Source: Sclerodactyla briareus (taxonomy: Eukaryota; Echinodermata; Holothuroidea; Dendrochirotida; Sclerodactylidae). From it: a DNA stretch of 64,000 nt. Shown here one piece after another: positions 1 through 64,000 of this stretch. Within the stretch, counting starts at the first letter, position 1. Each line of letters opens with the position of its first letter. The notes below the pieces were generated by a model, which had not been told where the DNA came from, ran no database searches, and saw only the letters and a list, made by a program, of their open reading frames with translations. The position numbers and the translations under genes were made by a program. The DNA lies in contig JAODTK010005534.1 of assembly GCA_026419785.1 (NCBI GenBank), positions 372,001-436,000 on the forward strand, written 5' to 3'.

Positions 1-1255
1 GTAGTTTTCTTATAATTGTCTTATAAAATCTTCAGAGCACCTAACAAATCGATAAAATAACGAAAAGTGAATTTTTCAAGAATGGTGGAGCTGAACTGTA
101 CAGAATTAGCAGCGCAGCTACAGGCTGAGTAAGACAGGTACCACATTTACGTTCGAAAAAAAATTGATGGCCTAAAATTGGAAATAAAGTACAAGACTTA
201 TTTCAATTTAGTTAATATTTGACTCAAAGTTCACTAATTAGCTTTAGAACATATCTGTAAATTGATTGTCTGGTAGGCGTCAGGACTTGCCTCAATACCG
301 AAAAGAAAACTGCTCGATTGGCAATGTCTCTAACTTCGTATTAGAAAGAGAAAACATACCCTTCATGGTATTCGAGTAAATATAGCATTTCAGGGTGTTG
401 ATTAGTGTGTTCCCACCTCTATGACTATGGACTCTGGCTTGACAGGGGGTCAACTAGGAGTTCACGGTATCGGTACCTGCGTACTTTAGATATTCATCCT
501 GACCACCTGGAATGTTGCCTTATTCAACAATATGAACAATGAAATACTACCTGACATGACATAAATTCCACAGGTTGACAAGTGTGACGTCATGGATTCG
601 GCCTTATTCTCTGCAAAAGGTGACCAAACTTTGAAGGCCAATAACTCCACAGAGAAACATCGTATTGAAATGGGTTTGGACCTATAGATGCAGTATTCCC
701 ATCATCCACGATATATTTTCTGTTGTGTCCAAGCTGCAGTTGTCCTTTACTATTAACCATTATGGTAAAATTGATATGAATAGATGTGACAAACTGACTA
801 ACTAGTGGGACATACAGAATTGCTAACACTGAGCAGCATGGTCATCAGCAGGCTAAAATATGACATAACTCACCACAATGGTAGGACCTTGTTTCTGCAG
901 CTCCTTGTTAACTGATTTGGTCGAGTTGGGGGAGCATTGTGAATCTTCACTATTTCCGATCGGTCAACTGCAAACCAATACAGGGAAAAAAAAAAATGAA
1001 AACAAATGTGAGACTGAGCAAACCTGCCATAGTCAGTCAATGATAACCTAGCATTCTAGCACGAATTACCTATCATTATCAGACAGGTGGACTGTTGCAA
1101 AGTTGCTAATTTTGACAGCAGAAAACACTTAGTCATCATCACACTGTTGCAGTAGCTAGAGATTGTGTGGTATTGTTGTCTTTGCATCAGATAACTCAAA
1201 TACAACTTTGAAGGTTTACAGAGATATTTGGTTTTAACAGGTCCTCATTTTTATC
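1..1255. other. No recognisable gene or repeat
   Basis: AT-rich sequence with no long open frame, no convincing exon flanked by splice sites and no internal duplication that I could see. Short A runs occur near 987-997. Confidence 0.5.
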
Positions 1256-1412
1256 CTCCTAGTCCAAAGTCACCCACAGCCTTTGTTACAGTTGTGTGGG
1301 GTAACACTGGTTTGCCTTGCCCACTCAGATACATTTTAGTCAGGACATAACGCCACTAGGAATGAGCCCATGTCCTTCCACTGTACTGCAAGGTCAGATG
1401 CTCTAACTATGG
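1256..1412 (-). repeat. SINE-like fragment with a tRNA-type head
   Basis: Read on the minus strand, the segment begins with an A-box-like stretch (TAGTTAGAGCATCTGACC). A B-box-like GGACATGGGCTCATTCC follows, and then GGGCAAGGCA, a word typical of the region just after the tRNA head in several animal SINE families. The 3' tail is not clear, so this may be a 5' fragment. The family is inferred from layout only. Confidence 0.4.
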
Positions 1413-2389
1413 GAACCATATAGAGGGAACGGTGTTAGCTCATCAGAAGGAGGCTCTTTTTCTGCTAGTACTGTTAGAACGGAAGGATCCTTGGTTTCAA
1501 TGCTACTCATGCAAAAAACACCATTTGAAAGTAGAGACCTTGTACAGGGACTTCTTAAAGTAGCGACGCGCCGTATGTGGCAGCCCCACTGGTAAGTCCC
1601 CAGGAACAAGGTGAAACGACACACTATCAAAGTCTGTCGGGACTGAAGAGCAAGCAGTTCGCGCTATACAGTAGGAGTATGCTAGACACTAGGCCTAAAT
1701 GGATTTTTTTTTTTTTTTTTTTTCTGCAGGTGCAGGAAGCCAAATGAGGCTCATCAAGGAACCTGGTTAAGCACCGGCGATAACTCGCTATTTTTTCTCA
1801 TATAGTTCTCAGATGATATAGAGGCAGCGATGTAAGTAACCAATCCCAACCTATCATGGAACCGCCATTTGAATCCCCTCCGAGAGGGCAATGAGTGAAC
1901 TCCAGGATCCAACCACTTCCCCGGAACCTGGGGGAGTGGAAGATTCATATCCAACGACTAACGTGTCTGCTCACACCCTACCGACGAGACGAATTGCAAA
2001 TATCTTGGAACAACGCCAGGAGCCAATGCACAAGTCTACTGCATAAAAGTACAGTCACCTAGGAGAGTTTGCTTTCAAGTGAGACTTTACCATACCACGC
2101 AATTATTCAGCATAAAACGGGAAATATTGATTTTGAAGTGCTTCGAGACGTAGCAGGGTATAAATCATCATTACCATTATATAGTTGCACTGCACTGTAG
2201 TAAGATTGCTTCGACTATCTGACCATACAATCAGCCAGATAGCTTATGACAATCATTACAGCCATAGTAATTGCACATCATATTGTAGCAGTTTGATTAA
2301 ACACCTTACACCAGCTAACTCCTGGGGTAATGACAGACATGGGCCTTGGTGTAGTGGGTACAAAGGAACTTGGTGGAGCGTGAGTATAG
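1413..2389. other. Intergenic or intronic, no gene assigned
   Basis: It holds a 20-base T run (1704-1723) and a stretch at 1745-1840 weakly similar to 23060-23150, sharing words such as ACTCGC and CAGATGAT, which suggests an old dispersed repeat. A 75-codon minus-strand open frame at 1403-1630 is too short and unsupported to call. Confidence 0.35.
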
Positions 2390-2501
2390 GACCCCAAAAC
2401 TTCCACAGCTGTTTCAAGATGGTAATGCATGGAAGGAGACTATTGAACAGCAATTACAATGGAAGGAACTTGTGCAGATGTTCAAAGATGGTACTGTGGA
2501 C
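2390..2501 (+). CDS. Candidate internal exon, unknown protein
   Basis: An open stretch of 37 codons lies between an AG at 2388-2389 and a strong donor GTGAGT at 2502. Residues include LPQLFQDGNAWKETIEQ and later WKELVQMFKDGTVD, with a balanced amphipathic composition that looks coding rather than random. It starts in phase 2 and ends in phase 0. The acceptor has a poor pyrimidine tract. The next coding-like block on this strand begins at 3043 but enters in a different phase, so an exon may be missing or an indel present. I do not recognise the family. Confidence 0.35.
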
Positions 2502-3042
2502 GTGAGTCAATCGATACACAAGGAATTCGGTTGACAGGCTGAAGTACATTGCGACCTTGGGTCAAAAAGGACGCTAACGCTGGGTCCCTAGGCAGCTTTG
2601 AAACATTTTTTGACTGACAAGATCGGCTTTCAAATTTCATTGGAAGTACTTGGAGAGGCCTAGTACCTTCTGGTTTTTGGATTATCTCACAAACGTGTTA
2701 GAAGACTTCACCAGTGGGATATCTGGTAAAGCCAATTTGAATATCCTCCCATTTCTTAGAACTATGTCCTAAATTTGTACAAGCCTTTTCTTCTGCCATG
2801 ATTTATTATGGTTTCTTCCAAGGGATTAGGGGATCTTCTCAAAGTAACCGACTTGATGAGTAGCTCACTTAGGCCTGACCATGACCTGACATGAGTAAAT
2901 CGTAGCCCCTCAAACCAATTCCTCCCCAAACTTTGGAAGTGCAACTTTGTTAACAGTGTCCACAGATTACATTTTTGTTCGTTTTACATGCAAGTCCCTT
3001 CCATATTTTGTGATACGAGTTCTCACTTTTTTAGTTATCCAG

Positions 3043-3719
3043 GAACGCCTTGGAAATACAACGGGACGGCGGTGTATGTCTACGAAGATCGAGTGAAAAT
3101 GGTCACTACAGGTGGTGCCAATTAATACGAGGTATGAACGAGAAGAATGGAAACATTAATGACAGGAAGCAGGTTTATGAGCAAAGCATACATCGTTCAG
3201 GTAGATGTGAGAATACTCCTTACGCGATAGAAACGGGACAAAAGGACTACACGAAATGAAATTGTAGTTATTCCGAAAGAGAAACCGAGGTAAAAACATA
3301 ATATAGGAACAGTTGATGTTGGAAAGCCACATGGTAACAGTAGTAACACTGTCTAACACGTAATGAAAACTTTATAGTAAACAATACAGGCCAACATTTA
3401 ATCCGGGACGTTCTCATAAAGTCTGGTTACTCTGGTATCACTTCGAGAATCAAGACAACAACAAACATGTTTTCAATCAGCGATACACTTTCAGACAACT
3501 CATTAAGAATCTGCAAGAACTGGCCAAAGAAGAGATTGGCAGTCCTTAATTCATGATTAATTTGGGGAAAATTGTGAAATCCAATTTCATATTGTCGATG
3601 CTCCGGTTTTTACTCGTTTGCGTCGACGGACACATCAAGCAGCCACGAAATGGCATTCTGGATTGTTGCGAGAGAATGTATACGGAAATGCAATTAGGGA
3701 ATCTTTGCTACCTATATGA
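3043..3719 (+). pseudogene. Decayed multi-block coding sequence, unknown family
   Basis: Three coding-like blocks lie in a row. Block 1 (3043-3289) follows a good acceptor (CTCACTTTTTTAG...CCAG) and reads WKYNGTAVYVYEDRVKMVTT at its start and EIVVIPKEKPR at its end. It has in-frame stops at 3123 (TAA), 3135 (TGA) and 3228 (TAG), and ends at a GTAAAA donor in phase 2. Block 2 (3390-3549) starts after ATACAG in the matching phase, reads SHKVWLLWYHFENQ and RYTFRQLIKNLQELAKEEIG, and stops with TAA. Block 3 (3561-3719) is shifted by one frame and reads CEIQFHIVDAPVFTRLRRR. The phase match between blocks 1 and 2 argues for a real former gene or transposon protein. The stops and the shift argue that it is dead or badly assembled. 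No family is assigned. Confidence 0.4.
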
Positions 3720-4069
3720 AAGTGCACCTACCAAAAACTTCAATAGAAATACATGAGATAATTCACTGCTCTCATTGCAGTTTTTCTTTAAAGAGGCAGT
3801 ATCTTCTTGTACATCGGGCAATAAAGGACGGTGCTAGTCTTCGAACCTGTACAGAAAACGTCCCACGGGACATCACAATCTATGAAATTGTCTTTTTCGT
3901 TGTGACATTAACGTTGCCATCACTTTCTGCCAGGTAATAACAGATCATATTAAATACTCCTTCAGACAAAAGCAAAATTCCACTTACTTTTCTTGTGATT
4001 TCCTTGTTCCTGGAATTGATGGAAGGAGGATATTTCTTCGATGTGACATCATGCAAATGGCACAGTCCA

Positions 4070-4753
4070 TTTTTCTTCAGGTAATGCAGGATTATTGGTC
4101 TATGTTTGTCTTATCCACTGAGCATGATATTGCAGTTGATATGTAACTCCAACAAGTTGTTCCTTGTAGGCTGTGGGACTTGTGCCTTGTAGGTGTGTTA
4201 TCATTGGCAGACCGTTGCGAATTAGGTTGACATTTCGTGTATGACTAACATATATTTCGGGCTTGGAAGTTACGAACCTGGACAGTAACGTATATGTTCT
4301 GTAGCAGCTGTAAGTTCTGCTGCAGATTCGATGAGCACTGTTCCAGTAGAATTAGCGACGCCCACCTCTTTACTTTTTGGCCTTACGGGCGCTAGTCTTC
4401 TGCTCACGAGCGCTAAACGGTGCCTGGTGCCTGTCTAAAATCACCCTTGCGAGTGAGTGATTATTTGTAAAACTTTGTTCAGTAGATACCGCGCAGTGCA
4501 GCTGATATCCTAGGTTTCGGCCGTACAAATTTCGTTCCAATTCGATGTTCGATCCGATCAACGGAGGAGCCCTAATGGGGAATCACACATACGGAGTATG
4601 AGCTTCGATTCATCCAAGTGGAGATGAGTTATCGTGTTCATGAACTAAAAGGCCAACATATCATTCTTTTATTCATATTTTTCCAAAAATGGCCTGTGGT
4701 CATCATCCAAAACGTTAGCCAGGTCAGTGAGCTCAAACGACTTGAGTCATTGC
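4070..4753 (+). repeat. Direct repeat, copy 1 of a ~0.7-kb unit
   Basis: It matches 5001-5741 in the same orientation with small indels. Shared landmarks are GCAGGATTATTGGTCTATG, GAGTGAGTGATTAT and AACGTTAGCCAGGTCAGTGA. Copy 1 has a single TTCGTTCCAATTCGATG word where copy 2 has three. One minus-strand frame in copy 1 is open for about 45 codons across 4280-4420 but is broken in copy 2, so I do not call a gene. Confidence 0.75.
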
Positions 4754-4796
4754 TCATCATGAAAGGTACACACCAAATTCAAACATGATCTGACCA

Positions 4797-4990
4797 ACTA
4801 CTCTGACTCATTGTGTTTACAAGTTTTTCAGACTTGTTTGACCTCTGGTGAATACAATCAAAGTATCGTATCAAAAGGTGAATGTGGCTTATTAGAGATA
4901 AAACACAACAAAAATCATCAGCAAATGGTAGTTTGTTCACTCTTGCTGAAACTGGCATCGTGCGTTTGCCCGTTTATTTGGATTAGTGCC
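4797..4990 (+). repeat. Direct repeat shared with 6222-6402
   Basis: About 190 bp, from ACTCATTGTGTTTACAAG to TTTGGATTAGTGC, recurs at 6222-6402 with small differences. Together with the 0.7-kb unit this shows a local amplification of one ~0.93-kb composite. Its words GTGTTTACAAG and GACCTCTGGTGA also occur in the 307-bp array at 16.3-17.8 kb, so the two repeat families are probably related. Confidence 0.7.
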
Positions 4991-5000
4991 ACGGTATACT

Positions 5001-5741
5001 GTTTCTTCGTCAGGGTAATGCAGGATTATTGGTCTATGTTTGTCTTATCCACTGAGCATGATATTGCAGTTGATATGTAACTCCAACAAGTTTTGTTTTT
5101 TTGTTTTTTTTTCAGGTGGCTGGGGACTTGTGCCTGTAGGTGTGTTATTCATTGGCAGGACCTTTGCGAATTAGGTCTGACATTTCGTGTATGACTAACA
5201 TATATTTCGGGCTTGGAAGTTACGAAACTGGACAGTAATGGATGTTCTGTAGCAGCTGTAAGTTCTGCTGAAGATTTGTGAGCGCTGTGTTCCAGTAGAA
5301 TTAGCGGGGCCCACCTCTTTACTTTTTGGCCTTAACCGGGCGCTAGTCTTCTGCTCACGAGCGCTGAACGGTGCCTGTCGCCCGTCTAAAATCACCCTTG
5401 CGAGTGAGTGATTATGTGTAAAACTTCGTCAGTAGATACCGTGCAGAGTGCAGCCGATATCCTAGGTTTGCCGTACAAATTTCGTTCCAATTCGATGTTC
5501 GTTCCAATTCGATGTTCGTTCCAATTCGATGTCGATCCGATCAACGGAGGAGCCCTAATGGGGGATCACACATACGAAGTATGAGCTTCGATCCATCCAA
5601 GTGGAGTGGAGTTTATGTGTGCATGAACTAACACAGCAAACATATTATCTTTAGTTTAATTTTTCAAAAAAAAATGGGTGTCCCGTCGGTATATCCAAAA
5701 CGTTAGCCAGGTCAGTGAGCTCAAACGACTTGAGTCATTGA
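5001..5741 (+). repeat. Direct repeat, copy 2 of the ~0.7-kb unit
   Basis: Second copy of 4070-4753. A 17-bp word, TTCGTTCCAATTCGATG, is present three times in tandem around 5480-5532, against once in copy 1. A T-rich stretch at 5095-5115 is also inserted. Confidence 0.75.
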
Positions 5742-6221
5742 ACTTGACGATAGCCATCGGCTCAGGGTGTTTTTTTTTTCAACAGGGAATACCCTTTTGA
5801 ACTCTTGGCTTCGATTTATTAGATCAAAGTGTATATAAAATAACTCCAACAAAGGAAAAAGTCACCACAAGTGCTGTGAAATATCCAGTTACTTTGGAAC
5901 ATGCTCTCTAATATTGATTAGCAGGAACGCCAATATTTTTTTTCTGTAATTGTATTTATCGGAAAGTAAAACTGCATGAACAAGAAATACATATCAAAGT
6001 ATGAAAGGTGAATGTGGCATAGGGATAAAACACCATCATCAACAGATGATCGTTTTTTCACTTTTGCTCAAACTGGGATTTCAATCAGATCACACCAAGC
6101 ATATTTCTGCCTTGGCCTGTGGTAACCTCAGGTGGCCTCGGATGACCCCAAACGACGGAGTTCATGTGCTCATCATGAAAGTTCACAGCAATTAGCAAAC
6201 ATGATATACCAACCTATTCCT

Positions 6222-6402
6222 TGACTCATTGTGTTTACAAGTTTTCAGAATTTTACCTTTAATCAAATCAAAGTATCGTGTCAAAAGGTGACTGTGGCTT
6301 ATTAGAGATAAAACACAACAAAAATCATCAGCAAATGGTAGTTTGTTCACTCTTGCTGAAACTGGCATCGTGCGTTTGCCCGTATATTTGGATTAGTGCA
6401 AG
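6222..6402 (+). repeat. Second copy of the 4797-4990 segment
   Basis: It carries the same ordered landmarks as 4797-4990, including AGAGATAAAACACAACAAAA and ATCGTGCGTTTGCCCGT. It ends abruptly at TTGGATTAGTGC, where the following bases differ, so the repeat boundary is visible here. Confidence 0.7.
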
Positions 6403-6799
6403 ATTCTACTGTAATCACACCAAAGCCGCTTGCAATTGACAACCGTTAATTTTTTATCTTTGTTACTTGTTGACTACATATTATATGAATAATGAATGTT
6501 GTTCAAGTGGAATACTATAGTTCATAATTTTTCATGGACCCTTCTATGAGGAAGTAACAGCCAAGTGAGTGGAACAAATTTATTCTTTGATGAATAAAAT
6601 ATTACAAACTATTGCATGAAATGAAAAGTTTCTTCTTCTGTTCATACACAACAGAATTTGGCAACCTCTCAAGGTTATTTGTGTAGAGGAAAAGATTAGT
6701 GTTACTGTCCAGTTTGTACAGAATGCATGTATTAGGGCATATATTCAGATTCACCAGAAAGACCCACAAGACACAAGACCTGTCAGATTAACACTAGCA
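6403..6799. other. No gene or repeat recognised
   Basis: AT-rich, no exon with flanking splice signals and no internal duplication seen. Confidence 0.4.
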
Positions 6800-6945
6800 G
6801 TGTTGGAGTCAAATCAAGACAATCCGAGTCGGAGTCCAAGACTGATCACCTCACCATCAAGATCCGAGTCCTCAATACCAGTCTGGGTCAGGTCTGAGTC
6901 AGGTCTGGGTCCTTGTGTCCGATTTCCGAGTCCCTATTACAACTT
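6800..6945 (+). repeat. GAGTC-rich degenerate short tandem repeat
   Basis: GAGTC or its near variants recur about every 6-12 bases (for example CCGAGTCGGAGTCC and CAGGTCTGAGTCAGGTC). A second small cluster of the motif lies at 7660-7725. Serine- and arginine-rich reading frames here are by-products of the repeat. Confidence 0.55.
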
Positions 6946-7087
6946 GGCATTCCAGCTGAAGAAACATACGGTTTTAGGTTCAAAACAGCAGACTATTGCA
7001 GTTGGTTATATCATCCTCCACAATTGCATTTGCCTAATCATCCCAATGCAAAATCTTACCAGCTCTTCTATACCTGATTTAGAGTAA
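6946..7087 (+). pseudogene. Possible remnant of a DDE transposase C-terminus
   Basis: The frame ending at 7085 contains TIAVGYIILHNCICLI. This resembles the C-terminal ALHN-type helix of PIF/Harbinger (DDE_Tnp_4) transposases. Only this motif supports it, the rest of the domain is not visible, and chance similarity is possible. Confidence 0.2.
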
Positions 7088-7273
7088 TCATCAAAGAAGT
7101 TCATAATTACAGCCATGTAGCTACAAATTACATGAACAACCATATAACCCCACCTGTTCTCCCACCTCCCACTCCCACCATTTGCAGACTCTCATGACAT
7201 TTCCAGACAGCAGTTATCACTTCGAAGTATTCGTTCATCGCATCCCAAGAACATCACCAGAGTGTGAATGCAT

Positions 7274-7477
7274 TCAAGAATAGTCTTGATTTGTTTTCAG
7301 GAATTGTGGGTAGTCTTTAAGCATCTGGGTTGTTTTCTCTTTTGGGATGTTGTGGCTGCTTCGGGGTCTCTCATGAGGTTTTCGTCCTCCTGACCCTTTT
7401 TCACTGAACTGAACTAAACCATTTCCATCGTCTTTGCGACAGGGGGTAGGTGGACGGGTTGTAGCTTGTGCAGCCAT
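7274..7477 (-). CDS. Hypothetical 67-residue open frame
   Basis: An ATG-initiated frame with coding-like codon choice, rich in Pro, Arg and Lys, with the motif PRSSHNIPKEKTTQMLKDYP near the end. No transmembrane segment, signal peptide or known domain is apparent. It could be a terminal exon or a transposon fragment lying between the two GAGTC-rich clusters. No splice acceptor stands out upstream. Confidence 0.25.
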   Translation of the reverse strand: MAAQATTRPPTPCRKDDGNGLVQFSEKGSGGRKPHERPRSSHNIPKEKTTQMLKDYPQFLKTNQDYS

Positions 7478-8869
7478 TCAAAGGAGAAAGTAGTCAGTCA
7501 AACACACTATTAAGTTAACTCCAAAGGTGAAAGAGAATAAGTGAATCTGAGGACATTGACAAACAGGACTGTCCAAACTGTCCCGTGTTTATGATTATCA
7601 ATGGTACCGTCAGAATTCCTGCAGCATCCTTCCAGATTTTTTTGTGGATTGTTTTGTGAAGTCTTGACCCTGGTCTCAAGCCAAGTCCCGAGTTGAGTTC
7701 ATCGAAACCAGAGTCAGACAAAATACTGTATTAATTAAGCCCAATCAAATTCCTAAATTGAGAGCTGCTACATAGCTCATGTTTATGCCATCGTCGTCTT
7801 GGCAAATTGCGAACACCCTGAAGTTTTCCAATGATCCATGTTATGCAACAATTACTCATACAAACTACAGTATGACATTACAGCATCACATGCAGTGTTT
7901 CTGTTTTTAATGTATGAACAAGCTATTGCATATTTTTTATTTTCATTTTCCTTGATGATGGAGCCTCAAAATTACTCATTATGGTATTCTCTAGTGTCTA
8001 CTCGCATTCCTATGGTACAATCCTACGGTACTGAATCTTGTTCCAACAACAGCAGAACACAAAAAAAAACATTTACATTTTTAGGAAAAGTTCAGAAAAT
8101 GGCAAGGCCAATTATACATACTTAGAATGAGTGGTGGTATTATTCAATAAAAAAATATACAGGTAATTGGGGGAAAACAATTGAACTTTACACTAGAGTG
8201 ACCACTGGTGAATATGACAAGTTACATGTCAGGTTTGGATTGTGTACCACTCCAAACAGCACAATTCATCCCCAATATGCTCCATTCTCGGTAGGCAGCT
8301 ACGCGCTCACTCTGATCTGGCTCACATACAGTAGGGCGTTACTTGTTCCCAGGGGGAATATTCAGACTTATGGCTCACGAATGTTCTCCTCTGATACACC
8401 ATTTCTTTTAAATTCTCTTCCTGAACTGAACATATGAAAAGTCTGTAAATACTTTTAAATCAACCCTGAAAGTGCACCTTTTCGCTAAGACAAATGTCAT
8501 AATCGTTGTTGTTAGGCCCCACAAGTTGAGTTATTTGTATTCTTGTTTGGCGGCTACTAATAAGCATCAGTATTATTATGATCTCCAAAAAATATTCGCT
8601 TCATCCGTCCCCGTATTCATCCTGACCGAAGCTTATGCCTCCGGAGGGTGCCTCTACGTTTTGCTACTCGGCCAATTCCTGTGTCCTGTGCCAATCACAG
8701 GGAAGGTTCAAAACAACACAAATGGACGGAAAATTTTATCGACCTTGATCGTCAGACGACCTGAAAATCAGCCCCAGGTTCTTGACGGGTTGTTCAGTAA
8801 GTAAGGTCCACGTCGATGGCCATATTGCTCCATCCACATTGGTGTGTAATGTGCATGACAAATAGGCGA
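7478..8869. other. No gene assigned
   Basis: AT-rich sequence with several 80-110-codon chance frames on the plus strand but no splice-flanked exon that I trust. AATAAAA occurs at 8146, which is on the plus strand and so does not serve the minus-strand exons upstream. Confidence 0.4.
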
Positions 8870-9148
8870 TTAATCGACGATCACGAGTGTTCCATGTAGT
8901 TCCAAAATCAACGCCGAAGCGTCTGCATCGGCCACAGCGTGCCTACTGTATTTCGATGGAAATTGAATATTGTACGTAGTGTCTGTCCTCCTGTGGCTTC
9001 CCGGAGCGAATGAAAGCTGGCATACTAACGATACGATTTTTGCGATCGCGTCCTTATTTCCCGGGTATGAGGCACCCCCACCCCACTCATATAGATCTGG
9101 ATGTTTTGCAGCAGCAACTGTTTTGTTTCTCATGATAAAGACAGTCAT
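8870..9148 (-). CDS. Candidate terminal coding exon, unknown protein
   Basis: Read on the minus strand, an acceptor GTGTTTTAATCAG at 9149-9161 precedes an in-frame stretch of 93 codons ending in a stop. Readable parts are AAAKHPDLYEWGGGASY, KDAIAKIVSLVCQLSFAPG and ADADASALILELHGTLVIVD. Composition and codon choice look coding, and the opposite strand lacks an equally long frame. It joins in phase 0 to the exon at 9306-9369. The family is not recognised. Neighbouring exon candidates at 9306-9369 and 10684-10824 and the GC-rich region near 11 kb could form one minus-strand gene. Confidence 0.45.
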   Translation of the reverse strand: MTVFIMRNKTVAAAKHPDLYEWGGGASYPGNKDAIAKIVSLVCQLSFAPGSHRRTDTTYNIQFPSKYSRHAVADADASALILELHGTLVIVD

Positions 9149-9305
9149 CTGATTAAAACACCAGTGTCCATCACTTCTCCCAAATTTTGCACCCAGTTTT
9201 TGTGTTTTACAGCATGGTTGCAACGTAGATGAATATGTAAAAATCCAGTCCAATTGTGGGATAAAAGTCATGAAAATGGATCATAATTGAAATAAAGTTT
9301 GTTAC

Positions 9306-9369
9306 CTCATGGTATGGGAACCCATAACAATCAAGCCTGTGCCGTGCCAAAAGCCCCAACACACTACAT
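9306..9369 (-). CDS. Candidate 64-bp internal exon
   Basis: It is flanked on the minus strand by a strong acceptor (eight T then GCGAATGCAACAG) and a donor GTAACA. Read in the frame that joins in phase 0 to the next exon it gives LGLLARHRLDCYGFPYHE. A second frame is also open (CWGFWHGTGLIVMGSHTM), so the true phase is uncertain. The intron to 9148 would be 157 bp. Confidence 0.4.
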
Positions 9370-10683
9370 CTGTTGCATTCGCAAAAAAAAATGGAAAATT
9401 CATGCACGCTGTTCCGCAACAGTTTCGTCGAATGAGTGTTCAGGCCTGCGAGTGCATTTGGCTGTTTAAGCGTTATTGGGCAAAAACAATTCACAATGAG
9501 TTTGCCTATGATGCACACGATTACAAGGTAACAACATCCATGGAACCTAATTCTCTAGTGCGCCCCGTAAGTTCTGTTTGCCACTTTGAGTAAGTAACAT
9601 GGTGAGAACATCTGTAAGTCTCTGGCAGATTGTCGAAATGATGCAACCAAAGGAGGCTATTTTATGCACAGAATCAGACTGAAGAATCCAGAGTAAAAAA
9701 AAAAATCAGACTATAGATATACAAAATTCAAGCACATTGCACAAAAAACATCTCAATACAAAACAGGTATTGACCTCTATACAACTATTCCATAATCTCT
9801 TTTGTTCTGGAAGGTGGGAACAGCAATCGGGGACAGTAAAAAAATTAGGAATTTAATTTTAAATGACCTAGTCTCAAAAAATTTAAGTCTAAAATAATAT
9901 GATTAACAATTCCTGACATGAACAACAGTAGAAAACCATTTCATTGACGCCTCATAGTTATTGAAACTCAAACTGAGACAATTCCACTTCAGCAAATGAC
10001 CTCCGAAATAACTTCGGGCAGCAAAAAATAAATCCAACTTTGGGGGTTCGACTGGAAAAGTGCCTGAGTTGCGCGAGTTCATAATGCCTGTGGTACGTGT
10101 TTTACGTATTGCTGTTGTCCTGTTGATTTACTACGATGCGCTACGCATCCAATAATGTAACATATTTCAGGTCACTCTGCTGACCTAAACCACAGGTACA
10201 ATTCTCCTCATAGAAGTGGTCATTTCGAAAACCAGCAGTGGTTTGGATTCAGTAAAATACAAACAAAATGATTACAGTTCGGAATAGGGTCATTTTCCAC
10301 CAGAGTGAAGTTGAAACAAAATGTGGCAGACAAAGTTTGGGATACAAAAATGTAACTGTAATCTGTTTAGGCCATGGGATTCATGAATACACGCCAAGGC
10401 TATAAATTAGACTACTTGTTGTTGAAATGGGTCAGGCGAGTTCCTAATGTTACAATGCGAACAAACTCAAGCCACAATTGCCAGTCATCAGCATTTTGGG
10501 GGATGGGGGGGGGAGGGGGATACCGCTGCTCTGTTTTGTATCAAGATCTGTCAGATCAAAGTCAAGAAGTCAGGAAGCACACGCTGTCCAGTCATGTTTC
10601 GTCAAGAATTTCCCCTCAATGTGAGGTCGATCTATTATTTCAGCATGATCAGAAGGCAGGTGATGTCCCAAAATGAATCACAC
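9370..10683. other. Intronic or intergenic, no clear feature
   Basis: AT-rich. A 12-base run broken by one A lies in the G-rich stretch at 10497-10520. A short minus-strand stretch after CTTTGATCTGACAG near 10550 could be a small exon, but its donor is weak. Confidence 0.3.
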
Positions 10684-10824
10684 CCGTTTTAAGATTTTTT
10701 TCAGCACCAATTCTTCCCAGTCTCCATATGAACCAGCACACTCTGTGTTTTCCATATTATGATACATGGCGTTGATATAACACAAACGGTAGAATGTTGA
10801 CACTACCACAAAACATGAGCCATG
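10684..10824 (-). CDS. Candidate 47-codon exon
   Basis: On the minus strand an acceptor TTGAACATTTTTCAG is followed by an open frame reading HGSCFVVVSTFYRLCYIN, then MYHNMENTECAGSYGDWEE, then LVLKKILKR. It ends at a weak donor GTGTGA, or runs two codons further to a stop. The amino-acid pattern looks coding and no comparable plus-strand frame exists. It probably belongs with the exons at 9306-9369 and 8870-9148, but the phase to 9306-9369 does not match directly, so either an exon is missing or the assembly has an indel. Confidence 0.4.
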
Positions 10825-10929
10825 CTGAAAAATGTTCAAAAGCCCTATGAAATACTGAGATTCTTGAGAAAGAGAAAAAAAACACAGGGGCAAATGCGAG
10901 AGCTATGAATCGTGAATTCAGTACAAGTT

Positions 10930-11440
10930 GGTGCCACCAATGGCTGGCGGCTGGTTCATTCAGTGGAGTGGGCCCATGCCAGGCATCCTAGGGCGAGGCT
11001 GGCCAATGGTAGATTGGCCGACATCTTGTAGGAGGCGGCAGCACTGGTCTGCGGGGTGTACGCGTAGGAGCGGCATAGCGGAGGGGAGGGGGCTGGTCTT
11101 GGAGAGGGGGGTGGGGGAGGGATTTTGCGCCATCGCTTGGTTCTGCGCTGGCTTGTGTAGTCCGTCACCTCAGCTGCCAGCTGCTCTTTTCGTGCCCCAA
11201 GAATCTCAAGATCCGGAGCTTATGCTCCTCCTTCATGGTCCCATACTATCGATGTGGTAGGCGGTGGTGTCCTCCAGTGTCTGCCGGTGGGACGACGTGG
11301 CGGCGCCGAGGGCGGATGTAGTCGGGGGTACGGGGCGGGGGGGGCGTTTCGGGGGTCTGGAAACGAGCAACGAGTCACGGGCGGACAAACAATAGCTCCC
11401 CGGGCACGAGGGAGAAAAAACAACGGAAAATAGGTCCGTT
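10930..11440. promoter_or_regulatory. GC-rich, CpG-containing candidate promoter
   Basis: About 500 bp that is far richer in G, C and CpG than its surroundings. It has CCAAT at 10937 and 11003, an inverted ATTGG at 11013, and CAAGATGTCGGCC (minus strand, 11028-11016), which resembles a YY1 element placed over a start codon. The minus-strand ATG at 11024 opens 22 codons (MSANLPLASLALG...) with A at -3. The coding-like exons at 10824, 9369 and 9148 all lie downstream in that direction, so I infer a minus-strand promoter. A divergent plus-strand start is not excluded. Confidence 0.4.
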
Positions 11441-14400
11441 GTAAATCGAGCCTTCACCCACACAACCCTCCGGCATGTCAGAGGAAATGTAGGAAAAAAA
11501 TATAACCACTGGCTGGATCCGCTACCGACAGCTGAATTTCGTACGGAAAGAATTTTATTTTCGAAAGTTCGATATCGAGATGCAAAACTTTACTAGCATG
11601 CTAGATGCCATACGCTTTTATTAAGGATCACACGGACATGAATGACAAGAACAATAAGTGATAAAAGAAGACGCAGAAGCGGTTTGTTTAGATAGAGGCC
11701 TTAATACGAAATCGGCAATGTTCGGATACGTTCAATTCGTCTGGTATAGTCATATCGAACCAAATCGACAGAAGACTATTTCGGAGGTCTTAGTGTGTTT
11801 TTTTTATGACTGCACAATTCTGCCTGAAGAGAAATTAATGTTACGATTGTGCTTTTTGATTATTGACTGTCAACAGTAAACAACAGGAGAAGATATTGCG
11901 CAACGACCGAGTGGTGTGTCTTTCCCCCACAGGCATACCATGCCGAATGAGTTGAATGAGTCGAGGCATTCAGTGTATACAGTATTATCAATTAAATGAA
12001 CACCATCAAACAAAAGCGACATGAACTATATAGAAAAAAGAAAAAATTGGGAGATGAAGAGATGAATGAGAACACTAATAGTCTGCATTCAAATCAGAAC
12101 TTATCAAATACTTTCTTGCAGAGATCAACATAGATAGGTTATTGCACATTCATCATGATTGTTGAAGGAATTACACCTTTGATTGGCTGAATCAAGTCAG
12201 CTACCAGCATTAGGGCCACAGCGTGATGCACGGGGTCGATTCAAGAAGCAAATACATGCCGAACTCGGCAAGTCTGCTAACCAATGTTGAGCGATTTGAT
12301 TGTTTAATTCGAACGCAAGCACGGGCCTGAGTGACGGGAAATCTGTACGGAATTAGCACAAATTGATGCACCCTTATGTGTATGTGTATGAATACCTCGC
12401 AATCGGTGCAGTGTGCCGTGTAGCGTGCATAGACTATCTGGGTCCCAGAGTGCAACACTCAGGGAGCACGTTCTTTAAATTACTTACATCTAATAGTAGG
12501 CAGTTATTATTTTAGTACGCGCAGGAGGTGCGATGATAAAAGACCTACATGAAGTCGGAATCGATGAGAAATCGAGGTCGCAATCTTTTTGTTCGTATAT
12601 CTGGAATAGTTATGATCATTCCTTGAGTTCCGCGATATATCTTAGGGAATTCTTTATCATGGAGAACTACATACTATGAAATTGCGAATTAAAGGATCTC
12701 GGGGAAACTGACCTAAAGGGGAGGGAGAGGTGGAGAGTGTGAGGAACAGCTTTCCAACAACGGTGTAAGAATTCAGAATTCAAGAAGAGCACATGGATTT
12801 GCCGGTTCCAAGGACAAGATTTCCTAGCCTTAAAATAAAGCAGGAGGATCGGAGAAGATGGCAATGGAGTTAACGGTCGTTCGTGAAGTAGGAGGTATCT
12901 AGAACCTAGATGCAGCCTAAAATTCTATTGAATACTGATTGGATCGGCGTAACCCTATGCTTAGATATGAGCCTGAATTCTATTTTAGCAACCTATGAAA
13001 TGAGTGTTTGGGATGTACCCAATAAAGACATGAGAAAAATTCAAATGCTTATAAGTGTAAAAACATGCAACACCTGGATGAAAAAAACAAGACTAGATCA
13101 GGAATTATCAAAAAAGACAAGATCAGAATTATCAGTGTTGATTAACTGAGTTGATGAATTCTTAACGCGAATCGATGCTTCACAGAGATGATTTCTGGGA
13201 CTCGGTGACAGTCAACTCACTGTTTCAATTGGGGGAAATTTCCACAAAGTTATAGAGTCATGTTCGTGAAAAGGAATGAGGATGTTTCAATACTGGGCAT
13301 AGAGGCAAAATGTTCTACTAAATATGTACAGTGAATTGATCCGGATGACAGTTAGCCAACGATATCTCCCCCAACTCAATATGATAATTCAGCATAATTA
13401 TGCAAACGCCTAGTCTATCAACTATGTAGCATACTTCATGCTCAGACTGTGAGTTCATATTGAAAAAATTGTGAATCTCTACTTAATGGCATCCAGAGTT
13501 CAATGTAAACTAAACCTGGGGGTCCATGGAACCTGACCGCTAGGGGGTCCTTGAAATCATGTGAGAGCCTTGGGAAACTGCAGGGGGTCTATTAAAAAGC
13601 GTCCACAAAACAGAAAAGATTTTAAAGATGTAAATGGGTATGTCCTGAAAATGCACTATTCAGCATCAGGGTACCCTCAACTATTTTTTGCAGAAATCAA
13701 GAGGAGAAGTGACATTGCTGCTTGCTCTCACAGGCAGCAATCACAGTTAGGAGGTCCTCTAAGGCCAATGGTCATGTAAAACCAGATTAGCCCACACCCC
13801 AAATTGGGAGGTTTCTAGCATGTTCACTTGTTGAGATATTTAATTTATTTGAGGAATTCAAGGAAACTATGACATATTAGGGGAACGATGCAAAAGGCTG
13901 TCCATAGAACTTACACAGTAAATGTTGCATTCTGTGCCAGGATTAGTGGAAAAAAGAGAGGGTATTCACCTACTGTAAAATCGGTGCAGGTAATTATCTA
14001 GGTATCGTGAACAAATTGATGGGTTTCATGTGGATCCCATCTCCAGTTGTTCGAGCAAGATTTTCGGAAGCACAGATTTCTACCATTGAAATGGTATTAC
14101 ATGATGTCTACAAGAAGAGAATTGACCCCATACCACACTCAATCATCCGACTGCGAGTACTTTACCGTGCATGATATCGGCAGCCTCTTGGGTGGTTAGC
14201 AATGTGTGAGAAAGGGGTGTATCTAGATGGGAGCCCAGGCTCTGTTTGGAGACCGGCTCTTGGTGCCAGTGAGCAGGTGCTTGGCACCCATCAGCAGTGG
14301 AAATGTCTAATAAATAACAGCAAAATCAGACATAAATTCTTAAATCCTCTCAAACTGGAGCCGGTCATAGTTTCATATTAATACCATTGGTTGAGGAGGG

Positions 14401-15239
14401 GGAATTTCACATGCCGACTGCAGCATGCCGACTGCCTACCACTTGTTTCCATGTTCTGGTCCCCATGCAATGCCGAGTGCCCAAATAGAAGGTGTAATAC
14501 TGTCACAGTACGACACGACAGGATTTGAACCCAAGCTGATGAATGCCAGCAATCCTGTATATGGAAAACTCATCAATGAGTAAAGTATCCAACATCAGAT
14601 CCGATTCTTCGTGGACTGGGTTCGACCACTGACGTATGAAAAAAGAGGTTATACCCGTCAATATTTGAAAAATATGTCTATCTCATTCCTCTAATAAACA
14701 GCTTTCCTTATGGCCTTCCCTCCCCCCGTAATCCTGATTCGGATGATATATCCAGGCACACTTGTTCCAGGAGATCATTGAGGAACAACGTGACTTCAAT
14801 TGGCTTGTTCACAATTGCAAGCGTGCCCCCCCCCCCTCAACTTCTCAACACACAGAGCTGAGGGGGGAGGAAACAAAGATTTTGTCCATGGCGCTGGCAT
14901 ACAGCCCATATGAATCTGTCACTAACCTTCTGTAAAGTAAACCAGTATTTACCCCTGTTTACAAAAAAAACTTTTTTAGGGTATTGTTGATATGAGTATG
15001 AAGGAATGTTCTTGATGAAGTGGAGGGAGGGGGGGGGGGGTGCGACAAAGTTTTGTGCTGCTATGAGCATATTTTCCGTCAGGGAAACGAGTTAGGAGGA
15101 TGCTCGACACACTGTTTGTGCCAAAACAACAGAATGCCAATGTTCCTCCAAGACTTAATTTGACACAATACCATTATCATCTTGGCCAAACAGGCTCATT
15201 ATATCCCCACAAAAACTTTGAAGGGGTCGGGGATATTAT
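11441..15239. other. Long stretch without a supported gene
   Basis: AT-rich with scattered chance frames below 83 codons. A near-duplicate of AGATCAGGAATTATCA occurs at 13094 and 13117. Short C and G runs flank 14826-15045. A tRNA-like or SINE-like word set near 12260-12330 is too degraded to call. No exon with both splice signals convinced me. Confidence 0.35.
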
Positions 15240-15760
15240 GGTTTGGGGGTGCTAGCTGCCGTCTCCGCCCGGGCCACCGCCGCCGGGAAACTTGAGGAGT
15301 TAGGCAATAACTATCTAACGCTTCATCCGAATCATCTGAAACTTGATACAAATGTCAGCCCAGCAAAATCTAGCGAGAGAAGTTCGAAGGGCGTCGTTGC
15401 ATGTCGCTGGCCCTCTAGTGTGACAGGTTTTAAAGAATGATCCGAGTGGTCCGCCATTACATGAAACTGGTGGGTGGGCCCAAAAAGATGTCCTGAAAAA
15501 CGGCGGTTGATATCCCGATACCCGAGGTTATTGTGGGTGTCTTGCGAAAATACAGAGTTAGCCGATTACATGAAACTTGGTGAGTGGGGACAGAAAGTGG
15601 TCACGGAAAAAATGACGGTAATTCCAAGGCACCAGAGGTCAAATTTGCATTTATTCAAGATTTTTAAACTTTGTCGGATAGAATGAATTTTGGAGAATGG
15701 AACTACAGTTGGTCCCAAACAACAAAGGGAGGGCATTTCAAAGTACAGGAGGTCAAATGG
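15240..15760 (+). repeat. ~110-bp tandem units of the AACTTGGTGGGTGGG family
   Basis: The anchor TGAAACTTGGTGRGTGGG recurs at about 15464 and 15569, with a weaker third copy near 15680, giving a spacing of about 105-115 bp. Each unit also has an AGGTCA-like word. The same anchor and spacing recur at 22230-22640, and in reverse sense at 32560-32890, so this is one dispersed family. Confidence 0.6.
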
Positions 15761-16340
15761 AAATAAATTTATGTGCTTTCGCCTGAACGAAGTCCACAAA
15801 AGCTGTTTCTGCCGGGATAGACATGTTGGCGGTTACCAGCCTGCACATGTCTAGTTTCAAACTGTAACCTGCTGTTGAGCAACCCTGGTTGGAATTAAAG
15901 CTATAAAAGTTACAACACCATGAGATTTTTGGCACCTCTGTAGGGACAAATAACCAAAGAGCCATCAGCAGAGATCCTGGCATTTTCATCCTTGGTACTT
16001 TTGGTCTGTTGCTAACCTTTACCTCACAGACATTCATCGGAATGAAACCAGCCTGCTGGAACTAGCATGAACTTAACACATTAGCCATCATCATACCCAT
16101 ACGGATCAGGAAGAACCAAGGAGTATCCGGTGTACTGGCTGGAAGAGAGGCAAATACATTCTAACATTATTCAACATTCGTAAAATCTCGAGAAATCGAA
16201 GCATCAATGAATCGAAAATGAAGGCCATCTTTCGATACCTCCTCTACAAGAAACAGGAAAAGGTTAGTGATTCCTGGACTCTTCCTGACAAACCTATAGC
16301 CAGAGACAAGGACAAATGGGAGATTGTACCAGTGTATGAC
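15761..16340. other. Spacer with a very weak minus-strand exon candidate
   Basis: The minus-strand segment 16052-16023 is a 10-codon open stretch between TTCCAGCAG and GTAAAG. Its phase 0 would suit continuation of the RRM gene, but at 30 bp it cannot be distinguished from chance. Nothing else was recognised. Confidence 0.2.
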
Positions 16341-16344
16341 TCTG

Positions 16345-17760
16345 TATGACCTCTGACCTGACCCCAAAACAATAGGTGTTCACAAGGTTTTCAGAAATTT
16401 AACCTCTGGTGACTCAGATGACCTCTGACCCGACAGCAAAACAAAGGGTCATGTACTCATCATGGGGAACACACAACAAATTGAACTTAATCAATCCAGG
16501 TGGGGTCGAGTTATCGGCGTTCACAAGCAAAATAACCAAATAGGACTTATGTTCCAAATTTTCTATTTTGACCAAATTTCACCCCGACCATACCAAAAAC
16601 GAAGAGGGTTCCTGTACTCCCCGTAAGGAAGCTCACCACACCAAATTTGAACCCGATCATACCAAATATTCTGGACTTATAGTGTTCCACAAGGTTTTCG
16701 ACTTTGACATCTAATGAGCTCAGATGACCGTTGACCTACCCTACAACAATAGGGTCTGGAATCATCATGGGAACAACCCTACCAAGTATGAGCTTCATCC
16801 ATCCAGGTGGGGTCGAGTTATCAGTTCACAAGCCCAACATAGGCCAAATTATTGACTTTTCACAAATTCTCTATTTTTGACCAAAATTTAACTCCGACCT
16901 ATCACTCAAAACAATAGGGTTCTGTACTCCTATAGGAAGGACACACCAATTTGACCCGATAAGACCAACCCATTCTGGACTTATGTGTTTACAAGGGCTT
17001 CAGAATTTGACACTAAGTGAGCTTCAGATGACCTCTGACCTGACCCCAAAACAATAGGGGTCAGTACTCATCATGGGGAACACCCATTACCAAGTATGAG
17101 CTTCATCATCCAAGTGAGGTTGGAGATATCGTGTTCAAAGCCAAAATTGGCCAAAATATGATTTCACAAAATGTTCTATTTCGGACCAAAAATTCACACC
17201 GACTATACCAAAAACAATAGGGTTCCTGTACTCCCCATAAGGGAGCATACCAAATTTGAACAGATTCACAGACAACCATTCTGGACAAATTATCGTGTTC
17301 ACAAGTTTCCAGACTTTGACATCCGATGACTCTGACAGACCACCAAACAATAGGGTTAGGTACTCATCATGGGGAAACCACATATCAGTAGGAAGCTTCA
17401 TCCATCCAGGTTGGGATGAGTTATCGTGTTCACAAGCCAAAATTGGCCCAAATATTGACTGTTCACAAATTTTTCTATTTTGGAACAAAATTCACCCCGA
17501 CTATACCAAAAACCAATAGGGTCCTGTACTCCCATAAGAAAAAAAAAAAAACGGCTACACACCAATTTTAACCCGAGCAGACCAAACAGGCTGGACTTAT
17601 CGTGTGCACAAGGTTTTCAGACTTGGACCTCTGGTGACATCAGTCTGACCTCGACCTGACCCCAAAACAATAGGGGTCAGGTATCATCATGGGGAACACA
17701 CATACTAACTTATGAGCTTCATCCATAAGTGGGATCGAATTTAACCGTGTTCACAAGACA
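16345..17760 (+). repeat. Five-copy tandem array, ~307-bp unit
   Basis: The anchor CATCATGG recurs at 16458, 16763, 17069, 17365 and 17685, giving periods of 305, 306, 296 and 320 bp. Each unit carries the ordered words CCCCAAAACAATAGGG, GAGCTTCATCCATCCA, GAGTTATCGTGTTCACAAG, TTCTATTTTGACC and GACCTCTGACC. Units are diverged from one another, mostly by indels. An A run (17539-17552) is inserted in the fifth. Short frames inside the array are not genes. Confidence 0.85.
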
Positions 17761-17829
17761 GGTGTAACACAAATACATTCAACATACACACACACACATA
17801 CATGTAAGGGACGGTCAAACGCGGAACAT

Positions 17830-18200
17830 GCAGTGAACTCCCCACCCGAGGATTCATCGTCAAATCAGGCCATCATAAGTGTACGGCCGAGGACAAGAGC
17901 CTGGTCTAAAGAAGTGTAGTGTAGGATTTTTAGTACACAACCGAGGTCTATATGTATTACACACCTGCTAACCGAGGACGCACAATAATACCATGCAACA
18001 GTGGACCAAAAAACTGGCTTGACCTACCCCACCCCACCGAGGACTGATTGCAGATTGACATAAAACTGCACTAACAGCATGTTTAGCATGCGCTTGTGTC
18101 TGATACACCCCTATTTCAAGCGTGGACAGTCCTCATTCCCAGGTGCGTCCTCAGTTGGCGGGGGGGTATTCATACGAACGTCCTCAATTTTCACACCTAT
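17830..18200. repeat. Cluster of CCGAGGAC motifs, direct then inverted
   Basis: CCGAGG(A/T) occurs at about 17852, 17884, 17941, 17973 and 18036, with spacings of roughly 32, 57, 32 and 63 bp. The reverse complement GTCCTCA then occurs near 18128, 18148 and 18179. Multiple short direct and inverted copies in under 400 bp are unlike the flanks and resemble a subterminal binding-site cluster of a DNA transposon. That function is an inference. Confidence 0.45.
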
Positions 18201-18700
18201 TACAAACGTAAGCACACCACATACACAAACACTGGAGACAATTATTCCCCAATTGTGTAATGATAGATATATTCGGGTGATCAGTGTTCGTTTCGCATTT
18301 AATTAATGAAGCGAGGCCACAAACAATCATGACACAAGTTTTGCCAGAATTTTACTGCCATCCCTTTTTGGGCCGAAATTCATCAATCTAGCCACCCCCC
18401 AAAATAAAGTATTACAAGCGCTATTTACGCAGGAAAATCCAATTAGTCATCTTCCTCATAACCTGCTCCTATGTGTCAACCAATCACCAAAACACCTACA
18501 GTTTGTCTGTAATTTGTTAACAAGCTCAAACAATAAACTAAATTAAATAGGTCAATTCCCCAATAGTGAATTTGGTGCCAAAATCTTATCAGATCGTGTT
18601 CATACTACACACAAAAATTCCATCAGCAATACAGTCTTACCGTTTCAGTGAAACTGCTCATCACATGTGACACACACTAACATGTGTATACATGACATAC
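18201..18700. other. 3' flank or intron of the RRM gene
   Basis: No further exon is certain. A minus-strand donor GTAAGA near 18640 is preceded by a few open codons, but the intron to the exon at 18701 would be too short. The 3' end of the gene is therefore not located. Confidence 0.3.
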
Positions 18701-18827
18701 ACCACGTACGCCGAAGTGGTTGCAAGCTAATTCTTTGGACGCTTGCATCAAACTGATGGGGCGCTCGTTTGGATGGTAACATATAACTGGCCCCCACCTT
18801 TCACGTATTATCCGCCATGTGCCTTCT
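18701..18827 (-). CDS. RRM gene: last exon identified
   Basis: The acceptor GACGTTTGCAG is followed by one base that completes the Arg codon of the previous exon, then 42 codons including GTWRIIRERWGPVICYHP and SLMQASKELACNHFGVRG, ending at donor GTATGT in phase 0. A weaker donor GTACGT lies nine bases earlier. The phase match with the preceding exon supports it. The domain is not recognised. Confidence 0.6.
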
Positions 18828-21800
18828 CTGCAAACGTCAAACAACCTTGCATTGGGACCCAATATTAGTAAGCGGTGATGTGCTATCTCCCGAGCAACTT
18901 ACAAAGAATATGCGATATGGTAATAAAAACATATTGAGGCAGGTGTCATACACATCGCTAAAGTTTATTTAATTTAGTTTAATTAATTTATTCATGTGCT
19001 ACAAAACATACCAAGTGAAGGTGAGCCAAGCTGACTAAGCAATGTAGGCAAGCAACCAACATGAGCTAAACAAGGATTACTATAAAAGTAGTGATGCTCG
19101 TTTTCCCGAACTGTGACTAACCTTGGATCGTATCTGAGCGGTGACCTCTCGCGGCCTTTAAAGAAGGGAGCTTGATTGTCTGTAATAAAGCAGGCTCGTG
19201 TGGAGAGGTTATTCACTTCCTACACTACATGTATATGAACAAAATATATAGGTAACTTCATCATCATCCAAGCGAGATTCTGACTGATAGTCCATGAACG
19301 AATTATCTGGAAAAATACAACACTAGTGTTTCACTAGTGTTTTTTAGCCTCCCAGGGTGCCTCTACAGAGGACAATATCTTACCGGAATATTTGCACCTA
19401 ACAACCAATTGATCCTTCTCCCAGTTATCTTCTGCAGAAAAACGGCAGAGTGGCAAACATTCTGGTATGCAAAACCAAGCAGTCACCCATGACGTGTCTC
19501 CCTGGAAGGCTGTCTGCAGTGGATTTCTGGACCTACCAGGGTGGTTACGGGATACTTGCAAATGGAAATCGCGTTGGTGGCTGTGAGCGGTCAGGTTGAA
19601 CTTGAACCTCCGCTCCTCCAGGTTATGAGAAATGGTAGGATCCAGGATTCTACAGATCGTCCTTTCGAAGGAGGTGCAAATGGCGGTTCGGGAGAAGGTG
19701 GGGATTGGGACCCCTTATTCGCTCCCAACCGCTGTTTTTATGTGAGCTTATCACTATAGTGACAGATGCCCTAACAATGGAAAGAGGTGATTTTATTAAA
19801 ATCTATGAGATCAAAAAGCCAATCAAGGAACCCTGGCAGTATTGATCGTGGCTGCAGCCTTCCATAAATTACCCCCCCCCCCCCCCCATTCTCTTCCGAC
19901 TAGGGCAAACGATGATATCGAAGCAGGGTTTAAACAATCTCAATCTGCTCCTGCAGATTGGCATTCCATGTCCACATCCGAAGCATATGGTGAACTTTTG
20001 CCGAGAAGCGTGTGGCAATTGTTAAGGAGTCGAGTCGTAAACAGTGTTGTGGGTTGAGTCCATGTTGTACCCTTGAGCAGGTGCTTTATCTTGAGTGCTT
20101 CACTCCACCCAGGTGTAAATGGGTACCTTGTGAGGTAAATTAATATAGCGTTGGCTGTATGGTGGCTGCACCTATGGGAAGTCCCCACGGGGACACGATG
20201 ATGTGGCATTACTGTTCAGTGTGCCCGGGTGAACCAGCAAGGGTGTGCACTACTCGTGGGGGTGTGAAAAGTTACCAGTGAGCAGGGGTAATGATTGTGA
20301 AGCGCTTTGAGATGTGGTTTGCCACCTATAAGGCGCTATAAAAAATCGAGTCATCATCATGATCATGTCTCAGAGGCCGGAGGAACACAGGATTCATGTC
20401 CCATTATTGCTCACAGCTGATTTGCAATTCGAGATCTCACCATCACAAATGCAAGTCCCGGTCACCGGCAGAAAAATGCATGGTGTGGCTGCATCAAACC
20501 GGGTTGCCTTTTTTCTCGCTCACTGGCTTATCGACATCACAAAACAAACCGTAGAAAACCAGTAGAAGGTCCACTGCATTACATCAGATAATGGAGTGAG
20601 GACCAAGACCTGGCCTGTTGCCAACGGCAAGTTACAGCCACCCAGGAAAAAAAAACTGCACGTGAAAAGCTGGACCCAAACTTGATGTTACTTGCCAAAA
20701 GCGCCACTGGTAACACTCAGCCAATTTTCCACACAGTAGGGAGGTTACAAGAATGGTCATGAACGATGTGGACTAGGACATTCATGCTAGCGAAGAAAAA
20801 TATTGCACGCTCCTGATCGGGGGTGTCACCTACTGATGCCGGAGGGTGAAGCCCCGAGGGAGAGGGGTGAGGGGGGGGGGGGGGGCAATAAGGACCCAAA
20901 GATCTCATGAGAGCCTCAGCATCATTTCGCACACACCAAAGTGCTCACTACAGCTTTGACTCCCAATTGCTTATGAGCCCCCAACTTTCAACATGTGCGT
21001 TACCCCGTGCTGGGGCCTGTGCAAGTGCCCAGAGTGTACAGCATGTGACGTCATGCTGATCCGAGCAAGGCGCACACAGAAACCGCACCTCAATAAATCT
21101 GGTACAGGGTTTGTAAGGAAGAGTGCTGTCAAGGGGGATAGAAAGCGCTGACTGATTTACCCGCTGGTGGTTTGCCACATCATATGCTCAGGGGGGCCCC
21201 CCCGTCATACTCTTGGGCGCTTGTTCTGCCGAGGCAAATCTGCGGAATACAACAAAATATCAATTTCTCCAAATGGAAAAGACAAAGCCTAAAGCCTACC
21301 TCACACCATAGGTGTAGTTCACACCACACGCTACGGCGCAGCTCGCGTTGACCGCATGATACGCCGTGAGTCGTGCGGACTCCTGCGAAGTTCACTGCGT
21401 TCAAGTTGCCCAGCCCAGTGATCATATTCGTTTTGGAGTACACTGGAGAATTCACAGAGAAGACACACAGAGATATTGTTTATTTCAAGGGGTATGTTCG
21501 TATGTCCTCCGATAATTTTTGAAGAAGTAGGACCACTGATAGCAAAAGATACTTTCAGTCAAGCTATTCTGCGCTTCCATTCTGCCCATGCTTTTGATTT
21601 ACCTGCCATCACAAAACTACGTGGGCCTTGCAGAACTTTGAACTTCTTCAAAATTCGCCGCAACAATTGCGGCCAGTCTGGCCGCTCGCAGTGGCGTACG
21701 GTGTTGCCGTCATCGCCTCACACCTTACGGTAAACAGCGACGCGAGTATACTGTAGGCTGCGCACAGCCTTGCGGTCAGCAAATTCCATACAGTGTAAGG

Positions 21801-24064
21801 CAGGCGTAAGTAACACTCAGTGCCCAGAAGGGCCTGAATGCGATAACACAGCTATTTGATAAACACCTAAAAACGTACCTTGGTCAATTTTGTAATCACC
21901 AGAGCCTGCTACTTTAGAAACTGACTTGGAAGTATTCTGACCTACATCATTTGCCAAGCTCCATGGGAGCTTCAAAATCTCAGATATTGTGTTCAAAGTA
22001 ATAGCTAGCCAATTAACAGAATACTAATTGCATCTGGGAAAGGGTACAAATGGACAATATAGCTTGTTTGGATTTCTGACACAAACTACAACTACAAATG
22101 GATCACTGTATGCCTTGGATCCTAATCCGCCACTGCCGTCTCCGCTGCCACTGAAAATTATGCTTGGCTCAAGGAGTCTTCAATGCTCCATCCGATTGAC
22201 CTGAAACGTACAGAAGTCCGCCTTGGAAAATCTCGGATGGGTTCGGGAGTGGGCAACGCCGCTAACTGGGGCCGCTAATTTGCATTATTTAGGCGAAATT
22301 CAAGTTAGTTGGATTTGAACAAAACTTGGTGGGTAGGGATTACAGTTGATCCCGACCGTGGAGTCATTTCAAGTCATCCAAGGTCATATTTACATGATTT
22401 GTGGCGATTTTCCAGACTATGTCAGACAAAACTTTGGTGGATGGGGGCTACATTTGTAGACAAAGTCAAAGGTCATTTCAAGGCCATCGTGGGTCGAATT
22501 TGCATAATTTATGTGACTTCATTGTAACTTCCATGGATTACAACAAAACTTGGTGGATGGAGGCTATCTTAGTTTCTGACCAAAATGGAGGTCTTTATGG
22601 GGTGTTAGATACTTCTCTTCCAAATGACTGCTCAAAAGCGGGCATTACTGTACACATGGGCGGTTTTTACCCAGCTTACACTTATAGTTTTCTTGCTTGA
22701 CATTACTTACCTATTTTATTCCCTTCTATTAACGTGCCACTTTCACCTTTGATCGCTGCGGCAGCTGCAGTATCCAACTCAAACTGGATGAAGGCGAATG
22801 TCTTGCTGATGAAAACATCTGTTTGAAATAAAGAAAAATTTGCAGAACAATAAGTGAAGGATCCACACGATCAAATAGTGTGTACCCAAATCTCCCAAAC
22901 ATGCTACTTGTCCTCCCCCCACGACTGCTGTCAAAATCACAAGCAGCTTTGTCACTGTCATAAAAAAGCTATTTCCGATTTGTTTTCATTAACCCCTCTT
23001 TTCTGAATGTTTACAGACCAGGATCACCCAGTGGTAATTTTGATTGGGTTTCTATGGGTTCATGAAGCAAATTAAGGGGTTCATGATGAGCACTGGCATT
23101 AACTCGCCTTTCCTCCTACACTAGAGCTCAGATGATGTTAGTGATGGATAAGAATTGTGAATTTACAACTGCACTGTCAATGCCACCAAGTGTGTACTAA
23201 CCCTCTACCCCTTCAATAGACATGCATGAATGTTAATTATTCCTACTTTCATCCTCTGCTCAAGATTTTAGTCATGCTACACGTGAAGATTCAGCACATA
23301 AAGTTGAGTTGCATCTGTGTAGAATAGATTTGTCTCCTCTCCATTGAGAATGCTTTTACGCAAGAATCAGAATTGCTCCACGGATTTATTCGAGGCAATG
23401 ACTGGTAGTCCTCTATTTGAAGCTCTTTGCTCTTCAGGGCCGTACGTATAACTTTTGTGACACATTTTAAATCATAGTATATATCTTATATCTGGAGCCA
23501 GAAATTATCTACAAACCAAGGACCAAACAAACAAAACATTCTTATATGTCATGTAAACATGAAAATTATCACTTCTACCTCTCATTAACTAGGGATTTTT
23601 TTTAATTCTTAACCAAATTTTACTTGCCCAACACTTGCCCTACAGCAAGTGAACTTTTGTTCAGGGCAACTACTTTTAGTCCATCAATTGCCCTTAATTA
23701 ACACTGGTTGCAATTTACCCAAATGTAAGGGTCCAAATGTAAGGGTCTGTTCATACAAATTCTTACATTCGGGCAAGTGAAAAATGAAGTTAACATCAGG
23801 CCCTGCTCTAATTCGGTACTTGCATCAATGCTTGACAATTCTCATGGTCCATACCTGGAAAGAATGAGGAGAAGAGAACCAAGGGATTAATAATCCCAAA
23901 CATCAAACTGTCATACTCCACTAACGACATACTCACCTAAGACCTTGCCGTACTTCTCAAATCGTTGCTATCATCTGAGCGTTGTCAATTTTATCGGAGG
24001 GCACGTTGGCAACAAACACCCTTGCGCTCATGTTCAATACGCTTTTCTGGCCGTTGTCGGTCAT
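18701..24064 (-). CDS. RRM-domain RNA-binding protein, six exons, 3' end open
   Basis: Probable nuclear RNA-binding protein. Coding exons in transcript order are 24064-23937, 22818-22711, 21941-21879, 19431-19384, 19179-19122 and 18827-18701, about 176 residues so far. The RRM spans roughly residues 14-80: RNP2 is VFVANV (exon 1), helix 1 ends at FEKYGKVL, and RNP1 is KTFAFIQF (exon 2). A Lys-rich linker follows, then a basic stretch with PFFKGRERSPLRYDPR, then a segment with ERWGPVICYHPNERP. Exon-end phases are 1,1,1,1,2,0 and every junction matches the next exon, which is hard to obtain by chance. One extra base near 23960 breaks helix 1 and is most simply an assembly error. The single N-terminal RRM recalls hnRNP C/RALY or NCOA5-type proteins, but I cannot fix the subfamily. 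Confidence 0.8.
19122..19179 (-). CDS. RRM gene: 58-bp basic exon
   Basis: The acceptor CCTGCTTTATTACAG and donor GTTAGT enclose a phase 1 to phase 2 exon reading NQAPFFKGRERSPLRYDP. Basic residues beside an RRM commonly add RNA affinity or nuclear import, but that role is an inference. Confidence 0.65.
19384..19431 (-). CDS. RRM gene: 48-bp exon
   Basis: The acceptor CTGCCGTTTTTCTGCAG and donor GTAAGA enclose exactly 16 codon-equivalents reading EDNWEKDQLVVRCKYS when entered in phase 1. It ends in phase 1, matching both neighbours. Confidence 0.65.
20008..20366 (+). repeat. tRNA-derived SINE, near full length
   Basis: The head has an A-box-like TGGCAATTGTTAAGGAGTCG and a B-box-like GGGTTGAGTCC. 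The body has CTTGAGCAGGTGCTTTATCT and CACCCAGGTGTAAATGGGTA, words typical of a widespread aquatic-animal SINE class. The 3' end is GAAGCGCTTTGAGATG, then AAGGCGCTATAAAAAATCG and an ATC-rich tail. It lies in an intron of the RRM gene, antisense to it. RNA polymerase III transcription would start within the head. Confidence 0.8.
21293..21806 (+). mobile_element. MITE with PIF/Harbinger-type ends
   Basis: A 514-bp element flanked by TAA at 21290-21292 and at 21807-21809. The left end AGCCTACCTCACACCATAGG and the reverse complement of the right end, CGCCTGCCTTACACTGTATG, form imperfect terminal inverted repeats. A TAA/TTA target duplication is characteristic of PIF/Harbinger. The interior is GC-rich with CpG words and no transposase frame. 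It sits in an intron of the RRM gene. Confidence 0.5.
21879..21941 (-). CDS. RRM gene: third coding exon, acceptor uncertain
   Basis: The donor GTACGT (21878-21873) is clear. Two acceptors in the same frame are possible, giving either 63 bp (start 21941, after GATGTAG) or 33 bp (start 21911, after TTTCTAAAG). Both enter in phase 1 and end in phase 1 with GSGDYKIDQ. The longer form adds QNTSKSVSKV. Confidence 0.5.
22230..22640 (+). repeat. ~110-bp tandem units, intronic
   Basis: The anchor ACAAAACTTGGTGGRTGG recurs at about 22319, 22425 and 22542 (spacings 106 and 117). Each unit contains AGTCATTTCAAG/AGGTCATTTCAAG words followed by TTTGCATAATTT-type AT-rich sequence. Same family as 15240-15760. 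Confidence 0.7.
22711..22818 (-). CDS. RRM gene: exon with RNP1
   Basis: A clean 108-bp exon. The acceptor is TTTATTTCAAACAG and the donor GTAAGT. With the G carried over from the previous exon it reads DVFISKTFAFIQFELDT, then an alanine run, then IKGESGTLIEGNKI. KTFAFIQF fits the RNP1 pattern of strand 3 of the RRM and the rest is helix 2. Phase 1 to phase 1. Confidence 0.8.
22962..23936. other. First coding intron of the RRM gene
   Basis: AT-rich intron sequence. Besides the old repeat fragment at 23060-23150, it holds a short direct repeat of CCAAATGTAAGGGTC at 23718-23745. No exon is seen inside. Confidence 0.5.
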
Positions 24065-24089
24065 GGTGGAATGCTTCTCCTAACAGGCC
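23937..24089 (-). CDS. RRM gene: 5' UTR and first coding exon
   Basis: The acceptor TTTCTCAG on the minus strand precedes 25 UTR bases, and the ATG at 24064-24062 follows CCACC, a good Kozak context. An in-frame TAG 18 bases upstream of the ATG fixes the start. An untranslated exon must lie upstream, not found. The exon encodes the N-terminus, RNP2 and helix 1 and ends at donor GTGAGT (23936-23931) in phase 1. The frame needs removal of one base near 23960. Confidence 0.75.
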
Positions 24090-24906
24090 CTGAGAAATGG
24101 AGCTGAGAGCCTGAGAGTGACTCCTGGGTGTACACCACTAGTCCCTGGGGCTTGAGTTCCCTCCGGAAACGGTTGTCTTGCTGTCCAACAGGAGGATCGG
24201 TTTGTCCAGAAGCTGAATCTGACAAAGGAGGAATAAAGAAGAGTGGTCTATGCAAGCTTGGTAGAGGTCACAACAGACTGATCCATACATGTACGTGAAT
24301 TGCTGATGACATGAACATCGTTTGTCTAGTCGACATATCATTCGGGACTCTGATGTCCTTGAAATTTGATTTTACAGTCTTGGTTGAAATCCACTCATTT
24401 CTTTTTCTCTTCTCGAAGTGGCTGATAACTATCAAGGATATTATCAGGAAAGCCATTGGGACTATCTAGTCGCTGCCGAAAATCCACGCCCATTTGAGCT
24501 TATTCGGGTTTCCCTCAATGAGTTTCAAAAAAGTTTACAAACTCTCACATGTTGACCTCAGCATTTCAGCTTCAATGGAAACAATACCCAGACAAGGCGA
24601 TCGCCAAAATGTGGTCTCGCTTGATTGCGCGATGTCAGTGGTTTTGTATCTTCCTCCCACAAACAACAAACTAGTACATCATATGATGGAATTTAAATCA
24701 AATTCATGAACATCAAACACATCAGATCCAGAAAATGTCAACAGACCATACCTACTGAGTTTGGCAAAATTTCTTTACTAAGTTGGAAATTGTAATAAAT
24801 TATAAATTGGCACACATAATGACCTCTAATGACCCCAGCTGTACGTTAAAAATGATCAGGATCAAAGGTGGATCACATCTACCAAGTTTTGTGGAAATCC
24901 AACAAA
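24090..24906. other. Upstream region of the RRM gene, no exon located
   Basis: The 5' untranslated exon and promoter should lie here or further right. No CpG-rich island is apparent. A stretch at 24820-24905 (ACCAAGTTTTGTGGAAATCC) belongs to the reverse sense of the ~110-bp repeat family. Confidence 0.3.
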
Positions 24907-24907
24907 C

Positions 24908-25222
24908 CAGTGCTCGAAAAATATTTTGAAATTTAGTAGCCCTTCGGGCTCCCAAGTGGCTGCCTGGGTAGCCCGAAAGGCCCGACTGGGTGTCCATAAG
25001 TTACCGGTGTTTAAAATGTTACTTTTATGCAACAAAAAAACCTGAACTGAACTTTTGATCATTCCTTTGAGCCCCACTCTCATATTGCCCCTTGCGATTT
25101 ACTGGGCCCTGCTCTGCTGGTGCCAATTCCCCCAATTCTACCTGTATCTCCTCAGAGCTCTCCCCATCATCTCCACCACATTTCCTGCCTCGCGAGAAAA
25201 ACTTTGGCAAACTCATTTTCAA
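24908..25222 (-). mobile_element. Fragment of a possible hAT-type element
   Basis: CAGTGCTCGAAAAATA at 24908 looks like a hAT terminal end. Next to it, 24938-24985 forms a GC hairpin around CCCTTCGGGC and GCCCGAAAGGC. The minus-strand frame 25222-25025 (65 codons) starts MSLPKFFSRGRKCGG after a two-residue leader, followed by acidic residues. This resembles the SLFSFF-type N-terminus of many TTF/ZMYM-like hAT transposases. The opposite end and target duplication were not found, so it is at best an internally deleted copy. Confidence 0.35.
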
Positions 25223-25449
25223 AAATATTGGCGTAAATACCGTTTGATATAACCCTGTGCTGATTCTCCAATAAGGCTAAATACACACACCCAATTACAC
25301 AATGGAAGCCCCGCTGTTGAGTTATTGAATGTAGGGGGGAGGAATACCTACATGTGTTAGAAACATTCTGCAGTGATATGGTATTTATATTCATTCCATA
25401 ACTAATTCCACTCTAACTCAACTTTTCCTAACAAAAGAGGGAAATCTTT

Positions 25450-25550
25450 GAAAAAAGTGATTTAAATCAGTGATTTAAAAAAAAAATCATTGATTTAAAT
25501 GCGATATTTAAATCAGTGATTTAATCAACGTGATTGAAATCAACCGACCC
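25450..25550. repeat. Cluster of TGATTTAAATCA palindromes
   Basis: The 12-bp palindrome TGATTTAAATCA and close variants recur in direct and inverted form, ending with GAAATCAACCGACCCTGG. Similar AAATCA-rich ends belong to short DNA-transposon derivatives in many animals. The family is not assigned. Confidence 0.5.
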
Positions 25551-25933
25551 TGGGTGCTAAAATCCCTGGAGACGCCATGTCCCATGGGTCAATAAACATT
25601 GTGTCCAGTTTGGTCAACATCCACAAAGAATGACGGTTGGGGGCCAAAAGGCATTGTTTGACACACTGGAAGATGGATATATAGATAGACATGCAGATTC
25701 TAATAGCTCAACCAGCATAGCTGGTTTGAGCTAAAAATGTCAATGTCAGAGACATACAGTCATTTGTTCCGTATCATATGCAGTAGCATGCAGTTTATTC
25801 AAACACCACACTCGAGAGAACCCAGCGCGTTGCATCAGAGCTGTTTCTTTTGACATAGGGCCATCAATTTGTAAGTCGAGTCGGTCACGCTGACGTACGG
25901 AACAACCCAATGACCGAGCCTCTCTAATATCAA

Positions 25934-26221
25934 CTAAATATCAACTGTTTTTATCAATTTATCTACTGAAGAATGTTGTGGACAATTGACCTCAATAACA
26001 TTTTTCAATGAAATATTTTCTTGGCAGTAGTCTTCTTCTTTAATTCCTCCAAACGATGAGGACAGTAACATTTGTCTGCCTCCTTTACCTTCAAAGTCTC
26101 CTCCCAGCAGAATGTGTCGAATGAGCTTAGGTCTGACAATGGCTTTGAGCTCTCTCGAGCTGCCGTCTCGTGGGGTGTGCAGTGGTCTGATAATTGGTTC
26201 TGATAATTGGTTGCATACCAA
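25934..26221 (-). CDS. Candidate coding exon, 95 codons
   Basis: One of the best uninterrupted frames in the window. Minus-strand landmarks are PRDGSSRELKAIVRPKLIRH, LLGGDFEGKGGRQMLLSSS and KEEDYCQENISLKN, ending in a stop at 25934. A donor-like GTAAAG lies inside the frame. A 13-bp word (CCAATTATCAGAA) is tandemly duplicated just after the start. There is no recognisable domain. It could be part of a transposon, because the hAT-like fragment lies just downstream on the same strand. Confidence 0.4.
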   Translation of the reverse strand: MVCNQLSEPIIRPLHTPRDGSSRELKAIVRPKLIRHILLGGDFEGKGGRQMLLSSSFGGIKEEDYCQENISLKNVIEVNCPQHSSVDKLIKTVDI

Positions 26222-26454
26222 CTGACTTTGTTATGCCACTAACACATTAAAAGTTTGTCAAATTGTCGCAAATCGGCCGACTGTTCATGTCACTTCATGT
26301 GCAAGATTGCAACTCTCGAAAAACAGTAAGAGCAGCATCGCTGTCGAACTTTCCCAAAAACATGTCTTCTAGGCAACACCGAATTTCGCTCAGAACTTTT
26401 AGTATGATTGTCATACTGTATACCATTGTCAGGATTGTACCTGGATTAGCCGGA

Positions 26455-26520
26455 GACTAGGGTTAGGGATCCGATTAGAGATGAGGTCAGGGTTAGTGAG
26501 AGTTAGGTTTAGGTTTTGGT
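26455..26520 (+). repeat. Degenerate interstitial telomere-like repeat
   Basis: TAGGGTTAGGG, AGGGTTAGTGAGAGTTAGG and TTTAGG words follow each other. They resemble the animal telomere repeat TTAGGG but are short and imperfect. Confidence 0.4.
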
Positions 26521-28169
26521 CACGATAAGACTAACACAGGTTAATACATTATTTAATTCTGTGCACCCCGTGGGAATGTTCTCTTCTGCTGCTGATAGTC
26601 GCTGAGGCGACACGGACTTACAGGTGAAATTATTCAGTTATTCTAGCAATATTTGTTCGCAAAAGGTAGGTAGGGGGCCTAAGTCAGTTGCTGGAACATG
26701 AGAAACTGATGATTACTTTCTTCTTCCAAATAAATGGAATAATCGCAAAACTAAGTTGTTTTTTTACGCATCTCAATGATTGCGGTTCTGTTGCACGTTT
26801 AAAAGTGAATCAAATGATGCTCTTAGTAGTTTGTTGCGTGTCCATATGCTAGCATACTGTAGAAAAGGACCGCTTACCGCACTCATGAACTGCCGACTCA
26901 TTATACACACACTATATAAAGTAGTGGGAGCCTAACGTTACCAGCGTCTGTGGCAGTAAGTACGACTACTAGGACCCACTAACTTATGCTGTGTCCATTT
27001 ACCTTGTGCCCCACAGTGTACACGACTTCACAAACACGGCCATTCCGTACCAAGTCATGAAACACAGTGGTGAAGTGGGAATTTTGAATAGCGACTCAAC
27101 TTCATGACCATACCAAATGGCGGACATTCGACCACTAAGTTGAAAATCAAGCAAATAGGAATATCCCATAAACAAATGAATAATGCCAGGTCAATATTCT
27201 TGAAGATGAGAACTTCGGAAAACATCACGCAATTAGTTGCGAATCAATTCTATACATTTGACATTTTGACAAAAGGCTTGTTTCGCCGAATCTCCGGCTA
27301 TCAAGTGGGTTTCGCGCAAACCATCCCAGTGCATTAAACGTCTCGTTAACTTTCGATTTTCAAAAGTGGCCGTAAATGCTCAAGCCCAATAATACCCTTT
27401 GATTCTTGTGTGATTATTGATGCACTATTCCTAGGACTAATGAAAACACTATAGTATTAGCCTATGCCTAGGCCCCAGGCCCCCTCAACGTTTCGATGTA
27501 CACTACTAACTCATACTCTTACATACTAAACGTGGGCCTGTGGCCTATCCTGCTGGGGCGTGGCGGCGGACCGGTGGGGCTGGGGGGGCTCAGCCCCCCC
27601 ATTGAAAAAAATGAGGGGAGGGGTGCAAATGGCTTGTTTAGCCCCCCCAATATTGGCAGAGTGTTTCAGAAAACATTCATGTAGGTATTTAATTGCTCTC
27701 ACCTGATTGTTTAAATTAATAATTTCAAAAATTTCTTATGAATCCTACTTCGTGACTAGTGACAATCCATCATATTAACCACTCTGGAGCTATATATAGC
27801 ATATGAGTCATCTTTCAGTTGCATCTTTGCGGTCCCGTAATGACCGTAATGTGATACGCGTGGCGAAGGCCTGTACTGCGCGTCGCATCGTTTGACATAT
27901 TCACTGTTTCTGCATTCTCACCCAATGCAACCATCACTGTAGCCTATTTACACACTAATACTACTAGTCTAATATGCCCATTATTTACCATGCCCTTGGT
28001 AATCTTGCTCCAGGCAACCCATCAAATCATCGAGGTTGCGATGCTGTCAGGGACGTATAGCCTATTCCTTACTACTAATTATGACCTAAGTCAGATGGCC
28101 ATTAAAATTGATTTACCATTGTTCCTTCGGTGTATATATAGACTAACGCATTATAAACACAGTGGTACA
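26521..28169. other. No gene; one GC-rich transposon end
   Basis: 27540-27665 holds GGGGGGCTCAGCCCCCC-type inverted G and C runs followed by AATGAGGGGAGGGG. This is the look of a hAT terminal region and resembles 49440-49538. The remainder is AT-rich with no supported exon. Confidence 0.35.
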
Positions 28170-30052
28170 CAATGGGAGGCTATCACGGAGGGGGGGGGGG
28201 GATACGTGGGGACATGTCCCCCCAATAATTTTGGTTGGGGGGTTATTTTGTTAAAAAAAATGTTTCCCCCCCCCCCCCCAATATTTTGCGGTACTGGGTG
28301 AAAAACCTATAATCATATGTACAGTACTGCCAGAACACAAGGGTCTACTCATTTTCTTAGCAGATCCTTGATGTTATGTTGAGAAAGCGGGAATGCAAAA
28401 AAGTTAGTCGCTGCGCGCCGCCGTATTAACTGTTTTTTTTGTTCGTTACATGTATATACAGTAGGCCATGTATACAATATCTTTGTCAGCTTCTAATTCA
28501 AATATGACCTCTCTCCATACGTGCAATCTCCCAGTGTGGTGACCCTATGGTAGGCCACAAGGAAAATTTTGGTTCGGGACATGTTCATGTTTTCATCCCT
28601 CTCCCGAATACAACGCTGTCTGGAAACTACTTCCATTTTCTTAACCACTGCATTCTGAACACAACCCATAGCTAGAGTTTAGTCTACTTCTGACCGTTAA
28701 TGTCAACTGCATTCATGGCTCGTGCTGTTCGTAATAGAAGATGAAAGCTATAGGCCTATGTGCAACGAAAAACACAGGGCAGGTACATGACGTGCCATCA
28801 CTAGGAGGTTTACGTGAATTGTACTTATGCAACTATAAGGCGCGATGCGGGGCGAAACGATTCTGAAGACACGACAATTTTGGACAAAAATTTGAACGGG
28901 AAAACATCTGAAAAAAATGTCACCGAATTTCCGCTGACTGCTCAATTCCTTTTAATCAAATTCCCACAAAAAATGCCTAGATTTTCCATGACAGTGATGT
29001 TCCAGAGCAAATCTTTAAGATGCGAGCAACTTAACATCCAATTGGAAGGACCTCGTGGAAGATTGTCTAAACAAGGGCTATTATAGAATTGAGGCCACGA
29101 TGAAGAAATGTAAGATTAACATCGTCGATTTTCGGAAATTCATTGCCAATTTCAGTGATGCTGCTTACTGCAATAGAGCCCCGGGAAGTGTCGCTCTCTG
29201 CAACTGAGTTCGGGGAAGGGGGGTTGTAACTGTGGTGGCGGGAATTTTAATGAATAAGCATAGATCAGTTCCTTCAAGAGCGTTTCCTTAGAGATATAAT
29301 TTCGGGAGAATTTATTGTCAATTTAGGTGATGTTTGCTAACTGGTCATAACACCGGGTAAGTCCCGTTCCGGCAATCTGGCGGGGGGGGGGGGGGGGGGG
29401 GGGGGGTGGGGGGGGGGGTCGTAAGGCTCAATTCCCTTGTACCCTACGCGTCCCACTGATGGTGGCGCGAATGAGGGAATGCACATAGATCAGTTCCTTC
29501 AAGAGCCGTCTTGAGATATAAGTCCGGAAATTTTATTGTCACTTACAGGGGTGTTGGCTTACTGACTTTACGCACTAAGACCCTCGGGAAGTTCCGTTTC
29601 CGGCAATCTGGGGTTTCGAATGCTCAAAACTTTCTTGTACTCTACGCGTCCACTAATGGTGACCCAAATTGTAAGAATACATCGATCAGTTCCTTCAGAA
29701 CATTTCTTGAAATATAATGCTTTGGCTATTCCTTGCCAATTTTGTGACTTGCTAATTGCCATACGCCCATGAGTACCGTTTCCTGCAATCTGGGGGTATT
29801 AAAACGAGATTTTTTCATCGAACAGGTCCTTCAAAAGATTTCTTGATCTATTCATTTCTGAAAATTATTTCTTTGAAAAAAAAATCGAGAATTTATTGCC
29901 ATTTTAGGATTGTTTACTTACTGCATATGGCCCGGAGGTGCCGTTTCCTTCCTGCATCTGGGGCCTGTAAAAACGAAAAATTTGCTTGACGCTCCGCCCC
30001 AACCAATTTTGGCTCTCACGCTTAGATAGTGCCAGCCTCCTATGTAACCCCC

Positions 30053-30092
<40 letters not shown>

Positions 30093-30130
30093 AATATTTG
30101 ACACTCCGATCGCCGCCCCTGTGGTGTAGT
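28170..30130 (+). mobile_element. Dispersed element with five internal ~185-bp units
   Basis: 28370-30130 matches the reverse complement of 47610-49290 through many ordered words: GCGCGCC near the A/T run, CTCTCCATACG, GTAGGCCACAAGGA, CATTTTCCATGACAGTGATGTT, CCAATTGGAAGG and the unit array, ending near GATCGCCGCCC. Its left part (28170-28290) has long G and C runs. Because the matching copy lies inside the hAT-like insertion at 45912-49538, this is probably a truncated relative of that element in the opposite orientation. Confidence 0.7.
29100..30000 (+). repeat. Five-unit array, ~170-230-bp spacing
   Basis: The anchor (C)GGCAATCTGG or close variants occurs near 29200, 29372, 29602, 29784 and 29953. 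Each unit also has ATCAGTTCCTTCAAGA and AATTTATTGCCA-type words. The longest spacing is caused by a G run of 25 plus 11 bases at 29382-29418. An A run of 37 bases follows the array (30054-30090). Confidence 0.8.
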
Positions 30131-32189
30131 ATTATTTCCTTTATTTTTTCGCTGTAATATGCCTTGTCACGACGTGATTAACGAAGGCTGAAACTATTTC
30201 GAATTAATTCAAGCCAAACATGTTCCTACCAGCATGTGCTACATGCTTCATTCTTCAGATGTTAAGAATATGTAAAATTAAGTAACTATTATGATAAGTA
30301 GCCATTTTGAAAAGGTTATTACAGTAAGTAGTAGGCTATATTTCCCAAGAGAGCATACCAAATTTAAGAATAAAATTTCGGTGGGATCACCCTCACCCAC
30401 GACAGTCTAAGGATTCACTTGGTCGGTCCATCTTCAAATTTTGCAATTTCAAATGTTTGTTTAACATTGCTTTAATATAGCACATGGGCTAGCTATACTT
30501 TTACGGAAACGACCGAGCGCATCTCCAACCTGTCACCTAGCATACTTAGAAAGGGTGGTTTTAATGTAAATAGGCTGGCTCAAATGATACCTTGTACGGA
30601 GGACATTTTCATTCAATTGTTATTAACACTTATATTCAAATTGCATTTTTTCTCTGATTTGTTCTTGATATTCATGCATTCAACATGAGACCTGTATTTT
30701 ATGCCTAGTATTTGTAGCCAACCACTGCGGCAAATGCCGTTTTGTCCGGCCATCTAGAGGTCCTGGAAACCCCCGCAAAATTTCTTGCAAACGCTTCGCG
30801 CCAACCAATGGGTGGCGCTACTCTTGTATAGTAAACATCACATAGGCCCCCCAATACAATACCATTCCGCCTCGCCTGTGGCGGGGGCCTAGGCCTGGGC
30901 CTAGATCTTCTTTATTTCCATAGGGAATTCCATAGGGTGTTTTAATTTTGGTGCTCATGTACTGTTAGGGTGCCGCCACATCTGTATTCCCATTTTCATT
31001 CACGACTCGTTTCCCTGGAAGCAATTCACGAGTGGAAGTCGGTATCACGATATCCACGAGGTAATGGAATGGCAGCATCAGTATAAGGAAGGGTCCAAAT
31101 TTCGTTAGTGGACTCGAATTTCGTTACCAGTATTTTTCTGTAACTGGATCCTAGATTGCGCGTGTTTTATAACTAACGCGCACTGATGAGCTAACAATAC
31201 AATACGCAATGGAATCTTCTGAACAACGCGGACTGCACGCTCCATTCACTGTGACGGGCAAGAAGAATCGCGTGAAATTTTGACTAACCCATTTGTTACA
31301 GTTACTTTCCATGCCTATTTATTGCTGTTCTATATTATTGTAGACAACTTGGTGTTTCCATGTGAGAAGCCGAAGTCTTGACTCTTAATAGAGCCCAGGA
31401 TATATAATTCAGATTAGGTTTTATAAGTAGATTCTGGTGTTGCTCTTGTATGTTTTTATTGTTGTGGTTGACGGGGAGCGTTCGGACCCTAATGAGTTTT
31501 ATGCGATCTCGGACATGCCCGCCAACTTTCCAGCGGAGGACAAACCTAGGCCTATGTAACTTGTGTTCCGCCGGTAATACAGACTGAAAGATAAAAGATG
31601 CAAAATAACCAGGACACAATTGTGAGTTTCTTTTTATGTATTCAATACACTACTGGTTCGCAAATGTAATGAAGGTAACGAAATTTGGACCCCCCCCCCC
31701 ATCATACATGCTCTGGACTGAGTAGCCTAGGCCTATCTATAGGCTACATATACACTGTGTACAGTGAACGTAATTTACACACCTGCTGTACAGTGTACTG
31801 CAGCTTGCTTCACATTGAACGTCGGCGGACTTTAAAAAAAAAATGAGTCCACCACCGCAGTTTAACTTCGGATGTTTTGGCTACGTACCACAGGTGTACA
31901 CTCTACTAGCTCTGTTTGGCTTAGTGCGGAAGATTATAATAATATTACAGTATGAAGATAGAAAACTGAATTTCAAGGAATCTCTGTTCTTAAATCCCAG
32001 GCTTCAGAGCCAAGAAGGCATGATCTAGCTGCATGATTTTTATTCCTTACGGTTGGGGTCATGAGTGGGTGCCCATTATTCAAATTCTTGAAACTGCAAA
32101 AACACCTTCTCTCTTTGTTAACCTGATTTCTGCACATTTCCCGTAAATTTGACATCCGTTTCAATCATACACTGAAAATAAATACTGAC
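30131..32189. other. No supported gene
   Basis: AT-rich with scattered AGGCCTAGGCCT words (for example 30880-30905, 31548-31560, 31725-31745). A 94-codon minus-strand frame at 31335-31619 has no splice signals and no recognisable domain. A short minus-strand open stretch after GGTGTTTTTGCAG at 32090 ends at GTAAGG (32052), but its phase does not fit the exon at 32190-32379. Confidence 0.35.
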
Positions 32190-32379
32190 CTATTCCATCT
32201 AGACCATGACTTCCAGACACGTTTTGATGAAACCAAATCGTTTCACAGTATTGCTTAGAATAAAAAGTAACGCGACCCGGACCACGCCGGTCATTCAATC
32301 TCATTACCGAGGGACAAATTCCAAATTCAATTGTTCCAGTCATTTCAGAGTTCAGACTAGTGAATTCCGAACTTGACAT
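32190..32379 (-). CDS. Candidate first coding exon, unknown protein
   Basis: The minus-strand ATG at 32379-32377 follows GCCGGCG and opens 63 codons: MSSSEFTSLNSEMTGTIEFG at the start, then SVMRLNDRRGPGRVTFY and ETIWFHQNVSGSHGLDGI. It ends at a donor-like GTCAGT in phase 1, or a stop soon after if unspliced. It is Ser- and Thr-rich at the N-terminus with no signal peptide. A following exon in phase 1 was not found. Confidence 0.4.
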
Positions 32380-32559
32380 CGCCGGCGGTAAACCGCCAAC
32401 ATATACACCCCATTTTCAACAATGAAAGGCGGGAAGGTTATGAGGATTTATATATCAGAAGAACGGCATACAATGAACGAATAAGCAGGTTTATTTCGGG
32501 CCAATGAGCTACCCCTTTAATTCCTGCATGCACTAAATCAGTAATTTTGTAAAATCGAA

Positions 32560-32890
32560 AATGTCAAACTTCACCTCTGGTGACCTTGACATCATCCCCT
32601 GTTTTCGGGACCAACTGAAGTCCACACTCCACCAAGTTTCTTGTGAATCCGAAAAAGTAAAAAAAATCGTAAATTTAGCAAATTTGACTTCCGGTGACCT
32701 CGAAATCTTGCCATGTGTTTATGTACGCGAACTAGTCCCACCCCCACCAAGTTTCGTGTATATCAGACAACCTTTTATTCCGCAATTTGACCTCCCTGTG
32801 CCCTGACTCATTGCAATGTTTTTTGGAACCATCCAGCGTTCTACACCCAACAAGTTTCTTTAATCAGTCGACAAACTTTTTGGGGGCGTA
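32560..32890 (-). repeat. ~110-bp tandem units, reverse sense
   Basis: CCACCAAGTTTC recurs at 32629 and 32744 with a third variant at 32847 (spacings 115 and 103). Each unit carries TTTGACYTCYGGTGACCT. This is the reverse complement sense of the AACTTGGTGG family at 15.2 and 22.2 kb. Confidence 0.65.
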
Positions 32891-33751
32891 AACCTGCAAT
32901 GTAGAGGGCAGCGGCAGTGGCCGTAGGGTCCGAACCCCCCCCCCACCCCCCCCAACTCCATGACCCAAGTGATCAATAATTTTTTTACACGCAAGAAACT
33001 ATTTTTTTGCAGTTCCTAGAGGTTTTTGGCAGCTTTTATTTAGCAATATTGGCAGCAGCAATGTGTCTAGGGCCATAAATTGTACTTATTTGCCATAGGG
33101 AGGGTGAGGCTTTTTATGCGGGCGCACTTCTCCTCACAACTCCTCTTGTTGGGTGTATCTATTCTTCTTCCTGCCTCGAATCCTCCCCGGATTCTGGGAG
33201 GTCAGTGTTCGTCGGAGTTCATGTGCGCGGTGGCCCAGGCGTGCGGTTTTGAGAAGGTTTTTCGTACTTCGTGATTCCCAGGTATGCTCAGTTGTGTTGT
33301 CAATTCTGGTGTGGTAGGCTCCTAGTGCGCCGTCACTACAGGTACCACTTGGCTTTCACGTTTCACGTTCTCTTATTTCGATTTTCAGGTCCTGGCACTT
33401 GTCGATCTTTTCCTCGTCCCCTCCCGTACTATTGTGTATCGGACGGGACGGCTACATCTACTATGGTCGCAGTTTTAAGTCTCGTTTGTTGACCGATTCC
33501 TCATGTCAGGTCTCTGCTGTTATACCCTGTCTGTTCTTATTTCGAAATCCCAGAGGATTTTGCCCCCTTTTGGCCCAAAAAAAGCTCTTCCACATGCTTT
33601 GGTTCGTGGAAGCCACTGTACTTTTTTGTGTGGGTATGTCGTAGTTCTGGCAAGATTTTCTGGTGGCAATGCATGCAGCTCCGTCCCTTATGCCTTTTCC
33701 AGGTACATGGATCCGGCCATTTTTCTGACATGCCCGTTGTTCGGGGCTTAC
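32891..33751. other. T-rich segment without a supported gene
   Basis: C runs at 32935-32952 are followed by a T-rich, G-containing tract to 33745. Several 70-110-codon plus-strand frames overlap here in different frames, rich in Cys, Phe and Leu, as expected from base composition. Retroelement origin was considered but no motif supports it. Confidence 0.3.
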
Positions 33752-33791
33752 ATATTATTATTATCATTATTTTATTATTATTATTATTATG

Positions 33792-33827
<36 letters not shown>

Positions 33828-33835
33828 TTTATTAC
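33752..33835 (+). repeat. ATT trinucleotide microsatellite
   Basis: Almost pure ATT repeats with a few interruptions (ATC, GATT). Polytyrosine and polyasparagine frames here are artefacts. Confidence 0.95.
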
Positions 33836-34655
33836 ATCTGATCGGTCCCGAAGGGCCGGACGAGATATTGTAGTCACTTTGACATTTCACCTATATTTAT
33901 TGTGTACTGGTTGCCATAGCACGGTTGCTAACCTTAACCATAGTGGTGGTTTGGGAATATCCCACTGAGGGGTACCATTGGTGGGGTACCCATGGGTGCC
34001 GGGTTATCCAGTCAATGAGGTGCATGATGTGGAATATTCCATTTGGAGTGCTGAACAAAGTGAAATTTTGCACACGCTTGAAGAGTCCTAAACACCTAGC
34101 TGCTGCTCTCAATTAGACGGAAACTATCAAAATTGGGGAATTTAGGCGGCAAAAGACAAAATTTGGGGCGATTTTCTCATTTTTAAAGTTTTTCATTCAC
34201 TATTTTTCATGCATTTTAAGATATTCCCTTATTCCAACAAGGTCAATTGCTGATATTTTCAAACTTTTAGCATATGTAAATGGTGCACAAATAACACCTT
34301 TTTTTTCCATGCACTCAGCCAAATTATCAATAATGCAATGTTCGGGGGGAAAATAGATTTTTTTCCAAATTTGAGAATTTCCTGAAATCTGTTCAATTTT
34401 TGGTATATTATAGAGATTAGTGGGGACTGAATGACTTCCAAATTTCGAATCGGTAACAAAGTATCAACAACGGGTTTTCCCCAACATTTCTGCTGTACAT
34501 TAACTAAAATTTCATGAAAATGAATATTCTTTGGGAAAATGGCTGTTTTCAGACATATTTTCATAAATTTTGTTCTTTTGCAACTCGCGAAAAGGTCCCC
34601 AGTAATAGTTCCACAATTTGCCGATGAGATCCTGCAACTCCGGGGGATTGCCCTC

Positions 34656-34657
<2 letters not shown>
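33836..34657. other. No gene recognised
   Basis: AT-rich. 33900-34110 has a compact palindromic cluster (GGGTACCATTGGTGGGGTACCC), probably an old repeat. A 101-codon minus-strand frame at 34259-34564 is dominated by Ile, Lys and Leu and looks like base-composition noise. Confidence 0.3.
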
Positions 34658-34698
<41 letters not shown>

Positions 34699-34833
34699 AT
34701 AATAATAATAATAATAATAAAATAATAATAATATATCATAATAATAATAAAATAATACTAATAATAATATAATATAATAATAATAATAATAATAATAAAA
34801 TGATAATATAATAATAATAATAATAATAATAAT
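34658..34833. repeat. ATT array meeting an AAT array head to head
   Basis: About 40 bp of ATT repeats switch directly to AAT repeats at 34697/34698 and continue, with small interruptions, to 34833. Because AAT is the reverse complement of ATT, the junction is a perfect inverted repeat able to fold into a long hairpin. Confidence 0.9.
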
Positions 34834-35104
34834 ACGGGAGGAAAAGGACGAAACCCAACAACAAAGCAAACAAATTCATAGGAACGTGAAAACCGGTAGG
34901 TTGGCGGTTACTACTCCTGAATTGTGGACTATACTGGAGCTAGGTATATGAGGTGTCTCGTTGTTCTTCTCCACATGTTTGCGTTGGGTCCGGTGTAAGC
35001 TGGGTGCCGGCCAAATTTGGCAGAGGGTAAAAAAAAAGGAGTAATGACACAGTTACTGTCCTGAACTATTAATTATTGAGGGGTAACTATTTTTATTATT
35101 ATTT

Positions 35105-35720
35105 TATCCTCAAGTTATTCATTCATTCATTTCGTGCATACAAATACAGGTATACAATGTACATGGGAACGTATATGTACAGTCATGCTATAGAAGCACA
35201 GTATGCTTATCGGATGCTACTAGCAACCCAAGTAGAAAAATCCTATTATGAATGCTAGTAACACGGAATGAGCTATTCTTGAGAACTTCCTTGAAGACGT
35301 GGGGCGAACGACTTAGCGCGGTTGCTTCTTTGGATGTCTTCCATAATTTACAGCATTAATTGTCTGTACTGAAGATTCCAATGGATATAGTTTGGCCCGG
35401 TGGCAGAGAAAAAATTTTTCTAGTACAAAGACTGGAGCATAAGTATCTGCGGGATTACGGAAGACTATTGGCAAATCGCTGTTGACAATATCACAAGATT
35501 TATTGTATTGAAATACACATCTTGAATTTGTGAATTTCTTCAACTTTGAGTATACCGTATACATACTGGTGAAAGAGCATTGGCTGGGAACGGTAATGCC
35601 AGATTGTCTTTGTCTTCAGGATTCTATTTTGCAAAATCTGCAGCTGTTTTGAGAAATGAAGAGCCATTTTTATAACTGTATATTTTGATACCATGGGCAA
35701 TTTAAGGTAAGACTAGAGTA
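35105..35720 (-). mobile_element. LINE 3' end: RT C-terminal remnant, 3' UTR and tail
   Basis: On the minus strand the frame 35700-35500 reads LQILQNRILKTKT, then GILKVEEIHKFKM. This is the pattern of the region just after the reverse-transcriptase palm in jockey/CR1-type LINEs (LQNRAIR...LGILKV.DLHK). The next frame (to 35313) continues with FFLCHRAKLYP after a frameshift. Downstream lies a 3' region ending in GAAATGAATGAATGAATAA near 35110, a typical LINE tail microsatellite. Inactive and truncated at the 5' side. Confidence 0.6.
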
Positions 35721-36699
35721 ATGAATGAAAGCCATATGGTAGAAATGAAGATCCCCGATAAGAGATGCCTGTGTATTTGACAAGGTTACTGCGAAGGTTC
35801 ATCCAATATAAGGTTTAAAGACCACTTAAATATTGTCAACGAGGAGCACGAGGTACCTAGTATGGTCCGTACGCAAATCTGCAAACCTTCAATGTCATGG
35901 CCTCGGGACAGGAATTCTCGTTAAACCCCCTTAGCTGGAATTGGGTTTAGGTGGTAGATGGATTTGAGCTTCAGTGGTGGCGGTCAAACCACCTTCTTAG
36001 TATCACTAAGGATTTGTTTTTTTTTTTTGTTTTTTTGCTTTAGAGCCCAGGTTACCGCGTCTTCTGTCATGGACGGAGACATCAGTGCGTCAGTTGGGCT
36101 AGTGCTATAGTTATAATTGTGAGGAGAAAGGGGGGGGGGGGGTATGGGGGGTTGGATTACATCTCTGGAGGGAAAAACAACACGTGAATTGGCAAGACCC
36201 CTCATAGGTCCCCCCACTGACTACTGTGATTAGAGGGAAGTAACGACACTGGTCGTTTTCCAAGCGGTGTTGTAACCTTTTGAAGGCTACCATTATACAG
36301 GTGTAACATGGCTGACACATAGCCTAGACGTTTTGTTATCAACTTTTACCCCCAGGTTACGAACCAAAGCAGACGTATTATGATTACGATTACCACAGTG
36401 GAAAGTGTCAAAGTGGGGTGTTCAACAGACTTAAAGACCATAAGGGGAGCCAATACTAATGAATCACTTTTGTCCTCGTTTAGTGCAGTTTGTTGGCAAC
36501 CATCCACGCTTTCACATCATTTACACATAATTCACCTTCGATTAAAAACAACACTCCTCCGCATCCATTGGTATCTTAGATCGAATACAGAGTAAAGTTG
36601 ATATCGTCCCGCGTCATATCAGGCCACCATCGAGTGGTGACTGCTTTTTCCTTGTTTTTTCTTCAGATCTCAGAGGAGATGCAGCGGATTCAAGGACAA
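35721..36699. other. No gene recognised
   Basis: Contains T runs at 36016-36036 and a G run at 36131-36141 followed by GGGG. No splice-flanked exon seen. Confidence 0.35.
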
Positions 36700-37045
36700 T
36701 GACCTTCCCCTGAGACAGCAGTTACGAAGCGCGAAACGGAACAAAATCCAAGCCATCAAAGTTGGGATCATCCCCCGAAAAAGAATCAACTACGAAAAGA
36801 ATCAACCCATCGAAAACGGAATCAAGAAGCCTTCAAAAGAAAGAATCAACCTTGAAAAGCGGAATCAGGCCTATTCCAACAAGACCGTACGTCAAGATGA
36901 GACTTCCCTGACCTCCACCTTACAGGATTTTCATGTATAAGGATAGCGTGCTCCTTTAAGTGTGATACATTCCGCGCAGTCCTGGTGCGTGGAGTGTAAC
37001 AAAATCATCAAGAATGGAATCAGACCATCAGGATTTGGAACGCAT
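36700..37045 (+). repeat. Left arm of a ~340-bp inverted repeat
   Basis: It pairs with the reverse complement of 39556-39887. Matching ordered words include AGGCTTGATTC-type AATCAA repeats (GAATCAACC), CCGTACGTCA, GTGCTCCTTTAAGTGTGATA, TCCGCGCAGTCCT and GGATTTGGAA. The AATCAA/TTGATT words are repeated about every 20-25 bases at 36770-36870. Confidence 0.8.
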
Positions 37046-37819
37046 CCCTGCGTAGTGGATTCCTTTGAAGGGTTATTTCTGAAGATGCACAGAATGCAAG
37101 CTCATTGGAACAGTTTTTTTGCCATGTTTTTCGGCCTAATAGCATTTTTTTTGGAGAAATGTCGGATTCTGCGAGGATCTGTTTTGTTTCTTATCCTCCT
37201 TGTCAATCCTATTTTAAAATGGTATTGGCAATATATAGTGGTTGTTGAATGTTTAAGGAGGGCGTGTATACGTCTATAGGGATCGATAATGTCCCCACAT
37301 GGCATCGGATCACACTCGGCGATTATGTATTTTGTGTCCCTTTCCTTCTGTTATTTGTTTTCAGGCGTGGCCCTGGAAGACATGCTCTTGGTAGCGCCTT
37401 TCTAACGTTTGTCTAGTTTAGCTCTATAAATGAAGGTCTCTGGAGTCCATAGTCGTTCTTTTTCTACATATGTCGGTGTTTATCTAACGCACAACAATTT
37501 TGTTGTAATATCTGTTGGTCGTTTAAGAATTCCGGCTATCAGGAAAAATGATATCTCGATGAGTTAAGTAAGAATAGTTTGTTGTTCAGGTCGAAAAAGT
37601 GTGTGTAGTTGTCTAGTTGAACCATTTCTGTTGGGTGTTGGAATAAATGGTAATTCAGGAAAATCTCTTGAAAAAAAAAACATTCGAGCTTGTTAACATG
37701 CAAACAAATATTCCATTCCAATTGGATTTATTCAGCGTGTACTGATAGTTCAATGAATTACGCCAGAAATTACAGACCCCATATATCCTACCATATTATT
37801 GATTTCATACCTGTATTCA
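37046..37819. other. Spacer of the inverted-repeat element, left part
   Basis: T-rich, without a supported exon. The frame crossing from the left arm reads SWCVECNKIIKNGIRPSGFG. The right arm can be read similarly (CAECDKFIKN), so the arms may once have been coding. Confidence 0.3.
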
Positions 37820-38164
37820 GGTCGTCCTAATCCAGAAAAGAGTACATCCTCAACATTCAAGGCCAAGTACTTGTTATCATTAACCACACCTTCCTTCCAC
37901 TTTCACTGCTTAAGTTGTACATCATGTATGGAAAGAATTCAGAAGATACAAGCAAAATCACGCGATGACGAAATGTATAACCCAAGTGAAGTCCATACAA
38001 TGTCTATAAGCCAGTATCGCAAACAAATTCACGGTGCACTGTCATTGGTGGCGAGGGGTGTGGGGGAAGCAGTTCCAGTTCCCCGACGGAGTGGTCAAGG
38101 ACAAAGATCAAAGATTTTTCGAGACTTCAACCCTACCCCCTATGTCAACCCTGCATTTTCCTAA
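37820..38164 (+). CDS. Candidate coding exon inside the inverted-repeat element
   Basis: After an acceptor CCTGTATTCAG at 37809-37819 there are about 114 codons to a stop at 38164. Landmarks are RPNPEKSTSSTFKAKYLL, FHCLSCTSCMERIQKIQAKS, SISQYRKQIHGALSLVARG and GQGQRSKIFRDFNPTPYV. Cys pairs suggest a small metal-binding knuckle. Codon choice is natural and low complexity is absent. Lying between long inverted arms, it may be a protein of that element. An intron-bearing host gene is the alternative. No known transposase motif was seen. Confidence 0.4.
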   Translation, partial: GRPNPEKSTSSTFKAKYLLSLTTPSFHFHCLSCTSCMERIQKIQAKSRDDEMYNPSEVHTMSISQYRKQIHGALSLVARGVGEAVPVPRRSGQGQRSKIFRDFNPTPYVNPAFS

Positions 38165-38860
38165 TGGTGTTTTTGTTTTGTATGTTGGTGTCAGGCAAAA
38201 CAGTGGAAGACTCTCGGGAAGGAGGTGCCCACTCCCAACATAATTGGACATTGATCCTTCCCGAACATGCCAAGGTATCCATAAGACCGTGTACAGCCTA
38301 TGAACGGTGTATAAGGTGGGTCGTAGGATGATAGGTAAGATGTATATCCTTTCCCCAAACCTAAAGATGGATTGTCCTCTGCTAGCGTCCATCGAAACAA
38401 GCGACGGCGAATTTTGCATGACGTACGACAAAATATCGTGATGGGGCATATATGTGAATTTGAAGCGATAACTTTCTTCACCTTATTATTATATCCTTTT
38501 ATTTGGACGAAAATTGCGTGAAAATACCATTTGGTTTCAATTCATCTAATTGCCGGGTGCAGTATATTGTTTGTACCATTACAAGATTCATTAGAATTGA
38601 CGAACAATCCCTCGTATGTCAAGAATACGATTAGATTGAGGCGGGGTGGCGCGCGAATTTTCACACGTAGATATACGAATTTTCACCAGGCCTTAGGGTT
38701 GGAATCATGATACTGTTGGGCAATCGGCGAAAAGGCAATGTGTAGTGTTCTATGTAATCGTCACTCCATCACATAATTGTTTCTGTTACAATGAGAGTCC
38801 AATTGGTCAGTACATACGTGTTGTTTACACGCTAACGAAATTTAATCAGTCATTCGTGTT
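38165..38860. other. Spacer, no gene assigned
   Basis: Minus-strand frames of 96-113 codons at 38108-38481 overlap each other in different frames and lack splice signals. Not called. Confidence 0.3.
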
Positions 38861-38869
38861 ATATACTGT

Positions 38870-39250
38870 TATCTTATTCTCTGACACCCTCTTCTTCGCA
38901 TCTGCCTGCATCCACCTCCACTACGTACACTCACTCCATTTTTACCTCTTCCGCACGCCCACTCTCATCCATCTCCCGTCCACCGTGACTCCTTTACACT
39001 CGCTATATTTACAACACTATCTCACACTCCCCTTTCAACCACCATACCACCCCCCCCCCCCCTTCTCCTCACATTCATCTCCTCCACTTCCTTCACAGTT
39101 TTTCTATTCGCACCGCACTCGATAACCCTCTCATCCCCTCCCCCCCTCTTTTACATTCACTGTATTAAACACACAACGTTTCCCACCCCCCCCCCCCTGT
39201 CTCATCTCTCTACCCTCTACCTCCTTCACACTCAATCTAAGCTAATTAAT
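38870..39250 (+). repeat. C- and T-rich strand-asymmetric tract
   Basis: The plus strand is dominated by CTC, CAC and C runs (for example 39050-39062 and 39187-39197), with almost no G. The 126-codon Pro/Ser/His frame at 38745-39125 follows from this composition and is not called as a gene. Confidence 0.7.
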
Positions 39251-39555
39251 GCTCCCCGCTCCTATATAGTCTAAAGGGAGCTAGAGCTACTGATTAAGGG
39301 GTGTAGTAATCCTCCTCCTGCCTCGCAGCACAATCCGCATTTTTCCCTAAAATGTGCTACTAGCAAATATGGCAAAAACTGCCCATGTTAGTGGGCATCA
39401 TATTTTGGGAAGAGGTACAACATAATCGACAAGGAATCATTACACATGGTTGGGGTCTTGCTTTCCCTTGACATTCGCTGCTGGCTTTGACAACCCTGTT
39501 TCTTTTTTTCTTCGGCACATTGATTCGTTGAACGCCCTGTGTTCTTTTTGGACGT

Positions 39556-39887
39556 ATGGATTCCAAATCCGGATGCCGATTCCAATTCTTGATGAATTTG
39601 TCACACTCCGCGCACTAGGACTGCGCGGAGTGTATCACACTTAACGGAGCACGGCTATACAATAAACTCCTGTTAAGGTGGCGTCAATGGAGTACCATAT
39701 GACGTACTTGTTTGGATAGGGCTGATACCGCTTTTCAATGGGTTGATTCTTTTCTTTGAAGGCTTGATTCGTTTTCGATGGATTCGTTTTTCGAATGGGG
39801 GTTGATTCTGTTTTTCCGATGGGTCGATTCAACTCTGATGGATTCTGTTACTTTCGCGGCTCCGTAGCAATGGCTGAGACGGCGGGA
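39556..39887 (-). repeat. Right arm of the ~340-bp inverted repeat
   Basis: Reverse complement of 36700-37045. It contains a 12-bp perfect hairpin at 39602-39633 (ACACTCCGCGCA, 7-base loop, TGCGCGGAGTGT). The left arm has the same hairpin with mismatches near 36968-36996. Confidence 0.8.
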
Positions 39888-40572
39888 GAAGTATGCACCG
39901 GCACTTATACGAAGAGCAGGGGAGGAGGACTTCCACACGATTCTTTTCCGCGATAATCTCTGCAATATACCCCTCTATCAAGCAATAAGGACAGAAAGTA
40001 ATGCCAGTATTTCGCAACAGCCCGTCTCTCTAAGTGTATGCGACAAACCCCAAATCAGCAGTATCTACTTCTTGTATATGGTTCAATTACCATGGTGATA
40101 ATATCAACATTAAGTGGGAGTGTGTTTAAAAAACCATTGTGCTCGAATGTGGTCTGTTGGATGTATCCTAACGGTGGGAGAGCACCAATATCTAATGTAG
40201 AGCAGGTACTGCAATTCCAAACCCCTTTTGACTGAGGGATTTCCGATGGCTGCCAAGCTTGCACAGGTATTTTATCCTTACATGGTATTCAGTATTTGAC
40301 ACGGAGTTTGCAAAGGGACCTGATTATACCCCAGAATAATTAGAAAATCCATTTGTCATACACTTCACCTTGAATGAAATCAATGGTCACTATACATTTG
40401 AATATGTGTAGCACAATTTTTGGTGGTATAACTTTCTCTGCAATAACCACTATTATGCAGTTTACTCTAACACGATAAAGCATTCATAGGTGGTGATCGA
40501 AATCGTTATGCTGTGAATCCGAGTCCTTGACACCCTATGGGATTGTGTGTATAATGTCACCTCCCTTTTGTA
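39888..40572. other. No gene recognised
   Basis: AT-rich region left of the large duplication. The duplication begins at the words CTCCCCCTCAAGGTTGACAA near 40573. Confidence 0.35.
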
Positions 40573-40925
40573 CCTCCCCCTCAAGGTTGACAACTCAATC
40601 CTTGTTATATATCAAGGTTTCGAAATTTCTCTTGCTAAGTCACCATTTTTGTTTTGAGTACTGATGGTTTTGGGTAAAATGTACTTCCCTCATGCTGCTA
40701 CAGTGGTGACATGGCCATGTCAGGTAACAAAGTGAGAGCTTGTTTGAGGTATTGTGTAGTGTGACTGGTGACATGAGGATGAATGGTGTAGAAAGGTAAC
40801 TACAAGTCCCTTGCTCACCATGTGGGCTGTCATAAGGAAGATACAGAAATATCATTCTTCCTCTTGCAGTCAAAGACCTTGTTCCTAATTTCGAAGTATA
40901 AGCTCGCGAACAAATTCTTTTGCAG

Positions 40926-41035
40926 AAGCAACGCTGGAGGCAGCATTTATGGCGATTCCTGGAATGTTCCAGCGAGAGCAATCACCGCGATCTTTCATTC
41001 CACCCTCTCAGTGCAGTAATATGCTTGAACTGTAG
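40926..41035 (+). CDS. Candidate terminal exon in block A
   Basis: The acceptor AAATTCTTTTGCAG is followed, in phase 1, by 36 codons to a stop: ATLEAAFMAIPGMFQREQ, then SPRSFIPPSQCSNMLEL. Block B (54888 onward) has the same acceptor and start, but one-base indels switch the frame to LNVSSESNHRDLHSPLSAVN. Which copy has the true frame cannot be told from sequence alone. The protein is unknown. Confidence 0.3.
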
Positions 41036-41069
41036 AGGATTGCCCAGCTATTCTGATGGCCAATTTATT

Positions 41070-42660
41070 GTCTCGCCTGAATGAAATCAGGAAGGGACTT
41101 AGTGGTCATTATGGCTAGTGTGTGCGTGTGTGTATGTTTTGTTATGTGGTGTCACACTCCTTTTAGCAGGATTCTCACAAACCGTGAGACCGAATATGAC
41201 GAAATTTCGTGTGTAGCACCGGGGTTGGGTGACACATCTGATTAGATTTTGGGTAGCAAAGTCATTATTATGTTGGTATTAGGCTTATTTTATGGTACTT
41301 TATTGTTTAAGGTCGGTTAGCAATATTACGCAAGAACCGTACCTGCTACAGTGTGTAGTTTGGCATGTAGGACCTGGATGACAGGTAGATGAATTGATTA
41401 GATTTTCAGCTAAATTTATGCTAATTAAGTGGTTAAGTTTGTCAGATTTCATGCACATTTTTCAAGTTTGTCGGATTTCATAAACTTGGGGAGAAGATGT
41501 GGATCCACCTTCATTCTGATCATTTGAAGGTACATCTGGGTCAGTAGGGTCATTGTATGGGTGCCTATTTGCATAATTTATTCCATTTCCAACTAGGTAA
41601 AATTTCCGCCAAACTCAGTATGTCATGGGTTCGTTAACATTTGTTAATCTGATGTGTTTGATGTTGGGGCATCATATAATAGCTTCTGTTTAGAAGATAA
41701 ATACCTGAGGAAAGAGTAACCATAGCTCCGTCACATTTTTACTATTTTACTGATGTTATAAGCTGCCATAGCAAACCCTCTCAACCTAACCAATTTGATT
41801 AGGTGATCAGACTACAAAATACTGTAACATTTTTCTTTCCCTCTTCTACCCGTGGGGGGGGGGGGTGCCAACGCCCCTCTTCCCCCTTATATATTTGTCC
41901 TGTAATTGCACCATTTTTACCAGTCATATGTGAAAATGGATGTTCGTTTGACATGAGATGGTTTGCTTCTCCTTGTCCCCTTACGGAGTTTCCGTTTTAA
42001 TAATTGGACTATGGGTAATTATATTATCTGACGATTTCAATGGCATTACATGGTCGGTCATTTTTTTTTTTCTTGGAGAATGGGGGTCTGGGCTTTCAGA
42101 GGTCCCCAGTTTAATTAGCGGAGAGTCAAGGTTCACTGAGGGTCGAAATTTTGTCTGATTTCCATGAAACATGGTAGATGTCTTCCATATTTGGTGCTGA
42201 CAATTTTAAGGATGGATCTGAGATCAATCTGAGGTTCATTGCAAGGTGTCACTGTTTTTGGGTGTGTTCCGAACTAGTTGTATTACTTTTTGGTCTGGCC
42301 GAACGAAATTCAGCGCCTGAATGAACTTCAGAAGAGACTTAGGGTCACTACTTTGGCATGTGTATGTTTGTTTGTGCCACACTTTCTTTTGGCAAAGGTA
42401 TTCTCCAGAACCGCATGGCAGATTGCGACAATATTTTGGATGTAGCACAACCGAGTTGGGTGGACTATTATCTGATTAATTTTGGGCTCTGAGGTCATTT
42501 AATGTGTCTAATTATTCTAATTTGCATATTTTATGCAATTTCCATTTTCAACAAAACTTGGTGATGTGTTCCACCTTTCAACCTGATCTTTTCAAAGTAC
42601 AGCTGGGGTCAATGAGAGGTCATTTTAGGCGCCTCATTGCATTTTTCATTCCAATTGGTC
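41070..42660 (+). repeat. Internal diverged repeats within block A
   Basis: Three segments (41165-41290, 41325-41420, 42390-42510) share ACCGT/ACCGCA, TGTAGCAC or TGTAG, TTGGGTG or CTGGATG, and ATCTGATTAGATTTTGGG words. Between them, at 41490-41590, 42155-42245 and 42555-42660, are segments with AACTTGG/AACATGG, CCACCTT and GGGGTCANTGAGAGGTCATT. So A itself contains two to three rounds of a composite unit. The same pattern is in block B. Confidence 0.6.
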
Positions 42661-42872
42661 CTGCATTAGCTAGTTGGTTTGTTTATCTAGTGAATAATAG
42701 AAACCACCAATCGCGAAACCAGGCGAGACCCTTTTTTGGCGATCGCCACCTTGGCTTGTAGGTAGGGAGGAAAATTGCTCTTGATAATGTCTCAGATAAT
42801 AAAACATAAAACACATACATTCACAGTATTTTCTTTTTATTTAGAGAATGTGTTTGCTGTTTGCTTCTACAG

Positions 42873-42943
42873 CTACTAGTCCAGACAGTGTGCACTTGAA
42901 AGTGATGCCCGCACCTCCTAAAAGAGTGAACAGTTTACGTTAG
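42873..42943 (+). CDS. Candidate terminal exon, 23 codons with stop
   Basis: The acceptor TTTGCTGTTTGCTTCTACAG precedes ACTAGTCCAG..., read in phase 1 as TSPDSVHLKVMPAPPKRVNS then LR and a stop. In block B (56797 onward) the same region reads TSPDSVHLKMDAATS and stops, after indels. A strong pyrimidine tract favours a real exon. It may share a gene with the exon at 40926, because both enter in phase 1, but it cannot follow that exon, which carries a stop. Confidence 0.3.
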
Positions 42944-43879
42944 TTGTGAATGCTGTTGACGTGGCAACCTCAAGCTCGATCCTTCACGCAGTCACTTTGT
43001 GGATGCAGCGACATTGGGGGAAATGCCGATTTGATTCAGACCTATGGACGGGTGGCACTATGGGGGACTGGGGGCATGGGAATTTTCCGCCCTCCCCATT
43101 CTGCCCCTCCCTAGTTTTGAAGGACACTATTGTGTATCGCATCGTATCGCCACCATGCACTGTCTAGGCGGAATCACATGGCAAATTCAAAATGAGCTAA
43201 GCTGCTATGTGGATTTTGGGACCGATTTAGTGTGAGTGTGAGTAACAATAATGCAAGTTGTAGAGGGGTGTTGCTTTGCTGGTGTTCAGAAAGAACAATG
43301 TGCACAATACATTGCCTACCCATGTGCGATAGCAGATAGGTAAATACAGTATTTGAAAGCAGATGTGCGAGAAGTGTGATTTCTTAGTGTAAGAGCGTAC
43401 ACAAGACTCCGCCACAGTACACATGGTATACATGGTCAATGAATGACTCGTGACCAACGATTGCCTGGTTGATCTTGGGATCATTTTCCTGGAAAATTAA
43501 AATTCATTAAAAAACTCCTCAATTTGGCACTGTGTGAAAAACAATTGTTGATACTGTGTTTGCACAGAAAAGGCAATTCTGCATAATTCAAGTTGACTTC
43601 TGAGCGTGAAAATGTGTGTAGGTAACCACGAAGCCCCGCCCGTGTCTATTATGATAATTTTAGTATGTAATATTCTTAATACTGTCTGCATGAGTGGATA
43701 TGCTGTAATTATTATTCCACCAAGTTTTACAGATCATTTGTCAAATTTTCTACGTTACGCGGTAACTTCGTTTACTGCAAAGCCGGAAATAATCGCTGTA
43801 ACTGTGGAATATTTTGACCCGTTGTGCAAAAACATTGACCACACAACTGAACTGCCTTATTATTAGGTTGCCAATCACC

Positions 43880-44225
43880 ATAATATGATATCCGATTTTC
43901 AATTAGGCGCTTATCACCCCAACCCGTCACAGTCAGTTACCAGAAGCGATTTACAGATATTACCCCTGATCATGGGTAAAAAGGTACGCTCTCGACAATC
44001 CCGGAGAGTAAAGCTGCCAGCCACAATGGGCGCAGGGTGTACTCATTTTCCTCACCCCCCCCAATTCTATCGATCGCCTGGGGAGGGGGGACAATGGCCC
44101 TAAAGCGTCCCCCTTCTTGCCCATGGACAATAAACCCGGGAAAGGCATCCGGCCGATCGAACTCCGGACCTTTCGATCACATTCCTAGGCTCTACCGACT
44201 GAAGCTGGGTTACCCCGCGATCACC
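43880..44225 (-). repeat. tRNA-derived SINE in block A
   Basis: The minus strand starts near 44222 with GCGGGGTAACCCAGCTTCAG in the A-box position and GGAGTTCGATC in the B-box position, then CATGGGCAAG, and ends near 43880 with an ATTA/ATC-type tail after GGCGCCTAATTG-like words. The copy in block B (57590-57912) is better preserved. Confidence 0.65.
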
Positions 44226-44364
44226 ATCTGGCCAAAACATATTTCAATCGAATCAATTTTTTTTGCATGTTCTTTTATAAGTCTAAATAGCGAAAGCTCA
44301 TTGTAAAACAAAAAAATCCATTATATAAACTCAGAGAGCGGAGCGCGTTATTATCGTATTATCG

Positions 44365-44474
44365 TATATATATTATTATATCATTTATTAATATATATAT
44401 AATATAATATATATATATATATATATATCTATATTATATCTAATTTCTCTATATATATATATATATATATATAT
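44365..44474. repeat. TA dinucleotide array in block A
   Basis: TA repeats with ATT/ATC interruptions. A counterpart at 58595-58764 in block B is longer and differently interrupted. Confidence 0.9.
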
Positions 44475-47210
44475 GCTTCCTAAAATAAAGTACCTTTTTA
44501 TATAGGCATTTGTTGAATGTATAAATAGATCCCGATCGACACAAAAAAACACAAAACTGGATACACTCTGTCCGCAATACATGAAACGACGAACACAATA
44601 TTTCGAGCGTTCAAACTAAACTGCTCTTCCCTGGTTGTAAGGCTTTTACTTATACTACCATTCAAACTAAGAGCTCAACACGACAACAAACTAATGCGCG
44701 CCTGTGACGGGAGTCCTGGCCCCTGGGCCAACCAATTCCGAACTGATATGCATTTACGCCACTCCCTTATGGAGTCATCCGAATTTGCTGAGGTCCATCA
44801 TTCTCGATCTTCATATGAACGAGGCAGCTAATTTCGACCGTCCATAGGATTATTGCTTCACTCGCTTTCCTTTCTTCAAATGTAGGCCTATCATTTGCTA
44901 TGATCAGGATATTTTTGTGCGACAACTTATGTCATCTATCACTAGAATTCTTCCCATGTCTGCACATTAGCCAACCTGCTGACCCAGAGAGGGCAGCCTT
45001 AGAGGGCAGTGATTTGAACCAGTTTTCCATTTTGTGCTATGAGCATGATAGAATACGCACACATGGAGAGATGAAGTGAGATGTAACTGCTTCATTGAAC
45101 AAAATAGGACTTCATAATTGCATTTCCCTAGTGCAACACTGTTTTACCTAGATACCCCTCGTCACCAATGACCATCCAGAGAGGGTCTCCGCTGTGGCTG
45201 ATATGGCCTACTTGTTAAAAAATGCGGTAAGGCATGAAGTTCATGTTCATGTGCTTTATAAACCGTTTTTGCTGATGATCAATGGCGGCGGAGCCTACAC
45301 ATTGGAGGAGGGGGACGGCCCGACCACTTTTGTATGAATTGATGTGTGTTCTTATCTATCTGAGCGCCATCATCGGTTTGGCGGAGAGCGTAGGGGAAAA
45401 ATTTGGGTTTTAAACCTCCCCGATAGCCAGAACCGGCACTTCCTGGTCGTTTGTGAGCTATATGTAATCTCCTCATAAACTGGAGTCAATGTCTGCAAAA
45501 TCCGAGTTTATTAATACAATGTTTTGTATAAGATCAGATATGCAATATCAGATAGTTTGGAGACAGCAAATTCCCGCTGAGGAGAGCCCGGGGAAAGGGA
45601 TGTCACACCTTCGCACCCCCCCACTCCCCCTCCCATCTAAGATAATCTAACCTTCTTCCCTCATTACGGTGAATTTCCAGTGCCATGATACCGACTGAGC
45701 CAATTAAATGCTCCACCCAGTAGCCCCTTTTCCCGCTCCCCTGTTGGCCTCCCACTGTGGGTCACGTGGTTGCGTATCGGACTTGCAGTCTTGTTAGGGG
45801 TTTAGGTCGGCACTCTCGTAAGTAGGACGACCAAACACTGGAAAGATCAAAAGGTTTCTGACACTTTTGTTTCCTCCTCCCTCGGCATTTTACAATAGTT
45901 GACCAACTAAGCATTCCCCTGCGAACGATTTTTATACTGGGGGTCTGAGCTTTTCCTGACAAAAGACACCTTAACCCTAACCACCCCTACAAGAAAACCT
46001 ACATTTTTGTCATTTTCATTTTTTCAGATTTTTTTTGCTTTCCTTTTGCGATTTTTTATACTTTTTTTTTTTAGTTTTTTCAAATAGCGAATCGCGTGAT
46101 TCCGATTAGACAGTACACCTGATGTACTCGCAGTAACGGTACCCTATCTGTTAATTAGCCACTAGGCAAGGGCTCCCATGGAGCAAAAGCAAAATAACAG
46201 TGAACAGCTGGGGCGTCAGTACCAGTTCTCGTAATCCAGGGGGTGTAGGCGAAGGGGCTGATGATTGGGGGGGTGTAAGATTATTTTTGCCGATGGATTC
46301 ACTGACAATGCTGACTGCTATGGGGAGGGTCTAAAAAAAAAAAACTTAAGGGGGGGGGTGTCCACCCCCCCCTTTTGAATTTTTTAATAAAGGAACCTCC
46401 TCAGATGCAAGCTGGTGCAGATTTTCAGTAAAATTGGGCGTTCAGTAATTACTCGCCCCGCTCACCACGTACGCGGACCCTTCAATTCTTTCAATTCGGA
46501 ACGCCGGAATTTTTGCCCGTTTCCTCAGAATGCCTGATTTTTACTGCAGCTCGTGATTTGTATAGGATGCAATCATCAATACCACTGCGCGCGAAGCACG
46601 GAAAAACTTGAACACTTCCAATTAATGTTGCAATTGTTCAAAGTTTCGGCCATTAGTACTTCTTCTTTCCACTTCTATGCATTGGGTATCTCAACCAATT
46701 TAACTTATTCTGTGCCAAAGTTGCGTAGTTTCCTGCCCAAATTTTTCCATCTAAAAAAACTGGGGGGGGGGGGGGTGCCCTCTAATATCTTCTCGCCTTG
46801 TACTCTAGCTCTGCCGCTCGCATATTCCCTCCCCGCCAAACCGACTGTTTTCATTGTTTCGTCTGGGAAATTCTTACTTAATTGTTTTCAGAAAAATGGC
46901 TTTTGAATTTTTTTAATGTATCTCTGGAATATAGGGACCAGAACAAAAACAAACATCCACAGAACTGTCCGTCTCATGGAAAATAAAAAGGTTAAAGTAA
47001 CAAACGCCTTTATTCCTTATTCCTATTCCTCCTTTTGCCGAATTGCCGACAAGACCTCGTCACTAGTCCAATTACATGACACGCGACGGCGGCGGGCGGC
47101 CGTCACAACTATGTTTGCCGGCGTGCCGTTCTCTTGGCCGCACTCGAATGGGCCAATTAGGATGAAGAGCCGAAAGTCGAAATAGCCCGATATAAAGTCT
47201 GGCTTCCTCC

Positions 47211-47390
47211 CGTTTTTTTCTTTCTATTCCTTCTTGCTCTTTCCCTTCACTTCCCGTGCTTCCCGTTCCTGTCCCTTCCCCTCTTTCTTTATTCTCCCTC
47301 TCCCCTCTTTTTTCCTCTTCTTTTTTCCCTCTTCTTTCCTCCTCTCCTCTCTCCTCTTTCTTCCTCTTTCTCCTTTTTTGCCGACAGAAC
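47211..47390 (+). repeat. Polypyrimidine tract
   Basis: About 160-180 bp of almost only C and T on the plus strand (TTTTCCTCTTCTTTTTTCCC and similar). Lysine/arginine/glutamate-rich minus-strand frames here reflect this and are not genes. Mirror-like CTT/TCC stretches could favour triplex DNA. Confidence 0.85.
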
Positions 47391-47649
47391 CGAAAATTTG
47401 CCGACGGGGAACTTTTCGCCCTCGCTCGCTAAACGGCCTGGTGTAAGGGGAAAAGTTGTCTCAGGGTCCCCATTATGGACCGCCGTCAATGAGGGTAGAA
47501 GGGAAGGGAGTGTCCTGCTTTTCATATTAATCACTTGATAAGACTTACTTTCACCGTCTTTCAGTTGGTAATGATCAAGGGCGTGCGATCTGTGTTGAAT
47601 ATTGCGGGGACATAATGGTAGCACCATCTAAGCGGAAGCGCCACCATGG

Positions 47650-48570
47650 TTGACCGTAAGCGAACAACGGGAATTTGCAGTTTTACCAAGACCGCCCGAT
47701 TGCAGGAAACGGCACTTCTGGGGTCCATAAGGCAGTAAGCATCAAAACAACCCTAAAATCGTTAATGAATTCCCGAATTTTGTTATTTCACGAAACATTC
47801 TTGAAGGACTGACAATGCTTAATATTCCGTACAAATTCGGGCGCACCGTCGGTTTTGACGAGTAGGGGACAATAAATTGCTTTTTTTTACGGACCCCCCC
47901 CCCCCCCCCAGATTGAAGGAAACCGCATTCCCGGACCGTGGGCAGTAAGCACTGTCCCTAAATTGGCATTAAATTTCATATTCTTATTTCAGACATGTTC
48001 TCTTGAAGACTGATCGGTGTGTATTCCTTACAATTCGGGCCAGCCGCAGATCGGGACTCGTAGGTACAAGGAAATTTTCGTTTTTATAGACCCCTCATAT
48101 TGCAGGAAACGGCCTTCCCGCACTGTATGGCAGTTAGCACGTCTCTAAAATTTGGCAATAAATTTTCAGAAATTGGTATTTCAAGAAACGTCCCTGAAGG
48201 AACTAATTGATGTTTTTCTTACAATTTGGTCCAGCATCGTGGTCTCGTATAGGTACAAGGAACTTTTGAGCCTCACGAATCCCCCATGCCGGCAACGGTA
48301 CTTCCCAAGTTTTGGCAGTAAGCAACATCATCCCCAAAATTGAAAAATTTCTGAAAATGTATATTCTCAAGAAACACTCTTGAGGAACTGAATCTACGTT
48401 TTTATTACATTACAATTCGCGCCACCATCATTGACGCGTACCGTCCAAGCAAATAGTCTTACAGACTCCCCCCCCTCCCCCCCCCCCCTCAGAGATTGCA
48501 GGGAGCGGCACTTCCCGCTACTTATGGGCAGTATGCAATCACTGCATTTACAGTAACTTTCCGAAAACTA
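47650..48570 (-). repeat. Five-unit array, inverted relative to 29.1-30.0 kb
   Basis: The anchor CAGGAAACGGCA/CAGGGAGCGGCA recurs near 47703, 47913, 48103, 48290 and 48499 (spacings about 187-210). Each unit has GGCAGTAAGCA, AATTTTGGCAATAAATTTC and TTCTTGAAGGACTGA-type words, the reverse complement of the units at 29100-30000. Both copies have exactly five units. Confidence 0.8.
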
Positions 48571-49265
48571 ATCGATTTTAACCTTACATTTCTCTTCATC
48601 ATTGTGTCCATTCCTAACATAGCCATGTCTTAGAGAATTCCATCGAATACCCTTCCAATTGGTTGAAGGCTGCTTGCAATTGAACATTTGCTTGAACATC
48701 ACTGTCATGGAAAATGTGTGCATTTTCGGGCCATTTGATTGAAAGGAATTGAGCCAGTCACGCAGACAATTTTGTCATTTTCAGATTAAGTAAATCCGCT
48801 CCAAAATTTCGGTCCAATTTCACATGTCCTCAGAATGTTTCGCCCGCTCCGCGCCTGTAATAGTTCCATACGTCAGTCACATAAACCTCCATCCAATGTG
48901 CCGATCCCGCCTGCGTTTTATTTTTTACATATAGCTTTCATTCATCTTCTATTAAAACGCACGGCAAGCTGTCAAGCCATCTGAACAATAGGATCAGAAG
49001 TAGAGCTCAACTGTGTGCATTAAGAAAATCACAGTTGGATTCAGCGCATTGTTGTAGTGGGGAGGGGGGGGTGGGGGGTTGCAACATTCATCAGTCCTAA
49101 ACCGAATTCTCCTTGTGGCCTACCCTGCCCATATGTTCACCACACTTAAAGAGACGCGTATGGAGAAAATCATATTTGCCCTGATCTTGAACAAAGTTAT
49201 TTTACACGTGGGCTCACTGTATTAACCTGTAACGGAAAGATAGAATACAAGCGCGTGCAGCGCGA

Positions 49266-49290
49266 TTTTTTTTTTTTTTTTTTTTTTTTT
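49266..49290 (+). repeat. T run of 25 bases
   Basis: It sits at the position where the inverted relative at 28.4 kb has only a short A run, so its length varies between copies. Confidence 0.9.
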
Positions 49291-50639
49291 AGACATCAAG
49301 TTTGAGTTTAGTTAGACATCAAGTACACTGAAGAACAATTACGCACCAGCTGATCGAAAACCGGTATACCAAATTTCGTGCAAATGTTGATCCATGACAG
49401 CCCTTTAAGCTAAAAATCGACAAGGGTGCTGGACACAATGACTTGTAAATCTGTAGGGGTGCTCCGCGCCCCATCAGAAAAATCTGGGGTGCTGCAGCAC
49501 CCCCATCACCCCCCCCCTTCCCCCCTTCGCAGGGCCTGCAACTAATTGGAAAATTATTACTACGTTGGAAGACACCAAAAGGGGACAATTGGTGTCTTTG
49601 AAACGTACGTAACACCGTTTTTCACTTGGTGATGAGTTCGTAACAAACGAGGGATCACGGTATTCAAATATGTATTGTTGTATCGCAACATATCTGTAAA
49701 CAAATTTAATATAGCAATTTTCAGTATACAGTTTGCTACATAAATCATGCTGTTTGGTGTCCTTTTTCATTTGCAACGTACGTGACACCTAGATAACACC
49801 AAGATATAAATTATAGTCCTTCACAGACATGCCATTTTGTAGTATTTCCTCATGTTTTTCATATAAAGCTGAACAAATGCAGGCATCACCTCTCTATTTA
49901 CTAATCTAAGGACTAAACTTTTTCAAATGTCCCACTTTTTTTGCCCGAGTTAATGTTGTCCCTTGTACTACACGTAGATTATTGTCCATCCTTGAATAAT
50001 CATTATGGCCTAGTCAAGAAGACTTTACAGTCAGTCGGTCATCACTTGTATTTGCCAAGATAGCTGACTGGAGTTTCCGTCTTATTGACGAAGATAGCGC
50101 ACAACTCAATAGTATCTAGTCGATCTAGAACTGACGGTAAGCTAAACACATTAACAGATTTCGCTACAAGCTGCGAATATCGCGAGACGTGGCCGGCACC
50201 GGTTCGGTGGCGGCAAACATCTGTTTGAACTTAGAAAGAATACTAGTTTCACATTTGTTTAGGCCTGTTTAGATCTATTGTTCTATATTCCATTATTTTC
50301 CGCAGATCCGATAATGATAGTTTAATTGTCGATGTTGGTGTAATTTTCAACTTTCATTTAGGTCCATTTTTTTTTTTGGGGGGGGGGGGGGACGCGTCGA
50401 TTCCGTTCTGTTAGGTCGTACTGTGTAGGTACTCAAGTGAAATGAGTCAATGATATAACTAGATATTTGGGTATGCACTTCCGTACCTTCTTTCCGGTTG
50501 TCAGAGTGGATTCGTTAATGATATGAGGAAAACTCCCATCGACAACTGAACACTATGCTGTTTGGGTTGATCCTTCCCATGTCGACGCACCCTTCAACAC
50601 GCGTTTCGCGGGGATCGATTCTTCTTCTTTCCAGGGAGG

Positions 50640-50730
50640 GTTTCGAATCCAATAAGTGGAGGTTCGATTGCCAGGGGGGTTCGAACGACCCAACGAACCC
50701 CCCCCCCCCCCCTGCGTGACGTGCCCCGTG
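50640..50730. repeat. G- and C-run transposon-like end (C copy)
   Basis: GGTTCGATTGCCAGGGGGGTTCGAACGA followed by ACGAACCCCCC and GCGTGACGTGCC in block C corresponds in block D to a longer version ending in CCCTGCGCCGGGCCTG at 61389. The inverse of that, CAGGCCCGGCGCAGGG, resembles the hAT-like end CAGGCCCTGCGAAGGG at 49538. A second, related transposon end may be nested here. Confidence 0.35.
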
Positions 50731-51579
50731 CCTTACCTATTCAGTTACGTTTGTAATTTACATTGTCATTTGTTATTATTGTCATTTGGTTGGATAGCAA
50801 GCCACTGAAAGGGGGCAACTGTGATCACACTCACTCAGACATGGTATTTTTGAAGGCGAGAATTGACCTGCATTATGATTAGCCTTTTAGTGGACTTGGT
50901 AAACAGTTTCTGTAGAATTCACAATGGTAGAAATGTCATTTCGAGGGGATGCGCATGCAGGCCGCCAATGGCTATATGCACTAATTGATGCAAATTTGAA
51001 CCCGGTAGTAGCAAGACCAAAATACGTCTTCGCGTGCATGCGGCTGGTTCTTGCAGTTCCCCCTTCAACCTTACAAGGCGTGTTATGCAATAAATGCTGA
51101 TGCTCCTTTTACCTTCTGCAGTTTTATATCCATATTTTCTTATCTTAACATTTTTTCTAATTTGCATCATTTTTCATATGTCTTCGAATGAGGGCATGTA
51201 GTTAGACCATAGCAACATGGTACTCATCGTAATAGTTCCTTACCTGTAGATTCTATGTATTTGTTCTTGCCAGTAGTGGTCCTCGGGAGAAGAAGGGAAT
51301 AATTAAAAGTGGTTTAAAAATTTACTATTTCAGCTATGGTTGTGCAATATAAAACCTTTCATTGATTCATTCATATGTTCAAGTGAATATTTGGCACTTC
51401 ATTCCTTGTTATTCAGTATTCTTTCCGATCTAATTGCTGTCTTTTAGTTATGTTTTTCAAAATAATAACACAAGAAAGAAATCTACACCATCCAGTTTAT
51501 TCTGTCTCATTATTCCGTTGTGTTGGTCTGTTGCTCCTGAAAAAAAAAAACAAAAAAAAAAAAAAAACCCCTTGGGATT

Positions 51580-51865
51580 TTTTTTTTAGTCGTCCATAAC
51601 TGACTGGTGGCCAGGATATTCCGCTAGTCGGTAGAGGCACCAAACTGACTGACGCTACGTTAGTCAAAGTCTAGTCGGTGGCCATGACTAACTGCACTGA
51701 CCAGAGCACAAGTTAGTCAGTGGCAACTGACTCATACGCCGCTAGTCAGTCAGGAATGTACTAATGTGCTTTTCTTAGTCTGTTACATAGTCAAAGTGAC
51801 CGACACAAGATACTGTTAAGTCACCGATGCAGACTAGCATTAGCTTAGTCGGTAGAGGCACCAGC
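51580..51865. repeat. Dense TAGTC(A/G)GT motif cluster (C copy)
   Basis: TAGTCRGT, TAGTCAAAG and the inverse forms ACTGACT/GACTAG occur about fifteen times in 285 bp, in both orientations. The cluster is conserved in block D at 62230-62500 while the sequence around it carries many indels. It looks like an array of short protein-binding sites or subterminal transposon repeats. Confidence 0.7.
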
Positions 51866-52166
51866 CTGCCTAGCGTTCGACCATATATGTTTTCGGCGTA
51901 TCATCACCCAAGCTTCACACCTGCAAGTGTTTATAGTTTCTGCTGATCGAAGGTGCAACATCATTCCTGAATTCCGCAGACTTCCGTTCACAATAAGGTG
52001 GCAACAATGCGGAAGTTTCCGCATCGGCAGAACACATTGTGAAGCGGGGGGACCTAATACCCAGTCTTCTTCCAACTAGTGGGCCGACAACATTAAAAAA
52101 AAAAAAAACCCCCCCTTTCCCATTCTGCATGGTTACCCCGAGAACCTCCAAAAAGAAAACACTTAC

Positions 52167-52229
52167 ACCGATTCTCTCACGATAGCTTTCAGATTCCTGG
52201 ACGAGGAGCTCGCTGCCACTGACAGCCAT
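52167..52229 (-). CDS. Candidate first coding exon (C copy)
   Basis: The minus-strand ATG at 52229-52227 lies in GAGAAATGGCT, a strong Kozak context, and opens 21 codons (MAVSGSELLVQESES, then YRERIG) to a consensus donor GTAAGT at 52166-52161 in phase 0. The 78 bp spanning it (52169-52246) are identical in block D although flanking sequence is full of indels. The short acidic N-terminus has no signal peptide. Later exons would lie at lower coordinates: a short stretch near 50910-50870 (KLFTKSTKRLIIMQ after TTCTACAG) is a possible one. Confidence 0.45.
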
Positions 52230-52679
52230 TTCTCAGCGTCTAGCCATAGCAATCCCAGCGGAATCAACGCCAGTCCATCATTGACGCAATCAGTCGTGAC
52301 CGGTGAAATGCAACATGCATCAATTGAACTATATGTGAATGTCTCATGCATCTTGACGCCAGGCTGTGGGTATTGATCTGTACATCATTCGTTAATGAGG
52401 TAGTGTTCTACTATAGCTCTGAATTGCGCTAGTATAAGGCTGTTTACAAGCTCGGTGGTTTTTACTGGGCCTTATGAGTCGTGGTACAGTATAGGCAGTC
52501 GACAGGACTTTTCATTTTATAGCTGTTTATCTAGCAGCTAGTCCTTTGGCTGCCCATAGCAGAATGCAAATTGACAACGGTCATTTTTCTCTAAGAAATG
52601 GCCTTCTCCTAGGTCAACATGCCCTTATGATAAGTGACGGTAAATGTCTACAAGTCCATACATAAGGCCTCCTTCCATA

Positions 52680-52830
52680 TTTTATTATTACTAATATTAC
52701 TTTGTATTATTATAATTTATTTTTTTTGGGGTTTTTGGTGTGTTTTTTTTTGGGGGGGGGGTTTTTTTTTAATTATTCATTTTATTCTTATCTATTCTTT
52801 TTTTGGGGGGGGGGGGCGCGGCGGGGGAAT
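52680..52830 (+). repeat. Alternating T and G runs
   Basis: T runs of 7-9 and G runs of 9-12 alternate after an ATT-rich lead. The counterpart in block D (63363-63440) is much shorter, so this is a length-variable simple repeat. Confidence 0.8.
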
Positions 52831-53066
52831 CCGCAAGTGCCAGCCACATATTGGACGCCCTTTAGGGATGGAACTCCAATGTTTGGAGAAAAAGTGTGTA
52901 TCTTGATATTATGCAAGTTAGCTGTCACAAAAGTTTATAATGTTATAGTTATATATATTTGGTTCATCACTCCGTGGCCACGCATGGCAACCTTCGTTCA
53001 AGCAATTTACGGGACGGCCGTTCTCAGTGTTAACGCGAATCACAGGGCACTGCGTACGGTTTCCGG

Positions 53067-53180
53067 CAGTGGTTCGCGCTAAAGGGTGCCGATTTGCGGG
53101 ATTCGCGCACAGTCCTCTCCTGAGTCCCGCAAGAATTGATCCTATGCGGGAAATTCCCGCACTATTTTTTTGTGATGGAG
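53067..53180 (+). mobile_element. hAT-like end with palindromes (C copy)
   Basis: CAGTGGTTCGCGCTAAAGGG at 53067 and its D counterpart CAGTGTTCTCGCTAAGGG (63672) resemble hAT terminal repeats. Just inside lies a perfect palindrome TGCGGGAAATTCCCGCA (53146-53162). The other end was not found in the window. Confidence 0.35.
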
Positions 53181-53410
53181 ATTGGCACCTACGCCAAACA
53201 ACAACACACATGAAGCCCGTACTTATTAATGTCACATAAAAAATATCATCCATTCACTCATAAGTTGGGAAACTGCACGAGCAGACCACATAAGTCATAT
53301 GCCTAACGTAGGAAAGAGCCCTTGGTAATACATGATGCGACTCTGTTCCTCGGAGCACTACACACCCTATGGCAATACTCGTCCCAAGCAACCCAATTTG
53401 CTGCAATTAA

Positions 53411-53562
53411 ACAACTCAATAGCTGCTTCTAGTTTCAAGTGTATGTTTCTATGCCAGATATGTACACTGTATATCATATGCACATAGATATGTTATAGGC
53501 CCCTAAAATATACATGTTGTATATAATTAGGCTAACGTTACTTCCTGCAAAGTTCTGCGGTA

Positions 53563-53620
<58 letters not shown>

Positions 53621-53628
53621 TATTATTA

Positions 53629-53681
<53 letters not shown>

Positions 53682-54529
53682 ATATTGATCGGAGGGACAC
53701 AACCTCAATCGTCTGCCACGGCAGACGATTTCGACATTAACCACTGTGATGTAACCTCAAAATTGGGTACTCCTTAGTTTCGTGACCAGGTGACGGCACA
53801 TTGTGTAGTCGTGATCATATTTCGAGAGACTATTCTATTTGCCTGCTCATCTACGCGCCAATGAGCTTTTCCCCACTCTCAGTCTGCATAGCCCCACCCC
53901 CTCAGTCACATGCCTGCGATCTTCACATCTAGCTGGCTGTACCCTCCAGTCGGGTCACAGAGTCCACCACTTCTGTACAATGGACGAACCTAAAAGTGTA
54001 CGGGAACTGAACGTACAGGCAGGTAGTCGATGGTTATCTCCACAAGCAATTTCCCCCTAGCTCGATGGAAATGAACACTAAACGGGTCCTTCAAATCACT
54101 CACCTATAGCGTCAAATTTTAACGCGACATACGTATTCCAATATTTCAGTACTGTTACATTAAATGCCTCGAACGTTTCCGATATTACATGCTACCATGG
54201 CTATGGGCGCCCTGTAATCAATATGTTCTTCATGTTATATAAATGACGACATTGACATAGGGTGTAAAATATTTATTCAATAGTGTGTTATCGCATATTT
54301 ATATGTTGATAATATTTCCATGAGTCGAAATAGATGTAGAGAGAATTGCCACAACAATTCATTACACGGCCCGATCAGGCTCATCGAAACGGGAAAATTA
54401 TTGGAGGGGGGCTAATGTGTGGATCCTATTCGCGGAGCGCCCCATTGGTTGGGCGCGGAGGGGTTAAGAAAATGTTTGGTTTTCAAACCCCCCAAATGGC
54501 CGAACTTCACTTCCCGCGTGTTTTATGTA
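53411..54529. other. Unique spacer between the two duplicated copies
   Basis: Holds the ATT array (53562-53684), a near-perfect palindrome at 53707-53730 and, at 54395-54545, a GC-rich segment with GGAGCGCCCCATTGGTTGGG and CACTTCCCGCGTG. That segment resembles 45345-45450 and 59650-59740 inside blocks A and B. No gene is supported. Confidence 0.5.
53562..53684 (+). repeat. ATT trinucleotide microsatellite
   Basis: More than 100 bp of ATT repeats interrupted twice. The poly-Tyr and poly-Ile frames are artefacts. Confidence 0.95.
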
Positions 54530-57500
54530 AACTCCCCCTCAGGGGTTGACAATCTCATCCTTGTTAAATCAAGGTTTCGAAATTTCTTGCTGATTCAGCC
54601 ATTTTGTTTTGAGGTACTGATGGTTTGGGGTAAAATGTACTTCCCTCATGCTGCTACAACAGTGGTGACATAGCAGTGCAGGTAACAAAAGTGAGAGATC
54701 TTGTGGTCATTGTGGTAGTGTGACTGGTGACATGAGTGATTACCTGGTGAGTAAGTACTACAACGTACCTTTCTCAACCTCTGTGGGTGTCCCATAAGGA
54801 TATACAGAAATATCAAAGTCTTCCTTTTGCAGTCACAAGAAAATTGTTCTAATTTCGAAGTATAAGCGCGCGAACTTCTTTTTGCAGAAGCAACGCTGGA
54901 GGCAGCATTTATGGCGATTCCCTTGAATGTTTCCAGCGAGAGCAATCACCGAGATCTTCATTCCCCTCTCAGTGCAGTAAATATGCTTGAACTAATAGAG
55001 GATCCCAGCTATCTGGTACATTTATTGTCTCGCCTTAATGAAATTCAGGAACGTAGTGGTCCACTTTGGCTTGTGTGTGTGCGTGTGTGTATTGTGTGTG
55101 GGTCACCTTCCTTGTTACATGATTCCTCACGAACCGTGAGGGGATTGAACGAAATTTCGTGTGTAGCACCGGGGTTGGGTGTACACGATCTGATAGATTT
55201 TGGGCAGCAAAGTCATTAGTATGTTGGGTAATTAGCTTATCTTTTGTAATTTTATTTATTGTTTAAGGTCGTTAGCAAGAATTACCAACGAACCGTATGT
55301 GCTACATGATGTAGTTTGGCAAGGGGGGGGGGGGGGGGGGGGTTTGTAGGACCTGGATGACAGGTAGATGATTGATTTAGATTTTCAGCTTAAAATATGC
55401 TAATTAAGTGGTTAAATTCGCATAATTCATGCAAATTTTTCCACGTTTCGGATTTTTCATGAAACTTGTTAGATGTGATCCACCCTTCATTCTGATCATT
55501 TTAAAGGTACACCTGGGGTCAGTAGAGGTCCTTAATATGGCCTAAATTTGCATAGTTTATTCTAATTTCCAACTAGGTAAGAATTTCGCCAAAACCAGTA
55601 TGTATGGTCCCGTTACATTTTCTGAATCTGATGTTTTGATGTTCATGATTTGATTGAATTCCATCATATAATAGCTTCTGTTAGAATTCAGCCTGAGGAA
55701 GAGTAAACCATAGCTCCTGTCACTTTTCTGATGTTATAAGCTTCCATAAGCAAACCTCTCTAACCTCACCATTTGATAGGGTTATCAGACCTACAAAATA
55801 CTGTACTTTTTCTTTCCTCTCTTCTTACCCGGGGGGTGCCTAACGCCCCCTCTTCCCCCTTATATATTTGCTGGATTGACAATTTACCAGTCATATGTGA
55901 AAATGGATTTTTCGTTTGACATGACGATGGGTTGGCTTCTTCTCCTTGCCCCTTACGGTAGTTTTTTCCGTTTTAAAATTGGGGCTTATGGTAATTATAT
56001 ATATCTGAGATTTAAATGCTTAATGTCCTGTCATTTTTTTTTTTTTTGAGAATGGGGTCTGCTTTCAGTCCCAGTTTATTAAGCGGAGAGTCAAGGCACT
56101 GAGGTTAGAGAAATTTGTGTCGATTCCATGAAACATGGTAGATGTGGTCCCATATTTGGATTCTGAACCATTTAAGGATGGATCTGAGATCAATGGAGGT
56201 CATTGCAGGTGTCTATTTTGTGTGTGTGTTTCACGAACATTGTATTACTTTTGTCTTGCCGAATGAAATTCCAGCGCCTGATAAATTCAGGAAGAGACCT
56301 TGTGTCACTTTGGCATGTGTATGTTGGTGTTGGTGCCACAACTTTCTTGTTAGCATATTTCTCCCGGACCGCATGGCAGATTGCTACAATATTTTGGGGT
56401 GTATCACCGAAAGTTGGTGAAGATGATCTGATTAGATTTCGGGCTCTGGTCGGGCATTTAATGAGTCTAATTTGCATAATTATGCAAATTTTCATTTTCC
56501 AAAACGGTGGCTGTGTCCACCTTTCACCTATCATTTCAAAATTACAGCTGGTTCAATCGCGTTAGTTTAGCGCCTCCATTTGCCTTTTTCACATTCCAAT
56601 TGGTCGCCCTGACCTAGTGTTGTCTATTAGTGATAATAGAAACCACCAATCGCGCAACCAGCGAGACAACAACGTTGGCATCGCCTGTCTTGTAGTGTAA
56701 GGAGGAAATTGCATCTGATTATGCAAGATTAAACACATACATTCACAGTATTTTTTCTTTTTATTTAGAGAATGTGTTGCTGTTTGTTTTACAGGCCGAC
56801 TAGTCCAGACAGTGTGCACTTGAAGATGGATGCAGCCACCTCCTAAAAGAGTGAACAGTTTACGTTAGTTGTGAATGCTGTTGACGTGGCAACCTACCTC
56901 GAGCTCGATCCTTCACGCAGTCACTTTGTGGATTGCACGTTCTACTACTACGTTGTTCAACACCTGAATGAATGTGTAATGCAAGTTTATAGGGTGGTTG
57001 CTCTTTGCTGTGTTCAAAATTACGATGCCACAATACATGCATACCAGTGCGATAGCCATTGAGTAAATACAGTAGTACAGAGCATATGTTCAGATTGTGA
57101 ATTTCTAGGTGAGAGTACACAAGACTCCGCCACAGTACAAATGGTATCCATTGTCAATGACTGAACCTCGTGACCAACGATTGCCGGTTGATCTGGTATA
57201 TTTCCTAATAAAATATAAATTATACTCCTCAAATTTGTCACTGTGTTGAGAAAACATTTGAAATACTGTGTTGCACAGAAAAGGCAATTCTGCATAATTC
57301 AAGTTGACTTCTGAGCGTGAAAATGTGTGTAAGGAAACCAAGCCCCGCCCCGTGTCTATATGCCATAATTTTATATTAAATAGTCTTAATACTGTCTTGC
57401 ATGAGGTGAATAATGCTGGTAATTATTATTTCCCCCAAGTTTTTTTACAGCAGAATATTGTCCAATTTTCTCTCGCGTAACTTCGTTTACAGGACAAGCC

Positions 57501-57589
57501 GTAATAATCGCTGTACTGTGATCTTTTGCAACGATGTGCAACACATTGACCACAACTGAACTGACTATTATTAGGTGCAGATCACCATA

Positions 57590-57912
57590 ATGATGATATC
57601 CGATATTTAATTAGCGCTATCTCACCGCATTACAGCAGTTACCAAAGTCGATTTAACCGATCTTACCCCCCTGATCTGGTAAAAGGCACGCTCTCGGACA
57701 ATCCTGGAGAGTAAATTGCCACCACAAGGGCCGCAGGGTGTACTCGTTTCCTCACACGCCCCAACTTATATTATCGCCTGGTAGGGTGACAACTGGCCAT
57801 AAAGCGTCTTGCCCATGGACACACCGGAAAGGCCAGCATCCGGCCGGATTCGAACGCGCGACCTTTCGATCAACCGTCCTAGGCGCGACCGACTGAGCTA
57901 ACCCGCGATCAC
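57590..57912 (-). repeat. tRNA-derived SINE in block B
   Basis: The minus strand begins with GCGGGTTAGCTCAGTCGGTC (A box TAGCTCAGTCGGT) and has GTCGCGCGTTCGAATCCGG as its B box. It then reads TGTCCATGGGCAAGACGCTT and ends with TAGCGCTAATTAAATATCGG and ATCATCATTATGG. The tail GCGCTA...ATCATCAT matches the tail of the SINE at 20008-20366, so they belong to one tail family. Confidence 0.75.
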
Positions 57913-58039
57913 ACCATCTGGTCTGGCCCAAAACATTTTCATTGCGAAGCAATTCTTTTGCATGGGTTGTTCTAATTCTATAACGATAAGCTAATTTAAA
58001 ATAAGAAAATCCATTATATAAACCTCAGAGAGAGAGATG

Positions 58040-58590
58040 AGTTATGAAACGCAGTACACTGGTTTGCTTGGGGGCAAATACGTAAAGTTTTTGTTGGGCA
58101 TGTTATCTTTTTGATACACTGCTTCTAACTAGGTTGTATGGTATACCGGTATTGACATTATTAGTACTCGCGGCACTGGTAATTGAAGCGACGACCAAAT
58201 GCACCAAATTAAATGTTGAGATAAAGATAAAAGTCATGCTCTGGAAATATTGGCCTGAAATAGGTAAATGTTTTGCCCGCGTAAACCCCTGTTGAGACTT
58301 ACTTAAATTGTGTCATGTAGTTATCAACACTGCCTTGAATGGGCTCGTTTAAATCTTCCCACTATCAAAACAGTGCCCCGTGATTCATTATCAATCTGAA
58401 TATCATGAATTTTTCATGGAGGTCTTTTATAGCGCATTGATAAAGTGTATTATTCCATCTTTCAACTCGGCAATATTGTTTACCATTCGGGCCCGTACGC
58501 AGGGTTCTTAGCGGGGGGTTCGAATTAACCTTGTTGCTATCTAAGCGGAGCGCACCATCGGTTGGCGCAGGAGCGTACCAAATTTATATG
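58040..58590. other. Segment present only in block B
   Basis: About 0.5 kb with no counterpart in block A. It ends with CCCGTACGCAGGGTTCTTAG and a GAGCGCACCATCGGTTGGCG word shared with transposon-like ends at 45.35, 54.43 and 59.65 kb. Probably a transposon insertion in B, or a deletion in A. No coding frame. Confidence 0.5.
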
Positions 58591-58594
58591 TTCG

Positions 58595-58764
58595 TATATA
58601 TATATATATATTAATATCTATATATATATATATATATTATATATATATATAATAGTATCTATATATATAATATAATATAATGCCTTATATGATATATATA
58701 TATATAAATTATATACTGCCATATGATATATATATATAGAATATAATGCCTTATATATATATAT
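58595..58764. repeat. TA dinucleotide array in block B
   Basis: TA repeats interrupted by GCC and ATCT words. Counterpart of 44365-44474. Confidence 0.9.
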
Positions 58765-60188
58765 GCCTATATAAAATAGTACCTTGATATATAGCAGTTG
58801 TGCGAATGTAATAAATAGATACCGATAGCACCAAAAAAACACAAAAAAAACCGGACACGCTCATTTCCACATACACATGAAACGACGACCAAAATATTTT
58901 TTCGAAGCTATTCCAAACTGCTCTTCCTGAGTTGTAAGGCATTTACTTTATACACTACAATTCAAAATAAGAAACATTACACCTAATCCAAGCTATGCGG
59001 CATGTGGACGGGGTCCCTGGCACGGGCCAGCCATTGTCCGAACTGATAGAATTACGCCACTGCTCATTAGCGGAGTAGCCCCGGGAATTGATGAGGGCAC
59101 TAATCCGGATCTCCATTATGAACGACGTAGCTGATTTCAAACTTCTAAGGTATATTGGTTGACTGCTGCCCTTATTCAAATGTAGGCCTTATCATTTGCT
59201 ATACTCAGGATAATTTATTGTGCGACTACTCGTGTCATTCTATCACTAGAATTCTTCCAATGTCTGCACATTGGCCACACTGGCCCAGAGAGGGCATGCT
59301 GAGAGGGCAGTGATTTGAACCAGTTCCATTGGTCCATATGGACATGAAGTAGAAGAGCACACAAGAGGATTGAAGTGAGATTTAACTCTTCATGGAACAC
59401 GTTAGGACTTCATAAATGCATTCCATAGTGCCAAACAATTGTTTTACCTACACCCCTCGTACCCAATATGAAATGCAGGAGAGGGTCTCCGGCTGGATTA
59501 TAGGGCTACTTGTTAAAAAAATCGACGCGTATGCATTGAGTCATGTTCAATGTGCTTTACCGTGTGTTGTGATGAGCAATGGCGGCGGAAGCCTAAAATT
59601 GAGGGAGGGGGGACGCCGACCAAACTTTTGATGAATTGATGTGGGTTTACTATCTGAGCGGGAGTAGCGCCATCATCGGTTGGCGGAGAGCTAGGGGAAA
59701 ATTTTGGGTTTTAAAACCCCAGAGAGCCAGAAACAGAACTCATGAGGTTGTGAGCTATAAGTACCCAGTCATAAAAGTTGGGTCATGTCGCAACCAATCG
59801 TTAGTATTAATAAAATGTATGTTGAAGATGATAATGCATATCAGATAAGTTTGGAGACAGCAAATTCCGCTGAGGAAGAGAGCCCGGGGGAAAGGGATGG
59901 CACACTTTCGCAACCCCCCCCTCCCCCTCCCATCTAAGATAATCTACCTTCTTCCTCATGACGGTGAATTTCCAGTGCCATGATCAGACGGAGCAATTAT
60001 TAATGCTCACCCAGGTAGCCCCTGTTCCCTCCCCTGTTGGCCCATACCACTGTGGTCACTGGTTTTAGCGTATCGAATTGCGTCGTTAGGGGGTTTTAAG
60101 GTCGACTCTCGTAAGTAGGAAGAACCCAAAACACTTGGAAAGATCAAAAGGTTGCCCACTTTGGTTTCTCGCATTTACAATAGTTGAC

Positions 60189-63100
60189 CAACAAGTGGAA
60201 AATCTTACGTACGTGTGAAAGACACCAAAAGTGGGCAAACGTGGTGTCTTTGAAACGTAAAACGTAACACCCCCTTTTGCACTTGGTGATGACGTGTCGT
60301 AAACCAACCGAGGGATCAAGGTTTCAAAAGTAGGTATTGTTTTATTGCAACATATCTGTAAGCAAATTTAGAGCAATTTGACAGTATACAGTTTGATACA
60401 TAAACATGCGTGGTTGTTTTTCATTTGACACGTACGTAACAAGCCTAGATAACCCAAGTAGTAAATGATAAGTCATGCAAAGACATGCCCTTGGAGTAGT
60501 ATTCTTCATGTTCATCATAAGCTGAACAAAAAAGCAGGCATCACCTCTCTATTGTAATCTAAGGACGAAAAATTTTAAAGTCCCACTTTTGTTGCCGAGT
60601 ATTTTTGCCTTGTACATACAGCGGAGACTATTGTCCATCTTGAATAATCTAGTAGGCCTAGTCAAGAGACTTTACAGTCAGTCGGTCATCACTTGTATTT
60701 GCCAGAATGCTGACTGGATTTTCCTTCTTATTGACGAAGTTAGCGCACAACTCAAGAGTATCTAGTCGATCTAGAACTGACTGGTAAGCATGAACAAGAT
60801 TACAGATTTCGCTACAAGCTGCGAATATCGCAGGACGTGGCGGAAACGGTTAAGTGCGCAAACATATGTTGAAATCTTAGAACAGAAAGAATTTATAGTT
60901 TCACTTTATTTTTAGGCCTTGTTATAATTATGTCCATATTCCAATTATTGTCGCAGATCGATAATGATAGTTTAATTGTTCGATTGTTGTTGTGATTTTT
61001 AATGTCATTTTTTAGTAATTTTTTGTTGGGGGGGGGGGACGCGTCGATTCCGTTCTGTTAGGTCGTACTGTGTAGGTAACTCAAGTGAATGAGTCAATGA
61101 TCTAAAAACTAGAAATTGTGTATGCACTTCCGTACCTTCTTGCCGGTTGTCAGAGTGATTCGTTAATGATATGAAGGAAAATCTCCCATCGACAACTGAG
61201 CACTAGCTGTTTGGTTGACTCCTTCCCATGTCGACGAACCCTTCATACGCGTTTCGCGGGGGTTCGATTTTTTCCAGGGACGGTTCGAATTCCAAGAAAG
61301 GAGGTTCGATTGCCAGGGAGGGGGGGGGGGGGGGGTTCGGACGAACCCAACGAACCCCCCCCCCCTCCCCCTCCCTGCGCCGGGCCTGCTTACCTATTCA
61401 AGTTAATGTTTGTGAATTATACATTGTCATTTGTATTATTGTCATTTGGTTTGGATAGCAAGCCACTGAAAGGGGGCAACTGTGAACACTCAGAACATGG
61501 TATTTTTGACGAGAATTGACCTGCAGTATGATATAGCCTCTTAGGGGACTTGGTAAACAGTTTCTGTAGAATCACAATGGTAGAAATGTCCATTTCGAGG
61601 GGGAATGGCATGAAGGCCGCCAATTGGCTATATGCACTAATTGATGCAAATTTGAACAATGGGTAGTTAGAGAAAGACCGAAAGACGTCTTTGCGTGCTG
61701 TGGCTGGTTGTTGCAGTTCCCCCTTCAACATTTAAAGGGTGTTTATGCAATAAAGGCTGATGCTCACTTTTACCTTCTGCAATTTATATCACATATTTTC
61801 TTGATCTTAACATTTTTATAGTTTGCATCATTTCATATGATCTTCGAATGAGGGCATGTAGTTAGACAATGCAACATGGGACTCATGTATAGTTTCCTTA
61901 CCTGTAGATTCTATGTATTCGATCTTGCCAGGAAGGGTCTCGGGAGAAGAAGGGATAGATTAAAGTGGTTTGTAAAATTTACTATTATCAGCTATGTGCG
62001 CTATTATAAAACCTTTTCATTGATTCATTACATATGTTCAAGGTTGCATTTATTTGGCCACTTTCATTCATTGTAGTCAGATTCATTGCCGATCTCTATG
62101 CTGTTCGTTTACTATAATGTTTTTCAAATAAAAGTACAACAGAAAAGAAAAATCTTACATCAAGTTTATTCTGTCTCCATTAGTAACGTTTGTTTGGTCT
62201 GTTTGATCCTGAACTGGGTTTTGATTTTTTTTAGTCGGTCATAACTGACTGGTGGCCAGGATATTCCGCTAGTCGGTAGAGGCACCAAACTGACTAGCGC
62301 TACGTTAGTCAAAGTCTAGTCGGTGGCCATTGACTAACTTCACTGACCAGAGCAAAGTTAGTCAGTGGAAACGGACTAGCGCATCGCGCCAGTCAGTCAG
62401 GAATGACTAGTGTGCGTTATTAGGTTGTTACATCAGTCAAAGGTGAACCGACTAAAGCATACTGTTAGTCACCGATGGCAGACTAGCAGTAGCTTAGTAG
62501 GTAGAGCGCGGGGGGGGGGGGGGGGGACACCCGCCTGACTAGCGCGACCATATATGTTTTCGGCGTATCATTCACCCAAGCTTTCACAACCTGCAAGTAG
62601 TGTTTAGTGTTATATTCTGCGATCGAAGGTGCAACATCAAGTCCTGAATTCCGCAGCCAGAATTCGTTCAACAATAAGGTCAGGTGCCAACAATGAGGCA
62701 AGTATCCGCATCGGCAGACACATTGTGAGCGCACCTAAACACCATCTTCTTCCAAATAAGGGCCGCGACAGTAAACTTCCGCATTTTTGCATGTACCCCC
62801 CCCCCGAGTAACCTCCATAAAATTACCGATTCTCTCACGATAGCTTTCAGATTCCTGGACGAGGAGCTCGCTGCCACTGACAGCCATTTCTCAGCGTCTA
62901 GCCGGCCATAGCAGCCCACAGCGGAATACAACGCAGTCTCATTGGACCGATCAGTCGTGTGAAACAGTGAGAAAGAAATTGCAACATGCAGCAATTGCTA
63001 TTTATGTGCATCTCATGCCATCTTTGACGCCAGTCTGAGGTATGATCTGTACAATCAGTAGTTAATGGGGATGAGTTCAATATAGCTCTTGAATTGCAGC

Positions 63101-64000
63101 TAGTGTTAAGGCTGGTTTACAAGCTCGGTGGTTTTTACTGGGCCTTATGAGTCGTGGTCAGTATAGGCAGTCGACAGGACTTTTCATTTTATAGCTGTTG
63201 AGCTAGGCAGCTAGTCCTGTAGGCTGCCCAATAGCGAATGAGAAATGAAAAACGTCATTGTTCTTCTTTAAGAAAATGGCCTTTATCCTAGGTTAACTGG
63301 CCTTATAGGATAAAACTTGAGGGTAAATGTCTACAAGTTCTATACATAGCTAATTCCAGATTTTATTACTTTGTATGTATTATATTATTATTACATTTTA
63401 TTCTTATAATTCTTTTTTTGTTGGGGGGTGGGGCGGCGGGGGAATCCGCAAGTGCCAGCCACATATTGGACGCTCACTTCTGAGATCGGGCTCCATGTTT
63501 GGAGAAAAAGTGGTACTTGTCTTATGCATAGTTGCTTGTCACAAAGTTTATAATGTATCTTTTATATATATTGGTCCATCCTGCCGTGGCCATTGCAGGA
63601 CCTTCTTCAAAGCATTTACGCCGTATCTTAAGTGTGACCGCTATCACATGGCATGCCATATGTACGGTTTTAAGCAGTGTTCTCGCTAAGGGCCGATTGG
63701 CGGGATTCGCGCAGTCCTCTCCTGATTCCCGCAGATAAGATCATAGCGGGAATTCCCCGCACTATTTTTGTGATGGAGATTGGCACATACCCAAACAAAA
63801 CAACACACATGAGCCCGTACTTATTAATGGCACCTAAAAATATATCCCTTCCTCATAAGTTTGGGAAACTGCACGAGCAATATCACAGCTTCATATGCCT
63901 ACTAGAAGACCTTGGTATACATGATACACTCTGTTCCTCGGAGCACTACACAACAGCTATGCGCCATTCGGGGGATACCCAAGCAACCAATTTGCTGCAA
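60189..64000 (+). repeat. Duplicated block D (second copy, right part, cut by window end)
   Basis: Collinear with block C. It contains G runs absent or shorter in C (61321-61335 and 62510-62526), the TAGTC cluster (62230-62500) and the counterpart exon at 62825-62887. The block continues past the window, because its last bases still match C. Confidence 0.9.
62825..62887 (-). CDS. Candidate first coding exon (D copy)
   Basis: Same 21 codons as 52167-52229, with identical bases. The donor differs: here the bases after GGT are AATT, so the C-copy GTAAGT is missing, and only a shifted GTAATT beginning within the last codon remains. Either a three- to four-base loss disabled the site or the assembly is wrong here. 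Confidence 0.4.

What the first reader, a model, noticed from the sequence alone, without database searches (positions are those of the whole stretch)
18701..24089. Hidden six-exon RRM gene with every junction in phase
No single long frame reveals it, but minus-strand exons with RNP2 (VFVANV) and RNP1 (KTFAFIQF) split across two exons, plus four downstream exons, join with matching phases 1,1,1,1,2. The C-terminal part (ERWGPVICYHPNERP) matches no family I know, so the protein may be a lineage-specific RRM factor. One base near 23960 must be removed to keep the frame.
Basis: partly seen in the sequence, partly recalled or inferred. Interest (0 to 1): 0.8.

Follow-up and report, generated by a model that had tools for sequence, protein, structure and literature searches.

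The report
Ordinary RNA-binding gene, partly traced
The sequence holds the first two exons of an ordinary eukaryotic gene for an RNA-binding protein resembling hnRNP C; its later exons are only partly supported, and its broken reading frame looks like an error in a rough genome assembly.

Summary
The RRM is real. Minus-strand exons 24064-23937 and 22818-22711 join in phase 1; with XX at the frame break they match Pfam RRM_1 at E=3.5e-8, and the closest solved structures are hnRNP C and RALY. Each exon matches only itself in the genome. 'Every junction in phase' carries no weight: all 112 control regions hold at least 1.8e7 open in-phase chains. Splice-site quality says more: exon 2 joined straight to 19431-19384, 19179-19122 and the acceptor at 18827 is the best chain of its kind here, reached by 4 of 136 and 1 of 112 control regions. 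Exon 3 is not established: the main candidate has a poor acceptor, and those at 21442-21305 lie in an interspersed repeat. 'WGPVICYHPNERP' lies beyond a much stronger donor (18797) and may be intron. Actin and HSP70 exons of this assembly also show frame breaks, so the break near 23960 is most likely an assembly error. The tail has no Pfam or PDB match. An ordinary gene, incompletely modelled; low interest.

The parts
23937..24064 (-). Exon 1: ATG at 24064, RNP2 (VFVANV), first helix; in-frame TGA at 23959-23957 (frame break); donor GTGAGT
   Evidence: its 35-aa peptide matches only itself in the genome
22711..22818 (-). Exon 2: RNP1 (KTFAFIQF) and the rest of the RRM to profile position 69 of 70; donor GTAAGT
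   Evidence: RRM_1 E=2.8e-4 alone, 3.5e-8 joined; matches only itself
21879..21920 (-). Candidate exon 3 (VSKVAGSGDYKIDQ), phase 1 to 1; doubtful, and not needed for the frame, since exon 2 also joins exon 4 in phase
   Evidence: donor 5.3, acceptor -2.5; did not meet my strand-4 pattern; lies outside the repeat
21285..21817 (.). Interspersed repeat inside the intron; speaks against exon candidates at 21442-21305
   Evidence: 41 matches besides itself; three copies re-aligned
19384..19431 (-). Candidate exon 4 (EDNWEKDQLVVRCKYS), phase 1 to 1
   Evidence: acceptor 5.5, donor 5.2; calibration; DNA 18650-19560 matches only itself
19122..19179 (-). Candidate exon 5 (DNQAPFFKGRERSPLRYDPR), phase 1 to 2
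   Evidence: acceptor 4.7, donor 3.9; DNA matches only itself
18701..18827 (-). Candidate exon 6; may end at 18798 (donor AAGGTGGGG, 5.3), which would drop WGPVICYHPNERP and what follows; if unspliced the frame stops at TAG 18679-18677
   Evidence: acceptor 3.3, donor at 18700 only -0.9; donor list and stop

Best explanation
This is the 5' part of an ordinary gene of an intron-bearing eukaryote, probably an animal (inferred). It encodes an N-terminal RRM of the hnRNP C/RALY type, split by an intron between KYGKVL and the RNP1 strand, followed by a charged, probably disordered tail carried at least by exons 4 and 5. The protein most likely binds single-stranded nuclear RNA through the RNP1 and RNP2 aromatic residues. 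Shown: the RRM match, the two exons and their phase, no second copy found. Inferred: RNA binding, nuclear site, U-rich preference (recalled for hnRNP C), exons 4-5 being in the same transcript. The frame break in exon 1 is most likely a base error of the assembly.
For: RRM_1 33.6 bits against a gathering score of 20.7. Top three PDB rows are hnRNP C (2.5e-9, 6.8e-9) and RALY (1.6e-7); the best alignment starts at query residue 4, before the Pfam domain at 16. Donors 6.6 and 6.5. The chain exon 4, exon 5, acceptor 18827 is the best of its kind in its region and is reached by 4 of 136 and 1 of 112 control regions. Frame changes within 4 of 8 exons of one HSP70 copy (my reading) and within exons of the three actin copies looked at (my reading).
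Against: No transcript or orthologue could be tested. No convincing exon 3. No further hnRNP C or RALY piece was found: apart from exon 2 nothing under E=0.05. The genome search is not sensitive: the RRM_1 family search listed 7 matches and the window's exons were not among them, so missed paralogues are possible. The actin and HSP70 copies used as controls may include decayed copies.
Confidence: 0.72

Rival explanations
1. The RRM exons are real but exons 3-6 are chance; the true downstream exons lie elsewhere, for example in the GC-rich stretch 11356-10918 on the same strand.
For: In-phase chains are ubiquitous; the tail has no Pfam or PDB match; a GC-rich, coding-looking, frame-broken stretch lies at 11.4-10.9 kb.
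Against: Exons 4 and 5 have splice-site scores like real ones and their chain is rare in controls. The 11 kb stretch has no credible match either: PRIMA1 0.029 below its cut-off, LRRC26 0.06, none at 0.1 for the frames of 10801-13000.
Confidence: 0.3
2. A decayed copy (pseudogene) of an RRM gene: the in-frame stop and frame change are genuine mutations.
For: In-frame TGA and frame change in exon 1; exon 3 not found.
Against: No intact parent was found (low sensitivity), exon 2 is open, donors are intact, and frame breaks occur in conserved genes of this assembly.
Confidence: 0.15
3. An NCOA5-type coactivator: N-terminal RRM, arginine-rich linker (exon 5) and a downstream anticodon-binding-like domain.
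For: Salmon NCOA5 is said to contain an RRM (PMC3598971, passages). Exon 5 RERSPLRYDPR resembles the human linker RDRSPIRGSPRREPRD (recalled).
Against: Recalled human NCOA5 gave no match under E=0.6 with its domain in C2777:272001-476000 and a salmon-peptide query found nothing genome-wide. Neither has a positive control, since no NCOA5 gene was found anywhere in this genome.
Confidence: 0.1

Closest known systems
hnRNP C1/C2 (HNRNPC)
   Same: RRM aligned over query residues 4-77, E=2.5e-9
   Different: RNP1 has KTF where hnRNP C has KGF; no other hnRNP C piece found in the window or flanks
RALY
   Same: RRM match E=1.6e-7
   Different: No RALY C-terminal region found in the window or nearest flanks
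NCOA5 with N-terminal RRM
   Same: Possible layout: RRM followed by an arginine-rich stretch
   Different: Its anticodon-binding-like domain was not found; inconclusive

Membership tests
RRM_1 domain (PF00076) | Profile score above the gathering cut-off | tested here: met
   33.6 bits vs 20.7 for the joined exons with XX at the break; exon 2 alone 21.1
RRM_1 domain (PF00076) | RNP1 and RNP2 with aromatic residues | tested here: met
   VFVANV and KTFAFIQF read directly; RNP1 glycine replaced by threonine
hnRNP C/RALY | RRM closest to hnRNP C/RALY | tested here: met
   Top three PDB rows; only solved structures were compared, so unsolved families such as RRM-bearing NCOA5 are not ranked
hnRNP C/RALY | Basic leucine-zipper oligomerisation region after the RRM | tested here: inconclusive
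   No convincing tblastn match of recalled human sequence; short, divergent, frames may be broken
NCOA5 | Anticodon-binding-like domain downstream | tested here: inconclusive
   No match in C2777:272001-476000 or genome-wide; no positive control

The most novel reading that the evidence does not exclude
A lineage-specific single-RRM protein whose C-terminal tail (exons 4-6) has no counterpart outside its lineage.
Probability: 0.12. Interest if true: 0.25.

Novelty: new member of a known kind. Interest (0 to 1): 0.12.

Why it matters
It matters little beyond annotation. In a draft genome with many frame errors a gene can escape ORF listing (no ORF with a start codon of 150 aa or more in the window) and still be recovered from two exons of a domain. 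It also shows that agreement of phases between exons picked by eye is not evidence.

Tried and rejected
Pfam on the three minus frames of 18001-25000 gave only a sub-threshold RRM_1 (E=0.095). Minus frames of 1-18001 at E up to 1 gave one chance hit, Terminase_3 at 0.13. Minus frames of 25001-35000 and plus frames of 18001-25000: none at 0.1. The rest of the window was not scanned with Pfam. The exon 3-6 peptide gave only chance hits: RhoG 0.3 in the PDB, Kelch_1 0.14 in Pfam. Of 851 phase-1 acceptors leaving 8 or more residues open, 18 met a loose strand-4 pattern and none convinced me; the candidate at 21920 did not meet it. NCBIfam gave PABP-1234 at 2e-4, far below its cut-off, and weaker rows. 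Paper searches on hnRNP C/RALY in invertebrates or sea urchin showed nothing specific in their listings.

Limits of the controls: the splice-site matrix is recalled, not trained. In the calibration I picked the best site near match ends; 3 of 13 acceptors and 2 of 11 donors scored below 0, so a poor score does not by itself exclude a site. Control regions overlap one another, those include the plus strand of the gene region, and they may hold real genes. One search stopped with a script error after printing the observed chain; searches are the complete runs. For actin I gave the script 7 of 16 loci, for HSP70 all 14.

Full report
What is there. The window lies at C2777:372001-436000 of an unnamed 319 Mb genome in 3171 contigs. 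It has no ORF with a start codon of 150 aa or more and ARAGORN found no tRNA. On the minus strand exon 1 runs from ATG 24064 to 23937 before GTGAGT, and exon 2 from 22818 to 22711 before GTAAGT. Joined in phase 1, with XX at the frame break, they match RRM_1 at E=3.5e-8, 33.6 bits against a gathering score of 20.7; exon 2 alone gives 2.8e-4 and exon 1 alone nothing. The closest solved structures are hnRNP C and RALY. Exon 2 as DNA, exon 1 as peptide and exon 2 as peptide each match only themselves in the genome. That search is not very sensitive: the RRM_1 family search listed 7 matches from 22 candidates and did not list the window's exons.

The frame break. Exon 1 meets an in-frame TGA (23959-23957 by my count) and the RRM goes on in another frame. 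As a control I looked at conserved genes of the same genome. For HSP70, the exons at C2424:93-95 and 120-123 kb, which I take as one copy, change frame within 4 of 8 exons by my reading of the tblastn pieces. For actin (7 of 16 loci given to the script), the C1260 copy shows four frame changes and each of the two C2792 copies at least one. Assembly error is therefore the simplest account. Some of these copies could be decayed themselves, and a pseudogene at our locus is not excluded.

The downstream exons. Exon 4 (19431-19384) scores 5.5/5.2 and exon 5 (19179-19122) 4.7/3.9 for acceptor/donor on a recalled matrix. Best sites near actin and HSP70 match ends have medians 4.3 (13 acceptors) and 4.2 (11 donors), though 3 and 2 of them score below 0; best sites near random positions pass 3.3 and 2.6 only 5% of the time. 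Exon 6 has acceptor 3.3, but its donor at 18700 scores -0.9 against 5.3 for a donor at 18797. Use of that donor would cut away WGPVICYHPNERP and what follows. If nothing is spliced, the frame stops at 18679-18677.

How much is chance. Within 4 kb there are 2.3e8 open in-phase chains of three internal exons here, and at least 1.8e7 in each of 112 control regions. Agreement of phases is therefore empty. By splice-site score, the chain exon 4, exon 5, acceptor 18827 (22.5), joined straight to exon 2 in phase, is the best two-internal-exon chain of its region; 4 of 136 and 1 of 112 control regions have one as good. The best three-internal-exon chain takes 20488-20441 as exon 3 and keeps exons 4, 5 and the acceptor of 6 (29.4; coordinates printed before it failed); 2 of 136 and 1 of 112 reach it.

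Exon 3. There are 171 open phase-1-to-1 exons between 22700 and 19440. The one that might complete the last RRM strand, 21920-21879, has acceptor -2.5 and failed my strand-4 pattern. Candidates at 21442-21305 lie in an interspersed repeat at 21817-21285, with 41 matches besides itself listed, from 231 first-look candidates of which 40 were scored. The DNA at 19560-18650, holding exons 4-6, matched only itself. Exon 3 may not exist, since exon 2 joins exon 4 in phase.

Identity. Among solved structures the RRM is closest to hnRNP C and RALY. Recalled human hnRNP C and RALY against the window and nearest flanks gave, under E=0.05, only exon 2; a fragment of exon 1 appeared at 8.4 among chance and low-complexity hits. 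NCOA5, said to carry an RRM in salmon (PMC3598971, passages), was tested: its domain was not found in C2777:272001-476000 nor genome-wide with one query. No NCOA5 gene was found anywhere, so these negatives are weak. The exon 3-6 peptide has no credible match in Pfam or the PDB.

Verdict. A real but ordinary RRM gene: two exons firm, two likely, two doubtful. A lineage-specific factor has no positive support and was not excluded. The phylum was not established, because the mitochondrial search did not complete.

Noticed in passing
window 16376-17757: Tandem array of about 300-base units, 4.5 copies, 74% matches.
   Followed up: no
window 21285-21817: Interspersed repeat, 41 matches besides itself at 72-87% identity, with CpG near expectation while its surroundings are CpG-poor.
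   Followed up: partly
window 10918-11420, minus strand: GC-rich, coding-looking stretch whose pieces lie in different frames (APDLEILGARKEQLAAEVTDYTSQ; IGGTNLY-stop); no credible Pfam or PDB match. Could be a terminal exon of this or another gene.
   Followed up: partly
window 22566-22681: Short dispersed repeat shared with locus L057 at 83% identity.
   Followed up: no
G000 contigs C2424, C1260, C2792: HSP70 and actin exons show frame changes, suggesting low base accuracy of the assembly.
   Followed up: partly
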